Source: Strigamia acuminata
Taxonomy: Eukaryota > Arthropoda > Chilopoda > Geophilomorpha > Linotaeniidae
Length of the DNA stretch: 64,000 nt
Reading direction: 5' to 3'
NCBI GenBank assembly: GCA_949358305.1
Contig: OX442315.1
Coordinates: forward strand, 992,001 to 1,056,000
Program-made: the position numbers and the translations under genes
The notes under the pieces: model-generated
Databases searched by the model: none
Seen by the model: only the letters and a program-made list of their open reading frames with translations
What the model was told of the DNA's origin: nothing
Shown: positions 1 to 64,000 of the stretch, piece after piece
Position numbering within the stretch: the first letter of the stretch is position 1
Layout of the letters: the number at the start of each line of letters is the position of its first letter

Positions 1-507
1 TTTATTCCTTTCTTTACTTTGCCCAACCTTCTTTCCTTCTTGTGTTTATAATTTTCCCTGCTTTAAACCAAATATTTACGGAGGATAGACGCTGAAAATA
101 GTAAGTAAAGATTAGTTTAAGAATTTGAAATTCATCAATTTAAAATGATGATACGAAAATTTACTAAGTCCAAACTCATGCTTCTTCAAAGTGCGTGATT
201 AAATCTCGTTCACGCGAGAGGTCCGTGTCATATTTTATGACGAGGCGACCCCGTAGCGAGACCGCGTGTATTAAAGACATGTGAGGGCACGACTTAGCCA
301 CATTTTAATTTGCGTCTGAATAGTCGCGCCTCAAAAACTTAACAATCACCCAATTTGGATAAATATTGTTAGAAATTGTACGTCTATCACCCGTAAGTAC
401 TTTCTATTTCACAACAATTCATTTTTAATTGAATATTTTTGTTAAAATAACTTTTTCTTTCCTGGAAAATTTCCATTTCCTTTAGTTTCACTTTGCGATA
501 ATTTATT
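1..507 (+). other. Non-coding stretch upstream of the Gyp-E third ORF
   Basis: AT-rich sequence with no long ORF. A pyrimidine-rich run ending TTTCCTTTAG lies about 25 bp before the ATG at 508 and could be a splice acceptor, as proposed for the third ORF of Gyp-D. No other feature is seen. Confidence 0.4.
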
Positions 508-1747
508 ATGGCGTCCTACGATCCAAAAGTAACAATTACGATTCCAAAACCAACTCAAAAAGGCTACCCAAAGTACCTGCCGATGCCACCAATCGAAGCG
601 TCGGGCGAAGGACTGGTGCCACGCTTTCATCCTGACCACCCGAATGATCAAAGTTTCCCAAATTATGAACTGTGTCCAGTTTGTAGCGGTACCGGATTTG
701 AAATTTACCAACTGCGGGCGCCACGAGAATGCCGAGCGTGTCGGGGCGGCGGTGACTTGCGCCGTTGCAAATTCCGGAAATGGATGCGCCTTATGTTCGC
801 TTATGTATTAGGCTACGAGTCGATAGATAAAACTTCGTTGGCTGGAGTGGATTTTCCGCCGCCGAGGATTCCATTCGGCAGTGCAAACGCCATCGCTCGT
901 TTTCGTCATGCGCACGCGTCATATTTGGCACGCATAAAGCAATTGGCAAAAGAGAAGGGGATCCGGCCGTTGACTTGGAAATATCCAGAGGGAGCATACA
1001 TAATTGCCGGCGAACAGCCTGCCGAACTTCCGGACCAGTTTGTGACGCCTGAAGGAGGGACCTACGATGTGGAATCGGGTATAGAACTGTGTTTGACGGC
1101 GCCTAATGTAATCGCGGATGCGAAAAGAGCGTATTCGGAGCCGGAGAGAGTTGCGGCCGACTTGCCATTTCAACATTCAAATCTGCGCCCACGACATACG
1201 TACGAGGAGCGAAGCACGCATCGTTTGAAGGAGTACACGCAGAAAGTGACGAAAAAGATTGGAGCGGAGGCGAATCGAGACACTCACTTCGTGACGGGAC
1301 GATCCAGACCAACGTTGGACGCATCATCAGTCATTATCGAGGAAGACGGAGCGGTTGGAGGAGCGCCTATCGCTTTGCCTGTCGTCGAATCGACTAAGGA
1401 CCTTTCGTTGAACGATCAAGTGGCTAAAAAGGTAGTAAAGAATGAAGAAAACAGAAGAGAGAGAGAGAAGGTTAACAATATCAACACGATGTCGACCCCG
1501 ATAATCAAAACGGAATCGAGTGTGACGGCGGCGGAGGCGAAGTCAACCAACGTTACAACGGTGACCACTGCTGCGCCAATCATCATTCCTTATTTTTATG
1601 TCGTAAAAAACAAATCATCTTCGATTGAGACGTCCAAATCGAGCCAAGCTGCCCGACCTGTCGATGCCACCACTGTGACCCAATCGAATGTGACGCCCAA
1701 GATGATGACTTCAGTTGCTGCGACATCGGTGCCGATTACGTACTCCA
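508..1747 (+). pseudogene. Gyp-E third ORF, 5' part, interrupted by Cop-F
   Basis: An ATG-started frame of 413 codons runs without a stop until the Copia LTR at 1748, where LTR bases create an immediate TAG. After removal of Cop-F and one copy of CTCCA the same frame continues at 7912. Residues 56-78 hold Cys-Pro-Val-Cys-Ser-Gly-Thr-Gly and, after 11 residues, Cys-Arg-Ala-Cys-Arg-Gly-Gly-Gly, a DnaJ-like CxxCxGxG zinc-hairpin pattern. Gyp-B1's third ORF has a similar CxxC...CxxC hairpin, which hints at common ancestry or convergence. The rest is charged and Thr/Ser-rich with no domain I recognise. There is no signal peptide or membrane segment, so it is not an envelope gene. Function unknown; zinc and nucleic-acid binding is inference. 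Confidence 0.6.
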
Positions 1748-2214
1748 TATAGAAACTATAGACCATGTGTGTGCGCAAGAATGGAGCCAGTAATTCGTTT
1801 TCCAATGTCACCATACCAGCACAGTGGTGGCTGACATCTTTATTTCATAAAAGCATGAGTGACAGTGCCTGATTCGAGGCTATTTGCCCTCAATCATCGA
1901 TTACACGTTAAAAGTAGAACAAATCAATGGGAATTGATTTGTCCTTTACAATAAATCAAGAACCTGGCATTAACAATAGATAATGCATTCAAAATAAACA
2001 ATAAAGCTCATTTGAGCAGACGACGATACAAATAACAATCGTAGTAAACGAATCGGTCACATTAACGTTACAAGCTATATAAAAGTCATTATTAACCGAC
2101 TCACTGGTCCGGGACATTACACGATAATTAAGCATACTGCGCCAAGCCGCACTAATACGAAAAGGTGCGACATTACAATGATAAATACCATACGGTTGGT
2201 CAAAAACTCCTACA
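1748..2214 (-). repeat. Cop-F 3' LTR
   Basis: 467 bp, repeated at 7440-7906 with no difference I could find. It supplies the stop codon (TAG at 1750-1752) that ends the left half of the interrupted Gyp-E ORF. Confidence 0.92.
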
Positions 2215-2226
2215 ATTCCCCCTCTG
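2215..2226 (-). other. Cop-F polypurine tract
   Basis: On the minus strand the sequence CAGAGGGGGAAT directly precedes the TG of the 3' LTR, the expected position of the plus-strand primer. Confidence 0.75.
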
Positions 2227-2335
2227 AACAATGTATGGTTACACTCAAACAAAAGGAAAAACCACAAGCCCATCTATTCGATTGTTCCACTACTTCCCAA
2301 ACGGGGGGAAAAACCCTGGTCTGATTGAATAACGG

Positions 2336-5300
2336 TCAGAACACAACAGATTCATCTCTAATCAATTCTGCATTTTTGAGTTCAATCAACCGCTCATTAT
2401 GGACGGGATATGCAGGGTACGTCGGATTCCTGTTATAAAAATCGAATAGGCCTGTATCAAAAACATAACCTTCCGCAACACACCACCTTTCCACATCACT
2501 TATATTCTGAATCTGGTCACCGCTCGGTGAGGAATAGATAACACTAACCCATTCTGTGTAACTGTCTACTTGGTGTGTTGTGGATTGTCTTCTCCACCTA
2601 CTCATGTCTAAGTATTGTTTAAGCCTCGCACCCGTGTCATCTTCAGCGGTGAGACTTAAGCACTGTTCTATTTTAGTTATTTCATTTTCCAATATCGGTT
2701 CATTCACCGTCAACTGACATTCATTGTCATTTGTTTCCATTAAAGCAATATCCCTGTTTTTCTTACATCTCTTCTTACGCCTTTTTGTCTTTCCACATTC
2801 CCCCTCTGTCCTAATGAATTTATATTCACTCACACCTATCGGTTTCTCTGGCGGTGTCGGGGAAATGCCACCTTCTAATGACGCCGAAGAAATCTCGTGA
2901 ACTTTCAAGGGGTCAACTTGTTCAAATCCTTCATCAGATTTGGGCTCAAGTTCCAATGCAAACTGTCCTAATCTTTCGCTTCTGTCCGCAATAATCTCGG
3001 AATTATTCATGTCAATCTCCTCATGTACTAACTCTGGAGGATTTTCTACCAGGAATTCAATTCCTTTATCACTAACTTTTCCTTCTCGTTCCAATTCTTT
3101 TAGTTTCTCTTTAATTTCCCCCTCTGTCTCAGCCAGTTTCCTCTCACTTAAGGATGGGGAAATTTCATCCTCTACTGTGTCCACTAAAGTGGGAGATTCC
3201 TGCTCATAAGTGAGGCTCTCATAAAATTCCTCGTCACTTCCAAAATGTTCCCCCTCGTTTTCAATACTTTCGCAATTAACAATGTAAACTTCTCCGCTCG
3301 GTAACAATGGGAGGTTTTCCTCATAGACTCCTTCGCTGTCAACTTCCCTATGTGTTGACAATTTAACTTCATCAACTTTAGAAAACGCATCCGCTTTAAA
3401 ATCAACATGTGTCTTTACGAGATCACACTCAATTTCTCCTAGAAGTTCCTCCTCGTTTTCAACACTTTCGATGCTTGTGCACCCATTAGTGCCTACGTCT
3501 TCGCTTAACGACAATGGGGGATTCTCAAATTCTACTCGTAATTCAAGCTGTGGAGATGTTGGCACCCCAACAACCGTCGATGGAATTTCCATTCTTTCAT
3601 TCCCGATATCATCTGTTGTTTCATCTCTATCGAGGAATTCCAGAGAGGGTTTTACTTCCCCCTCGTGCCAATAACTCCACTCATGTATCTTTAAGTTATT
3701 AGTTTGAAAAACTCTGTCTCTTTGCGGGTCCCAGACCCGATATTTTCTTTGTGGACTAGAATATCCAACTAGAGCGCCCAACCATGAACACTTCTGTCCG
3801 TTCTTAACATGAAAAACCTCAACTTCTGACCCAATACACCTAAAGTGTCGCACAGAGATACATCTGTCATACAATACATTGTATGGGGTCTTCCAACCTA
3901 AATCAGTCCTGGGGGCCCTATTCCTCAAATAGACTATTGTGTTGGCAATCTCCAACCACAAATTACCTGGAAATTTATTTTCTACAATCAAATCCTCTAC
4001 TGTGTTTTCGATGTCTGTATTAGCCCTCTCAGAGATGGGGTCAGCCATTGGGTTCTCAGAATCTACTCTATCAGTTGTAATTCCGGAATTCCTCATTACT
4101 TCTACCCATGCTGTTAATTCTTTTGGGGAAAGATCCATCCCAGGGCCCAAATAAACTCCATTTACAGTTCCTCTCAAGCATTTAATTTCACCTAACCAGT
4201 TTTGAAATTCCACTAAAATGCTGTTTTCCTTTAATGGTCTAAACCATGTGTACTTAGAACAATCATCAATTATAATGACATATCTTTCCCCTGTTGGGGC
4301 CCTCCAAACACTCAAATGTATAGCTTCTAAAACTGTCCTGTCATTATCCTTTTGTGTTGGGAGAATTCTAACTTTTGCTGGTTCTATTGGATCAGTATCC
4401 ACTAAATGAACCCCATAAACATTTCTTGACCCACTCATGTTAAGAACAATGTCTTTATCTAAATATCCCATCCGGGTATGCCACAATTCTAATGGGAGGA
4501 CCCGGTCCTTTTCAAACTTTTCTTTCCGCTTTGTCACATTTCTAAGATTCTTTTTCTGGTTTTTAGCACCAGAATTCAAGGGATTATTCTGTTTAATTCC
4601 AGTCATACTTGACTTTTGGTTTCTCAAACCCCTTTGAGATTTCCCTGAAATCTCCCTTAAAAGTTCACTTCTAATTGGGTCCCCCTCTCTCTTTCTATTT
4701 TGAACCCGGTTCAAAAATTTCATTTTTGCTGATCTATTCCTATTTCCATTAAGGGGGTCACCGCCATTAATTGTGGTTACACAATTTAATTGTTTATCAT
4801 CTAAACATCCCTTATTCAATTTATTCAATTTCCTGCTCTCTTCTAACGATGGGGGATTCTTTCCTTCGGTTTTTACAAAAACCCTTTGCTGATTCTGCCT
4901 ACAAGAACCTTGAATGTTAATTTCATTAACCCTGTCCCCCTCGTTCTTTTTAATCTCTTTATTCCGAACCTTGTTCGAATATTCCATTTCAGTCAGTCTA
5001 GGCCCAGTTTCTTTCTTTGTTTTAACTGCATTGAGGGGCTTACCACCTTTAATTGTGGTGAAATTCAATTTCTTATTTCCATTTCTAGCTTTCATTTGAA
5101 CCTTGTTCAAAAACTCTAAATTCCCATACCTATGTTGGGATTTGATGTTTCGTACATCATCACTCGGGATTTTGCTCAAATCATCCGTGTTATTCGAAAT
5201 TCTATTCGAATCAACCATTTCGTTGCCTTGATTCACGTTGTTAGTGCCCCGCACTTTGCTATTACTAACCTCATCCGCTTCTCTTTCATGCACATGCATT

Positions 5301-5698
5301 TTGCAAGTTGCTAGCATTAAATCAACAATGCCCTTCATCACAGTATCTAAGTTGTCTGTTAGTGCGCTCTTATTAACTAAATACGTTAGTAACAATACAA
5401 TTTTATCCGAATCTAGATCGGAATTCAAATCCAAAAATTCTCTTTCTTTTACAAGAACTTTCATTTCCTCTTCAAATTGTTCATTAAGTGCGCTATGCAC
5501 TGTTTGTCCATTAATGACACTCTGTTCCTGTGTTTTCACCTTCAGTTGTGCCTTGTGTGTGTCAACCATTGTCTCTTTGTTGTGGCATTCACTTTGTCTG
5601 TTACAGACCTTCTCGTCGCACAAAACACTGTGTGCACAAAACTTGAGCCACACAACCACACCACACTCACTAATAAATTTAGTGATGGCACAAAACAC
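2336..5698 (-). CDS. Cop-F single ORF: catalytically degenerate Copia integrase-like protein with long extensions, no RT
   Basis: 1120 codons, uninterrupted. Residues 403-425 resemble the GAG-pre-integrase segment (Leu-Trp-His-x-Arg-Met-Gly-Tyr-Leu). Residues 458-610 align by eye to the Copia integrase core, including IIDDCSKYTWF and the downstream RNRAPRTDLGWKTPY. The catalytic triad is broken: the first Asp (usual HSDV) is HLSV at 461-464, the second (usual LRSDNGGE) is LRGTVNGVY near 508-516, and only the Glu (SER, Glu557) remains. The zinc-binding CxxC of the integrase N-domain is also missing. Residues 1-400 contain about three imperfect repeats built around FLNKVQ-like and GG-x-PLN motifs; residues about 640-1120 are acidic with a basic patch (KRRKKRCKKNR). 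There is no protease, RT, RNase H or CCHC knuckle. Upstream ATGs within the frame leave the exact start uncertain. It may be a structural or targeting protein that parasitises an autonomous relative. Confidence 0.8.
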   Translation of the reverse strand: MFCAITKFISECGVVVWLKFCAHSVLCDEKVCNRQSECHNKETMVDTHKAQLKVKTQEQSVINGQTVHSALNEQFEEEMKVLVKEREFLDLNSDLDSDKIVLLLTYLVNKSALTDNLDTVMKGIVDLMLATCKMHVHEREADEVSNSKVRGTNNVNQGNEMVDSNRISNNTDDLSKIPSDDVRNIKSQHRYGNLEFLNKVQMKARNGNKKLNFTTIKGGKPLNAVKTKKETGPRLTEMEYSNKVRNKEIKKNEGDRVNEINIQGSCRQNQQRVFVKTEGKNPPSLEESRKLNKLNKGCLDDKQLNCVTTINGGDPLNGNRNRSAKMKFLNRVQNRKREGDPIRSELLREISGKSQRGLRNQKSSMTGIKQNNPLNSGAKNQKKNLRNVTKRKEKFEKDRVLPLELWHTRMGYLDKDIVLNMSGSRNVYGVHLVDTDPIEPAKVRILPTQKDNDRTVLEAIHLSVWRAPTGERYVIIIDDCSKYTWFRPLKENSILVEFQNWLGEIKCLRGTVNGVYLGPGMDLSPKELTAWVEVMRNSGITTDRVDSENPMADPISERANTDIENTVEDLIVENKFPGNLWLEIANTIVYLRNRAPRTDLGWKTPYNVLYDRCISVRHFRCIGSEVEVFHVKNGQKCSWLGALVGYSSPQRKYRVWDPQRDRVFQTNNLKIHEWSYWHEGEVKPSLEFLDRDETTDDIGNERMEIPSTVVGVPTSPQLELRVEFENPPLSLSEDVGTNGCTSIESVENEEELLGEIECDLVKTHVDFKADAFSKVDEVKLSTHREVDSEGVYEENLPLLPSGEVYIVNCESIENEGEHFGSDEEFYESLTYEQESPTLVDTVEDEISPSLSERKLAETEGEIKEKLKELEREGKVSDKGIEFLVENPPELVHEEIDMNNSEIIADRSERLGQFALELEPKSDEGFEQVDPLKVHEISSASLEGGISPTPPEKPIGVSEYKFIRTEGECGKTKRRKKRCKKNRDIALMETNDNECQLTVNEPILENEITKIEQCLSLTAEDDTGARLKQYLDMSRWRRQSTTHQVDSYTEWVSVIYSSPSGDQIQNISDVERWCVAEGYVFDTGLFDFYNRNPTYPAYPVHNERLIELKNAELIRDESVVF

Positions 5699-7426
5699 AT
5701 TTTTCCAATTATTTGCAGCACTTTCACTAGAAACACTTTTCCACTTTGCAAATACACAAAAACAACAATTTTCCCTCCAAAAATAAAGCGAAAATGCACA
5801 ACTTCCCTTGGGCTAATCTCACTAAGTGAGATGCAAAACTCCAACACAGTATTTCCCAAGTTCCGACCGGTGCACCTGGGCCCGCGGGACACTTGGTGGC
5901 CAGAAATAGCCTGTGTGGAAATAGGACCTTGCTACTCGACTGAGTAAAGGGCAAGGAACAAACAAAATGACCCCAAAACAAAAACTTATAAACTATACAA
6001 AGTTTCACGACAACCCAAATAGTCAAACAATAAAATGTTGGCACGTTGTCTTCTTTGCAGGACTTTTGCGTCGCAAAATCCCACGTTGACGCCGCTGTAA
6101 CGTCGATCCGAATGCTGAATTTCACTTGTGCACCTGGCACAAGACTTAACCTGTCCCCCGATGCACAGATACCCGCCACGGGCCAATCCGCGATGCGTTT
6201 GTGCCCGTCGCACCAAACACGTCCAAAAACTCGAAATTCTCGCCAAAAATTCCGTGACGTCGTCCAGACGTCTGTCGCTGCCTCGGTAAACGTCTACCTG
6301 ACGTTATTCCACGTTGGAATACTTCCTCTCGATGAGCGACGTCTCCAAAACGTTTCGGCAATCCAATCTCGATCGCCGTCGACGAAAAATGCTTCGTTTT
6401 CGCCGAAAAATGTTCCGAATCGTCTCGAAACCAGTCCCAATCGATTCCTTGGCTCTTTATGAGGTCCCACGTTGTATTTTCCAGCGCTGGGATCCACTCG
6501 TCGACTCGAAAACAGTCCAAACACGGCCTCAGACTTGTATCGCACTGGGCGCCGCCATTTTGGATTCGGCTGCTCCACGCATCTCGGCAAAAATACAACA
6601 AATAAATGATTATTTTCGATTGCTTACTGTCCTTTTTGCAGTTCTTCGTCGTTCCAGACGTTGTTTTACGCGATTTCCTGTTGAAATCCGTTGATATTTC
6701 GACACTTTAGGGTCGAATGCGACGCCGCTAGTTCGTAGCGTGCCTCGTCGCTCGAAAATCAGTCCAAACTGGTCGTTTATCGTGTCCCGGACACGAAAAT
6801 CTTCTCTGTCCACCGAAATACGTTTCCTAAACGTCTTCGAATCGGTGGGCACGTATTTAATACGTGAATCGTGCTTCAAAGCGCTGGCGAACTGTGTTCG
6901 CACTCGTCGCCGGCCAAAAACCTTGTTTCCGACCGAAAACTGTTCTAATTCGGTTCCAAACCGCTTTCAATCGTTTCCTACGATCCTTTTGTGGTCCCAC
7001 GTTGCAATTTTCAGCGCTGGGATCCACATTAAATGCACAAATCGGTGCAAATTCGCTCCTCAAACACGAACGGTGCTGGGCGCCGCCATCTTGGTATGAC
7101 GCGCCATCGTTGATTTAAATCGACGAAAAAGGCTTGTAAACTGCCAAATAAAATTGAAAATACAATTCTCAATGTTCCTACTGTCTTTCCTCGTTGATTT
7201 CCGTCGAAATCCTTCGAAAACCGCTCTCGCTGCTCCGGTCGCAATTCGCCGACTTCTCTGCCGAACCGAGCACGCGAATCCTTGTTCGCCGTGCGGAAGA
7301 ATCGTCTCTCGATTGCCGCCCGTCGCTCCGGTGATTCCCGTCGACGCGCGAAAGACGTTCCCGGCCAGAATTTCGTCGCGAATCCGAATTTCTACGTTAT
7401 ATTAACGTTGCGCACACGAAAACCAC
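5699..7426 (-). other. Cop-F 5' leader with internal duplication and YY1-like sites
   Basis: About 1.7 kb between PBS and ORF with no long ORF. Segments around 6440-6565 and 6970-7100 are diverged direct copies, both containing GTCCCACGTTG, CAGCGCTGGGATCCA and GGGCGCCGCCAT. Each copy holds a site reading AAGATGGCGGC (7082-7092) or AAAATGGCGGC (6551-6561) on the minus strand, matching the YY1/Pho consensus. Confidence 0.6.
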
Positions 7427-7438
7427 CCTCTGCTACCA
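7427..7438 (-). other. Cop-F primer-binding site (initiator tRNA-Met)
   Basis: Minus strand TGGTAGCAGAGG begins one base after the 5' LTR. It is complementary to the conserved 3' end of eukaryotic initiator tRNA-Met including CCA, the usual Copia primer. Confidence 0.85.
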
Positions 7439-7439
7439 C

Positions 7440-7906
7440 TATAGAAACTATAGACCATGTGTGTGCGCAAGAATGGAGCCAGTAATTCGTTTTCCAATGT
7501 CACCATACCAGCACAGTGGTGGCTGACATCTTTATTTCATAAAAGCATGAGTGACAGTGCCTGATTCGAGGCTATTTGCCCTCAATCATCGATTACACGT
7601 TAAAAGTAGAACAAATCAATGGGAATTGATTTGTCCTTTACAATAAATCAAGAACCTGGCATTAACAATAGATAATGCATTCAAAATAAACAATAAAGCT
7701 CATTTGAGCAGACGACGATACAAATAACAATCGTAGTAAACGAATCGGTCACATTAACGTTACAAGCTATATAAAAGTCATTATTAACCGACTCACTGGT
7801 CCGGGACATTACACGATAATTAAGCATACTGCGCCAAGCCGCACTAATACGAAAAGGTGCGACATTACAATGATAAATACCATACGGTTGGTCAAAAACT
7901 CCTACA
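7440..7906 (-). repeat. Cop-F 5' LTR
   Basis: 467 bp, apparently identical to 1748-2214, indicating recent insertion. It is followed by the second TSD copy CTCCA at 7907-7911. Confidence 0.92.
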
Positions 7907-7911
7907 CTCCA

Positions 7912-9536
7912 AAATTGCAACTTCAGACACACAAATGGACACAATTGCTGATTTTAACAAAAAACTAATTAAAGCTGATTTTTCCCCACAGGTTGACCGA
8001 GATATCAAAGCGTTGTTGAATTTCACACCATCTTCATCCATCGCGAATATTGCTGCCGAAATTGCGAGAGATGCGGAGTAGTGCGCAAAGATCCACGACG
8101 TCAAGAAATTGGAGAGCAAGATTTCTAATCCAGTTGCTAAGGCCATTTCAGCGGTCTCGAGCGGATCGACGTCGTCGGAGGGATGCGCGTCTCTAAAGCC
8201 ACGTTATCTCCAGGGATTCGACCGAAATGGATGTACGATGCGCCCAGACCGTATCTTCACCCAGATGTCCGAAATATTCCGGCGCCACGAGCTTGAGATA
8301 CTGTACCCCATGGAGAACAGGGGTCAAGGACGAATCAACCTGAGATCGGAGGGATGGAGCGAACTTTTTAAGATGTCGATTAATTTGGATTTCAATGTTA
8401 GCGCCTCAGACTTCAAAGCAGTCATCGGAACGATTTTCGGACGCCTCGGAGATATCGCGAGGGAAATAGAAGCAAAAATGACAAAAGACTGTACCGGAGA
8501 CGAACACGCGGTGCAGCACCTCATTGTGCACGCTGTGCACTTTAATCTAAAAGAAATCATCACCCAAATGCATCAGAGTCGTCGCGACGCCGTCAAACGA
8601 TTTCGAGAAGCCGACGCGCTCAGGGAGGCCCAGAGACTTGAGGACGAGAAAAATGCGCCCGCTAAGCCACCACTGGATCCAGAATTGATCATGACGGAGG
8701 ATGAGGTTAAGAACTTTTCAGAGAAGATTCTCATCGAACTGGCGCCTGAGAAATTGGTGCAACAATTCGAGGATGCGATTGCTGAGAATCCAAGATTGGC
8801 GGATCCCCGAACCAAATATTCGTTCAGATACGATCCCGTAATTGTGGCGGACACAGGAATACTCGCCTCGGAGTTGTCATCGGATGTGGATTATTCAATG
8901 TCGGATGTCGAGTCGCTTCGCGAATCAACGGGCGACGAGGAGAACCATAAAGCATTCCTGGCGGCGCGAGAGCATAACAAAATTGAAGTAATTCAAGCTG
9001 ACGAGCCTTTCAGACTTCCTGGAGTTGGACGGGGCGGTGCAAAGGCTGGACGTCGATCGCCATTGATGTCGAGGATGCCTAAAATGGTTTTGACGCCGCC
9101 AAAGGAGAATGACGACAGTGCAAGCGAGGTTGTCACATGTGAGAGTTTACGCGAACCGGTCGGGCCGAAGCCTAAGAAGAAGCGTCTCGTGGAGCCAACT
9201 TGCGCGTTAGCAATAATGGAGGAGATTATCCCGATTCATGATATTTTCTACTCATTGCCGTGGGAGCCCAAAATCGAATTGGTCGTGGATTGGAGTATTC
9301 TGACGCGCCTTTTCGAAACGATCATCTTTTCGGACTTACAACTTGACCACGGCGCGGGCGAGAAATTGTTGTCCCTCATTAAACAATATTATGTTGGAGA
9401 TTTCCTGTACCGAGTGAACAGAATTAGCCAAAAGTGTTACGCGACTTCTAAACAACAGGTGAGAGTGATCCTCGTGAAAACAGCGCTTAGATTGGTCTAT
9501 TATGCGATGGACGGTCAGGGCGCGTCTGCATTTTAA
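7912..9536 (+). pseudogene. Gyp-E third ORF, 3' part, with one internal stop
   Basis: This continues the frame of 508-1747. It is open to a single TAG at 8079-8081, then open again in the same frame to TAA at 9534-9536. Either one ancestral ORF of about 954 codons acquired a nonsense mutation, or two ORFs are arranged in tandem; the first in-frame ATG after the stop is at 8238. The region after 8238 is predicted largely helical and charged, with an acidic, Ser-rich centre. The C-terminal 130 residues are hydrophobic-patterned and probably globular (around IHDIFYSLPWEPKIELVVDW). No signal peptide, transmembrane span or known catalytic motif was seen. I do not recognise the family. Confidence 0.6.
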
Positions 9537-10358
9537 GAAAATAAAACTCATGGATTGACTTCAAGAACCTACAGTGACTTTGCGCCTTCTAAAAACCCAT
9601 ATACGAACTGTTGTGTATGTGGACTTTATTGTGATAATTGTGATACAAACGATAAGTGTTATAATTATTTAAAATGTGATTGTTATGCGCCTCGATGAAG
9701 ATTTTTTGCGTAAAGTTCCGTGAAAACTCAAACGCCTACGAAAGAAGATAATATTCGTTTGCGAACTTTTTATTTTTTGATATTTATATTTTACTAATCA
9801 TTTTTGCTAATCATTTTTATTAACCATTTGTGATTATTGAAATTTTGCTATCCTATTATTGTGATAATTGACGCCAAATCAGCGCCTAATCAATATTTTT
9901 ATTTGCTAATAATTTACATTTTTATAGAGATTTTGCCACCCATAGGCATTGTTAATTAATCCTAAATTATTTTATTTTCTAGTCATAACACAAAATACCA
10001 TTGTTAATGTCAAGTGTTATCAAATAATTTAACAAATTTTATTATTTTATATAGAATTTAGTCGCGATTAGCGCCTAAACGTCTATTGATTTTGTTAACT
10101 TTTAATCAAACGATTTTTTACAATATTCCTCTCCTAAACCCATTTGTTTGTGTTTGTTTGTTCTTGTCTGTAATTGCGCCAAGTTGTGCGCCTGTTGCGT
10201 CTGTCCAAATAAATCCCTACCTGTGTTATGTGTTTATTATGAGATTAATGTTGTTGATTCATTATTTTTATTTATTTATATGTTCAAATTTTTATCAATC
10301 ATGTTTGTTAACTCCATTTGGATGTTGATTATATAAAAACCATATAATAAACATCTAG
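9537..10358 (+). other. Gyp-E 3' untranslated region
   Basis: Very AT-rich, with TTATTG and TTTTATT strings and no credible ORF. It leads into the polypurine tract. Confidence 0.5.
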
Positions 10359-10369
10359 GTGGGGGGGAA
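10359..10369 (+). other. Gyp-E polypurine tract
   Basis: GTGGGGGGGAA directly before TGTCACGG, in an otherwise AT-rich stretch. Confidence 0.75.
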
Positions 10370-11411
10370 TGTCACGGTCCTGACTTTAGACAGTATTAAT
10401 TTTCAAAATTTTAAGCGCATTTTGCGCCTTTCCTTTGGATTTTCCCAATTTTATTGAGAAATTGTTTTAATTTCCTTAAATTATTTTATTTTTCCCAAAT
10501 CTAAATTTATTATTTTATTTTATATTATTTTCCTTATTTTTGATATTTATCTTTAATTTGGCCTGGTTTTAATCACCCCATCCAGACAATTCATGAGAAT
10601 TCTGCAATAAGTTGATATAATCGCGCTCTAAATTTACATATTTCACCCCTGGTCGCCTGTTTTCTGCCCAGTCCCCATTAGGAATTGACTTGGCCTTTGA
10701 CATGTGATCAGAGGTGACTTGTTCTGTCAAGAAATTTTTGACAGAGAGAATAATTTTCGCCTTCGACTAGTCAACATCTTCTGTCTCAACTAGAAGATTT
10801 CCAAGTGCGATTTATGTTGCGTCTCAACGCATACGGTCACATTGCAACCCGAATTCTCATGTTAGTCTAACTAACCACAACATTTATTATTTGCCCATTA
10901 TTTGCGTACAAATTACTGGAAAAACGGCGTATTCGACGGTCCTAATTCGTCAATACATTTTATGCCACGACTGTGACTTCCTCCTCAGCCTAGACATTTT
11001 GAACTTATACTCGTCTCAATTGCGTATTCATTTCATTATCGACGGTTCGACGACGTTGTCTGCGGTTTGGTACCTGTGTGCGCGTTCACCCAACGTTTGC
11101 GCGTGTTCAGGAGAAGAAACATACTCTTCGTAAGTACGCCTAGCATATGACGACATTTTCCCTAGTGAAGAGCGATATTTTGGTCTTAAAATTCAAAGTA
11201 TCAACGTTCGCCATTTTGTACGGCGCCCGAATTGAATCCTGCACCCATAAAATACAGATTTCACGAATAGACGCTGTCTTAACCTAGCTACCACCCCCGG
11301 CAAAGTTTTAAGAGTTGCAGCGCCTGCGAACCTAAATTTTCTGGTTATTACAATCCCTGGAAATTCTTAAATTTCCGAAACCATTGTTAAAAAGTCGACT
11401 ACGACGTGACA
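10370..11411 (+). repeat. Gyp-E 3' LTR (right end inferred)
   Basis: It starts TGTCACG right after the PPT. The best matching inverted end is CGTGACA at 11405-11411, giving a 1042-bp LTR with a 7-bp terminal inverted repeat, the same TGTNACG...CGTNACA scheme as Gyp-A and Gyp-C. The 5' LTR is outside the window, so the right end is not confirmed. Confidence 0.6.
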
Positions 11412-12349
11412 ACTTTATTCTTCATTCTCGAGATAACTGAGCGAAAATTTCAAGATACTTACAAAGTAAATAAGGAATTTTCCATTACAACTATTTTTCA
11501 TTTGAAAGAATGGATTTTACGAGAAATGGTAAATTTACCACGGGTAAGGTTTGAAAATCTTACCACCGGGGGATGAAGATATGGCAAACATTGATTCACT
11601 CATGTCTGCCTACAGTACGTCGATTCAATCGAACACTTAGAAAAACGACTTGGCGACCTTCGAAAGAATTCATTTACAACGTCAAAAACGATCGGTTAGG
11701 TATAAATACCTAATCTATCTAATTCTTGTTTGAATAAACAAGAAAGCATATAAATATTTATGCTTAATGATGTCAGAATATTTAAATAATGTTCGAATCG
11801 GGTTTTTCAGAAAATTCTAAAAGAATATTCTGAAGAAACGGAGGGGGAGGAGATACAAGAAACCTTGTATAATACAGTAAAAATCGCGAAATATGATTAT
11901 TTTCAAAAATTGATGGAATTACGATCGAAATTCCCATCAAAAATCGTTTATAAATAAATATTTATAAAATATAGTTAAAACTTAGTTAAAACTAGGTAAA
12001 AGCTGAACTTTATTATTTGATAATTCGAATAAAATTTCACAAGTGAACAAATTCACCATTATTAGTGAAGACTTGTGATATTTTGAAAATGAAAAATGTC
12101 CATTTTTGATTTCTTGACTACGTCATAGTTCTGAAGATGGCAAATAGACGATTTCACCAAAATGGTAGAATCAACCAATCCCAGACGAGATTAAGATCTC
12201 GCGAGATTAATGTTTGAAGTTTGACCAATCAGAGAGGTTTACCGAAGTATATCTACTTCAATTTGAACCAGTGTAACCATTGCTTCGTTTGCAACCCCCC
12301 TGAACGCTTGTGACTTCTTCGTTATATCTTGGACTTCGGAACTTTAAGA
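11412..12349 (+). other. Gyp-C upstream region with a displaced pol fragment
   Basis: A box CCGGGGGA lies at 11566-11573. Around 11800-11880 the sequence closely resembles the Gyp-B pol linker before integrase (B1 residues about 755-780, region encoding SEENS/KEGEEVQETLY), although it lies upstream of gag here. From about 12100 it matches the Gyp-B leader, including GACTACGTCATA and AATCAGAGAGG. The order implies a rearranged element. Confidence 0.5.
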
Positions 12350-13483
12350 ATGACTGGCAACCAGCATTCAATGTATACTCGTAGACGTTTTCCTTCACCT
12401 GGACCATCTTTGAATGATATTCAAGATGTAGCTACAAATGTAGCAAACGAGAACATACGAATTGCTAATTATGTGCGCGATCGTAGTGTTTTGCAGAATA
12501 ATTTTAGATCACGTTCGCGATCACCTCACTCTGGATTGCCTTCAGATGATTACTTTAACATTGAAAACAGTGTGCATGTAGTGATGGAAAATGAGAAGGG
12601 TACTTCTCAGGGATATTCCCTGCGAATTCCAGAGATTCCAATCTTCTCTGGCAAAATTAGGAAAAGTGAACGCTTCCTCACAATTGTCAGGAATGTGGCA
12701 TTTTGTCAAAATACACCACTTGATGAAATGGTTCACAATTGTGTTCGAAATCATCTAGCGAATAATGCCTTGTATTGGTATTATGAAAATAGAACTAAAT
12801 TTTCCGATTGGGAAACCTTTGAATACTTGTTTCGCCAAAGATTTGGAACAATACCGTTAGAACAAACGGTACAGTTGATCACAACCAAACAACGAGACTC
12901 AGAGAGTCTGTATTCTTTCGTACACCGATTCTACAGAATATGGAAAGTACAAGGAAATTTAGCGGCTAATTGTGCAGTTACACTATTTTTGGACCATCTC
13001 AATAGAGATAGTATCCAATTGTTACACCAACAAGGAATGACTAATCAGTCTTTAGGTGAAATTTATAAAGTAATCCGTGAAAATGGAGCTTTATTTGGTG
13101 AATCTAAAGATGAACCTATAAAAGGAATCTCTAAAGAGTGTAACACCAATTGTGGGGTTAATGGAAGCTTAGAAGCCATTACTGTTGTAGAAGACATAGA
13201 CGTTTTCAACGAAACTGTCCATTTATTGAAACCTTGTTCGAATAATAATTCAAAAAAGTCTCGAAAGAGACCAAATACAGAAACGGAAACTGGTGTTCCA
13301 TTTGCTAAACGTTCAAAACCCAATTGGGTAACAACAGAAGTGTTAAATTTTACACTTGATGCTAAATTTAGTAAATTTGAGAACAAATTACAAAACAGTC
13401 TTGAGAATTTCCTAGCTGAAATTCTTAAGAAAGTGGATAAACCTGAAACAAACGTTTCTAATGTGTCTGAAGCAAAATGCTAG
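12350..13483 (+). CDS. gag: Gyp-C gag, reduced form without zinc knuckle
   Basis: 377 codons from the ATG that aligns with the Gyp-B gag start (MTGNQHSMYTRR against MTNNQHHMNTRG). The same frame is open a few codons upstream but has no ATG there. The capsid-like core is clear: RNVAFCQNTPLDEM, WETFEYLFRQRFG and ETESLY-like DSESLYSF all align with Gyp-B. Compared with Gyp-B gag (742 aa) it lacks the Asn/Gly-rich N-terminal region and the CCHC knuckle, which is replaced by a Lys/Arg stretch (KKSRKRP), while the C-terminal coiled segment (FTLDAKFSKFENKLQ) remains. The ORF is intact although pol is gone, suggesting a gag-only element mobilised by Gyp-B-type enzymes, or recent loss. Confidence 0.8.
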   Translation: MTGNQHSMYTRRRFPSPGPSLNDIQDVATNVANENIRIANYVRDRSVLQNNFRSRSRSPHSGLPSDDYFNIENSVHVVMENEKGTSQGYSLRIPEIPIFSGKIRKSERFLTIVRNVAFCQNTPLDEMVHNCVRNHLANNALYWYYENRTKFSDWETFEYLFRQRFGTIPLEQTVQLITTKQRDSESLYSFVHRFYRIWKVQGNLAANCAVTLFLDHLNRDSIQLLHQQGMTNQSLGEIYKVIRENGALFGESKDEPIKGISKECNTNCGVNGSLEAITVVEDIDVFNETVHLLKPCSNNNSKKSRKRPNTETETGVPFAKRSKPNWVTTEVLNFTLDAKFSKFENKLQNSLENFLAEILKKVDKPETNVSNVSEAKC

Positions 13484-14312
13484 ATCCGGGGGATAAAAGA
13501 TTATCCCTCCAAAGTCAAAAGCTTTTTAAATAAATCTCGATCACCGGAACTTTAAATAAAGCTTCGGTTAATAAGAGTTGAATTTATTCAATAGAATAAG
13601 AGGTTTTTAATAAAAACTTGTGTGGTATTTGGATAAATATCTTAGCGGTGTAGTGATTAATAAATCACACCACCGGGGGATAGAATTCTAGAAATCTGGA
13701 AAGCATGATAAAATAAAAGAAGTTTTATTTCGGAACAAATATATTTTACGCTCGTAGAATAAATTGGTATTGTTTTCTAGAAGAAAATAAATTACCAGTT
13801 AGGTTACTTGTCTACGAATAAATATTTGTAGTAATTAGACAATAGTCTAGTTACTTGTGTAAAAAGGTCCCCCAGTTAAAATGAAATTCAAGTCGCGGTC
13901 GAGGCTTGGGATATTAAGCAGCGAGAGAATTATGTTTTGATTTTTATTAAAGTCAAAATTCGTATGAGCTGTTACAGATGTTAGAGTAAATATATTTATA
14001 TTTGAATTAGATCGGTAGAGTAAGATTTCAATTGAAATCGAGCGGTTGACGAACATGAATGACATGATCCGAAGGATCCATTCTGTTGCTTAGCCACCAG
14101 GAGAAGTGTCGTGCAGAAAAGCCAATTAATCAATTGTGTTATGAGTTTCTGAAAGAAATTGGTGTGATTAATTTTGAATAAAATTAATAGAGCACGTATT
14201 GGATTAAAATAATTCAATAAAAATCTGGGTGAACTTCTTAAAGTTTAGAAAGTAATTTTGTCAAATGACAAAGATAGAGTTAGTAAACTCTTATGTTTGT
14301 CACCGGGGGATA
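13484..14312 (+). other. Gyp-C post-gag remnants, boxes and PPT
   Basis: No coding potential. Boxes CCGGGGGA occur at 13486-13493 (just after the gag stop), 13673-13680 (in a context matching the Gyp-B post-pol junction, GGTGTAGTGATT) and 14303-14310 (the PPT before the LTR). AAGTCGCGGTCGAGGCTTG at 13889-13907 is shared with the region between pol and the third ORF of Gyp-B1 (around 34640-34660, minus strand). Around 14090-14160 it matches the Gyp-B1 3' UTR. It is therefore a Gyp-B-like 3' half with all ORFs deleted. Confidence 0.6.
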
Positions 14313-14347
14313 TGTGACGGTTATAAAACCGTATTTTCCCAGATTTA

Positions 14348-14362
14348 ACACCAGATGGCGCT
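14348..14362 (+). promoter_or_regulatory. CTCF-like motif near the Gyp-C LTR start
   Basis: ACACCAGATGGCGCT resembles the CTCF core consensus (CCASYAGRKGGCRS). Equivalent sites sit near the LTR start of Gyp-B and, with one change, Gyp-A. Confidence 0.4.
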
Positions 14363-14608
14363 ATTTTGACTAAAAGCGCGCATTTTCGGATAAATTGCGA
14401 GAATTATAATTAATTGTGATAATGGTGTGAATAAATATAAGTTATTTATTAAACATGATAAAAGTATTATTTACTTGAATATTGATTCTACCGAATCAAT
14501 ATTATATTTTATATTTACGTGTTGAAGAGAACCAATCGGACTCTTTCGGACCCAGTCTATATTAGGTCCGGACTAAAGTGACCCACGAATCCGTGGATTC
14601 TGACATCT

Positions 14609-14650
14609 GATTGGCTAACGCTAATCCTTCTGTTCTAAAGAACTATATAA
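14609..14650 (+). promoter_or_regulatory. Gyp-C LTR core promoter
   Basis: An inverted CCAAT box (GATTGGCT, 14609-14616) is followed 28 bp later by TATATAA (14644-14650). The same pair occurs in the Gyp-B LTR. Confidence 0.55.
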
Positions 14651-15093
14651 GCTCTGGTTTTCCACCAGACCTTCGGCTTGTTTTCTGTATGTTTGTATGT
14701 ATTGTTGGTTATCGTTTGATTTCTCTCTTTCTTATCGACACATCAGGCCCCCTCGACTCTCATCCTAATGGATATTGTCGTTGTAGCGTCATTTCGGGAA
14801 GACTAACTCCGGTAAACAAATGGTCCCGTAGCGTTAGCCTGCTATCTTAAAAGATAGCGAGAGTTCGTACGGTGACATAGTATAATGTTCCTATACAGTA
14901 GGCCTTGCCAGATGTAAGTGGGCCCCTCAGCTAACTGGCCCCAGGTCGCGGTAAGGATGGCTGTTGTATATAATCTCTCAGGTTCCCGTCGTTCTGTGGC
15001 TGGTCCTTCCGTACGTTAAAGGTCGGTAAAGGGCCAATATACAGGCGACACGCCGGGTTGGTAGCCCGTGAGTAATATCTAAAGATGTTACGT

Positions 15094-15703
15094 TGTGGTG
15101 ACCACGAGGTCACAAAAGTGTTTTAATTAATCATAACCTAATAAATAGTAATTTTAATATTGATAGTAAAATGATTGTCAGATTATTGCGGGAAAATTAG
15201 CTATACTAGTTTTACCGTTTCTGCGAGACTGACGTGACAACGTCATAGATTTGCATAATTCCCCGAATTTATGCAAATACGTCATTTCCGGTCCAGCCAC
15301 TATTTAAACCCGTGTCTGACCGGAAACCCCCACTTTATAGATACCAGAGCAACATTAGCATCACCACCTCACCGTCAGGCCGTTTTACCGGATTGATAGA
15401 GGATCGATGCCCGTTGCCAATTACATCTATAAATCAGAGTCACAGATATTATCGTAGCAATACTACGATCGTAATATCTCCCGAAGCGAAGCGTTTGCGA
15501 ACACGTGTTTCGCCAGACGCCATTACCCTAGACAACAGTAGAAGCCACGTGTAAGACTGCCGTGCAGCAACAAATCGTATCCGCCAGCAAGGATCCGAGA
15601 CCACATTGTTAAGTATCATTATTGTATTATTACAAGTGTGAAATAAAGGGTGTTATTAGTAAGATATTGTGTAAGTTTATTTACCGGAATCAAGGTTACG
15701 ACA
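15094..15703 (+). repeat. Gyp-D 5' LTR
   Basis: 610 bp, TGTGGTGACC...GGTTACGACA, with a matching copy at 25892-26501. It contains paired octamers, a TATA-like box and an AATAAA near 15640. Confidence 0.95.
15249..15308 (+). promoter_or_regulatory. Gyp-D LTR promoter with inverted POU octamers
   Basis: ATTTGCAT (15249-15256) and ATGCAAAT (15271-15278) form an inverted pair of canonical octamers. They are flanked by CRE-like half sites (AACGTCATAG, TACGTCATTT) and followed by TATTTAAA (15301-15308). The arrangement looks like an enhancer plus core promoter. The same set is present in the 3' LTR about 10798 bp downstream. Confidence 0.5.
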
Positions 15704-15705
15704 CG

Positions 15706-15723
15706 TGGGGGTCTGTCCGGGAT
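15706..15723 (+). other. Gyp-D primer-binding site (tRNA-Pro-like)
   Basis: TGGGGGTCTGTCCGGGAT starts three bases into the internal region. It matches the tRNA-Pro PBS known from gammaretroviruses (TGGGGGCTCGTCCGGGAT) at 15 of 18 positions. A different host tRNA with a CCCCCA-type 3' end is possible. Confidence 0.6.
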
Positions 15724-15788
15724 AGTTTGACTAATCAGACTATTTTAAATAAACGTATCTTACGGTTTGACATTTGCAAACTATCGAA

Positions 15789-18332
15789 ATGACGAAAAGC
15801 GGGAAAAATCGAAACCCTTCAACCGCAAGCGCCCGAAGAAAAGCCATGGAATCCGCCAAGGCAAGGGCCGAAGCATTAGCTAGTCCAGCGTTAGAAAAGC
15901 AGCCACCGGAGCCGACGAGGGAAAAGACGACTGGAAAGACACCAGTCAACGAAAACCACGCGGAAAAACCACCCGAGAAAGTACCGACCGATAAAACGCC
16001 GGCTAGTAAAGTACCCGCTAGCAAAGCCCCAACGAATAAAACGCCAATAAACCAGCGAATCGAAGGAGAAGTCGAAGAAGAGGAAGAAGAAGAATCCGAA
16101 CAAAGTCAGAACGGGTATAACCTATTCGACAATCAGGATAATCGCCAGAGTAATCGTGTCACGATCACACACGGTTATAATTCGAAGAAATCCCAAATCG
16201 ATAGCTGTAAAGAAGCGTACGAACTCGCTCGACTGGAGGGAATCCCTTACGATGAAGAAGGGGACCCGCTAGCACAGATGAACATGATCATTCGTCTTGC
16301 CAAAGAGCGAGCGGAAAAACGAGCCCTTAGAAGGGGTCGAAAAAGCGTAAAACGTCAAAAAACGAATAACCAAACGACGGACTCCTACGATTCCACCCGA
16401 ACATCCGACGCCGACGACGAAAGCGAGGCCGATTCCCTCAGCTCGAAAGGAATCAACGTTCAAGGATGGGATAGTATAGTGAACGAGCCAGTCGAAATCC
16501 AGAGCGAATTTCTGGAAGCCTTCCAACAGGACCGTCGAAATAATAAGGGTCAACAGTCGTGGGCAATCGCCCAATCCTTCGCTACGAGGGCTGGCCACAC
16601 CAGTCAAACACCAAAGGATCCTAACGCAGAGATGATTAGACTGATAAATCAGCGAAACCACCTCAGAAACCAGCAAGGACGGAACAGGTTGGCAATGCCA
16701 AGCCTCGAGGATATCCAGACGGTACAAGCCAATGTCGACGCCGCGAATGAGGCGGAGAGAATAAAAATACAAGCCGCCAACGAAGCCGACCGAGAAGCCG
16801 CAAGACAAAAAGCACAACTTTACGGCGGGAGAAAGTCGACCATTTTGATCGGACAGAAGAACGGGGTCCTAACTGGAACAGCCATAAACGGAATTTTCCC
16901 CCCCGGAACACAACTGACCGAGTCGCAGCTAAACTCGACAACACCGACCTTGACCGACCCGAACTCGACCAACGACAATTTCCAACGATTTGCGCCACAA
17001 AATGGAGCTACGTCCCCGAACAGTGGGAATCAATACCAAGCCGATCCCATAATGGAAGCTAGATTAAGAGCACTCGAGGAACGAGCACGCGCCGACTCCC
17101 AGGTCAACCAAAATCGAAATCTGAGAAATCGCCCAAGACAAAACGAGAGCCTTCTTCGAAAATATTCCACCGATCAATGGGCCTTAGAACAAAAGGACCG
17201 AAACATAAAATGGTCACAGTTGCGACTGATGAGATTCGACGGAACTTGGAGGGCCGGCAATAAATTCTTAGACGAAGTGGCACTCACCATTTCACGACTC
17301 GGAGCCGAACCCGACGAGATGGTGGCAAAAGGGCTACCCGAAATGTTAGTAGGGGAAGCCAGAGCCTGGTATGTGGAAGCAAAATTAAAAACTTGGGAAC
17401 AGTTTGTCGTCGCTTTCAACAGTCAGTACGGCGAGACACAAAAAGAAATTAGACAGAGAGTCAGTCTCATGCTACAAGCCTCAGGAGAAGAATTACGAGC
17501 CTATTTCCGACGAGCGAAAAGTTTGTTCAACGAGTTGGATACGCCACTCGACGAATATGCGCAAAACGTGATTTTCGAAAAGGGGTTAAACGACACCTCG
17601 AAGAAAGTACTGAGAGATATGAACGCTCCCACAGCAGATAGTTTCGAACAGCTGCTAAAATTTGTAAATGACTATCACGAAGAAGTAGACGATCGTTATA
17701 CGGAAGCCCTGACGCCCGAACAAAGGACACAAACACAACTCCGCATACAGCGTATCCATGCTAAAAATCATGACGCAGGGAGACTGATCCAGTCGCGTAG
17801 CTTCCTGAACGGAGAAATCGAGGCCGCACCGCCGAAAAAGGTGAACGATAAAGCCACCTCGAACCCGATACCGGCTCCAAAAGCTTACAGAGCCAGTACG
17901 AACTCCGACGCAACTAATCTCGAAGAAGGGAGGGAAAGTGAAGACAATAACTCCGAGCAGAACTCAGGAGGGGATACCAGCGATAGCCAACAAGAAGAAG
18001 AGATTCTCCACGCTAACATGGGGAAAGAAATCGCCCCAAGCTACCGACCCCGAATGAAGACCGCGAATAAAACGGAGCACCACAATCCAAAAAGCGATAA
18101 ACCCTACGAGAAAAAAGAGTTCGTGAGACGACCATACCCGAAAACAGATAACTCCACCACAAAACCTTGTAATTACTGTAACGAGATGGGACACTGGAGA
18201 AGAGATTGTCCAAAACGAAAGAAGAGGAAAGAAGAGAAGGAAGCCGCCAAAAACGACGCATTGTTAGAAAAGCTAACAGCTAAATTCGAAGAACTGACAA
18301 AAAACTGGTTAAAGCAGACAGAAAAAAAATAA
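15789..18332 (+). CDS. gag: Gyp-D Gag
   Basis: 847 codons from the first in-frame ATG (15789); the frame extends five codons upstream without one. The N-terminal 450 residues are charged and low in complexity, with Pro/Lys/Thr repeats (PASKVPASKAPTNK) followed by Glu-rich and Arg-rich runs. A capsid-like region near 480-660 includes FDGTWRAGNKFLDEV, ARAWYVEAKLKTWEQF and FRRAKSLFNEL, typical of the Ty3/Gypsy gag fold. One CCHC zinc knuckle, Cys794-x2-Cys797-x4-His802-x4-Cys807, precedes a Lys-rich tail. The product assembles the particle and binds genomic RNA. The stop TAA directly follows a run of eight A, the likely -1 frameshift site. Confidence 0.93.
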   Translation: MTKSGKNRNPSTASARRKAMESAKARAEALASPALEKQPPEPTREKTTGKTPVNENHAEKPPEKVPTDKTPASKVPASKAPTNKTPINQRIEGEVEEEEEEESEQSQNGYNLFDNQDNRQSNRVTITHGYNSKKSQIDSCKEAYELARLEGIPYDEEGDPLAQMNMIIRLAKERAEKRALRRGRKSVKRQKTNNQTTDSYDSTRTSDADDESEADSLSSKGINVQGWDSIVNEPVEIQSEFLEAFQQDRRNNKGQQSWAIAQSFATRAGHTSQTPKDPNAEMIRLINQRNHLRNQQGRNRLAMPSLEDIQTVQANVDAANEAERIKIQAANEADREAARQKAQLYGGRKSTILIGQKNGVLTGTAINGIFPPGTQLTESQLNSTTPTLTDPNSTNDNFQRFAPQNGATSPNSGNQYQADPIMEARLRALEERARADSQVNQNRNLRNRPRQNESLLRKYSTDQWALEQKDRNIKWSQLRLMRFDGTWRAGNKFLDEVALTISRLGAEPDEMVAKGLPEMLVGEARAWYVEAKLKTWEQFVVAFNSQYGETQKEIRQRVSLMLQASGEELRAYFRRAKSLFNELDTPLDEYAQNVIFEKGLNDTSKKVLRDMNAPTADSFEQLLKFVNDYHEEVDDRYTEALTPEQRTQTQLRIQRIHAKNHDAGRLIQSRSFLNGEIEAAPPKKVNDKATSNPIPAPKAYRASTNSDATNLEEGRESEDNNSEQNSGGDTSDSQQEEEILHANMGKEIAPSYRPRMKTANKTEHHNPKSDKPYEKKEFVRRPYPKTDNSTTKPCNYCNEMGHWRRDCPKRKKRKEEKEAAKNDALLEKLTAKFEELTKNWLKQTEKK
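18323..18329 (+). promoter_or_regulatory. Gyp-D -1 ribosomal frameshift heptamer A AAA AAA
   Basis: In the gag frame the last codons read GAA AAA AAA TAA. The pol frame is -1 to gag and is open from this point through to the pol ATG at 18773 with no stop, so slippage here yields a Gag-Pol fusion. Confidence 0.75.
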
Positions 18333-18772
18333 TAAATCTGTCTGCACGCCCGGAAGACCAAACCCCAAAATTTACCACGAATACGACAATTAACCAAGCA
18401 ATTAACGAAGTAATTACGGAAGAAGTAGTCAAATTAAAACTCGAATTAAAAGAGAAAAAATCGAAAGAAATTGAAACAAATAATAAAGAAATTAGCGACT
18501 CAAGTTCGGAAGACGAATTAAAAGCCAAATGGATAAACACCAATTGGTTAGAAAAACAAATAAAAGAATTACAGAGAAAGGTCGTTTATTTCACTACGGC
18601 TTACTTCACCACAGAAAAACGCGAATATAGTGGCCCAACCACTAATACGGCGGACGGCGAAAAAATAGCCGAAATATTCCAAGAATTACCTCACGCCTAC
18701 GAGGAGGCCCCACCTCGAAAGAAACGCATTTTACATTGTAATTTAGCTAAAGAGAGGAAGGATTCACTCGCG
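18330..18772 (+). other. Open -1 frame extension joining gag to pol in Gyp-D
   Basis: Read in the pol frame, this segment has about 146 sense codons and no stop. It encodes a Lys/Glu-rich linker ahead of the protease, so the ATG at 18773 is probably not the true start of Pol. Confidence 0.7.
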
Positions 18773-21700
18773 ATGTTAACAATCAAGTTCAATGACAAAA
18801 AATTCATCGGTTTATTGGATTCGGGAGCCGACCGGTCCTTCATCTCTTCGGATCTATACGAGTCTTTGGACAAAAAGCAACGCGACAAACTACGGGGAAT
18901 AAGCGAAAATGTGGCCGTAAAAACCGCTGCTGGAGAAGTACGTCCAGTAGGGGTACTAACAACAAAAGTCATATGGGAGGGCGGCGTAATAACCCATCCT
19001 TTCATCGTTTTACCAACCTACGACACGGTCCTACTCTTGGGTATGGACATCATGGCCATAATGGAGATCCAGCCCAACCCCATAACGAGGTCCTGGAACT
19101 ATATCGACCAACGCGAGGACCCCCGACTAATGACGGTACCTACCGAACTCCTGGATTCAAACGACGAAGAGGACGAATGGAAAGGCGGAAATTTGAAGCA
19201 ATTCGTACAAGATTACGATTTCAAATCTTTTAACGCCCGACTCCAAGAAGGAAATTTGGCTCACAATTTGGCCATGGACGCGAACCTAGGAGAAACCCAG
19301 ACTAAATTACTTGAAGAAATGCTACAAAAACATCGAAAAATCCTGACTAAAGAACCGGGAAAGACAGATTACGTAAAACACGAAATAGAATTAAGTACGG
19401 ATAAGCCAGTACGAGTTCCATTCAAGGGCATGAACCCCCAAAAACGCGAAATCGTCAAGACGATCTGTCAAGACTTACTGGACAAGGGGATAGTGTCCGA
19501 GGCACTAGGAGAATACGCGATGAGAATCGTGCTCGTCATGCGTGCAGGATCGGAACCCAGACTGTGTATCGATTATCGACCTCTAAACGCCATTACCGTT
19601 ATCGACCCCGTCCAGATGCCATCAATCGAAGCTATTCTTCGAGAATTAGCCCCATTTAATTGGGTAACAACGATGGATCTGTCGAAAGGATATTGGCAGG
19701 TCGAACTCCGTGCCGAAGACAAAGAAAAAACCGCTTTCTGGTCCCCGATGGGCAGATTAATGTTTAATGTCATGCCATTTGGCCTAGTGAATGCCCCGGC
19801 AACTTTTCAACGATTAATCGAGAAAGTCTTGGGCGACGCGCTACATAAATACGCCTGGGCTTATCTGGACGATATTATTATTGTTTCCCAAACTTTTGAC
19901 GAACACCTCGGACATATCGACGAAGTAATACGTCGTTTAGCAAAAGCCGGACTCCACGTACACCCCGGAAAGAGCCAGTTTTGCCGAAAAGAACTTGCGT
20001 TTCTTGGATACAAAGTTGGAGTCAATGGCTTATCCATAGATCCAAAGAAAGTACGAGCAATCACCGAATTTCCAGCACCTACGGACGTGAAAGGGGTACA
20101 ACGTTTTTTAGGAATGGTAAATTTCTTCGGCCGACTCCTGCCACATTTAGCGGAAGTCGCGGCCCCAATCACTGATCTTTTAAAGACTGTCCAGAAAATA
20201 AATCCAAAAGAGGACCCGCCGAAAGACCCCGAAATCAAATTTAACTGGACCAGCCATTGCGAAGCAGCGTTTGACAAAATCAAACAAATGCTAATCGACA
20301 CCAAAACCATCCCTCTTCCAGACTTGAATCGCGAATTTATCTTACATACGGATGCAAGTAAAATCGGATTGGGGGCTGCGTTAATGCAGATGCACGAAAT
20401 CGACGGTACCCAACAAGAAGTACCCACAATCTTCATCAGCCGGAAGATTCAAGCCGCCGAGAAAAATTACTCAGCAACCGAGCTCGAATGCTTAGCAATC
20501 GTATGGGCAGTCCGAAAATTCAGGCCTTACCTCGAATTCACAAAATTTACCGTCCAGACTGACCATCAAGCACTGAGGTGGTTCATGGGCCTTAAAGAAC
20601 CGTCGGGTCGAATGGCTCGATGGCAATTAGAACTCATGGCTTACGACTTACAAATCGAATATAAACCAGGGAAATACAACACAGTCGCCGACGCACTCTC
20701 TAGAGCTCCCGCCTCAGAACCCGACGAGCCAGACGACGACGGTGACGACGATTCTCGGATAGCTTACTGTCCCACCCCGATCAGGAAGTGGGAATTCAGA
20801 AAACAGAATGAACTGCCAAAAGAAAAGTTAGAATCTTCCGATGAAAAATACGTCGGATATTGGATGAGGGCATATCAATCGGCAAAAGATGCCAGACCAA
20901 ATTACGACTTATCCATCGAACCCAGAATCTCGGATAAATTTGTGCGAGCTTTCGTTGCACACGTGAGTAAAGGCACGAACTGTGTCCCACCTACTCGCGA
21001 GGAACTCATCGAAGCTCAGAAGAACGACACCGCCTTCTGTAAAAGGTTCTATGACTACTTGACCAACGAGACTTTCCCCAGCGACGTCTACAGCGAAGAA
21101 TCCAGAGAAGAATTCAAAATTAAGGCATCCGCTTATCTGATAGACGATGGCCTACTTTTAAAGTACCATCCAAACTTTCGGGACGACTTGACAGAGTCAG
21201 GGAGTTCAATTAAAGTCGTAATTCCGAGAAAGGTTCGAACACAAATTCTGTGGATGGTACACGGCCACCCTCTAGCCGGACATGCCGGCGTGGCCAGGAC
21301 TCTCTATCGAGCCAGTCAACTGTACTATTGGCCTGAAATGAGAAGGGACATCGTTCGATTTATACGACACTGTCCACGATGCCAAGCCTGCAAGCCTCGA
21401 AATAAGGCTAACTACGAGAATTTATCACTTGGACCGTTCGCCCCCTTTGATTGTTGGAGCGTAGACCTTATGGGTCCTAAGATAACAAGTGCAAATAGCC
21501 ACAAATACATACTCGTGATCATGGATGTCGCAACTGGATGGCCAGAATTGTATCCGATGGCCCACCCGACTAAGCAGAAAATAATCCAATGTCTTTACGA
21601 AGTCGCGTTACATTTTGGTTTCCCGCGGAAATTAATTTCCGATAATGGCCCACAGTTCGCATCAAGGTTGTACAAGGACTTCTGCAATCAATTCGACATT

Positions 21701-22633
21701 CAACCATCATTTACTTCAACGTATAACCCACGGGCTAATCCCGTGGAGCGCCTCAACCGTGACATAAAATATGCGCTTGCTATTTTCACAGACGTACATT
21801 CCAAGTGGGACGAATTCCTTAAAGAAATAGCATTTAGCATCCGAACGACCATTTCGAGAAACCGCGGCTTTTCCCCGGCTTATCTCAACTTCGCTCGAGA
21901 GCTACGAGTGCCCTGGGATCCACGCATCCCAGAAGGAATTCGAAAAGTCGATCCAAAAAATCCTCACATCTACGTACATCAACTAGAACAAGCGATTTCG
22001 GCAACCTACCAACATATGATGTCACATGTGTTTGACATGCGCGAACGAGTGAAAAAGTCTGAAAAGAACACACAATTTTGTAATTTTAAAATCAACGATC
22101 TCGTATGGAAGGACACTCACATTTTATCCAGTGCAGATAAAGGGATTCATGCCGGCTTAGCCGACAAACGAGACGGCCCATACGTAATTACCAAAGCCCA
22201 CGGCGGGAACGCATTTTCTCTGCAACGTTTGGCCGATAATGTAAATTTTCGATCAATCCACGCTCGGGAACTGACGCCTTACTTGCCGGAATTTCCACAA
22301 GAAGAATGGGCCGAGGACCAAACGCAGCCATCTCCATCGCCCACAATACGAGATATGTTCGACGACATCGCCACTGTTTCAGACTTGAACGAAAATACGA
22401 CTCACGTAACTCCAGACAGCGCCGAACTAACTAGCGCCCCAGATGGAAATTTAGGAGGGGAGGAAGCAGCAGTTAACGAAGAAACTCCTAAAACTCCTGA
22501 AAAAGAAAAAGAGATTACTAAAAAATCCACACGATCGAGAAGTAAAATACCGAAACCTATAATACGACAAAGTACAAGAAAAAAGGTACCAAACCCGTTT
22601 ATAAAGGACGGTAAAATCGCCGGGAGGACATGA
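18773..22633 (+). CDS. pol: Gyp-D Pol: protease, RT, RNase H, integrase
   Basis: 1286 codons from the first ATG; translation probably enters by -1 frameshift at 18323-18329. Aspartic protease: LLDSGADRSF, Asp16. Reverse transcriptase: LCIDYRPLNAIT, MPFGLVNAPATFQ and the catalytic YLDD at 364-367. RNase H: HTDASKIGLGAAL, Asp527. Integrase: zinc domain His832/His837 with Cys867 and Cys870, then Asp898 (SVDLMGP), Asp957 (ISDNGPQF) and Glu992 (NPVERLNR). A C-terminal RDGPYVIT segment resembles the GPY/F module of chromovirus and gypsy integrases. The sequence is closest by eye to Gyp-B pol in this window. All catalytic residues are present. Confidence 0.96.
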   Translation: MLTIKFNDKKFIGLLDSGADRSFISSDLYESLDKKQRDKLRGISENVAVKTAAGEVRPVGVLTTKVIWEGGVITHPFIVLPTYDTVLLLGMDIMAIMEIQPNPITRSWNYIDQREDPRLMTVPTELLDSNDEEDEWKGGNLKQFVQDYDFKSFNARLQEGNLAHNLAMDANLGETQTKLLEEMLQKHRKILTKEPGKTDYVKHEIELSTDKPVRVPFKGMNPQKREIVKTICQDLLDKGIVSEALGEYAMRIVLVMRAGSEPRLCIDYRPLNAITVIDPVQMPSIEAILRELAPFNWVTTMDLSKGYWQVELRAEDKEKTAFWSPMGRLMFNVMPFGLVNAPATFQRLIEKVLGDALHKYAWAYLDDIIIVSQTFDEHLGHIDEVIRRLAKAGLHVHPGKSQFCRKELAFLGYKVGVNGLSIDPKKVRAITEFPAPTDVKGVQRFLGMVNFFGRLLPHLAEVAAPITDLLKTVQKINPKEDPPKDPEIKFNWTSHCEAAFDKIKQMLIDTKTIPLPDLNREFILHTDASKIGLGAALMQMHEIDGTQQEVPTIFISRKIQAAEKNYSATELECLAIVWAVRKFRPYLEFTKFTVQTDHQALRWFMGLKEPSGRMARWQLELMAYDLQIEYKPGKYNTVADALSRAPASEPDEPDDDGDDDSRIAYCPTPIRKWEFRKQNELPKEKLESSDEKYVGYWMRAYQSAKDARPNYDLSIEPRISDKFVRAFVAHVSKGTNCVPPTREELIEAQKNDTAFCKRFYDYLTNETFPSDVYSEESREEFKIKASAYLIDDGLLLKYHPNFRDDLTESGSSIKVVIPRKVRTQILWMVHGHPLAGHAGVARTLYRASQLYYWPEMRRDIVRFIRHCPRCQACKPRNKANYENLSLGPFAPFDCWSVDLMGPKITSANSHKYILVIMDVATGWPELYPMAHPTKQKIIQCLYEVALHFGFPRKLISDNGPQFASRLYKDFCNQFDIQPSFTSTYNPRANPVERLNRDIKYALAIFTDVHSKWDEFLKEIAFSIRTTISRNRGFSPAYLNFARELRVPWDPRIPEGIRKVDPKNPHIYVHQLEQAISATYQHMMSHVFDMRERVKKSEKNTQFCNFKINDLVWKDTHILSSADKGIHAGLADKRDGPYVITKAHGGNAFSLQRLADNVNFRSIHARELTPYLPEFPQEEWAEDQTQPSPSPTIRDMFDDIATVSDLNENTTHVTPDSAELTSAPDGNLGGEEAAVNEETPKTPEKEKEITKKSTRSRSKIPKPIIRQSTRKKVPNPFIKDGKIAGRT

Positions 22634-22882
22634 TAAAGCAACAAAATCCAAAATGGTTGGCATAACCAATCAAAAGCGACAAAACAATATGACGTAATTA
22701 CCCCGACCTCCTAGGGACAAAAACAATCACAAGGAGACTCCAACAATCAACTACGTATTACAGACGAAAGCCAATCAAGATACTTAACCTCGACTACCCT
22801 TTCAACTTTGCACTCCGCGTTCTGTCACGACGACAACAGGTACTTGACAAGAAAAAATCGCAACCAACAAATTAAAATCAAA

Positions 22883-23026
22883 ATGCGAAGAAACTGGAAG
22901 CAATCACCCGACAACGAAGAGGAAGAAATGGATCGAGACCCAAGCGAAGACGAATGGAACGATCCCGCAAGATGGGACGAGGTCGAACCGGAAGAAAATC
23001 GGGAAAAGCCCGATGGTAACGAAAAG
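22883..23026 (+). CDS. Gyp-D third ORF, proposed first exon
   Basis: 48 codons from ATG 22883: Arg/Trp start, then a Glu/Asp-rich stretch, in a larger open frame ending at 23062. The main third ORF has no ATG near its start. Splicing after AAG at 23026 (donor GTAAAA) to 23248 (acceptor TTCCTCAG) joins two phase-0 ends and gives the long ORF an ATG. The intron would be 221 bp with GT...AG ends. This is inferred from sequence only. Confidence 0.5.
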
Positions 23027-23247
23027 GTAAAAAATTTAACAAAGAATTTAATTCGCGGCTAAACCACGAAAAACACGTGAAACAATATTCATAAAAGAAA
23101 ACATCTTTATGTCAACAAACGAAAAATTACACGAGCCATTATTTAAAATTTCAACACGTGTAAAAAGCACATGGTCGACCATGGCGCCATCTTGAATCCA
23201 AATTCGGAATTTAACAAAAATCTAATTTTTATGTATTCATTCCTCAG
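23027..23247 (+). other. Proposed intron of the Gyp-D third ORF
   Basis: GT-AG segment of 221 bp, AT-rich relative to its flanks, with stops in the reading frame. The acceptor is preceded by a pyrimidine-rich TTCATTCCTCAG. Confidence 0.45.
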
Positions 23248-25818
23248 CCGGAACACCAACTTACGTGGGGACCCATCGATCCGCAAAACGTGTCTTCGGG
23301 TACACTCTGGAGAAGCGAAATTCCGACCCCATTTCGAAGAGCGTTAGAGGACGACGTAGACACCGGACCATGGAAAATTCGGCTCACTTCATCCCGAGCC
23401 CGATCGCGATTTTGGGCAAGTCAGGAGACTTTAATACACTACTTCCCAGAAAAGATGCGTGACGCACTGAGGACGGAAATTCCAGAACGCGACGACGCAC
23501 CAGCACCACTCCCAAACAAGTTTTTGGAAAAGGACTATCCAAGCGAACCCGAAGAGTGGGCTGTCCTCGAGAAGTGGCAAAACGCCGCCACAGACGAAGA
23601 GCGCCGACAAATACACAGAGACTATTACAACGAAGTCAGACGGACGGCGTATCGAGATCTCTTCAAAATACTGAAACCCGCAGGGTATTCGACAGACGAG
23701 ATAAAAACTTGGTTAAGCCAGGTTCGAGGAGAAAGACCAGACGTTCCCAACTGGCGACCCGAACACGGATTCATCACCTCACAGAAAGCAATGCACCAGC
23801 TCCACTACCTGGGCATCTTTGGGCGCAAGCGACAAAAAGCGGAGAAGCGACTCTCGAGCGAGTTGTTAAATAACGCACACGACAACAAACGACGACGCCT
23901 GGATCAGCCAAGCACGTCGTACAACACGCAAGATCGATCGCAGTCACATCCTCGAGTTTATTACCGACACGCTCGAGAACCCTCACCGCGACGAGAACCC
24001 AGAGTCGAGAGACCACGAGCAGTTGAGACATACCGCTACTCCAGAAACCGACCGAACCAACGCGGATGCCTCAGATTGTCAAGGCCACGAGCGGAAACAT
24101 GGGGACGCTTTGAGAGATCGCGAGAAGTCGATGAGGTAGAGACTTTGCAAGTGGAAGTTCGACAAGAAGTGCCGATAACGATCGAACACGAACAATCGGT
24201 AGAGCCGATGATCGTACCCGAACAAGAAAAACTTTACACCGAAGCCGATATGGTAGCAGCCGTCCTGAAAGTCAAGAACGAACAGGCGAAACCCGTCTAT
24301 CGGCCGACCAAATCAATCGAGATGAGTGTAACGTCGGTACCAAGCGCATTCATCAAGGCGCCAGCCAAACCAGTTAGTAGCGTACCTTCTAGTCTGCCCA
24401 GCGCATTCCGAAAGACTGTGATTATCGGAACCCCAGCATCGCTGAGTCCCTTTGAGCAACTCAAACGACGACAAGATCGTTTTGGACCCATTTTCCCGGC
24501 CGTACCAGAAGAAACGCGAAGCGAAATTTCCACGTCGAGAACACCGATTGTTTGGGATGAGCCCGAACCCGACATTCAACGAGTTTTATTTAATTCAAAG
24601 CAAGTAGCCGTAGCTCAAGCCGAAAAGAACGACCAAACGCCTTCAAAACCAACTTCCAGTAGCCAGTCGTCGGAGGTTCGAGCCACAATCCAGTTCGACC
24701 CAACGCCATACGATTTACAGTCGTTTCTCGACACAACCACGATCGAGCAAGCGAAAGAGATGGTGTCCGACATTGACGAATATCAAGCCAGGACCATGCA
24801 GATTGCGATAACGAACATCCAAAGTGCGGCCATCGAGTTCATCAAGAGCCCCGGACGAGATCATCCGTCACGAACAGCGCGCACAACAGTCGTGCTCACA
24901 GACATGATGTCGCTCGTATTGGCCGCGTCCACATTTAGAAACGCCCGTGTAGCATTGGCAGCCTGGGCAGTCGTCGCTCATGAAAGCTTTCTGTTGCCTC
25001 CCGCTCTCATCGAGCGATGGCTAAAGTTAGTCCCTTCCTGTATCCAGGTTCGCGCGCAGTTAGTTGCAGAGGACGTCGACCCGGAACAATCATATCAAGC
25101 GGTCCGAACTGTGGCTTTACCACAACGCGAACCAGCCGCATTAATCAACGAACCTCTTCCCGAGACTGCGGCGAGCCAGACAGCCCCGACGGCCACTCCA
25201 GAGGAGACGATAAAGTTCCCCGAAGGACTGGTTCCGATCGAAGGCGTGAAAGTAGTCGTCCGAAAGACGAAAACAAAACCGAAGATCCTGCGGCCCAAGA
25301 AAAAATTAGAGCCGAAACCTTTGCCTCCGATCGACGCACAACTCAAACACTACTACCCGAGTTTGACGATGACCCAGAAGACGAAGAACCAGATCAAGCG
25401 ATCGAGCGACCACGGCCACTCGCTCTACTTATGGATGGAGCGAACTCTAGAGGCGGGTCCAGGCGTCGATTTCATTCAGCACCAACGTCTGCTGCGAGCA
25501 CACCGCGCCCCGACGAATCCGGCCGAGGCCCAGAAGATCCACCATACCAATCAAGGCCTGGCCCCCTTCCTCTCGCGTATCTGGGTACATGAACGAGTCG
25601 GCGCCCCCTACGAACCAGTTGGCGGCCACGATCGATACTTCATCGGGGAGTTCGAAGACCCGAGCGATCGTTCATCACGTCTCACCTCGATTTTACCGAT
25701 CGCCGAACCAACGATTCCAGCAACTCCGGAGATGGCTAAACCACCTGTAACCGAAGAATTACCTCCACCTCCGCCTCCGGACGTTCCTCAGGGATCATCT
25801 GAAAAGGAAGCGAACTAA
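23248..25818 (+). CDS. Gyp-D third ORF (novel accessory protein), main exon
   Basis: 856 sense codons in one frame downstream of pol with no ATG start of its own. Visible parts: an N-terminal folded-looking region rich in Trp and Arg (PEEWAVLEKWQNAATDEERR); an Arg-rich basic region roughly at residues 195-290 with KRRR and SPRREPR; a helical region near residues 490-620 (TARTTVVLTDMMSLVLAA); and a Pro-rich C-terminus ending in PPPPPP. There is no signal peptide, transmembrane helix or furin site, so it does not look like env. Length and position match the third ORFs of Gyp-B and Gyp-E, but I see no sequence match to them. A role with RNA or chromatin is suggested only by the basic region. Function unknown. 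Confidence 0.75.
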   Translation, partial: PEHQLTWGPIDPQNVSSGTLWRSEIPTPFRRALEDDVDTGPWKIRLTSSRARSRFWASQETLIHYFPEKMRDALRTEIPERDDAPAPLPNKFLEKDYPSEPEEWAVLEKWQNAATDEERRQIHRDYYNEVRRTAYRDLFKILKPAGYSTDEIKTWLSQVRGERPDVPNWRPEHGFITSQKAMHQLHYLGIFGRKRQKAEKRLSSELLNNAHDNKRRRLDQPSTSYNTQDRSQSHPRVYYRHAREPSPRREPRVERPRAVETYRYSRNRPNQRGCLRLSRPRAETWGRFERSREVDEVETLQVEVRQEVPITIEHEQSVEPMIVPEQEKLYTEADMVAAVLKVKNEQAKPVYRPTKSIEMSVTSVPSAFIKAPAKPVSSVPSSLPSAFRKTVIIGTPASLSPFEQLKRRQDRFGPIFPAVPEETRSEISTSRTPIVWDEPEPDIQRVLFNSKQVAVAQAEKNDQTPSKPTSSSQSSEVRATIQFDPTPYDLQSFLDTTTIEQAKEMVSDIDEYQARTMQIAITNIQSAAIEFIKSPGRDHPSRTARTTVVLTDMMSLVLAASTFRNARVALAAWAVVAHESFLLPPALIERWLKLVPSCIQVRAQLVAEDVDPEQSYQAVRTVALPQREPAALINEPLPETAASQTAPTATPEETIKFPEGLVPIEGVKVVVRKTKTKPKILRPKKKLEPKPLPPIDAQLKHYYPSLTMTQKTKNQIKRSSDHGHSLYLWMERTLEAGPGVDFIQHQRLLRAHRAPTNPAEAQKIHHTNQGLAPFLSRIWVHERVGAPYEPVGGHDRYFIGEFEDPSDRSSRLTSILPIAEPTIPATPEMAKPPVTEELPPPPPPDVPQGSSEKEAN

Positions 25819-25879
25819 ATCTAACTTTGAGTCTTCGCAATGTTTGTTGTTTTATTGTAAATCCCCCAACAACATTGCT

Positions 25880-25891
25880 GAGGAGGGGACG
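25880..25891 (+). other. Gyp-D polypurine tract
   Basis: GAGGAGGGGACG immediately before the 3' LTR. Confidence 0.8.
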
Positions 25892-26501
25892 TGTGGTGAC
25901 CACGAGGTCACAAAAGTGTTTTAATTAATCATAACCTAATAAATAGTAATTTTAATATTGATAGTAAAATGATTGTCAGATTATTGCGGGAAAATTAGCT
26001 ATACTAGTTTTACCGTTTCTGCGAGACTGACGTGACAACGTCATAGATTTGCATAATTCCCCGAATTTATGCAAATACGTCATTTCCGGTCCAGCCACTA
26101 TTTAAACCCGTGTCTGACCGGAAACCCCCACTTTATAGATACCAGAGCAACATTAGCATCACCACCTCACCGTCAGGCCGTTTTACCGGATTGATAGAGG
26201 ATCGATGCCCGTTGCCAATTACATCTATAAATCAGAGTCACAGATATTATCGTAGCAATACTACGATCGTAATATCTCCCGAAGCGAAGCGTTTGCGAAC
26301 ACGTGTTTCGCCAGACGCCATTACCCTAGACAACAGTAGAAGCCACGTGTAAGACTGCCGTGCAGCAACAAATCGTATCCGCCAGCAAGGATCCGAGACC
26401 ACATTGTTAAGTATCATTATTGTATTATTACAAGTGTGAAATAAAGGGTGTTATTAGTAAGATATTGTGTAAGTTTATTTACCGGAATCAAGGTTACGAC
26501 A
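25892..26501 (+). repeat. Gyp-D 3' LTR
   Basis: 610 bp, matching 15094-15703 with no difference seen. Followed by TSD ACGT. Confidence 0.95.
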
Positions 26502-26505
26502 ACGT

Positions 26506-27377
26506 TAAACAATTACCTGGATCATGGTAATCCAACAGCGACAGCTGATTAATATTTACCCGGTGCTCAATCAAAGGATCCCGACATCGTAAGGCATGCT
26601 GGCGGATGGAAGTGTCAAAGCTTCCCGCGATTGTCCTTTTGACCGTCGTGACTGTCCCCGCCCCATCGTATACTCCGGGTTGGTAGCCCGTGAACAGTAT
26701 TCCAAATACTGTGCTAAACAAACTACTCAGGTATTGGTAATGCCGATCTGGTAGTCCCCCAGGAACTGTTTACCCAGTGGTTGGTACCACTGAAAGCAAC
26801 TTGACGCAGAAAACAAATACCCGGCGCCTGATCACGAGATCTTGTCGTCGTAAGGCATGCTGGCGGATGGAGTCTCAACAACTCCCGCGATGGTCCCCTC
26901 GACTGTCGTGACTGTCCCCGCCCATAGAATAACAATATAACAATTCATTTGTTATATTACCCTAATAATAATGTTTTGTTGATTTGAACACGGAATATTC
27001 TAATGAACATTCCCGACCAAATACGAAGGATTCTTCGTATTAATAGATATCCGAGCTGCGGGACCGAATACGTCTCCGTAGCGCTAACTGTGACGATGCC
27101 GCAAAGTCAGCCGCACCACTCGAACAGCATCGCCCGGAACCTCAACCAGTGTAGCCGCCGTTACACTTATCCAGAACCCCAACCCAGTTGTAATGTTAAT
27201 AAACATGTAATTATATCACACGAAAATCGTAAGTTATTATATTTGATCACATATTCGCGTTGTACAGACTTCCGTAGCTTATCTCGGTTAGGTTATTTCT
27301 AGTTGTAGAAATGTCTTGTTTAAACCGATTTATCTCTTATAATGGCTAATTATTCAGCCAAAAGTAGAATCGTCACA
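26506..27377 (+). repeat. Gyp-C 3' LTR, right portion, with two hairpin modules
   Basis: Continues the LTR broken at 15093 and ends AGTAGAATCGTCACA, as the Gyp-B LTR does. Two copies of a structured module (about 26585-26664 and 26845-26923) share CGTAAGGCATGCTGGCGGAT and GTCGTGACTGTCCCCGCCC. Their stems differ but still pair (GGAAG with CTTCC; GGAGT with ACTCC). Confidence 0.8.
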
Positions 27378-27379
27378 AA

Positions 27380-27592
27380 CTACAAACAACGATTTGCAAC
27401 GTCCTCTTCAACGCTCAGCACCACTGGTGGCGAGAAAGTTGAATTTCCGGTGATTTTGTGAACGTACACTGTTCTTTTCGACACTCCGTCGCCCTCCGTC
27501 CGAGCGATCCAGTCCGGGTCGTTGTAAACGTTCTGTGGCTCTCTCTTCGGCATTTTCCGTCTGAGCGATGCAGTTCGGGTTGATTTCAACAT
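27380..27592 (-). pseudogene. Short ORF with a WW-domain-like pattern
   Basis: 70 codons. Residues around DPDWIARTEGDG...VYVHKITGNSTFSPP keep the order Trp, Arg, Gly, Tyr-Val-His, Thr, Pro of WW domains, with Phe in place of the second Trp. No neighbouring exon is evident. It may be a fragment of a host gene, or chance. Confidence 0.25.
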
Positions 27593-27781
27593 TTTCCGTC
27601 GCGAATTCCTTCTACAATGCAGAGAAAGTGCTCTCGAACGTTTTGCAAGACACGTCGCACCAACCGATCACCGTCGACGGCTGCAATTCCAGTGTTAATT
27701 TGTTAATTTGTTTATTCCTGTATGTATTGTTTCTTACATAACAGAAATAAAACAAATTTCAGACATCAAATATTTTGAAGT
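27593..27781. other. Unassigned sequence before the minisatellite
   Basis: No ORF, repeat or RNA gene is seen in this stretch. Confidence 0.4.
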
Positions 27782-28073
27782 GGAATTGGGACGCGGCGGA
27801 ATTGGGGCTGGGGCGGAATTGGGGCTGGGGCGGAATTGGGGCTGGGGCGGAATTGGGACTGGGCTGAATTGGGATTGGGGCTGCATTGGTACTGGGGCGG
27901 AATTGGGACTGGGTGGAATTGAGACTGGGGCGGAATTGGGACTGGGGGAGAATTGGAACTGGGCGGAATTGGGACTGGGCGGAATTGGAACTGGGCAGAA
28001 TTGGGACTGGGGCGGAATTGGGAGGGGCGGAATTGGGAGGGGCGAAATTGGGACAAGCGGATTTGGATTGCAT
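27782..28073. repeat. G-rich minisatellite
   Basis: About 18 imperfect tandem units of 12-18 bp built on GCGGAATTGGGACTGGG. It translates in all frames without stops, so long frames here are not genes. The G-runs might allow quadruplex formation. Confidence 0.85.
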
Positions 28074-28252
28074 CAAGGCAGAATTGCAACCTTTTTTACC
28101 GAGAGGGGTGGTTTTGGAACCGGTGGAATTGGTTCTGGCAGAAATGAACCCCGTCCGTGAAAACGTTCATTTTGTGTGTTAACACCGGATTTGTGGGTAC
28201 TTAAACCCGGATTTTCGCATTCGCAAACGAAAGGAAAGTGTAACAACAAATA

Positions 28253-28339
28253 AGTGCGTTCATTCTTAGTAATTTTTCTTCCTTTTGCGAAAGTAACAAA
28301 AGGAAAGATTCTTCTTTCCTTTCGCAAATTGAACGCACC
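28253..28339. repeat. Small nested inverted repeat (hairpin)
   Basis: Outer arms GTGCGTTCA (28254-28262) and TGAACGCAC (28330-28338), inner arms TTTGCGAAAG (28284-28293) and CTTTCGCAAA (28319-28328). Possibly the remnant of a miniature element; no TSD was identified. Confidence 0.5.
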
Positions 28340-28345
28340 TAATGT

Positions 28346-28661
28346 AATATTCATAATTTGTAGATACTCCAGCCGCAGGTATTTTGATTAGAAATCACCT
28401 GTCTCAGGTTCCAGGTTTTATTGATTAATTTAAGTTATTTCGTTTTTTTGCCAGTTGTTGATGATAATAAAATTGTAATAAAATAATCATGTTGTGTTGA
28501 TCAAATAACACAATCGATTTATTGTTACGGATCTCCTTAATGGCGGATGTGGGTAGATCCGCAATTTAATCAAGGATGCAAGCTGTATGTGTCATAACAA
28601 CATAACAATAAATGATAACAAAGCAATAAATGATGATAATAATAGCTTATTAAATTAAACA
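28346..28661. other. AT-rich unassigned sequence
   Basis: No ORF of note and no retroelement similarity recognised. It lies next to the inverted-repeat peptide locus and may be host intergenic or flanking sequence. Confidence 0.4.
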
Positions 28662-28812
28662 ATGTAATAAAAATAGAAGCATGAGTAGATATGAAAGCTC
28701 ACTTGTCAGTTGGTCAATTTATTCATTCGAGAAGAGTTTGCTCATGTACAAGCACATAATCCTCGTCCTCGTTTTACTATTACTCGTTCAACGAGTGTTT
28801 GCCGCGTGTTGC
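28662..28812 (+). repeat. Left arm of inverted duplication (signal-peptide exon copy)
   Basis: About 150 bp matching the reverse complement of 29118-29268 at roughly 85-90% by eye, including the 5' flank (AATGTAATAA...) and the coding start. The loop between the arms is about 305 bp. Confidence 0.85.
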
Positions 28813-29185
28813 AGAAGAACGATGCCATGCAATTGCTCATTTCTTGCAGGTCCACCATTCCGTCTTTAGTTATCGTGTCTATCTCGGCCACGACTTCCTC
28901 GACCGGCGTGCTTGACGTGTCCGTGTCATACTGCGTCGCATCTCGTTTCTGACGGAATCGGGATCGTATTGGAAATTTATCTCTGCACTGACAATCGATG
29001 CCGCACTCATTCACGGTTCTGCATTTGCAATCATAACACAACATGTTGCATTTGTTTCTCCCGCAGCACTCGCCCAACTTCGGCTGGAAGCAGTCTGACC
29101 ATGGAACGTTTCTTGGGCAACATGTTGCAAACACTCGTTGAACGAGTAATAGTAAAACGAGGACGAGGATCATGTGCTTGGACAT
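28742..29185 (-). CDS. Cysteine-rich secreted peptide precursor, unknown function
   Basis: 147 codons from ATG 29185; the frame extends 21 codons upstream to a GTG but no earlier ATG exists. Residues 2-20 are a textbook signal peptide (KHMILVLVLLLLVQRVFA). The next ~50 residues have 12 Cys in the order CC, C, CC, C, C, C, C, C, C, C, then a dibasic RFRQKR site and an acidic, Cys-poor tail. This suggests a small disulfide-rich secreted peptide cut from a propeptide; antimicrobial, venom-type, inhibitor and cuticular roles are all possible and none is shown. The last ~25 residues are encoded by the antisense of the left arm, so the natural C-terminus may be shorter. No splice structure was resolved. 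Confidence 0.6.
   Translation of the reverse strand: MSKHMILVLVLLLLVQRVFATCCPRNVPWSDCFQPKLGECCGRNKCNMLCYDCKCRTVNECGIDCQCRDKFPIRSRFRQKRDATQYDTDTSSTPVEEVVAEIDTITKDGMVDLQEMSNCMASFFCNTRQTLVERVIVKRGRGLCACT
28744..28869 (+). pseudogene. Truncated copy of the secreted peptide start
   Basis: An internal ATG opens a 41-codon frame: a hydrophobic signal-like segment (KHIILVLVLLLLVQRVFA), then a few Cys residues, then divergence into sequence antisense to the minus-strand gene. It is an exon copy without the remainder of the peptide. The frame also runs upstream to an ATG at 28681. Confidence 0.5.
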
Positions 29186-29268
29186 GATCAAACTCTTTTC
29201 GAAGGAATGAATTGTCCAACTGACAAGTGAGCATTTATATCTGCTCACGCTTTTATTATTATTACATT
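29118..29268 (-). repeat. Right arm of inverted duplication
   Basis: Pairs with 28662-28812 and ends exactly where the LTR stub begins at 29269. The arm may therefore have continued before the retroelement inserted. Confidence 0.85.
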
Positions 29269-29405
29269 TGTGACGGCCATAACGTCATAGTTAGTTCCAA
29301 GTTCACCACTAGATGGCGCTATCTACCATTTTAGCGGGAAATTCGAAGGCATCTGAATTTATGTAATGTTTATATAAAATTAAAGATTTTATATAAATCC
29401 ACGTT
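29269..29405 (+). repeat. Stub of a C-like LTR, interrupted by Gyp-B2
   Basis: TGTGACGGCCATAACG resembles the Gyp-C LTR start TGTGACGGTTATAAAACC, and both carry the AGATGGCGCT motif at a similar offset. Counting the B2 LTR from 29406 gives 1737 bp, matching the 1746-bp B1 LTR, so these 137 bp belong to another element into which B2 inserted. Confidence 0.6.
29304..29320 (+). promoter_or_regulatory. CTCF-like motif in the LTR stub
   Basis: CACCACTAGATGGCGCT is a strong match to the CTCF core CCASYAGRKGGCRS. Confidence 0.45.
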
Positions 29406-29438
29406 TGTGATGATTACAAATCCGTATTTATCAATGTT

Positions 29439-29454
29439 CACAATAGATGGCGCT
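29439..29454 (+). promoter_or_regulatory. CTCF-like motif in the Gyp-B2 LTR
   Basis: CACAATAGATGGCGCT, 34 bp into the LTR. The B1 3' LTR has CACAGTAGATGGCGCT on the minus strand at 31955-31970. Confidence 0.4.
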
Positions 29455-29722
29455 GTTTACCAAACGTGCGTAATTCAAACTCGATAAAACTAAAAGTGTG
29501 ATAAATAATTATTTAGACACGGTGAATAAAATATAACTATTTTATTCGATATAAACTAAGTATTATTTACTTGACAATGTTGATTCTATCGAATCAATAT
29601 CCACATTACTTACCTGTCGAAGGGAACCAATCGGACCCTTCCGGACCCCAACTGGGCCCATCTGGACATAGTCATATATTAGGTCCGGCCTAGTGACCCA
29701 CGAATCCGCCGATTCGTACGCT

Positions 29723-29764
29723 GATTGGCTGTCGCCAATCTAGTAGTTCTACAGAACTATATAA
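29723..29764 (+). promoter_or_regulatory. Gyp-B2 LTR core promoter
   Basis: GATTGGCTGTCGCCAATC, two CCAAT boxes in inverted orientation, is followed by TATATAA at 29758-29764. The arrangement is conserved in the Gyp-C LTR and in B1 (TTATATA near 31644-31650 on the opposite strand). Confidence 0.6.
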
Positions 29765-30032
29765 GCATCAGTTTCTCACCCACTCTCCCCCTGGCTTGAT
29801 AACTGTAAATGTCTGTAATTGAATTGTTGTTATCGTTTGATTTCACTTTCTTATCGACACATCAGGCCACCTCAGCTCTCCACAATCGGTATTCATTACT
29901 ATTGTTATTGTTGTTGTAGGGCCTTTTCGGGAAGGCTAACTCCGGTAATAGACATGCATTCGCATGAAATGGCCCCGTAACGTTAGCCAGCTGTTCTACG
30001 GGACAGTAGGATTTCGTACGGTGGCTTAATAT

Positions 30033-30257
30033 TGTTACGCGGTAGAGCCGTACCGTGTATCGGCTGGCTCTGCTCGCTCTGTTTAGGCATTTAATGCAAT
30101 GAATTCTCACTAGACGGCGCTGTGCACCTAATTAGATGCACAGACCGTTCAACTTAGTTGATAGGGGGAATAGGAGTTTACTTACTTGTTAGTGAGTTGA
30201 TTAAGCCAGAGAGCTCAGATCTCTTTTGATTCTCAAACTTTTACCTTCACCTACTAC
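30033..30257 (+). repeat. Gyp-A1 5' LTR fragment
   Basis: Matches the first ~220 bp of the LTR at 50654 except for a 7-bp insertion (ACTTGTT type) near 30185. It ends in CCTACTAC where Gyp-B1 entered. A CTCF-like CACTAGACGGCGCTG lies at 30108-30122. Confidence 0.9.
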
Positions 30258-32003
30258 TGTGACGATTCTACTTTTGGGCTAATTTATTAGTCCTTTAAGA
30301 GATAGATAATTCGGTTTATACAAGACGTTGCTAAGTTTAGCAACAACCTAACCGAGATAAGCTACGGAAGCCCTTACAAACATGACTATGTAATCAAGCA
30401 GAAATAACTTATGGTTTTAGTGTGACATAACATATTTATTATTAAATACTAACAACAAAAGATGGGTTCTTGACGCGTGTAAACGGCGGCATCAACTGGT
30501 TGAGGATCCGGGCGAAGCCAGAGGGATATGGCTGACTTGCGGCATCGTCACAAACATCGCTACGGAGACGTATTTGGTCCGCAGCTTGAGTATCTAGTAG
30601 TACGAAGCGTCCTTCGTATATTTGGGAATATTCAGCAGAATATTCCATGTTTCAAATGAATAAAAGCAAAGTGATTATTGGAATATAACAAATGTATTAT
30701 TATATAAATATTAATTGGGCGGGGACCGTCACGACAATTGAGAGAACGTCGCGGGAGTTGTTGAGACTCCATCCGCCAGCATGCCTTACGACGACAAGAT
30801 CTCGTGATCAGGCGCCGAGTATTTAATTGTGTGCTTTAACTCGCTATTGGTGGTACCAACCACCAGGTAAACATTTCTATGGACTTACCGGGTTAAAAAG
30901 ATATTGCCAATACAGGATTACCAATGCCCGAGTAATTTGTTTAACACAGTGTTGTTCAACTCCTGTTCACGGGTTACTAACCCGGAGGGTACGATGGGGC
31001 GGGGACCGTCACGACGGTCGAGAGAACCATCGCGGGAGGATTTGACTCCTCCATCCGCCAGCATGCCTTACGATGACGGGGTCATTAGACCGAGCACCGG
31101 GTAAAATATTAATCAGCCACTGCTGTTGGATTACCATTATCCAGGTAGTTATTTAACGCAACATCTTCACGGATATTGTTCACGGGCTACCAACCCGGCG
31201 TGTTACCTGTGCATTAGGCCTTTACCGACTTTTAACGTGCGGAAGGACCGATCGCAGAAGGACAGGAACCTGCGAGGGCTATTTACAACAGCCATCCTGC
31301 AGCGGACTGTGGCCAGTTAGCTGAGGGACCTACTTTCATTTAGCAAGGTCGTACTGTATACGACCATTATATTAAGCCACCGTACGAAGTCCTACTGTCT
31401 CGTAGAACAGCCGGCTAACGTTACGGGGCCATTTCATGCGAATGCATGTCTATTACCGGAGTTGGCCTTCCCGAAAAGGCCCTACAACAGCAATAACAAA
31501 ATACTAATGAATACTAACTGTGGAGAGCTGAGGTGGCCTGATGTGTCGATAGAGAATAATGAAATCAAACGATAACAATTCAACTACAGACAATATACAA
31601 GTTCAGTTATCAAGCAAGCTCTTTTTAAGTGAGAAACAGATGCTTATATAGTTCTGTAGAACTACTAGATTGGCGACAGCCAATCAGCGTACGAATCGGC
31701 GGATTCGTGGGTCACTAGTCCGGACCTAATATATGACTATGTCCAGATGGGCCCAGTTGGGGTCCGGAAGGGTCCGATTGGTTCCCTTCGACAGGTAAGT
31801 AACGTGGATATTGATTCAACAGAATCAACATCATCAAGTAATTAATACTTAATTCATATTGAATAAAATAGTTATATTTTATTCACCGTGTCCAAGTAAT
31901 AATTTATTACGCTTTTTATTTTCACCGAGTTTGAATTGCGCGCGTTTGTTAAACAGCGCCATCTACTGTGAACATTGATAAATACAGATTTGTAATCATC
32001 ACA
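30258..32003 (-). repeat. Gyp-B1 3' LTR
   Basis: 1746 bp, reading TGTGATGATTAC...GAATCGTCACA on the minus strand. It carries a CTCF-like motif near its start, a CCAAT/TATA promoter and two covarying hairpin modules (about 31000-31078 and 30721-30795). Confidence 0.92.
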
Positions 32004-32017
32004 CATCCCCCGGTGAC
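32004..32017 (-). other. Gyp-B1 polypurine tract
   Basis: Minus strand GTCACCGGGGGATG abuts the LTR start. The same CCGGGGGA core recurs after gag and after pol. Confidence 0.8.
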
Positions 32018-32753
32018 AATCATAGAGTTTACCAACTCTTCAATTGTCATTCTTAATGTATAAGAAATGTTCACCTAATTCTATCGAATTAATCCACTTG
32101 GTAAGTATTTTATTAAACTTAATCATGTTATTTCTTTCAGAAACTTCATCACCCGATTAGACTAATCGGCTTCCCTGTACAACGCAACTCCCGGTTGCTA
32201 AGCGATGGAAATGAACTCGTCCGAACATGGATACATGTTCGAGAAAACTAATTTCGATAGAAATTTTATTTTCTTCATCAACTAAACTTCTTTCCTAGCT
32301 TATTAATCAACACGATAATCAATAAAAAAAATAAATTTATGCAAAACTTTATTTATCGAAAATCTAAACTACTAATTTTTATTACGACTGTCATAAAAAT
32401 TATCGAATTTCAACTTGAAATTCTTTAATACTTCGATCAAAGCAAAATAAACACAAAATTTCCACAAGTAATTATGAAATTGCAAATAAATCAAACAAAC
32501 ATGTATTAATATGATTAGTTCAAAATAACAACCAAATTGAATTCGGAAAACAAAACAAATTAAATTGAATCCAATTTTAAATCAAACTATATTCTTATGA
32601 ATATTTAAATAATTAGTTCAAGATCTTGAAACCAAACAAACACAACACTCATGAGAATATTTCGTAATTGCAAAAACACAACAAAACACTTGGAGTATTT
32701 TTAGTCATAAAAATCTCCACTCGGAAAAATAACGAACGTTAATTTTGTCCCTT
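32018..32753 (-). other. Gyp-B1 3' untranslated region with a repeated stem module
   Basis: AT-rich. Around 32155-32215 a GC-richer module reads, on the minus strand, CGCTTAGCAACC, a short spacer, then CCGATTAGTCTAATCGG. A close relative (TTGCCTAGCAACC... then GTCGATTCAAACGAATCG) sits in the 5' leader of both B copies. No ORF. Confidence 0.55.
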
Positions 32754-34274
32754 TTAATCCTTCTTTTCGACGTCAGTCAAATCTTTCTCTTCCTTTTTCT
32801 CGACTTCGGCAGAAGTCAGGAAATCAGATTCTTCAGTCGCCTCTGTCGAGACGGCGGAAAACACAGCCTCCTCCGGAGCTTCGATTTCCTCTGGGCTCGG
32901 AGGTGGGAACGGCAGATCCTCGAGCAATTCCGCCACGAAATCGACGACGGAAAGTAACTCCTCGGCGTCCTCGAACTGCGCGTCGTCCGAAGTCTCGGAC
33001 TTAGACGCTGGGGGGGCGCTAGACACGTCGGTTACGGCCGCTGGAGGATCCTCCACGGGTTTAGGCGACGTCTCAACAGCCTGTTGAAGCTTACGAGCTC
33101 GCCCTCGTGCCAAGATGTTGGTTCGTTGAACCTTGGCAATTTCTCTCGCTCGGTCGAGCGTCAGACAGCCTCGTCCTCGCAACATCGCTCTTGGTCGAAC
33201 GAATTCCTCTACAACCTCGCTTCCAACGCTGTCGGCGGCCTGGACAGTTTCAGTTGAAACTTCGGAGTCCTCGGACGGTGGCGGCGACTGTCGAAGGAGT
33301 TCGACTCTTACGCCGGCGTTGGCTTCAGCGCGGGCCCAGGTGAGGAAGCGCGGGTCGATGTAAACCGCTTCGCCGCGACTATTCAGGAAAAGTCGGCACT
33401 TTGGGCAGTGAGCCCAACATCGCTTTTCGTTCGGCTTAATGCCTTTTACTACGTGGGGCTGAACCTCCTTCCTCCACGGCTCCGAACGCGGTCGCGTTTT
33501 CCTTCCACGGCAGTTTGGACAACGCATTAGAGAAGAGCCTGCGGATGCACCGCAGCACCACCCACAGCCGACGCAAAATGGGCAGATCGTCTCTGTGGCT
33601 TGGTCCGTCACGATGTTATCGTGAGGTATTCCGGCTGCCATATCACGCTCGCACTGTTCCTTGCGCAGGCGGGCCTTCTCGTCCTTCTTTCGTGCCTTAT
33701 TGGCCGCTCGGTACTCGCGGTTGCGAGAAACAGGCTCCGAATAACGCAGAGCGCCCGGTGGCGGCTCATTCCATCCGTATTCCGATGCCGAAGATTCAGC
33801 ACCGGCAGGGAGATGCACAACAGACGTTGATTGTCCCGCCACGGTCGGTGCAGCTGCATTTGACGTGTTGGCAACTGTTGGCGCCACGCTTGCAGTTGGC
33901 GGCCGGAATTCTGGAGAATGCGGGGCCAGCGGGACGTTGATAACGTTCGCGGGCGGATACGCCACCTGGGCCAGCGGGGCCAATTGTGCCGACTCATAAA
34001 CGGTTGGCTGTGCAGATGTGGATGGGGCCTGCATCATCGCATTTAAATCGAGCGGAAGTCCGTCCGGATGGACACTGAGCCAATTTAGCGTTGCGAGTTG
34101 CAGCGGAGTCAGGGCATACACCGAGGCGGGCGCCGTCGGTATCGGCTGGGCCCTCATGTAAGCACGTTCCGCTGAACGGCGTTGCTCGTCACTAGACGAG
34201 GTGGACGAGCTGGACGAGCTTTCATGACGGTGTCGTCGATGACTCCGTTTTGAGCGGTGTTTACCACTTCCCAT
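32754..34274 (-). CDS. Gyp-B1 third ORF (novel zinc-hairpin accessory protein)
   Basis: 506 codons from ATG 34274; four open codons precede it, and the ATG directly follows TTTGCGTCTGCAG, a good splice acceptor. Numbering here is from the open frame start at 34286: residues 7-40 are basic then Ser-rich (RSKRSHRRHRHESSSSSS), 45-180 are Pro/Ala/Val-rich, 190-212 are Lys/Arg-rich, and 235-297 contain CPFC, CPNC and CPKC pairs forming probable zinc hairpins. The tail is acidic (Glu/Asp). No env features and no known enzyme motif. The Cys pairs recall the third ORF of Gyp-E (CPVC...CRAC). A nucleic-acid-binding or adaptor role is inference only. The product is read from a probable spliced RNA. Confidence 0.75.
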   Translation of the reverse strand: MGSGKHRSKRSHRRHRHESSSSSSTSSSDEQRRSAERAYMRAQPIPTAPASVYALTPLQLATLNWLSVHPDGLPLDLNAMMQAPSTSAQPTVYESAQLAPLAQVAYPPANVINVPLAPHSPEFRPPTASVAPTVANTSNAAAPTVAGQSTSVVHLPAGAESSASEYGWNEPPPGALRYSEPVSRNREYRAANKARKKDEKARLRKEQCERDMAAGIPHDNIVTDQATETICPFCVGCGWCCGASAGSSLMRCPNCRGRKTRPRSEPWRKEVQPHVVKGIKPNEKRCWAHCPKCRLFLNSRGEAVYIDPRFLTWARAEANAGVRVELLRQSPPPSEDSEVSTETVQAADSVGSEVVEEFVRPRAMLRGRGCLTLDRAREIAKVQRTNILARGRARKLQQAVETSPKPVEDPPAAVTDVSSAPPASKSETSDDAQFEDAEELLSVVDFVAELLEDLPFPPPSPEEIEAPEEAVFSAVSTEATEESDFLTSAEVEKKEEKDLTDVEKKD

Positions 34275-35321
34275 CTGCAGACGCAAATAAATTATTTTAT
34301 TAAAAATAATTCCACACTAAATAGTCATTCTTTGAGTCCAAAGAATTAAAACGTATTGTTCGCAACGAAAATACACAACTCGAGTTATTTATAACCCTAA
34401 CACGTGACACTAATGAGTCACATTCCCCTTGTGTTTATGACACGAGAATGGACTCGCCTGACAGCAGTTTTCATCGAAAAATCGCAACTTGTTGATTTTT
34501 CAAAAGAAAAAATCCCCTTAGTTTCTTTAAACTATTTAATCCAACTTTCGAGTGTCAAGGATAACTTTCGTATTAATTAATTAACACTTGGTCTAATAAT
34601 TTTTTACATCGAAAATTCACCGCTAAATAATTCATGCAAGCCTCGACCGCGACTTGATTTAAATAATTAGTGCCTACATACTTAAAACTTAATAATTCAT
34701 TATTAATTTTTAACCCAACTATTCGACTGAATAGCTAAACTTCCAGAGTGATTTAATGCCGATTCACGCTTATAACACACGTGAATTTTTTAACTTTTAT
34801 CGGGACGCCGATAATTTATCAATTGTTGCGAACAATTTTCAATTCTTTGGTCAAAGAATAATAACGAAATTACTTACTGTCGGAAGTTTCGTGTTTGAAG
34901 CTGGCTAAGTGAATTAGCGTTGAAATTCTCGAGTCGAAAAGTGAAGACGGGTCGAAGGGACGAAGTCACTAGTATCCGTGTGTTTTACGAAGTGTTTGTG
35001 TGCAATGAACCCTGGGAATTTTATTCCCTATTAATTGTCGGGTTCGAGGTTTAATCACACCTCGTAAGTCTCGTACCTTCGTAATTACGCGAGATTATCA
35101 CTTTTCGAAGTAATTCTCTGTATTTTGGTTAAAATACATGTAAATACGACCAAAAAATTAAAATATTCTATCGAATATTTAATTCCTCGCAACAAATTCA
35201 TATTTTTAATATAAATTTCAATAAATATCGTAATATCTTGTCCCCCGGTGTTGAGATTATAAATCACTACACCTGTCAGACATGTAAATAATTACAGTCT
35301 CCAAGTTTTGAATAAAACTTA
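34275..35321 (-). other. Gyp-B1 spacer between pol and third ORF
   Basis: About 1 kb, no long ORF. It contains the post-pol box (minus ACCGGGGGA, 35241-35250) and a GC-rich patch AAGTCGCGGTCGAGGCTTG (about 34640-34660) conserved in Gyp-C. Conservation in a pol-less relative suggests a cis-acting role. Confidence 0.5.
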
Positions 35322-38300
35322 TCAATTCCAACAGAACTTTGAGGCTTTTCCTCGTTGTTGGTATGGTTTTTTAAATACTGCAGTGATGTTTCGCACGAAA
35401 TTTTCATCTGCATATTTAGGATTTGGTTTTCGTTCTCGTCGTGGACGAGTGCTAGTTCGAGGAACTATCGGTTGGGGTTTGCGGGGTTTTCGAGGCGGTT
35501 TCTTTGGAACTTCGCCTCTTTTTAACGCCGCTTTCTTTTCTATAGCAGTTAATCGTTGTCTATGTCTATGTTTAGACTTAATGGGCGCAGATTTGTCAAT
35601 TTGCACCGAAGTTGAGTCGGATAATTCCATTGGAATTTCTGAGGAAGTTTCCGGAATTAATTCCATCTCTTCAGCATCCAGAAGTTGATTACTTTCGTCC
35701 ATCCATTTAGGATTGTCTTGAGGCGAGTAAGAGGCGGACTTTTGTCCTACTTTCCAAGTCTCAATCGGGTATGAGGGCGTATAGGGGTACAACGCTTTAA
35801 TGTTCACTGATTTTTCGATCGAGCCATCAGCTAATTTGCGTAATTTATACGCTCCGCCAGGAAGTACTTTAGTAATCTCCCACGGACCATCTCTCTTCTC
35901 TGCGAAACCAGCAGAAATATTTTTATCTGCGCACGAGAGAATGTGAGTTTGTTTCCAAACTAAATCTCCAACTTCGAACTCCGTAATTACGAACTTTTGT
36001 TCGTGTATTTTCCTATGTCGTTCAAAATTCAATTGAATTCTGCGATGCATCTCTTGATGCGATCTGCGTAATATATCTAATAGTACTCTGACATATTTTT
36101 CTGGATTTTCTTTGTCAAATGGATTGGCATGTTTAATAATCCTTGGGTCGAAAGGTAATGTTACGATTCGTCCCGTGTTCAGTAACATTGGGCTTGAGCC
36201 CGTTGCCGCTGAGACATTATTTCTCATCGCGAACGCGAATTCGTCTAAATATCGTGGCCATTGCGTGTGCACGTCAGTGTACAGGGCCAGCATCGTTTTT
36301 ATATCTCTATTGGCTCGCTCTGTCGGGTTCGCCTGGGCATGATACGTGCTTGTATGGGACGGGCGAATGTTGTACATTTCGCAATACTCATTGTAAATAT
36401 CGGAAACAAATTGTTTTCCGTTATCGCTCACAATCTTTTTGGGGTGTCCCCATCTGTTTGTAACAGATCTTAATTCTTGAACGCAGTTAGCGCTCGTGGC
36501 TTTTGTCAAAGCCTTAATTTCGACGAACTTGGTACAATTGTCAATGATGACAAAAATATACTGGTTTTGGGACCTTCCCGCGGGTTTTGGGCCCATCAAG
36601 TCCATGTTAATACATTCCCAAGGATTGGTCATGTTGTGTGGCGTGTAAGGAGCTGCGTGCCTTTTCTGTTGAATAGGCTTGTACTGAGCACAGTGCGTGC
36701 AACTTTTGACGTAGTTCCTGACACTTCTACTCATACCAGGCCAGAAATATATTAAACGCGTTTTCTCAAGCGTTTTACTCATCCCAGCGTGACCGCTTAG
36801 GGGGTGGCCATGACAAGCGAAGAGTACTCGTTTTACGAGTGAACTGGGTACAACGGCTTTAAAGCCGTTTCCCGAATCGTTTAATTCCTCTTTGAACGAA
36901 GGGTTAAAATAGATGATCATTTGATCACCATCAATTTCTTTTTTGTCTAAACAATAGTTTTTGACTTTGTTTTTCCATTCTTTTATTTCGGATTGTGGTA
37001 TCCCAACAACCTTGTCATTCAATAAATATTCCCGAATGCGTTTGCATTCAGTATCTAATAACTGAGCATCTATTATTTCTCTCCTTGTAGGAGGGACTTC
37101 TTTAAGTACTTCAGTCAACGCACTGTACAAGGTTTCTTGTACTTCCTCCCCCTCCTTTTCTTCAGAACATTCTTTAGAATTTTCTGAAAAATAGGAACGC
37201 ACACTAGCCAAATATTCTCGTTTCTCTGGGGCACGATTTAATGAAACAGAAGGATTTCCGTCCCACTCAGGCCAGTATTGTTTAATTTCGACAGGTTCCA
37301 CATGATCTCGAAGAGGAATGTCTTCCTCTGTTAGTGGGGCTCTAGAAAGTGCATCTGCAACTTGATTAGCAGCACCTTTTCGAAAAACAATTTTAAAATT
37401 TCCACATTGGATTCTTAAGGCCCATCGGCCAAATTTCCCAGATGGTTCAGGCGTTCGCATCAACCATTTCAGTGCTTCTGCATCTGACTCTAAAGTGAAT
37501 GTACCATATTCGAGATATGGTTTAAATCGATCAATAGCCCACACGACTGCGAGACATTCGAGTTCCGGCGTTGTATAACGCTTCTCCGCTCCACGTAAAA
37601 CTCTGCTTGCATAAGCTACAGGTTTGGGTACAGAAATGTTTTTCTGCTTCTTTTCATCGAATATATCGACGTCTTGGCAAAGGACAGCTCCTAAGCCTTC
37701 ATGTGAAGCATCAGTCATGACAACAAATGGTAAAGTCATATCTGGTTTGTGTAGACAATTGTCACCACAAAGTAGCTCTTTAATTTTATTAAAAGCTTCT
37801 GTCTGCTCATCTCCCCATTCAAATGGAGTTTTTTCATTCATCATACGTGTGTATGGTGCGGCAATAGTTCCGTGATTTGGGACAAACTCCCTGAAGAAGT
37901 TAGTCATGCCGTGAAAGCGTTGAATGTCTTTAGCACACGTGGGGGTGGGAAATTTCATGATCGCCGATATTTTATCGGGATCACCGAAGAGACCTTCGGG
38001 TTTAATCCAGTGGCCCAAGAATTTTAATTCTGTACGCCCAAAACGAGATTTCGCTTTATTTATTGTCATGTTGGCTTGGTTAAGCCTTTCTAGAACATCT
38101 CGAACGTGTTTGAGATGATCATCCCAATTATCTGAATATACAATTACATCATCCAAATAGACTAACGCGTAGTCTTGTAAAGCTGAGCCTAAAATGCCTT
38201 CCATCAGACGCTGGAAAGTACAAGGCGCATTGCAAAGGCCGAACGGCATTCGCACAAATTGATAAGGGCCGTTTGGCGTATAAAACGCCGTTTTTGGACG

Positions 38301-39452
38301 ATCTTCCTTACACATTTCGACTTGGTAGTAACCTTTAACAAGGTCAATAGACGTAAAAAACTTTGCCGGACCAGTATTATGCAACAAAAGGTCAATACTT
38401 GGCATTTGTATTACTTCGACTTCGGTGATGGCATTCAGCCACCGGTAGTCGATGCACATCCTATACGAGCCGTCAGGCTTCGCAACGATGACGGGATGAC
38501 TTATGAAGGGCCCTTTGGCCTTTTCAATGAGTCCATCCTGTTCCAATTCTGCAGCTAGTTTGGTCATAATGGCTCTCTTGGCCGGGTTATACATTCTATA
38601 CTGCATTTTGGGCAATGAATGCCCTTCTTTGAACTTAATACGATGTTGGGTCACGTTAGTGCACCCAACTTGATCACGAAATACATTCGGTATCGAGTTA
38701 ACTACTTCGCGAAGCGCTAGTCTTTGTTCCGGAGTGCAGTCGTTCTCCTCAACTAATTTTTTATCCCAAGTCAACACTGGAGTGTCTGTTAACTCAATTG
38801 AGTTGAGAGTGGACGATAGTCCTAAATAATCGAAAGTAATTCGATTTAACGGGGCGAGTGCCAAATTGGCTTCTTCCGACTCATAAGGGGCGGACCAATT
38901 AGGTTTATCTGCACAAGAGAACTCTTGTAGATGTGGATGCGGACTAATTTTCTGTCTGCGCATGAAATTGTGGCCAAGTATCAAGCCACAAACTCGTTTT
39001 GCTAAAACGATGAAATTCATTGGTGTAAATTCATCAGCCCATTGCACGCACAAAGTTATTTGTCCGACAGGCTTGTGTGCTACGCCTACAGCGTTAACCA
39101 ACATATTTCTGGGAGCCTCTTGTAAAAATTCTGGCAAAGCCTGAGTTTCAGACAAGAGTTGTTCCCCAATGTAACATTGAGATGCTCCTGTATCCATGAG
39201 CGCGTTGTAGGTGAGCCCACCAATTGTGATCTTCATTCGAGGATCATCTTTATTATTACCTAAAGTAATATTGTGCAAATTATTGCCACCTATGACTCTG
39301 TTGAGTCGGCGAAGTCTACAGAATTTCTTCGTGTAACACTTGTGGGGAAACAATGTCAGATTTTTTAATTGTTCTGTCATTTCTTGCAGATTTTCCTCTA
39401 CTCCGCCACTATGACTAGTGGCTACTTCAAGACAAGTTGTGTCTACATCCAT
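35322..39452 (-). CDS. pol: Gyp-B1 Pol: protease, RT, RNase H, integrase
   Basis: 1376 codons in the -1 frame relative to gag, open upstream into the gag end. Protease ALMDTGASQC, Asp87. RT: MCIDYRWLNAIT, MPFGLCNAPCTFQ and YLDD at 432-435. RNase H: MTDASHEGLGAVL, Asp581. Integrase: His883/His888 with Cys918/Cys921, Asp951 (NMDLMGP), Asp1010 (VSDNGKQF) and Glu1045 (NPTERANR). A GPY/F-like RDGPWEIT module and a basic tail follow. All catalytic residues are intact. The domain order and signatures group it with Gyp-D rather than Gyp-A. Confidence 0.96.
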   Translation of the reverse strand: MDVDTTCLEVATSHSGGVEENLQEMTEQLKNLTLFPHKCYTKKFCRLRRLNRVIGGNNLHNITLGNNKDDPRMKITIGGLTYNALMDTGASQCYIGEQLLSETQALPEFLQEAPRNMLVNAVGVAHKPVGQITLCVQWADEFTPMNFIVLAKRVCGLILGHNFMRRQKISPHPHLQEFSCADKPNWSAPYESEEANLALAPLNRITFDYLGLSSTLNSIELTDTPVLTWDKKLVEENDCTPEQRLALREVVNSIPNVFRDQVGCTNVTQHRIKFKEGHSLPKMQYRMYNPAKRAIMTKLAAELEQDGLIEKAKGPFISHPVIVAKPDGSYRMCIDYRWLNAITEVEVIQMPSIDLLLHNTGPAKFFTSIDLVKGYYQVEMCKEDRPKTAFYTPNGPYQFVRMPFGLCNAPCTFQRLMEGILGSALQDYALVYLDDVIVYSDNWDDHLKHVRDVLERLNQANMTINKAKSRFGRTELKFLGHWIKPEGLFGDPDKISAIMKFPTPTCAKDIQRFHGMTNFFREFVPNHGTIAAPYTRMMNEKTPFEWGDEQTEAFNKIKELLCGDNCLHKPDMTLPFVVMTDASHEGLGAVLCQDVDIFDEKKQKNISVPKPVAYASRVLRGAEKRYTTPELECLAVVWAIDRFKPYLEYGTFTLESDAEALKWLMRTPEPSGKFGRWALRIQCGNFKIVFRKGAANQVADALSRAPLTEEDIPLRDHVEPVEIKQYWPEWDGNPSVSLNRAPEKREYLASVRSYFSENSKECSEEKEGEEVQETLYSALTEVLKEVPPTRREIIDAQLLDTECKRIREYLLNDKVVGIPQSEIKEWKNKVKNYCLDKKEIDGDQMIIYFNPSFKEELNDSGNGFKAVVPSSLVKRVLFACHGHPLSGHAGMSKTLEKTRLIYFWPGMSRSVRNYVKSCTHCAQYKPIQQKRHAAPYTPHNMTNPWECINMDLMGPKPAGRSQNQYIFVIIDNCTKFVEIKALTKATSANCVQELRSVTNRWGHPKKIVSDNGKQFVSDIYNEYCEMYNIRPSHTSTYHAQANPTERANRDIKTMLALYTDVHTQWPRYLDEFAFAMRNNVSAATGSSPMLLNTGRIVTLPFDPRIIKHANPFDKENPEKYVRVLLDILRRSHQEMHRRIQLNFERHRKIHEQKFVITEFEVGDLVWKQTHILSCADKNISAGFAEKRDGPWEITKVLPGGAYKLRKLADGSIEKSVNIKALYPYTPSYPIETWKVGQKSASYSPQDNPKWMDESNQLLDAEEMELIPETSSEIPMELSDSTSVQIDKSAPIKSKHRHRQRLTAIEKKAALKRGEVPKKPPRKPRKPQPIVPRTSTRPRRERKPNPKYADENFVRNITAVFKKPYQQRGKASKFCWN

Positions 39453-39507
39453 AAATAAAGATTCCGACGCAGCATTAGCTACTTCTGGGGGATGGAATAA
39501 ACCTTCG

Positions 39508-39516
39508 TCCCCCGGA
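39508..39516 (-). other. Post-gag CCGGGGGA box in Gyp-B1
   Basis: Minus strand TCCGGGGGA a few bases after the gag stop; also present in B2 (63274-63281) and Gyp-C (13486-13493). Confidence 0.5.
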
Positions 39517-39517
39517 C

Positions 39518-41746
39518 CTAGTTTTTTGAACTAGTCGCACTTGAATCAGCAGATTCGGGTTTGATCAAAGTCTTGACCATTTCTGCCAACGAGTTAGTCA
39601 GCGAAGTTTGTAACTTATTTTCGAAAGTATTTAATTTCGCATCAAGTTTAGCATCTAGTGTTGCATCCAACACTTCTTGAGTTATCCACCTATTATTAGG
39701 GCGTTTAGAAGTAGGATCCACAGTCGGGGAATCCGGCGTATTTCGTTTTTGCAACTCTTCAGAGTTGAAATTTGCACGTGGTTTTAAATCTGGACATTCT
39801 CGACGCATGTGTCCTGGTTTCTTACAGTGGTAACAAACTAATTGACCACGTCTGGTCTGATCCACTACTCCATTTATTAAATAAACGGCCTCGCATTCCT
39901 CAGGTAACTCTTCTTCACAAATATTAAGTTGTTCTTGTGAATCCAAAGTTAAAGATTTAGCATTTGTCTTCGGCTGAGGACGAGTGTCAGTTTTCCGAGG
40001 TGGGAAAACAACTGGATTGGAAATATTTTCCCTTGCTCTATTAGCTGTACGACTGTACAAGCCTTTATTTTTTGTTATAACGGTATAAATCTCCGTCAGA
40101 GGCAAATCCGCTATGCCTTGCGTATGCAAAAGCAAATCATTAGCAGGAGTTACACTCCCGATAAAAAGACAACCAGCTCCTTTTGCATCAAGACTGTCTT
40201 GTAATATCCATAACTGGTAATATTTGTGCATAAAGTCGTAAAGACTTTCTGTTTCTAGTTGTTTCAACTTAGTTAGTTGGTTCGTCCGCTCTTGTCGAGT
40301 GGCTACAAACCGTTCTTTGAACGCCTGTTCAAATACTTCCCAAGATATGAAATCTTCTCTCCTTTCATGAAACCAACCATGCGCTTGCTCGGTTAAATAA
40401 CCGGCCACGCCTTTAACAAGCATGTCATCGAGTGACATGTTTCGCAGGAAAGCGACATTTTTTACAATATTGAGAAAGCGTTCGCTTTCTTCTGCTTTTC
40501 CGGAGAATACCGGGATATCTGGTGGTTTCAAACAGTTAGTTTGAGGGACAGTGACGGAACTTTTCCCTGCCTGCATCAACTTGTGCATGGTCGTGGCAAT
40601 TGACGCGAGGTCATCAGCCGTCATTCCAAAGCTACTGGGGGGGCGCGAGTTGTCGTTTGACGACCCGCTATTGTTTGGTTGACTCGAGTTATTTTGACTT
40701 GAGCCACCACTATTAGGGTTGAAATTATTCGGCCCTCCTTGATTTGACCTGCTGTGGTTACCAAAGTTCGAATGGTTATTCGAATTGCCTTGGTTCCCAT
40801 AATTCGAATGATTATTAGAATTACCCCGATTGTCAAAATTCGAACGGTTGTTCGAACTTTCCTGATTACCAAAATTCGGACGATAGTTCGAATTACCTGG
40901 CGTACCCCGATTCAGATAGTTATTTGAATTTCCTGGAGTTCCAGTAGAAGGATTATTTGGGTTATTCGAGTTCGGAGGAACTGGGTGACCCCTTTGTATG
41001 TTAGGTGCTGGACTAGAATTGTTTGCAAATCTAGAATTTGGGTCAAAACGGCGGTTTGGACCTCTTGTCGCACCTGAATTTGGGTTCAAATTTCCAGCGA
41101 GATTCGGACAACTATTTGATCCGTTTGGAAAACTTGGATTAGGGTTGGCCATATTAGGCGGACCCAAATTCGCTCTGTTGAACGTATTCTCAAAGTTCTC
41201 TGGATTTGTAAATCCTCTTTGTTGGTTGCGAGCGAAGTTATTCGCTCGTAATCGTTGTTGGAAAGCACGATTAAAATCTCCTGGTGTCAAATTCGACTGA
41301 TCTTGACGAGGAGGTTGTGCATTTTTATTTCTATATCTAGAAATAGGCGTCGAAGGAGTGGGACTAAAATTATTTAATCTTTGGCTGGCTGGGGAATGGG
41401 GTTGCTCCGACGTAGCACGAGGCGCGTGTACAAAATCTAACACTTCGGTCAAAGATCTAAACTGGTTTGGGTTCAAACCATGATCCTGACAAAATAATAG
41501 ACCGCCTCGGCCTAAATGAGAACCTTCAGGAATGTATTCCTCTTCTCCAGGCGGAGTAGGTTCACGTGGAGCCCTATTCTCTCCAGATGGTCCGGCTGTT
41601 TCATTTGAAACGCCATTATGGACCGCGTGGTTTTCCACTTCTTCAGTTCCATTAGGAACAGGTATAAACCCGGATAGATTCATTCCACCGGTCAAACAAG
41701 TTCTTTCCTTACCACGGGTGTTCATGTGATGCTGGTTATTAGTCAT
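39518..41746 (-). CDS. gag: Gyp-B1 Gag
   Basis: 742 codons from ATG 41746. The N-terminal half is Asn/Gly/Pro-rich with tandem units such as NSNNHSNYGNQG. The capsid-like region spans about residues 405-600 (IPVFSGKAEESERFL, FISWEVFEQAFKERF, LETESLYDFMHKYYQLW). A CCHC knuckle, CYHCKKPGHMRREC at 638-651, and a C-terminal helical segment with a repeated LDAKLDAKL follow. It ends SSKN-stop on AAAAAAC TAG, where -1 slippage gives Gag-Pol. It is the RNA-packaging and particle protein of this element. Confidence 0.94.
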   Translation of the reverse strand: MTNNQHHMNTRGKERTCLTGGMNLSGFIPVPNGTEEVENHAVHNGVSNETAGPSGENRAPREPTPPGEEEYIPEGSHLGRGGLLFCQDHGLNPNQFRSLTEVLDFVHAPRATSEQPHSPASQRLNNFSPTPSTPISRYRNKNAQPPRQDQSNLTPGDFNRAFQQRLRANNFARNQQRGFTNPENFENTFNRANLGPPNMANPNPSFPNGSNSCPNLAGNLNPNSGATRGPNRRFDPNSRFANNSSPAPNIQRGHPVPPNSNNPNNPSTGTPGNSNNYLNRGTPGNSNYRPNFGNQESSNNRSNFDNRGNSNNHSNYGNQGNSNNHSNFGNHSRSNQGGPNNFNPNSGGSSQNNSSQPNNSGSSNDNSRPPSSFGMTADDLASIATTMHKLMQAGKSSVTVPQTNCLKPPDIPVFSGKAEESERFLNIVKNVAFLRNMSLDDMLVKGVAGYLTEQAHGWFHERREDFISWEVFEQAFKERFVATRQERTNQLTKLKQLETESLYDFMHKYYQLWILQDSLDAKGAGCLFIGSVTPANDLLLHTQGIADLPLTEIYTVITKNKGLYSRTANRARENISNPVVFPPRKTDTRPQPKTNAKSLTLDSQEQLNICEEELPEECEAVYLINGVVDQTRRGQLVCYHCKKPGHMRRECPDLKPRANFNSEELQKRNTPDSPTVDPTSKRPNNRWITQEVLDATLDAKLDAKLNTFENKLQTSLTNSLAEMVKTLIKPESADSSATSSKN
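39521..39527 (-). promoter_or_regulatory. Gyp-B1 -1 frameshift heptamer A AAA AAC
   Basis: The canonical X XXY YYZ heptamer in the gag frame, immediately before TAG. The -1 frame is open into pol. Confidence 0.8.
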
Positions 41747-42867
41747 AACTAAACTTAAAACTAAGAAAATTTCCTAAGTCTGAGAGATAACGATGAAGTT
41801 GCAAACGTTCAGGAGGATCGCAAACGAAGCAGTGGTCACACTAGTTCGAATGGAAGTATGGGTACTTCAATACACCTCTATGATTGGTCAAGCATCAACG
41901 CTAGTCTCGCGAGAGTCCAATCTCATCCGAGATTGGTGGAAATCACTAAGTTCGTGGAACCTTAATCTGGTCAGATTTCAGGGTTATGACGTAGTCACCA
42001 AACAAAATGGATACTTTTCAAAAATATTTTAAAATATCACTGCATCTATTAATAAATGAATGATCACCTTTATGGAATTTTTAAAGTTTTTTTTAAAACT
42101 CGTAATTTCAAAAGACGCGCCGATTCGTTTGAATCGACGGCTTTCCTGCACAACACGGGTTGCTAGGCAACACAACAGCGAGAATTCTTCTTCGCTAAAA
42201 TTCGAATGGTATTCCATTCGTAAAATTCGATTTCAATGGCTTGAGATCACGATTTTTTAACCAACATTTTAATGTAGATCAAGTCTGTAAAATAAGGTAA
42301 ACCCACTTTGAAATAAAATATAAATTTTAATTCCTTCGGAAAGCGTCAATTTTCTTTCTAATTTATTTAGGCAAATAAATTTTTTGGTTTAACTTGAAGT
42401 CTCAAGCAAAATACATGTGAAAAATATTTCTAAAATTAAAACAACTGTTAAATTGATAGAATTCTTTAAGAATTCCAACAAAAGTCAACTTTTCAAAATT
42501 AGGCCCGACCGCGTGGTTTTGTCAGATTGTCTACGACAAAATGGCATTACCCGGGCGGAACCAACTTCAACAAGTTCGGGCAAGACTCCCATTCTCGGGG
42601 TTAGGCCTTTAGGCCTGACCACGCGGTAGAAATTATTATTTTGTTAAAACGTATAATTTCCACGGCGGAGAATAAAGAACAAAGTGTGTTACACTTATTG
42701 TCTTTTCAACAAAATTTAAGACAAAAATAAAACAAATAAAATATATTAAACACTTATAAATCTCAAACGAAATTTATTTTACACACAAAAATCACCATAA
42801 ACGTTACACTACTCGAATTCATCATAGACATGCAAAACTTCAAATTTTATTTAAAATTTGGCAGCCT
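41747..42867 (-). other. Gyp-B1 5' leader
   Basis: 1.1 kb without a credible ORF, colinear with the B2 leader. It contains a GC-rich stem region (42497-42628, with ACCGCGTGGT and ACCACGCGGT as pairing arms) and the GTTGCTAGGCAAC palindrome module near 42158-42170. Confidence 0.6.
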
Positions 42868-42885
42868 ATCTCGGTAGAACCTCCA
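42868..42885 (-). other. Gyp-B1 primer-binding site (tRNA-Gln-like)
   Basis: Minus strand TGGAGGTTCTACCGAGAT, two bases inside the LTR end. It matches the common metazoan tRNA-Gln 3' end with one transition. Confidence 0.65.
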
Positions 42886-42887
42886 CT

Positions 42888-43350
42888 TGTGACGATTCTA
42901 CTTTTGGGCTAATTTATTAGTCCTTTAAGAGATAGATAATTCGGTTTATACAAGACGTTGCTAAGTTTAGCAACAACCTAACCGAGATAAGCTACGGAAG
43001 CCCTTACAAACATGACTATGTAATCAAGCAGAAATAACTTATGGTTTTAGTGTGACATAACATATTTATTATTAAATACTAACAACAAAAGATGGGTTCT
43101 TGACGCGTGTAAACGGCGGCATCAACTGGTTGAGGATCCGGGCGAAGCCAGAGGGATATGGCTGACTTGCGGCATCGTCACAAACATCGCTACGGAGACG
43201 TATTTGGTCCGCAGCTTGAGTATCTAGTAGTACGAAGCGTCCTTCGTATATTTGGGAATATTCAGCAGAATATTCCATGTTTCAAATGAATAAAAGCAAA
43301 GTGATTATTGGAATATAACAAATGTATTATTATATAAATATTAATTGGGC
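42888..43350 (-). repeat. Gyp-B1 5' LTR, truncated
   Basis: 463 bp that match 30258-30720 exactly by eye, then an abrupt change at TTAATTGGGC into Gyp-A1 gag. About 1.28 kb of the LTR is missing. Confidence 0.9.
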
Positions 43351-44659
43351 GCAGTTCAATACGGATAATCTTCAAGATTTGCAAAATTGGGAATTGCCCG
43401 AACCGGATTTGAAATTTATCGCTACTAGAAAGAAAAGGAACACTGGATCTGAATCTGACACTGAACCTCAGAAGGAAGATAAAGAAGTCCGATCTCAACC
43501 TCAATCAATCCTACAGAAGTTGGATTTCGCTACTCCGTTAATAAAATTAATTCCACAAAAAGGTTTAAAAGAAATAATAAAGACATTTACACCAGTAAAG
43601 ACTAAACCAGTTCCAACACCAATTGAACCAAATTTTCCAAAAATGACATCATCACAGACTCTAACGGACGTATTGACCGACTTGTTGAAGAGTTTGGTAG
43701 TGCAGAAGCGACCTGTTGTCACTTACGATACAGAAAAAGGCAACATCGACCAATGGCTAGTGGCATATGAAGCTACAATAGGAACAGATGATGAGAGAGT
43801 AAAACATCTAGCATTAGCCTTAAAGACTGATGGATTGGCATGGTTTGTGGAACAACTAAAGAAGAATCCGACATGGAAATGGACGGAATGGAAACCACAG
43901 ATCGAGAAAAAATTTAGAAGAAGCCAAGAAAATGTTTATAATACTCTCCACTTTATGAAACATAAAGAGGGTACAGCAGATGCCTTCATGAAGAAAGTCT
44001 TGGCCGAATGTGCGTTTATTCTACCAGAAATGACTGAAACTCAGAAAATAAATTATGTTTACCAGGGTTTGAAGCCTGCAATGCAGAAGATGATGATAAC
44101 AGTATTTCCATCGACGTTAGAAGAAATGGAACAGAGACTTAAATTGTATGAAAGTCACAAAACAGAAGAACCAGCGGATCTACTGCTCACAATGTTCAAA
44201 AAAGTTGTAGATGAAAAGGTGAACCCTACGACAACAGGTATACTGTCTGGAACAGGGGGATCCCCAGTAAGCTACGCCGAGTTATTAGCTGAAAATATCA
44301 AATTAAAACAGCAAAAGCTCGTGAGTGAGTCAGTAGAGCCACAACAATCGGTTCCATTATTCATACAAGGCGAGTGGTATATTCCAGCATCGCAGCGCGG
44401 ACAGAACTTTAGAGGTAGATATAATAGAGGTAGACAGCGGTCAAATAGCAGTCCGACAACAACGCGTTCATGTGGATGTTGGCATCGTTATGGTTGTGAA
44501 CATAACACATCAGCGCCACGGGAGCAACAATCTCAAGAAAATAGAGGGAACCCAAACAACAAAAGGTGGTTTAAGAAGAAAAGGACACAAGGGGGCGGTA
44601 AAACGAACCCTAATCCTAAGCAGAACCCACAACAAGGTCAACAAGAAGAGGAAAACTAG
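43322..44659 (+). CDS. gag: Gyp-A1 Gag with a chimeric 5' end
   Basis: 445 codons. The ATG and first ~10 codons come from the Gyp-B1 LTR; homology to A2 gag starts at about 43352. Capsid-like core from about residue 120: KGNIDQWLVAYEATIG, DGLAWFVEQLKKN, WKWTEWKPQIEKKFRR and KHKEGTADAFMKKVLAE. The C-terminal region is Arg/Gly-rich (GQNFRGRYNRGRQRSN) with an unusual CGCWHRYGCEH cluster instead of a CCHC knuckle, so RNA binding probably relies on the RG motif. The natural A start is unclear: A2 has no ATG before codon 106 of its frame. The stop TAG follows GGAAAAC, next to the -1 pol frame. Confidence 0.85.
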   Translation: MYYYININWAQFNTDNLQDLQNWELPEPDLKFIATRKKRNTGSESDTEPQKEDKEVRSQPQSILQKLDFATPLIKLIPQKGLKEIIKTFTPVKTKPVPTPIEPNFPKMTSSQTLTDVLTDLLKSLVVQKRPVVTYDTEKGNIDQWLVAYEATIGTDDERVKHLALALKTDGLAWFVEQLKKNPTWKWTEWKPQIEKKFRRSQENVYNTLHFMKHKEGTADAFMKKVLAECAFILPEMTETQKINYVYQGLKPAMQKMMITVFPSTLEEMEQRLKLYESHKTEEPADLLLTMFKKVVDEKVNPTTTGILSGTGGSPVSYAELLAENIKLKQQKLVSESVEPQQSVPLFIQGEWYIPASQRGQNFRGRYNRGRQRSNSSPTTTRSCGCWHRYGCEHNTSAPREQQSQENRGNPNNKRWFKKKRTQGGGKTNPNPKQNPQQGQQEEEN

Positions 44660-47600
44660 TGGGTCGGCCACAAAGAAGATGTCACCATCAACAAGGAAGA
44701 TGTTGTCATCCAAAGAAGAAAAGAAAGAATAGAAGAGAGAAGATAATCGTAGTCAAAATGAACATTTCAGAATCTCTATTGGAAATTCCAGTAATAGTGA
44801 ACAACATGGAAGTCAAGGCAGTTATGGACACTGGAGGAAAACGCAATGTTATCAGCGAAGAGCTTGCTGAAGCTTTACAGTTGAAATACCCGCCAAGCCC
44901 AAATATACGATTACAAGGGGTAAGCGGAGAACTCGTGACTCCAATAGGAAAAGCCAAGATGAACATTACAATTGGTGAATTAACATACAGGATCGAGGTC
45001 CTGATTGTTAAAGGATTTCATTATGAATTACTGCTAAGTGACCCATTCATGCTGTTCGCGAAGTGTGTGTTAGACTACGACAAACAAAAAATCTTTGTGG
45101 GCCGAACTAGTGGAAAGGAAGTGTCATTTCCAATGAATAAAACTTTTGTTGATCAGAATTATGTTGCGAGGGTAATGAAGAACATCACAATTCCACCAAT
45201 GCATGAGTGCATTGTTCCCATCTATTTGAATAAAGCAATAACATTGGACATGTTTGTACAACCATTGCATAATGTTACTGATAGATTTGCTGTGATAGGT
45301 TGTAAAACTTTAACAGATTTCAAGAACGGAAAAGGCATCATTCGAGTGGCTAACCCAACCAAGAAGACAGTCTTTCTGAAGGAGAAGTCAGCAATCGCAA
45401 AAGCTTATTATGTGGTTGATGTTGGGGTGTTTGATGAAAAACAGGTACACTGTTTTGACTTTGACTCCTCAATAGCAAAAGACAAAATGAATAAAGACCA
45501 ACAAGAGCAAATCCGACAACTTCTTCAAAAGAATCAAGACAGATTTGCTGTTTCTGACAAGGATTTGGGAAGAGTTCAAGTGTATAAGCATAAAATCGAT
45601 ACTGGAGACCATGACCCAATACATTTGCAACCGTATCGTCGTTCTATGAAGGAAAAAGAAGTCGAAGCAGAGGAAACAAAGAAATTGCTTGATATGGGAG
45701 TGATAAGGGAATCAGAAAGTCCCTGGAGCGCGCCTGTATTGCTAATAAAGAAAAGAGATGGTAAGTGGAGATTTTGCGTTGATTGGAGACGTTTGAATGC
45801 GATAACAAAGAAAATGGTGTACCCATTGCCAAGAATAGATGACATTTTAGATCAGCTGGCAGGTGCACAGTTCTTCTCCATGATGGATCTTATTCAAGGA
45901 TATTATCAAGTCGAAATAGATGAACAAGATCGTGAAAAAACAGCGTTTACCACTTCAAGCGGACATTTTGAGTTTAACGTCCTAGGAATGGGATTATGCA
46001 ATAGTCCAGCAGCTTTTCAAAAGTTAATGAATAAAGTTTTAGGCAACCTCCTAGGCAAAGTTTGTATAGCGTACATTGACGACCTTATCATTTTCTCTAA
46101 AACATTCGATCAGCATTTGAAAGATCTAGATAACGTTTTCGACAAGCTTAGACAATCTAACTTAAAGGTGAAGTTGAGCAAGTGCACATTTGGGACGAAC
46201 ACCATCAAGTATTTGGGACATGTAGTGGACTCCGAGGGTATATCACCAGACCCAAGGAATCTGGAATCCGTCGCAAAGTTTCCAGTTCCTACTAACCTCA
46301 AACTTCTTCGAGGATTCATAGGGCTCTGTTCGTATTACAGGAAGTTCATTCCAGGTTTTGCGGACATATCCAAGCCCTTAGTCAATTTGACGAAGAAGGA
46401 CGAGAAATTTGATTGGGGCCCACCTCATGACAAGGCCTTCAAAACATTGAGGACCGCCCTTATCACCGTGCCAGTGCTTGCGCACCCTAATTTTGAAGAA
46501 CCCTTCATGGTATCGACAGACGCGAGCGCATATGGTCTTGGAGCAGTGTTGAAACAGAAGATAAACAAACAAGAACATGTGATAGCTTATGCCAGCAGAC
46601 TTCTCAGCCAAGCAGAACAGAATTACACAGCCACAGAAAGGGAATGTCTGGCTATTCTGTTTGGAATTGAAAAGTACCGACCTTATCTGTATGGTAAAAA
46701 GTTCCAGATAATTACAGACCATTCGGCACTCCAATGGCTAAAATCAGTCAAAAACCCCAATGGCAGACTAGCTAGATGGAGCCTACAGCTAGTAGACTTT
46801 GATTTCGATGTGATCTACAAGAGCGGAAAAGCGCACAAAGATGCCGACGCCTTGAGTAGAATTCCAGAAGATTTAAGCGAGGAAGAAAACGAAATAGTTC
46901 CCTCACTTTTACTCGGACAGCTCGACCTTCCTGCTGAGCAGCGTAAGGACAAGAAGCTACTGGAATTGATCACCGCAATGAATCAAGTAGAGCAACTTCC
47001 GAAGAAGAGAAGACGTCCTCTAAAGCAGTTCGTCCTTCTCGACAATGTGTTGTTTAGGAAGAAAAATTCTTTGAATTCCCTAGACACGGAAGTAAATCTG
47101 TTATATGTTCCGCAGCATCTAAAAACTGACGTACTTCAGGAAATGCATGACGGACTGACGGGTGCTCACTTGGGCCTAAACAAAACATGGAAGAGAATGA
47201 GAACAAGATTCTTCTGGCCCCGGATATATAAAGACGTTAGAAATTACGTACTTTCTTGTCCACATTGCGCGAGCTCGAAATCAATGACGACAGCGCCAAA
47301 AGGTTTAATGCAGCCGTGGTCTACGATATCTAAGCCTTTCGAGAGGATTGGAATCGATACACTGGGAAGTTTTCCGACCTCCGACAAGGGCAACAAGTAT
47401 GTTTTCGTAATGACAGATTATTTGTCGCGGACAGTGATTGCTAGAGCAGCTCCAGCATCAACAGCGTTGGAAGCAGCTAGAACCTTGCTTTATGAGTTAA
47501 TGTTGAAGGAAGGCAGTCCGAGAGAAATCCTGAGCGATAGAGGCACAGAATACAGAAACAAAATGGTGGAAGAAGTATCAAATATGTTTAAAGCCCTACA

Positions 47601-48006
47601 CAAAACCACTTCAGGGTACCATCCAAGGACCAATGGACTTACTGAGCGTTTTAATGCGACGTTTGCAAAAATGTTGCAGATTTATGTTGATAAGGACCAG
47701 AGGGACTGGGATGATTTTTTGCCATTTTTGCTTTTCTCGTATAATACCGGTGTGCACGAGACGACAGGATATACACCTTATTATCTTTTGAAAGGATATG
47801 AAGTTGATTTGAACGTGGACGTAAACCTCAACTTACCTCAAAAAGAATTTACCTTGCGAACCTCAAAATTCATCAGAGAAGCTAGGAAGATAGCAAATGA
47901 AAGGTTGGAATGGCAAGGAGAAAAAAGCAGAAAAAGATTCGATCAAGGCCGAGTTCATGTGGAATTTGACCCAGGAGAGTTAGTATATCTCAAAACACCC
48001 AATTGA
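44659..48006 (+). pseudogene. pol: Gyp-A1 Pol, truncated by a nonsense codon
   Basis: Open in the -1 frame relative to gag from the gag end for 1115 codons, then TGA at 48004-48006 where A2 has AGA (Arg1116). Before the stop all core domains are intact: protease MDTGGKRNVIS, RT with YIDD near 472-475, RNase H STDASAYGLGAVL, integrase zinc motif and the DDE residues (near 900, 960 and 996). The stop removes the GPY/F module and tail, so integrase would probably be impaired. Apart from this the copy differs from A2 by few residues. Confidence 0.9.
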
Positions 48007-48603
48007 AAAGTTGGGTTAAGTGAAAAACTCCTGCCACAATTCTCAGGCCCATACGAAATAGTAAGAAGAACCGCGCCAAATGACTACGAAATTAGAAGTT
48101 CAAATGGAAAGAAAACAGATATTGTTAACATTGAACGATTAAAACCGTATAAACCCAGAGAAGAAATTCCAGCGGAGATATTAGAAGAATTGACAGCTAA
48201 AAAAGTCACATTTGCTGATGAAACTGCAACACAAAGTGAAAAACAACAAGAAATTGAAGAAAACACGTCAATTTCGCCAATTCCAATCGCTAAAGAACGA
48301 TTCATTAGCGATGACGATCAAATTTCGTTAAAAACACTCTTTGAACCTGAAGAAAATGCAATAAAAACGTCAAATTTCCCAATTCCAAGTGAAAAAGAGC
48401 GATTAAAAGCGCTCTATGGACCGAAAGAAATTATGGAAAGATGGCAAAACGAAGACGAACGGAAAAACGAAGGAAATCAACTGCGAAAACCGCCGACAGG
48501 TGTCGCTGACGCAGTCGATGACGCGTCGCCACCTGAAATCGAGAGTTTCCGGTCACGTCGCCTTCGCAAACAGTCTCGTCGTGACTACAGTGGATTGTGT
48601 TAA
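48007..48603 (+). pseudogene. Gyp-A1 Pol 3' remainder after the nonsense codon
   Basis: The same frame is open for another 198 codons and matches the end of A2 Pol: the FSGPYEIVRR module and an acidic then basic tail ending DYSGLC. It confirms that only one base change broke the ORF. Confidence 0.9.
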
Positions 48604-49019
48604 GGTTTTCTGAGACGAACCGGGTTTACTGTGTGACTCAAAGAAACCTAAAGCATTAATAACAGCAGCTGAGTTGATTTGTGTGTGATTCCGTAAGTGA
48701 AAGAGTGGATTTTGAACGAATTTGGCGAACAAATAGCTTAAAAACGAAACGAATCTATCGCGAATTCTGTGAGAAAATAACATCGCGAAATGGAAATTTA
48801 GGCTTAAATAATTGTGTTAAATCTTCGAAATGAAATTTTAGTGTGTGCATATATTATCAAGTGACTAATTAGTTGAAGAATTGTTAAATTTAGTATAATT
48901 TAGTGCAACATGAAATGTTATATGAAATAATGAATGGAAATTGGAATAATTTTGTGAAAATTTTGAATCAATGAATTAATTTATTTTATTTTCTTTTCAA
49001 ACAATATATTAGAATCCGA
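48604..49019 (+). other. Gyp-A1 spacer between pol and third ORF
   Basis: AT-rich, no ORF. A pyrimidine-rich run followed by AATATATTAG ends about 8 bp before the ATG at 49020 and could be a splice acceptor. Confidence 0.45.
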
Positions 49020-50234
49020 ATGGACGAAATGGCAAGCAAATTTGATCGGATGGATGTGCGTAGTGACAGTGACAGGAAGGCAGAGGAAGATAAAAAGAAA
49101 TATGCAGGACCATTAACAAAGGGTGAAGAAGGCTTATTGCGTCGTCGTCGTAAGAATCGACAATTGAAACGAGATAAGAAAGCACAAAAGAAGAAAGTGT
49201 TTGACGAGCAATCGAAAAGGATCCGGGAAGAAGAAATGCGTCACACCGTTGATCGAAACAAACGCCGATTAGATGATTTGCGAATGGAGCACCGGAATAT
49301 GGTCAACGCCATTAGAGCCAGGAAATTAAAAGGAGTGATGGGATTGCCCGACTATCAGTTGTGGAGAACAGGGGCGAATGCTTTGCTGATCCAGGAGGCG
49401 AAGATAAGAAAAAACATTCTAAAAGCCATCGCCCTAGCGAGAAGAGAGTCCTTCCAGGACCCTAGTGTAGTATTTCCTACTCCTATACGGGTATACCGTG
49501 TGGAGTTGGACGCTGCACGACAGGTCCAGGCTCTCGGACTTGCATTAGATTATAGTAATGCGCCAAAATACGACTTAGCATTCGACGCCGTAGGATGTCC
49601 GCCGATTAAAGTCATGAACTATCAGATGGCAGCATTAGGCGACCTAACGCCGGGACGACAGAGCTGGACGTATGACAGCGTCGTTGATCACTACCTCCAA
49701 CTGTTAGAAGAGCGATATCCCATATTGGCACCATTTCAATCTGAGTGGGTCTTCAAAATGGTGGACCCAGCTAAACGAAAGGAAGCGATCTATTGGCTAA
49801 TGAAGAGACTTCCAAGTGCTCAAAAGAAGATTTGGGTGTTTCCAGTTCCTATTGAAGAGCATTGGCAGCTTTTCATGGTGGATTGGCGGAAAAAGCCAAC
49901 CCAATACGTGCTTTATGACCCAAACGGACCAATAGAGCGCACATATCCAAAGTGGGAATCTTTAAGGTACTCGTTGATGGATGCAGGAGTAAAGTTTCCA
50001 AACAAATTCATACGTTGGGACCCGCCACGTATGCACCAATTGGATAATGACAGCTGTGGCCCAACCATACTCTACTTCATTAGAAGATACGTTGAAGACC
50101 GTGACTTAATGCAGTTTGGGGAGCCATGTGAGTTACGCTTACGATTTGTGTACGAGATTGCAAATCGTGAAATTCTCCCATTCGAATTGATCAAGGAAGA
50201 AGATAAGAAGGATCAAGCGGAAGGAGGAGAGTGA
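49020..50234 (+). CDS. Gyp-A1 third ORF: Ulp1/C48-like cysteine protease
   Basis: 404 codons, intact, ATG start. Residues 34-90 are strongly basic and coiled (LLRRRRKNRQLKRDKK), a probable nuclear or RNA-binding segment. Residues about 215-360 form a peptidase C48 (Ulp1/SENP, SUMO-protease) domain: the entry helix SWTYDSVVDHYLQLLEERYP, then His281 in EEHWQLFMVDW, Asp300 in VLYDPNG, Gln340 in MHQLDNDSCG and Cys346. Spacings are H-19-D-40-Q-6-C; yeast Ulp1 is H514, D531, Q574, C580. All four catalytic residues are present, so it may be active as a SUMO or ubiquitin-like protease. It could mature Gag/Pol or deconjugate host proteins; neither is shown. An adenain-type (C5) protease is less likely given the Q-x5-C-G pattern. 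Confidence 0.85.
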   Translation: MDEMASKFDRMDVRSDSDRKAEEDKKKYAGPLTKGEEGLLRRRRKNRQLKRDKKAQKKKVFDEQSKRIREEEMRHTVDRNKRRLDDLRMEHRNMVNAIRARKLKGVMGLPDYQLWRTGANALLIQEAKIRKNILKAIALARRESFQDPSVVFPTPIRVYRVELDAARQVQALGLALDYSNAPKYDLAFDAVGCPPIKVMNYQMAALGDLTPGRQSWTYDSVVDHYLQLLEERYPILAPFQSEWVFKMVDPAKRKEAIYWLMKRLPSAQKKIWVFPVPIEEHWQLFMVDWRKKPTQYVLYDPNGPIERTYPKWESLRYSLMDAGVKFPNKFIRWDPPRMHQLDNDSCGPTILYFIRRYVEDRDLMQFGEPCELRLRFVYEIANREILPFELIKEEDKKDQAEGGE

Positions 50235-50642
50235 AGTGAACTTTAACTTCTTTAAGTGAATAAGTGTAAAATCAACACGAACTTTGAACATTTTTTTTTT
50301 TTTGTGTGTGTTTTTTTTATTTTATAGAAAATTGAAAACTGGAGAGAAAAAAAAAAAGTAATATAAAACAAAAAACCAAAAAGTGTTATCATTGATGAAA
50401 AGTGTTAATTTTATTTAATTTTAAACTTTGAATATTGTTTCCAATGTAAAAGTGTAATAAAAAGTGATTGTGACATTTATAAACATTGAAAAGTGTGTTA
50501 TATTATATTTTTGTAAAAATAAGGATGATGGAAAGAGATTCTCAAAATTGTAAAATTGAGTTTATGATTTGAATTTTTTTAATGTGAAAGGAGATGCGTT
50601 AGTTAGAACAATTCATTGTTTTTCGAGAGACCGAAAAAATTA
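50235..50642 (+). other. Gyp-A1 3' untranslated region
   Basis: AT-rich with T- and A-runs, no ORF. The A2 counterpart (60555-60950) is nearly the same. Confidence 0.6.
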
Positions 50643-50653
50643 AAGGGGGGGGC
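50643..50653 (+). other. Gyp-A1 polypurine tract
   Basis: AAGGGGGGGGC immediately before TGTTACGCGG. Confidence 0.8.
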
Positions 50654-51155
50654 TGTTACGCGGTAGAGCCGTACCGTGTATCGGCTGGCTCTGCTCGCTC
50701 TGTTTAGGCATTTAATGCAATGAATTCTCACTAGACGGCGCTGTGCACCTAATTAGATGCACAGACCGTTCAACTTAGTTGATAGGGGGAATAGGAGTTT
50801 ACTTAGTGAGTTGATTAAGCCAGAGAGCTCAGATCTCTTTTGATTCTCAAACTTTTACCTTCACCTACTACTGCCAGCCGGTTGATGGTCAGGCAGGACT
50901 AGGTTTCCTAAATTGAATTGAATTGACAACAGCATCATCCTTATTTAGTTATTTATTTGATTTGAATGAATGATTTATATTTTAGGTTAATAAATGAACA
51001 AATGTAATAAGAGCTGTTGACCGAACATTTACATTAGTAAATGTCCGACTTTGAACAATAAAGCCAATAGGCATTTTACATATAAAACCCTGTGTCATTC
51101 TTGATTAAATTCATGTCACGTAGGACTAAATCAATCCCCATTTAGCCACGTAACA
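50654..51155 (+). repeat. Gyp-A1 3' LTR
   Basis: 502 bp, TGTTACG...CGTAACA, followed by TSD ATAT. A CTCF-like TCACTAGACGGCGCTG lies at 50728-50743. Confidence 0.92.
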
Positions 51156-51159
51156 ATAT

Positions 51160-52269
51160 AACGGTCGTATACAGTACGACCTTGCTAAATGAAAGTAGGT
51201 CCCTCAGCTAACTGGCCTCAGTCCGCTGCAGGATGGCTGTTGTAAACAGCCCACGCAGGTTCCCGTCTTTCTACGATTGGTCCTTCCGCTCGTTAAAGGT
51301 CGGTAAAGGCCTAATGCACAGGTGACACGCCGGGTTGGTAGCCCGTGAGTAATATCTTCAGATGTTGCGAGAAACAACTACCTGGATAATGGTAATCCAA
51401 CGGCAGTGGCCGATTAATATTTTACCCGGTGCTCGATCAGTGGATCCCGCCATCGTAAGGCATGCTGGCGGATGGAGGAGTCAAATCCTCCCGCGATGGT
51501 TCTCTCGACCGTCGTGACGGTCCCCGCCCCATTGTACCCTCCGGGTTAGTAACCCGTGAACGATATATAAAATATGTCGTGTTAAACAAATTACTCGGGC
51601 ATTGGTAACCCTGTATTGGCAATATCTTTTAAACCCGGTAAGTCCATAGAAATGTTTACCTGGTGGTTGGTACCACCGATAGCGAGTTAAAGCACACAAT
51701 TAAATACTCGGCGCCTGATCACGAGATCTTGTCGTCGTAAGGCATGCTGGCGGATGGAGTCTCAACAACTCCCGCGACGTTCTCTCAATTGTCGTGACGG
51801 TCCCCGCCCAATTAATATTTATACAACAATTCATTTGTTGTATTCCACTAATTACTTTACTTTTATTCATTTGGAACATGGAATATTCTGCTGAATATTC
51901 CTATTTATGCGAAGGATTCTTCGCATTATTAGATACTCGAGCTGCGGACCAAATACGTCTCCGTAGCGATATTTGTGACGATGCCGCAAGTCAGCCGTAT
52001 CCCTCTGGCTTCGCCCGGATCCTCAACCAGTTGATGCCGCCCGTTTACACGCGTCAAGAACCCATCTTTTGTTGTTAATATTTAGTAATAAATATGTTAT
52101 GTCACACTAAAACTGTAAGTTACTTCTACTTGATCACATATTCATGTTTGTAAAGGCTTCCGTAGCTTATCTCGGTTAGGTTGTTGCTAAACTTAGCAAC
52201 GTCTTGTATAAACCGAAAGTATCTATCTTAAAAGGACTAATAAATTAGCCCAAAAGTAGAATCGTCACA
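51160..52269 (+). repeat. Gyp-B2 5' LTR, remainder
   Basis: Resumes the LTR interrupted at 30032 and ends GAATCGTCACA. Hairpin modules at 51451-51530 (stem GGAGGA with TCCTCC) and 51734-51810 (stem GGAGT with ACTCC), and CGGGTTACTAACCCG-type small stems around 51330 and 51545. Confidence 0.9.
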
Positions 52270-52271
52270 AG

Positions 52272-52289
52272 TGGAGGTTCTACCGAGAT
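52272..52289 (+). other. Gyp-B2 primer-binding site (tRNA-Gln-like)
   Basis: TGGAGGTTCTACCGAGAT, the same as in B1. Confidence 0.65.
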
Positions 52290-53394
52290 AGGCTGCCAAA
52301 TTTTAAATAAAATTTGAAGTTTTGTATGTCTATGGTGAATCCGAGTAGTGTAACGTTTATGGTGATTTTTGTGTGTAAAAAATAAATTTCGTTTGAAATT
52401 TATATGTGTTTAATATATTTTTATTTTAGAACATCTTGCCAAGTTAATAAGTATAACTCACTTTATTCTGTTTTCTCCGCAGTGGAAATTGTTTGTTTTA
52501 ACAAAATAATAAATTCTACCGCGTGGTCAGGCCTAAAGGCCTAACCCCGAGAACGAAAAAATCTTGCCCGAACTTGCTAAAGTTGACCCCGCCCGGGTGG
52601 CATCATTTTGTCGTCGACAATATGACAAAACCACGCGGTTGGGCCTAATTTTTGAAAAGTTCGACTTTGACGGAATTCTTAAAGAATTCTATCAATTTGA
52701 CAATCACTTTATTTTTGGAATGTTTTAAATAAGTAATTTTGCTTGAGACTTCAAGTTAAACCTAAATTTATTTGCCTAAATAAATTAGAAAGAAAATTGA
52801 CATTTTCTCCGAGAAGTAAAATTTATATTTTATTTAGAATAGGTTTATCTTATTTTACAGACTTGATCTACTTTAAAATGTTGGTTGAAAATCGTGATCT
52901 CAAGCCATTGAAATCGGATTTTATGAATGGAATACCATTCGGATGTTGGCGAAGAAGAATTCTCGCTGTTGTGTTGCCTAGCAACCCGTGTTGTGCAGAA
53001 AAGCCGTCGATTCAAACGAATCGGCACGTCTTTTGAAATTACGAGTTTTAAAACTTTAAAAAATTTTCATAAAGGTGATCATTTATTTATTAATAAATAC
53101 GGTGATATTTTAAAATACTTTGAAAAGTATCCATTTTGTTTGGTGACTACGTCATAAAACTGGAATCTGTCAAGATTACGGTTCCACGAACTTGGTGATT
53201 TCCACCAATCTCGGACGAGATTGGACTCTCGCGAAACTGGCATTGATACTTGACAAATCAGAGAGGTGTATTGAAGTACCCATACTTCCTTTCGAACTAG
53301 TGTGACCACTGCTTCGTTTGCAATCCTCCTGAACGTTTGCAACTTCATCGTTATCTCTCAGACTTAGGAAATTTTCTTAGTTTTAGGTTTAGTT
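52290..53394 (+). other. Gyp-B2 5' leader
   Basis: No ORF. GC-rich stem region 52519-52638 (CCGCGTGG with CCACGCGG) and module TTGCCTAGCAACC plus GTCGATTCAAACGAATCG near 52976-53023, both conserved in B1. Confidence 0.6.
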
Positions 53395-53808
53395 ATGACT
53401 AATAACCAGCATCACATGAACACCCGTGGTAAGGAAAGAACTTGTTTGACCGGTGGAATGAATCTATCCGGGTTTGTACCTGTTCCTACTGGAATAGAAG
53501 AAGTGGGAAACCACGCGGTCCACAATGGCGTTTCAAATGAAACAGCCGGACCATCTGGTGAAAATAGGATTCCACGTGAACCCACTCCGCCTGGAGAAGA
53601 GGAATGCATTCCTGAAGGTTCTCATTTAGGCCGAGGCGGTCTATTATTTTGTCAGGATCACGGTTTGAACCCAAACCAATTTAGATCTTTGACCGAAGTA
53701 TTAGATTTCGTGCACGCACGTCGTGCTACGTCGGAACATTTTAATTCCCCAGCCAGCCAAAGATTAAATAATTTTAGTCCCACTCCTTCGACGCCTATTT
53801 CTAGATAT
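53395..53808 (+). pseudogene. gag: Gyp-B2 gag, 5' part, interrupted by Gyp-A2
   Basis: 138 codons matching B1 gag residues 1-138 (MTNNQHHMNTRGK...) at over 90%, up to STPISRY. Reading into the A2 LTR gives a short unrelated tail. The ORF resumes in phase at 61463. Confidence 0.92.
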
Positions 53809-54302
53809 TGTTACGCGGTAGAGCCGTACCGTGTATCGGCTGGCTCTGCTCGCTCTGTTTAGGCATTTAATGCAATGAATTCTCACTAGACGGCGCTGTG
53901 CACCTAATTAGATGCACAGACCGTTCAACTTAGTTAATAGGGGGAATAGGAGTTTACTTAGTGAGTTGATTAAGCCAGAGAGCTCAGATCTCTTTTGATT
54001 CTCAAACTGTTACCTTCACCTACTACTGCCAGCCGGTTGACGGTCAGGCAGGACTAGGTTTTCCTGAATTGAATTGAATAAACAACAGCATCATCCTTAT
54101 TTGATTTGAATGAACCATTTATGTGTTTTAGGTTTAATAAATGAACAAATGTAATAAGAGCTGATGACCGAACATTTACATTAGTAAATGTCCGACTTTG
54201 AATAATAAAGCCAACAGGCATTTTACATATAAAACCCTGTGTCATTCTTGATTAACTTCATGTCACGTAGGACTAAATCAATCCCCATTTAGCCACGTAA
54301 CA
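53809..54302 (+). repeat. Gyp-A2 5' LTR
   Basis: 494 bp, TGTTACG...CGTAACA, CTCF-like motif at 53883-53898. Confidence 0.95.
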
Positions 54303-54304
54303 AC

Positions 54305-54318
54305 TGGTGGAGATGCGG
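54305..54318 (+). other. Gyp-A2 primer-binding site (tRNA-Ala-like)
   Basis: TGGTGGAGATGCGG, two bases inside the LTR, complementary to the insect-type tRNA-Ala 3' end (...CCGCATCTCCACCA). Confidence 0.7.
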
Positions 54319-54844
54319 TCTCGATTGTGGCCCGTTTAGAATTAAAATCCCATTAAAATTGGATTAAAATTGCCAAAATAATTTAATAAAATTCTAGAAA
54401 TAAAAACTTGAAAATTGCTGATTTTATAGCAATTATCTTGAATGACTCAGAGTTGGTAAAAACAAGTGAAGTCACAGCTTGAATATTTAATGTCATTGTG
54501 TGAAATAATTTGCATTTTGGAAATGAAAATAGAGTTTAATTGTTTATTAGGGATTAATAAATTGATTTACAATTGTTATATTTAGAATAAATAAAATATA
54601 TAGTGTATAAATACTAATTTTGATATTTATTTACAGGAAATTTTGTGAATTTATAGGAATTGAAAAATTGTTTTGAAATGTTATTGTTGGATTATTTTCT
54701 TTGTAATTTTGAGTGTAATATTTATGTATTATATGCTAATAACACTTTAAGTTTTCAGGGAATGAATTCGTGTTAGTGTATTCAGTGTTTAGAAAGAGAT
54801 TAGTGCTAGTGAAGTGAATAAAAAGGGCAATATAAGGCTTCATA
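54319..54844 (+). other. Gyp-A2 5' leader
   Basis: AT-rich, no ORF or conserved stem recognised. A1 lost this segment, so no comparison is possible. Confidence 0.5.
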
Positions 54845-56176
54845 GTGGATAAGCCAGTGAAATTGTCACAATTCAACTTGGATAATCTTCAGGATCTACA
54901 AAATTTGCAGTCACCTGAACCAAATTTGGAAAATATCACCACTAGAAGAAGTAAAAACGCTAAATCCGAATCTGGCACTGAACCTCAGAAGGAAGATAAA
55001 GAAGTCCGATCTCAACCTCCATCAATACTACAGAAATTGGATTTTGCAACTCCAGCAATAAAATTAATTCCACAAAAAGGTTTAGAAGAAATAATAAAGA
55101 CATTTACACCAGTAAAAACTAAACCAGTTCCAACCCTAATTGAACCAAATTTTCCAAAAATGACATCATCACAGACTCCAACGGACGTATTGACCGACTT
55201 GCTGAAGAGTTTGGTAGTGCAGAAGCGACCTGTTGTCACTTACGATACAGAAAAAGGCAACATCGACCAATGGCTTGTGGCATATGAAGCTACAATAGGA
55301 ACAGACGATGAGAGAGTAAAACATCTAGCATTAGCCTTAAAGACTGATGGATTGGCATGGTTTGTGGAACAATTAAAGAAGAATCCGACATGGAAATGGA
55401 CGGATTGGAAACCACAGATCGAGAAAAAATTTAGAAGAAGCCAAGAAAATGTTTACAATACTCTCCACTTCATGAAACACAAAGAGGGTACAGCAGATGC
55501 CTTCATGAAGAAAGTCTTGGCCGAATGTGCGTTTATTCTGCCAGAAATGACTGAAACTCAGAAAATAAATTACGTTTACCAAGGTTTGAAGCCTGCAATG
55601 CAGAAAATGATGATAACAGTATTTCCATCAACGTTAGAAGAAATGGAACAGAGACTTAAATTGTATGAAAGTCATAAAACAGAAGAACCAGCGGATCTAC
55701 TGCTCACAATGTTCAAAAAAGTTGTAGATGAAAAGGTGAACCCTACGACAACAGGTATACTGTCTGGAACAGGGGGATCCCCAGTAAGCTACGCCGAGTT
55801 ACTAGCTGAAAATATCAAATTAAAACAGCAAAAGCTCGTAAGTGAGTCAGTAGAGCCACAACAATTGGTTCCATTATTCATACAAGGCGAGTGGTATATT
55901 CCAGCATCGCAGCGCGGACAGAACTTTAGAGGTAGATACAACAGAGGTAGACAGCGGTCAAATAGCAGTCCGACAACAACGCGTCCATGTGGATGTTGGC
56001 ATCGTTATGGTTGTGAACATAACACATCAGCGCCACAGGAGCAACAATCTCAAGAAAATAGAGGGAACCCAAACAACAGAAGGTGGTTTAAGAAGAAAAG
56101 GATACAAGGGGCTGGTAAAACTAACCCTAATCCTAAGCAGAACCCACAACAAGGTCAACAGGAAGAGGAAAACTAG
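54845..56176 (+). CDS. gag: Gyp-A2 Gag
   Basis: 443 codons in the open frame, almost the same as A1 gag from codon 12 on. The frame opens just after a TAA and has no ATG until codon 106 (55160, MTSSQTPTDV). Either Gag starts at 55160 (338 residues, which keeps the whole capsid core and RG-rich tail), or a non-AUG codon such as the GTG at 54845 is used, or splicing supplies the start. Strong conservation of the upstream 105 codons between A1 and A2 favours translation of the longer form. No CCHC knuckle; CGCWHRYGCEH is at about 383-393. Confidence 0.85.
   Translation: MDKPVKLSQFNLDNLQDLQNLQSPEPNLENITTRRSKNAKSESGTEPQKEDKEVRSQPPSILQKLDFATPAIKLIPQKGLEEIIKTFTPVKTKPVPTLIEPNFPKMTSSQTPTDVLTDLLKSLVVQKRPVVTYDTEKGNIDQWLVAYEATIGTDDERVKHLALALKTDGLAWFVEQLKKNPTWKWTDWKPQIEKKFRRSQENVYNTLHFMKHKEGTADAFMKKVLAECAFILPEMTETQKINYVYQGLKPAMQKMMITVFPSTLEEMEQRLKLYESHKTEEPADLLLTMFKKVVDEKVNPTTTGILSGTGGSPVSYAELLAENIKLKQQKLVSESVEPQQLVPLFIQGEWYIPASQRGQNFRGRYNRGRQRSNSSPTTTRPCGCWHRYGCEHNTSAPQEQQSQENRGNPNNRRWFKKKRIQGAGKTNPNPKQNPQQGQQEEEN
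56167..56173 (+). promoter_or_regulatory. Gyp-A possible -1 frameshift site G GAA AAC
   Basis: Just before the gag TAG, with pol in the -1 frame. Only the A-site half (AAAAC) fits the slippery rule, so this is weaker than in Gyp-B and Gyp-D. The same heptamer is in A1 at 44650-44656. Confidence 0.4.
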
Positions 56177-59100
56177 TGGGTCGGCCACAAAGAAGATGTC
56201 ACCATCAACAAGGAAGATGTTGTCATCCAAAGAAGAAAAGAAAAAGTAGAAAAGAAAAGATAATCGTAGTCGAAATGAACATTTCAGAATCTCTATTGGA
56301 AATTCCAGTAATAGTGAACAACATGGAAGTCAAGGCAGTTATGGACACTGGAGGAAAACGCAATGTTATCAGCGAAGAGCTTGCTGAAGCTTTACAGTTG
56401 AAATACCCGCCAAGCCCAAATATACGATTACAAGGGGTAAGCGGAGAACTTGTGACTCCAATAGGAAAAGCCAAGATGAACATTACAATTGGTGAATTAA
56501 CATACAGGATCGAGGTCCTGATTGTTAAAGGATTTCATTACGAACTACTGCTAAGTGACCCATTCATGCTGTTCGCGAAGTGCGTATTAGACTACGACAA
56601 ACAAAAAATCTTTGTGGGCCGAACTAGTGGAAAGGAAGTGTCATTTCCAATGAATAAAACTTTTGTTGATCAGAATTATGTTGCGAGGGTAATGAAGAAC
56701 ATCACAATTCCACCAATGCATGAGTGCATTGTTCCCATCTATTTGAATAAAGCAATAACATTGGACATGTTTGTGCAACCATTGCATAATGTTACTGACA
56801 GATTTGCTGTGATAGGTTGTAAAACTTTGACAGATTTCAAGAACGGAAAAGGCATCATTCGAGTGGCTAACCCAACCAAGAAGACAGTCTTTTTGAAGGA
56901 GAAGTCAGCAATCGCAAAAGCTTATTATGTGGTTGATGTTGGGGTGTTTGATGAAAAACAGGTACACTGTTTTGACTTTGACTCCTCAATAGCAAAAGAT
57001 AAAATGAATAAAGACCAACAAGAGCAAATGCGACAACTTCTTCAAAAGAACCAAGACAGATTTGCTGTTTCTGACAAGGATTTGGGAAGAGTTAAAGTGT
57101 ATAAGCATAAAATCGATACTGGAGACCACGAACCAATACATTTGCAACCGTATCGTCGTTCTATGAAGGAAAAAGAAGTCGAAGCAGAGGAAACAAAGAA
57201 ATTGCTTGATATGGGAGTGATAAGGGAATCAGAAAGTCCCTGGAGCGCGCCTGTATTGCTAATAAAGAAAAGAGATGGTAAGTGGAGATTTTGTGTCGAC
57301 TGGAGACGTTTGAATGCGATAACAAAGAAAATGGTGTACCCATTGCCAAGAATAGATGATACTTTAGATCAGCTGGCAGGTGCACAGTTCTTCTCCATGA
57401 TGGATCTTATTCAGGGATATTATCAAGTCGAGATAGATGAACAAGATCGTGAAAAAACAGCGTTTACCACTTCAAGCGGACATTTTGAGTTTAACGTCCT
57501 AGGAATGGGATTATGCAATAGTCCAGCAGCTTTTCAAAAGTTAATGAATAAAGTTTTAGGCAACCTCCTAGGCAAAGTTTGTATAGCGTACATTGACGAC
57601 CTTATCATTTTCTCTAAAACATTCGATCAGCATTTGAAAGATCTAGACAACGTTTTCGACAAACTTAGACAATCTAACTTAAAGGTGAAGTTGAGCAAGT
57701 GCACATTTGGAACGAACTCCATTAAGTATTTGGGACATGTAGTGGACTCCGAGGGTATATCACCAGACCCAAGGAATCTGGAATCCGTCGCGAAGTTTCC
57801 AGTTCCTACTAACCTCAAACTTCTTCGAGGATTCATAGGGCTCTGTTCGTATTACAGGAAGTTCATTCCAGGTTTTGCGGACATATCCAAGCCCTTAGTC
57901 AATTTGACGAAGAAGGACGAGAAATTTGATTGGGGCCCACCTCATGACAAGGCCTTCAAAACATTGAGGACCGCCCTTATCACCGTGCCAGTGCTTGCGC
58001 ACCCTAATTTTGAAGAACCCTTCATGGTATCGACAGACGCGAGCGCATATGGTCTTGGAGCAGTGTTGAAACAGAAGATAAACAAACAGGAACATGTGAT
58101 AGCTTATGCCAGCAGACTTCTCAGCCAAGCAGAACAGAATTACACAGCCACAGAAAGGGAATGTCTGGCCATTCTGTTTGGAATTGAAAAGTACCGACCT
58201 TATCTGTATGGTAAGAAGTTCCAGATAATTACAGACCATTCGGCACTCCAATGGCTAAAATCAGTCAAAAACCCCAATGGCAGACTAGCTAGATGGAGCC
58301 TACAGCTAGTAGACTTTGATTTCGATGTGATCTACAAGAGCGGAAAAGCGCACAAAGATGCCGACGCCTTGAGCAGAATTCCAGAGGATTTAAGCGAGGA
58401 AGAAAACGAAATAGTTCCCTCACTTTTACTCGAACAGCTCGACCTTCCTGCTGAGCAGCGTAAGGACAAGAAGCTACTGGAATTGATCACCGCAATGAAT
58501 CAAGTAGAGCAACTTCCGAAGAAGAGAAGACGTCCTCTAAAGCAGTTCGTCCTTCTCGACAATGTGTTGTTTAGGAAGAAAAATTCTTTGAATTCCCTAG
58601 ACACGGAAGTAAATCTGTTATATGTTCCGCAGCATTTGAAAACTGCAGTTCTTGAAGAAATGCATGACGGACTGACGGGTGCTCACTTGGGCCTAAACAA
58701 AACATGGAAGAGAATGAGAACAAGATTCTTTTGGCCCCGGATATATAAAGACGTTAGAAATTACGTACTTTCTTGTCCACATTGCGCGAGCTCGAAATCA
58801 ATGACGACAGCGCCAAAAGGTTTAATGCAGCCGTGGTCTACAATATCTAAGCCTTTCGAGAGGATTGGAATCGATACATTGGGAAGTTTTCCGACCTCCG
58901 ACAAGGGCAACAAGTATGTTTTCGTAATGACAGATTATTTGTCGCGGACAGTGATTGCTAGAGCAGCTCCAGCATCAACAGCGTTGGAAGCAGCTAGAAC
59001 TTTGCTTTATGAGTTAATGTTGAAGGAAGGCAGTCCGAGAGAAATCCTGAGCGATAAAGGCACAGAATACAGAAACAAAATGGTGGAAGAGGTATCAAAT

Positions 59101-60120
59101 ATGTTTAAAGCCCTACACAAAACCACTTCAGGGTACCATCCAAGGACCAATGGTCTTACAGAAAGATTCAATGCGACGTTTGCAAAAATGTTACAAATTT
59201 ATGTTGATAAGGACCAGAGGGACTGGGATGATTTTTTGCCATTTTTGCTTTTCTCGTATAATACCGGTGTGCACGAGACGACAGGATATACACCTTATTA
59301 TCTTTTGAAAGGATATGAAGTTGATTTGAACGTGGACGTAAACCTCAACTTACCTCAAAAAGAATTTACCTTGCGAACCTCAAAATTCATCAGAGAAGCT
59401 AGGAAGATAGCAAATGAAAGGTTGGAGTGGCAAGGAGAAAAAAGCAGAAAAAGATTCGATCAAGGCCGAGTTCATGTGGAATTTGATCCAGGAGAATTAG
59501 TATATCTCAAAACACCCAATAGAAAAGTTGGGTTAAGTGAAAAACTCCTACCACAATTCTCAGGCCCATACGAAATAGTACGAAGAACCGCGCCAAATGA
59601 CTATGAAATTAGAAGTTCAAATGGAAAGAAAACAGATATTGTTAACATTGAACGATTAAAACCGTATAAACCCAGAGAAGAAATTCCAGCGGAAATATTA
59701 GAAGAATTGACAGCTAAAAAAGTCACATTTGCTGATGAAACTGCAACACAAAGTGAAAAACAACAAGAAATTGAAGAAAACACATCAATTTCGCCAATTC
59801 CAATCGCTAAAGAACGATTTATTAGCGATGACGATCAAATTTCGTTAAAAACACTCTTTGAACCTGAAGAAAATACAATAAAAGTGTCAAATTTCCCAAT
59901 TCCAAGCGAAAAAGAGCGATTAAAAGCGCTCTATGGACCGAAAGAAATTATGGAAAGATGGCAAAACGAAGACGAACGGAAAAACAAAGAAAATCAATTG
60001 CGAAAACCGCCGACAGGTGTCGCTGACGCAGTCGATGACGCGTCGCCGCCTGAAATCGAGAGTTTCCGGTCACGTCGCCTTCGCAAACAGGCTCGTCGTG
60101 ACTACAGTGGATTGTGTTAA
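56176..60120 (+). CDS. pol: Gyp-A2 Pol: protease, RT, RNase H, integrase (full length)
   Basis: 1314 codons in the -1 frame to gag; the listed first codon is GTG, so entry by frameshift is likely. Protease VMDTGGKRNVIS (Asp57; the usual Ala after DTG is Gly). RT: FCVDWRRLNAIT, LGMGLCNSPAAFQ, YIDD at 472-475. RNase H: STDASAYGLGAVL, Asp621. Integrase: His830/His837 with Cys867/Cys870, Asp900 (GIDTLG), Asp960 (LSDKGTEY), Glu996 (NGLTERFN). GPY/F module: FSGPYEIVRR at 1128-1137. An acidic then Arg-rich tail follows. All catalytic residues are present. The signatures differ clearly from Gyp-B and Gyp-D, placing Gyp-A in another Ty3/Gypsy lineage. Confidence 0.97.
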   Translation: MGRPQRRCHHQQGRCCHPKKKRKSRKEKIIVVEMNISESLLEIPVIVNNMEVKAVMDTGGKRNVISEELAEALQLKYPPSPNIRLQGVSGELVTPIGKAKMNITIGELTYRIEVLIVKGFHYELLLSDPFMLFAKCVLDYDKQKIFVGRTSGKEVSFPMNKTFVDQNYVARVMKNITIPPMHECIVPIYLNKAITLDMFVQPLHNVTDRFAVIGCKTLTDFKNGKGIIRVANPTKKTVFLKEKSAIAKAYYVVDVGVFDEKQVHCFDFDSSIAKDKMNKDQQEQMRQLLQKNQDRFAVSDKDLGRVKVYKHKIDTGDHEPIHLQPYRRSMKEKEVEAEETKKLLDMGVIRESESPWSAPVLLIKKRDGKWRFCVDWRRLNAITKKMVYPLPRIDDTLDQLAGAQFFSMMDLIQGYYQVEIDEQDREKTAFTTSSGHFEFNVLGMGLCNSPAAFQKLMNKVLGNLLGKVCIAYIDDLIIFSKTFDQHLKDLDNVFDKLRQSNLKVKLSKCTFGTNSIKYLGHVVDSEGISPDPRNLESVAKFPVPTNLKLLRGFIGLCSYYRKFIPGFADISKPLVNLTKKDEKFDWGPPHDKAFKTLRTALITVPVLAHPNFEEPFMVSTDASAYGLGAVLKQKINKQEHVIAYASRLLSQAEQNYTATERECLAILFGIEKYRPYLYGKKFQIITDHSALQWLKSVKNPNGRLARWSLQLVDFDFDVIYKSGKAHKDADALSRIPEDLSEEENEIVPSLLLEQLDLPAEQRKDKKLLELITAMNQVEQLPKKRRRPLKQFVLLDNVLFRKKNSLNSLDTEVNLLYVPQHLKTAVLEEMHDGLTGAHLGLNKTWKRMRTRFFWPRIYKDVRNYVLSCPHCASSKSMTTAPKGLMQPWSTISKPFERIGIDTLGSFPTSDKGNKYVFVMTDYLSRTVIARAAPASTALEAARTLLYELMLKEGSPREILSDKGTEYRNKMVEEVSNMFKALHKTTSGYHPRTNGLTERFNATFAKMLQIYVDKDQRDWDDFLPFLLFSYNTGVHETTGYTPYYLLKGYEVDLNVDVNLNLPQKEFTLRTSKFIREARKIANERLEWQGEKSRKRFDQGRVHVEFDPGELVYLKTPNRKVGLSEKLLPQFSGPYEIVRRTAPNDYEIRSSNGKKTDIVNIERLKPYKPREEIPAEILEELTAKKVTFADETATQSEKQQEIEENTSISPIPIAKERFISDDDQISLKTLFEPEENTIKVSNFPIPSEKERLKALYGPKEIMERWQNEDERKNKENQLRKPPTGVADAVDDASPPEIESFRSRRLRKQARRDYSGLC

Positions 60121-60950
60121 GGTTTTCTGAGACGAACCGGGTTTACTGTGTGACTCAAAGAAACCTAAAGCATTAATAACAGCAGCAGTTGATTTGTGTG
60201 TGATTCCGTAAGTGAAAGGAGTGGATTTTGAACGAATTTGGCGAACAAATAGCTTGAAAACGAAACGAATCTATCGCGAATTTTGTGAGAAAATAACATC
60301 GCGAAATGGAAATTTAGGCTTAAATAATTGTGTTAAATCTTCAAAAATGAAATTTTAGTGTGTGCATATATTATCAAGTGACTAATTAGTTGAAGAATTG
60401 TTAAATTTAGTGTAAATTAGTGCAACATGAAATGTTAAATGAAATAGTGAATGGAAATTGGAAAAATTTTGTGAAAATTTTGAACCGTGAAATTCTCCCA
60501 TTCGAGTTGATCAAAGAAGAGGATAAGAAAGATCAAGCGGAAGGAGGAGAGTGAAGTGAACTTTAACTTCTTTAAGTGAATAAGTGTAAAATCAACACGA
60601 ACTTTGAACATTTTTTTTGTGTGTGTGTTTTTTTTATTTTATAGAAAATTGAAAACTGAAAAAAAGTAATATAAAAATAAAAAACCAAAAAGTGTTATCA
60701 TTGATGAGAAGTGTTAATTTTATTTAATTTTAAACTTTGAATATTGTTTCCAATGTAAAAGTGTAATAAAAAGTGACTATGACATTTATAAACATTGAAA
60801 AGTGTGTTATATGATATCTTTGTAAAAATAAGGATGATGAAAAGAGATTCTCAAAATTGTAAAATTGAGTTTATGATTTGAAAATTTTTTTAATGTGAAA
60901 GGAGATGCGTTAGTTAGAACAATTCATTGTTTTTCGAGAGACCGAAAAAA
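60121..60950 (+). other. Gyp-A2 3' region with deletion scar of the third ORF
   Basis: Matches A1 from 48604 to about 48967, then jumps at about 60487 to the last ~20 codons of the Ulp1-like ORF (counterpart of 50166 onward). Start codon, catalytic domain and the presumed acceptor are all lost. The rest matches the A1 3' UTR. Confidence 0.9.
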
Positions 60951-60964
60951 TTAAAGGGGGGGGC
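60951..60964 (+). other. Gyp-A2 polypurine tract
   Basis: TTAAAGGGGGGGGC directly before the 3' LTR. Confidence 0.8.
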
Positions 60965-61458
60965 TGTTACGCGGTAGAGCCGTACCGTGTATCGGCTGGC
61001 TCTGCTCGCTCTGTTTAGGCATTTAATGCAATGAATTCTCACTAGACGGCGCTGTGCACCTAATTAGATGCACAGACCGTTCAACTTAGTTAATAGGGGG
61101 AATAGGAGTTTACTTAGTGAGTTGATTAAGCCAGAGAGCTCAGATCTCTTTTGATTCTCAAACTGTTACCTTCACCTACTACTGCCAGCCGGTTGACGGT
61201 CAGGCAGGACTAGGTTTTCCTGAATTGAATTGAATAAACAACAGCATCATCCTTATTTGATTTGAATGAACCATTTATGTGTTTTAGGTTTAATAAATGA
61301 ACAAATGTAATAAGAGCTGATGACCGAACATTTACATTAGTAAATGTCCGACTTTGAATAATAAAGCCAACAGGCATTTTACATATAAAACCCTGTGTCA
61401 TTCTTGATTAACTTCATGTCACGTAGGACTAAATCAATCCCCATTTAGCCACGTAACA
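60965..61458 (+). repeat. Gyp-A2 3' LTR
   Basis: 494 bp, no difference seen from 53809-54302; CTCF-like motif at 61039-61054. Confidence 0.95.
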
Positions 61459-61462
61459 ATAT

Positions 61463-63271
61463 AGAAATAAAAATGCACAACCTCCTCGTCAAGATCAGTC
61501 GAATTTGACACCAGGAGATTTTAATCGTGCTTTCCAACAACGATTACGAGCGAATAACTTCGCTCGCAACCAACAAAGAGGATTTACAAATCCAGAGAAC
61601 TTTGAGAATACGTTCAACAGAGCGAATTTGGGTCCGCCTAATATGGCCAACCCTAATCCAAGTTTTCCAAACGGGTCAAATAGTTGTCCGAATCTCGCTG
61701 GAAATTTGAACCCAAATTTAGGTGCGACAAGAGGTCCAAACCGCCGTTTTGACCCAAATTCTAGATTTGCAAACAATTCTAGTCCAGCACCTAACAGGCA
61801 AAGGGGTCACCCAGTTCCTCCGAACTCGAATAACCCAGTTGATATGAATGATTTAAATAATCCTTCTAATCCGGAGACGCAAGGAGATTCCAATAATTAT
61901 TTGAATCACGGTACACCAAGCAATTCGAACAATCGTCCGAATTTTGGTGGCCCAGGAAGCTTGAACAACCGTCCGAACTTTAACAATCGGAGTAATTCTA
62001 ATAATCATTCGAATTATGGGAACCAAGGTAATTCGAATAACCATTCGAATTTTGGTAACCACAGTAGACCAAATCGAGGGTCGAATACTTTCAACCCCAA
62101 CAATGGTGGCTCAAGTCAAAATAACTCGAGTCAATCAAACACTGGTGGGTCGTCGAATGACCATTCACGTCCTCCAAGCAGCTTTGGAATGACGGCTGAT
62201 GACCTCGCGTCAATTGCCACAACCATGCATAAATTAATGCAGGCTGGAAAAAGTTCCGCCATTGTCCCTCAAACTAACAGTTTGAAGCCCCCAGATATTC
62301 CTGTATTCTCTGGAAAGGCAGATGAAAGCGAACGCTTTCTCACTATCGTAAAAAATGTCGCTTTCCTGCGAAACATGTCACTCGATGACATGCTTGTTAA
62401 AGGCGTTGCTGGTTATCTAACCGAGCAAGCACATGGTTGGTTCCATGAAAGGAGAGGAGATTTCATATCTTGGGAAGTATTTGAACAGGCGTTCAAAGAA
62501 AGGTTTGTAGCCACTCGACAAGAGCGGACGAATCAATTAACGAAATTAAGACAACTGGAAACAGAAAGTCTTTACGACTTTATGCACAAATATTACCAGT
62601 TATGGATATTGCAAGACAGTCTTGATGCAAAAGGGGCTGGATGTCTTTTTATCGGGAGTGTAACTCCTGCTAACGATTTGCTTTTGCATACGCAAGGCAT
62701 AGCGGATTTACCTCTGACAGAGATTTATACCGTTATAACGAAAAATAAAGGTCTGTACAGTCGTACAGCTAATGGAGTAAAGGAAAATAATTCCAATCCA
62801 GTTGTTTTCCCACCTCGGAAAACAGACACTCGTCCTCAGTTGAAGACAAATGTTAAATCCTTAACTTTGGATTCACAAGAACAACTTAATATTTGTGAGG
62901 CCGTTTATTTAATAAATGGAGTAGTAGATCAGACCAGACGTGGTCAATTAGTTTGTTATAACTGTAAGCAGCCCGGACATATGCGTCGGGAGTGTACAAA
63001 TCCAAAACCACGCACAAATTTCAACTCTGAAGAGTTACAAAAACGTGGTACTCCGGATTCCCCGACTGTGGATCCGACTTCTAAACGACCTAATAATAGG
63101 TGGATAACTCAAGAAGTGTTGGATGCAACACTAGATGCTAAACTTGATGCGAAATTAAATACTTTTGAAAATAAGTTACAAACTTCGCTGACCAACTCGT
63201 TGGCAGAAATGGTCAAAACTTTGATCAAGCCCGAATCGACAGATTCAAGTGCTACTAGTTCAAAAAACTAG
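61463..63271 (+). pseudogene. gag: Gyp-B2 gag, 3' part
   Basis: Continues in phase from 53808 after removing Gyp-A2 and one ATAT, starting RNKNAQPPRQDQ as in B1. It contains the Asn-rich repeats, the capsid-like region (IPVFSGKADESERFL) and the CCHC knuckle CYNCKQPGHMRREC. Relative to B1 it has small in-frame indels in the Asn-rich part and lacks the EELPEECEA-type stretch. It ends SSKN-stop on AAAAAAC TAG. Before A2 inserted this gag was complete. Confidence 0.93.
63262..63268 (+). promoter_or_regulatory. Gyp-B2 -1 frameshift heptamer A AAA AAC
   Basis: Same heptamer and stop context as B1. The -1 frame is open from 63259 into pol. Confidence 0.8.
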
Positions 63272-63336
63272 ATCCGGGGGACGAAGGTTTATTCCATCCC
63301 CCAGAAGTAGCTAATGCTACATCGGAGATTTTATTT

Positions 63337-64000
63337 ATGGATGTAGACACAACTTGTCTTGAAATAGCCACTAGTCATAGTGGCGGAGTAGAGGAAAATC
63401 TACAAGAAATGACGGAGCAATTAAAAAATCTGACATTGTTTCCTCACAAGTGCTACACGAAGAAATTCTGTAGACTTCGCCGACTCAACAGAGTCATAGG
63501 CGGCAATAACTTGCACAACATTACTTTGGGTAATAATAAAGATGATCCTCGAATGAAGATCACAATTGGTGGGCTCACCTACAACGCGCTCATGGATACA
63601 GGAGCATCTCAATGTTACATTGGAGAACAACTTTTGTCTGAAACTCAGGCTCTGCCGGAATTTTTGCAAGAGGCTCCCAGAAACATGTTGGTTAACGCTG
63701 TAGGCGTAGCACACAAGCCTGTCGGACAAATAACTTTGTGCGTGCAATGGGCTGATGAATTTACACCAATGAATTTCATCGTTTTGGCAAAACGAGTTTG
63801 TGGCTTGATACTTGGTCACAATTTCATGCGCAGACAGAAAATTAGTCCGCATCCACATTTACAAGAGTTCTCTTGTGCAGATAAACCTAATTGGTCCGCC
63901 CCTTATGAGTCGGAAGAAGCCAATTTGGCCCTCGCCCCGTTAAATCGAATTACTTTCGATTATTTAGGACTGTCGTCCACTCTCAACTCAATTGAGTTAA
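63337..64000 (+). CDS. pol: Gyp-B2 Pol, N-terminal part, cut by the window edge
   Basis: First ATG of the -1 frame; 221 codons in view with no stop, over 95% like B1 Pol residues 1-221. The protease motif ALMDTGASQC is present (Asp87). The open frame extends upstream to the frameshift site, so a Gag-Pol fusion is expected. RT and later domains lie outside the window. Confidence 0.93.
   Translation, partial: MDVDTTCLEIATSHSGGVEENLQEMTEQLKNLTLFPHKCYTKKFCRLRRLNRVIGGNNLHNITLGNNKDDPRMKITIGGLTYNALMDTGASQCYIGEQLLSETQALPEFLQEAPRNMLVNAVGVAHKPVGQITLCVQWADEFTPMNFIVLAKRVCGLILGHNFMRRQKISPHPHLQEFSCADKPNWSAPYESEEANLALAPLNRITFDYLGLSSTLNSIEL

What the first reader, a model, noticed from the sequence alone, without database searches (positions are those of the whole stretch)
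49020..50234. A Ty3/Gypsy retrotransposon carrying a Ulp1/C48-type (SUMO-protease-like) gene
The third ORF of Gyp-A1 has His281, Asp300, Gln340 and Cys346 in near-Ulp1 spacing (Q to C exactly 6), with the HW, YDPNG and DSCG contexts, plus a basic N-terminal region. Ulp1-type domains are known in some DNA transposons; I know of no standard Ty3/Gypsy family with one, and novelty is not verified. It could mature Gag-Pol, deSUMOylate Gag or integrase, or counter SUMO-dependent silencing of transposons.
Basis: partly seen in the sequence, partly recalled or inferred. Interest (0 to 1): 0.93.

Follow-up and report, generated by a model that had tools for sequence, protein, structure and literature searches.

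The report
Jumping gene with SUMO-protease-like third gene
A family of virus-like jumping genes in this genome carries an extra, well-preserved gene whose predicted shape matches enzymes that remove the SUMO tag from cell proteins, which suggests that these elements tamper with a protein-tagging system that cells use, among other things, to keep jumping genes silent.

The parts
43363..51156 (+). Gyp-A1, 5'-truncated Ty3/Gypsy-type element that carries ORF3 (no 5' LTR; cut by a Gyp-B LTR at 42879-43351)
   Evidence: blastn: 43363-48967 = 54880-60484 at 97.2%; 50163-51160 = 60483-61463 at 94.3%
43322..44659 (+). gag frame of Gyp-A1 (its first codons read from the neighbouring Gyp-B LTR)
   Evidence: weak Ty3_capsid match E 6.7e-4, below the curated cut-off
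44659..48603 (+). pol of Gyp-A1: aspartic protease, RT, RNase H, integrase; premature stop at 48004-48006
   Evidence: Pfam; frames and sequence; A2 pol is open for 1314 aa
48983..49012 (+). splice-acceptor-like pyrimidine tract ending in AG, 7 nt before the ORF3 ATG
   Evidence: best-scoring such site of the pol-ORF3 spacer here; same position relative to ORF3 in 7 of 8 elements scanned; splicing itself not tested
49020..50234 (+). ORF3: Ulp1/SENP-like cysteine protease gene, 404 aa in this copy (457 aa in 27 of 29 other close copies fetched)
49020..49493 (+). N-terminal part: conserved MDEMAxKFDRMD start, acidic/Ser stretch (mostly deleted in this copy, near 49074), then a basic helical region
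   Evidence: alignment; helical model of residues 53-214 of the relative L005, pLDDT 82.9; no match above noise
49494..50177 (+). catalytic domain (residues 212-439 of L005, about 159-386 of this copy)
49860..49865 (+). His281-Trp282: catalytic His and the tunnel-type Trp
   Evidence: His in 14 of 16, Trp in 16 of 16 aligned ORF3s
49917..49919 (+). Asp300, catalytic Asp
   Evidence: 16 of 16
50037..50039 (+). Gln340, oxyanion-hole Gln
   Evidence: 16 of 16
50055..50057 (+). Cys346, catalytic Cys
   Evidence: 16 of 16
50654..51156 (+). 3' LTR of Gyp-A1, preceded by a G-rich polypurine tract and followed by ATAT
   Evidence: 94.3% to the A2 LTR; flanks
53809..61459 (+). Gyp-A2, sister element nested in Gyp-B2, LTRs 53809-54303 and 60965-61459 identical (495 bp), ATAT on both flanks
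54845..56176 (+). gag of Gyp-A2
   Evidence: weak Ty3_capsid match, below the cut-off
56176..60120 (+). pol of Gyp-A2 (1314 aa), with p58-type C-terminal integrase domain
   Evidence: Pfam
60486..60554 (+). ORF3 remnant in Gyp-A2: last 22 codons and stop; the counterpart of A1's 48968 to about 50165 is missing
   Evidence: peptide identical to A1, 4 of 4 nucleotide differences synonymous; DNA identical to 4 of 29 close full-length copies
30033..30259 (+). fragment of a Gyp-A LTR
   Evidence: 96-97% to Gyp-A LTRs

Best explanation
ORF3 is a genuine third gene of a Ty3/Gypsy-type LTR retrotransposon lineage. It encodes a divergent C48 (SENP1/SENP2/Ulp1-branch) cysteine peptidase behind a helical, basic N-terminal domain. 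Shown by sequence and prediction: the fold, the catalytic His-Asp-Gln-Cys set, the tunnel-type Trp residues, its place between pol and the 3' LTR, its spread over subfamilies, and purifying selection. Inferred: it is made from a spliced RNA, env-like, using the acceptor-like site just before its ATG. Inferred: it removes SUMO (or a similar modifier) from proteins. Inferred: it works at least partly in trans, because copies with long open pol frames that lack it, and pol-less copies that keep it, both exist with (nearly) identical LTRs or in numbers. Most likely, but least certain: the targets are host proteins whose SUMOylation is needed to silence transposons, so ORF3 is an anti-silencing factor.
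Against: No activity, expression or splicing was tested. A shared fold does not fix the substrate: this clan also holds deNEDDylases and deubiquitinases. The Asp of the WxxD motif, a SUMO-contact position in Ulp1/SENPs as I recall, is kept in only 10 of 15 ORF3s. In the window's own subfamily ORF3 loss goes with a broken pol: of 36 RT copies with frames of 1300 aa or more 31 have ORF3, of 18 with shorter frames only 8, so there the minus copies look more like decay than like successful cheaters. Copies without ORF3 also allow that ORF3 is simply not needed. The window protein scores below Pfam's cut-off (13.2 against 20.7), so does the modelled relative (11.8), and none of the 29 PF02902 matches in the genome lies at an ORF3 place. 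The acceptor pattern fails in L034; the elements scanned fall into four subfamilies and are not independent; the best such site in 500 nt after ORF3 scores 0.78-0.83 against 0.89-1.0. Nothing points directly at a silencing target.
Confidence: 0.45

Rival explanations
1. ORF3 is a deSUMOylase (or Ubl protease) that acts on the element's own Gag, integrase or particle, during assembly, nuclear import or integration, and not on silencing factors.
For: The gene sits with gag-pol and usually moves with it; divergence in step with pol subfamilies would fit a partner inside the element.
Against: A2, with identical LTRs and open gag and pol, lacks it, and copies with long open pol frames and no ORF3 match are numerous at 88-90% RT identity, so it seems not needed in cis; trans supply could rescue this.
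Confidence: 0.22
2. ORF3 keeps the SENP fold but its substrate is another modifier (NEDD8, ubiquitin) or an unmodified protein.
Against: SENP1/2 and Ulp1 outrank the NEDD8 protease by about 3 to 4.5 Z units, and it is absent from the profile hits at E up to 1; both tunnel-type Trp residues are kept.
Confidence: 0.18
3. ORF3 is a second maturation protease that cuts Gag-Pol, as adenain-type proteases cut viral polyproteins.
Against: pol already carries a retroviral-type aspartic protease; copies without ORF3 can keep long open pol frames; the closest folds are SUMO proteases, not maturases.
Confidence: 0.07
4. ORF3 is a captured passenger or a dispensable relic without benefit to the element.
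For: Copies without a full ORF3 are common, and three that were read are different deletions.
Against: dN/dS 0.05-0.18 in 11 pairs and D, Q, C invariant across sequences down to about 30% identity; 38 of 45 close copies free of stops.
Confidence: 0.05
5. The ORF is host DNA that landed in one Gypsy copy by chance.
For: A2 lacks it.
Against: A2 keeps its tail codon for codon; 133 places in the genome; usually behind pol.
Confidence: 0.01

Closest known systems
SENP1/SENP2 and yeast Ulp1 (peptidase family C48)
   Different: About 12-21% identity in structure alignments; encoded by a retrotransposon; a helical basic N-terminal part without a match; below the Pfam cut-off as single sequences where seen
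NeSL and Utopia-1_TSP non-LTR retrotransposons of nematodes (PMC4640811, passages seen)
   Same: Retrotransposon-encoded Ulp1-like cysteine protease
   Different: Non-LTR class, domain at the N-terminus of the RT protein; here a separate ORF of an LTR element. Sequence comparison not made
Ginger1 DNA transposons (PMC2836005, passages seen)
   Same: Gypsy-type integrase together with an Ulp1 (or OTU) domain
   Different: Cut-and-paste DNA transposon, domains C-terminal in the transposase, no RT or LTR
Mutator-like elements with Ulp1 domains (stated in PMC2836005; VANDAL/Kaonashi details recalled)
   Same: Transposon-borne Ulp1 domain
   Different: DNA transposons, no reverse transcription
Bdelloid rotifer LTR elements with enzymatic ORF3s, GDSL esterase or DEDDy exonuclease (PMC5408684, passages seen)
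   Same: Third ORF coding for a non-env enzyme, missing in some families
   Different: Different enzymes; the authors report no significant departures from neutrality there, whereas dN/dS here is 0.05-0.18 in 11 pairs
MDG1-group sORF1/sORF2 (PMC11952523, passages seen)
   Same: Accessory ORFs of LTR elements, with low non-synonymous rates, disrupted in some families
   Different: Short ORFs upstream of gag; sORF2 is a fusogen-like membrane protein
Feldmannia virus Ulp-like proteins (FirrV-1-E3 and two Feldmannia species virus proteins)
   Same: Best matches in the library of predicted viral structures, E 9.6e-7 to 1.5e-5
   Different: Large DNA viruses of algae (recalled); rmsd 12-18, so only part of the fold aligns

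Membership tests
Peptidase family C48 (Ulp1/SENP branch of clan CE) | Catalytic His, Asp, Gln, Cys in this order with Q-C spacing 6 | tested here: met
   Window protein has all four; D, Q, C in 16 of 16 and H in 14 of 16 relatives, the window copy included
Peptidase family C48 (Ulp1/SENP branch of clan CE) | Ulp1/SENP fold of the catalytic domain | tested here: met
Peptidase family C48 (Ulp1/SENP branch of clan CE) | Significant profile similarity to known members | tested here: met
   hmmsearch of the ORF3 alignment against PDB sequences: SENP1 6.1e-11
Peptidase family C48 (Ulp1/SENP branch of clan CE) | Trp residues that line the Gly-Gly tunnel (role recalled) | tested here: met
   W335 in 16 of 16, W269 in 15 of 15 that cover it
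Peptidase family C48 (Ulp1/SENP branch of clan CE) | Single-sequence score above the Pfam PF02902 curated cut-off (a detection threshold, not a biochemical trait) | tested here: not met
   Window protein 13.2, L005 11.8, cut-off 20.7; 12 of 16 relatives match at E up to 1, best 1.2e-4; 29 PF02902 matches in the genome, none at an ORF3 place
Peptidase family C48 (Ulp1/SENP branch of clan CE) | Cleavage of SUMO or another ubiquitin-like protein | not testable with these tools
   Needs protein
Ty3/Gypsy (Metaviridae-type) LTR retrotransposon | pol order protease, RT, RNase H, integrase | tested here: met
   Pfam order in A1 and A2 pol
Ty3/Gypsy (Metaviridae-type) LTR retrotransposon | LTRs, primer-binding site, polypurine tract, short target duplication | tested here: met
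   A2: 495-bp identical LTRs; TGGTGGAGATGC after the LTR; G-rich tract before the 3' LTR; ATAT on both flanks
Ty3/Gypsy (Metaviridae-type) LTR retrotransposon | Capsid-type gag | tested here: inconclusive
   Ty3_capsid E 6.7e-4 and 7.3e-4, below the curated cut-off
Ty3/Gypsy (Metaviridae-type) LTR retrotransposon | Placement in a named Gypsy clade by RT tree | not tested
Retroelement with env-like ORF3 | ORF3 made from a spliced subgenomic RNA | tested here: inconclusive
   Acceptor-like site just before ORF3 in 7 of 8 elements from four subfamilies; no RNA data

The most novel reading that the evidence does not exclude
ORF3 is a diffusible anti-silencing deSUMOylase that serves a whole community of related elements as a shared good. 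ORF3-bearing elements supply it. Several independently arisen gag-pol elements that deleted it live off it. Pol-less elements that keep only ORF3 persist as the converse. This would be an LTR retrotransposon system that disarms SUMO-dependent transposon silencing and has evolved a division of labour and cheaters inside one genome.
Probability: 0.27. Interest if true: 0.88.

Novelty: new variant of a known kind. Interest (0 to 1): 0.74.

Why it matters
SUMO is, from recalled literature, needed for heterochromatic silencing of transposons in several organisms, and some pathogens use SUMO proteases against hosts. A retrotransposon that carries its own SENP-like enzyme, with related sequence at 133 genomic places, strong constraint and several diverged subfamilies, would be a natural test case for whether transposons fight back through SUMO. 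Copies with ORF3, without it, and with ORF3 but no pol in one genome also allow a direct look at sharing and cheating among transposons. The enzymatic claim is cheap to test with recombinant protein.

Tried and rejected
Single-sequence Pfam and PDB searches alone were too weak to decide; the 16-member profile and the predicted model were needed. A chance host insertion was rejected because A2 keeps ORF3's tail; the idea that A2 is an ancestral ORF3-free element was rejected on the same ground. After finding an ORF3 tail at the edge of L054 I judged the counts of copies without ORF3 invalid (note). Reading L055 and the search with L049 showed that this copy holds only the tail, so I use the counts for a full ORF3 (note). 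Of the 54 copies without an ORF3 match in the RT survey (15 at 95% identity or more, 39 at 88-90%) only three were read; the genome searches score only their best candidates, so some of the other 51 may hold an ORF3 that was not listed. A first tally of tail differences among the 29 copies was out of register and was replaced.

Literature: four searches were answered and showed no Ty3/Gypsy element with an Ulp1 gene in the titles and abstract starts listed. I read passages only of PMC2836005, PMC4640811, PMC6338049 (nothing on Ulp1), PMC5408684 and PMC11952523. The absence claim rests on these alone. Statements on SUMO in piRNA silencing, plant VANC anti-silencing proteins and the tRNA matched by the primer site are recalled; three papers on the first two could not be opened.

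Full report
WHAT IS THERE. The ORF at 49020-50234 (+) is 404 aa long. Gyp-A1 is damaged: it has no 5' LTR, being cut by a Gyp-B LTR near 43351, and its pol has a premature stop at 48004-48006. A sister element, Gyp-A2 (53809-61459), sits nested in a Gyp-B copy, with two identical 495-bp LTRs and an open 1314-aa pol.

THE TWO COPIES COMPARED. A1 and A2 align at 97.2% up to 48967 and again from 50163 at 94.3%, so A2 lacks about 1.2 kb holding nearly all of ORF3. What A2 keeps is telling: the last 22 codons and stop of ORF3, with four differences from A1, all synonymous. Its tail DNA is identical to that of 4 of 29 close full-length copies, and 28 of those 29 encode the same peptide. So ORF3 was there first and A2 lost it.

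HOW COMMON, AND WHERE. The genome held for the window has 237.5 Mb in 157 contigs. Searches with four ORF3s give 133 distinct places after merging within 2 kb. Some are fragments, and the tool scores only its best candidates, so the number of copies may be higher. Of the 45 matches at 90% identity or more, 38 have no stop inside. Many of the rest fall at about 40-48%, 36-38% and 32-35% identity to the window copy. Of 29 other close copies fetched, 27 are 457 aa; the window copy has lost about 53 aa in frame near its start. Of 17 diverged loci fetched with 6 kb upstream, 9 have a pol related to A2 upstream of ORF3. Pol identity between A2 and L047 is 74% and between A2 and L038 69%, while ORF3 identities between L005 and these are 37% and 32%: ORF3 diverges much faster than pol.

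SELECTION. Of 17 ORF3 pairs compared, 5 had saturated dS, 11 gave dN/dS 0.05-0.18, and the pair of His-less sequences gave 0.88 on a dS of 0.024. These pairs share sequences and are not independent. Among 27 close copies the rate ratio of nonsynonymous to synonymous variants was 0.098. Where the active site is intact the protein is conserved; where it is lost, constraint seems lifted, on one pair only.

WITH AND WITHOUT ORF3. An RT search scored 106 of 3972 candidates. Of 54 RTs at 95% identity or more, 39 have an ORF3 match 2.0-2.5 kb downstream; of 45 ORF3s at 90% or more, 39 have a listed RT upstream. In this subfamily absence goes with a broken pol: 31 of 36 copies with frames of 1300 aa or more have ORF3, against 8 of 18 with shorter frames. 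Among 52 RTs at 88-90%, an ORF3 match lies within 9 kb downstream in 10 of 25 with 1353-1360-aa open frames, in 1 of 15 with 1310-1314-aa frames and in 2 of 12 with shorter frames; here absence is common behind long open frames. I read one copy without a match from each of the first two of these groups. In L054/L055 the spacer and ORF3 start codon run straight, in frame, into the C-terminal end of ORF3 (from about residue 377 of L005); in L056 only sequence from about residue 413 of L048 on remains, itself frameshifted. With A2 these are three different deletions with a retained tail, each in a copy with a long open pol frame. Three of the 54 copies without a match were thus read. Conversely, L040 has identical 573-bp LTRs and an open 456-aa ORF3 but lacks part of gag and nearly all of pol; L037 (LTRs 99.65% identical) has LTR, primer site and an N-terminally cut ORF3 only.

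EXPRESSION. In 7 of 8 elements with a readable spacer (379-931 nt between pol and ORF3), the best pyrimidine-tract-plus-AG site of the spacer lies 5-55 nt before the ORF3 ATG; in L034 it does not. The best such sites in 500 nt after ORF3 score 0.78-0.83, against 0.89-1.0 for these, and the eight elements come from four subfamilies. This suggests an env-like spliced RNA; it is not shown.

MECHANISM. Shown by sequence and prediction: a conserved, SENP-like third gene of a Gypsy-type lineage. Inferred: it removes SUMO or a near relative of it. Maturation of Gag-Pol is unlikely, since pol has its own aspartic protease and copies without ORF3 can keep long open pol frames. Trans action is inferred from copies with long open pol frames that lack ORF3 and pol-less copies that keep it; that ORF3 is merely dispensable is the simplest competing reading of the former, and the dN/dS values speak against uselessness. 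My preferred target, SUMO-dependent transposon silencing, rests on recalled knowledge of the pathway and on the trans pattern, not on a direct result.

WHAT IS KNOWN. Ulp1-like domains occur in NeSL and Utopia non-LTR retrotransposons (PMC4640811, passages) and in Ginger1 and Mutator DNA transposons (PMC2836005, passages), and enzymatic ORF3s occur in rotifer LTR elements (PMC5408684, passages). I therefore call it a new variant of a known kind, with novelty not fully verified.

Noticed in passing
window 61460, 51157; 3' LTR flanks in L001-L054: The elements insert with a strong target preference: 37 of 43 distinct 3'-LTR flanks begin ATAT, 5 GTAT, 1 ATTC; 5' flanks read (A2, L037, L040) also end in ATAT, i.e. 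a 4-bp target duplication.
   Followed up: partly
window 32754-34286 (-): Gyp-B1 also has a third ORF after pol: 510 aa, basic start, CxxC-rich middle, acidic end; no Pfam match of weight and no PDB match.
   Followed up: partly
window 23290-25818 (+): A third Gypsy-type family (gag 15774-18332, pol 18773-22633) is followed by an 842-aa ORF with no Pfam or PDB match of weight.
   Followed up: partly
L041 5704-7089 (+), L046 2501-3868 (-): Two ORF3 relatives with Ser in place of the catalytic His, no pol match within 6 kb upstream, dN/dS 0.88 between them.
   Followed up: partly
G000 C1:47.990-48.099 Mb: A cluster of six ORF3-like stretches within about 110 kb, three of them with equal scores: local duplication or a domesticated cluster.
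   Followed up: no
G000 C91:9221, C145:107800, C5:11836174, C13:7491688: Four ORF3 relatives with equal 409-aa open frames at 58% identity to L051, a further subfamily not read.
   Followed up: no
G000, several contigs: 29 PF02902 matches that are not ORF3, among them six with a 1075-aa and two with an 1828-aa open frame and equal scores, which may be Ulp1-bearing transposons.
   Followed up: no
L055 (reverse strand): In the ORF3-deleted 1360-frame copy the ORF3 start codon runs in frame into the C-terminal end, which in ORF3 holds the Gln and Cys but not the His and Asp: a possible short leftover peptide.
   Followed up: no
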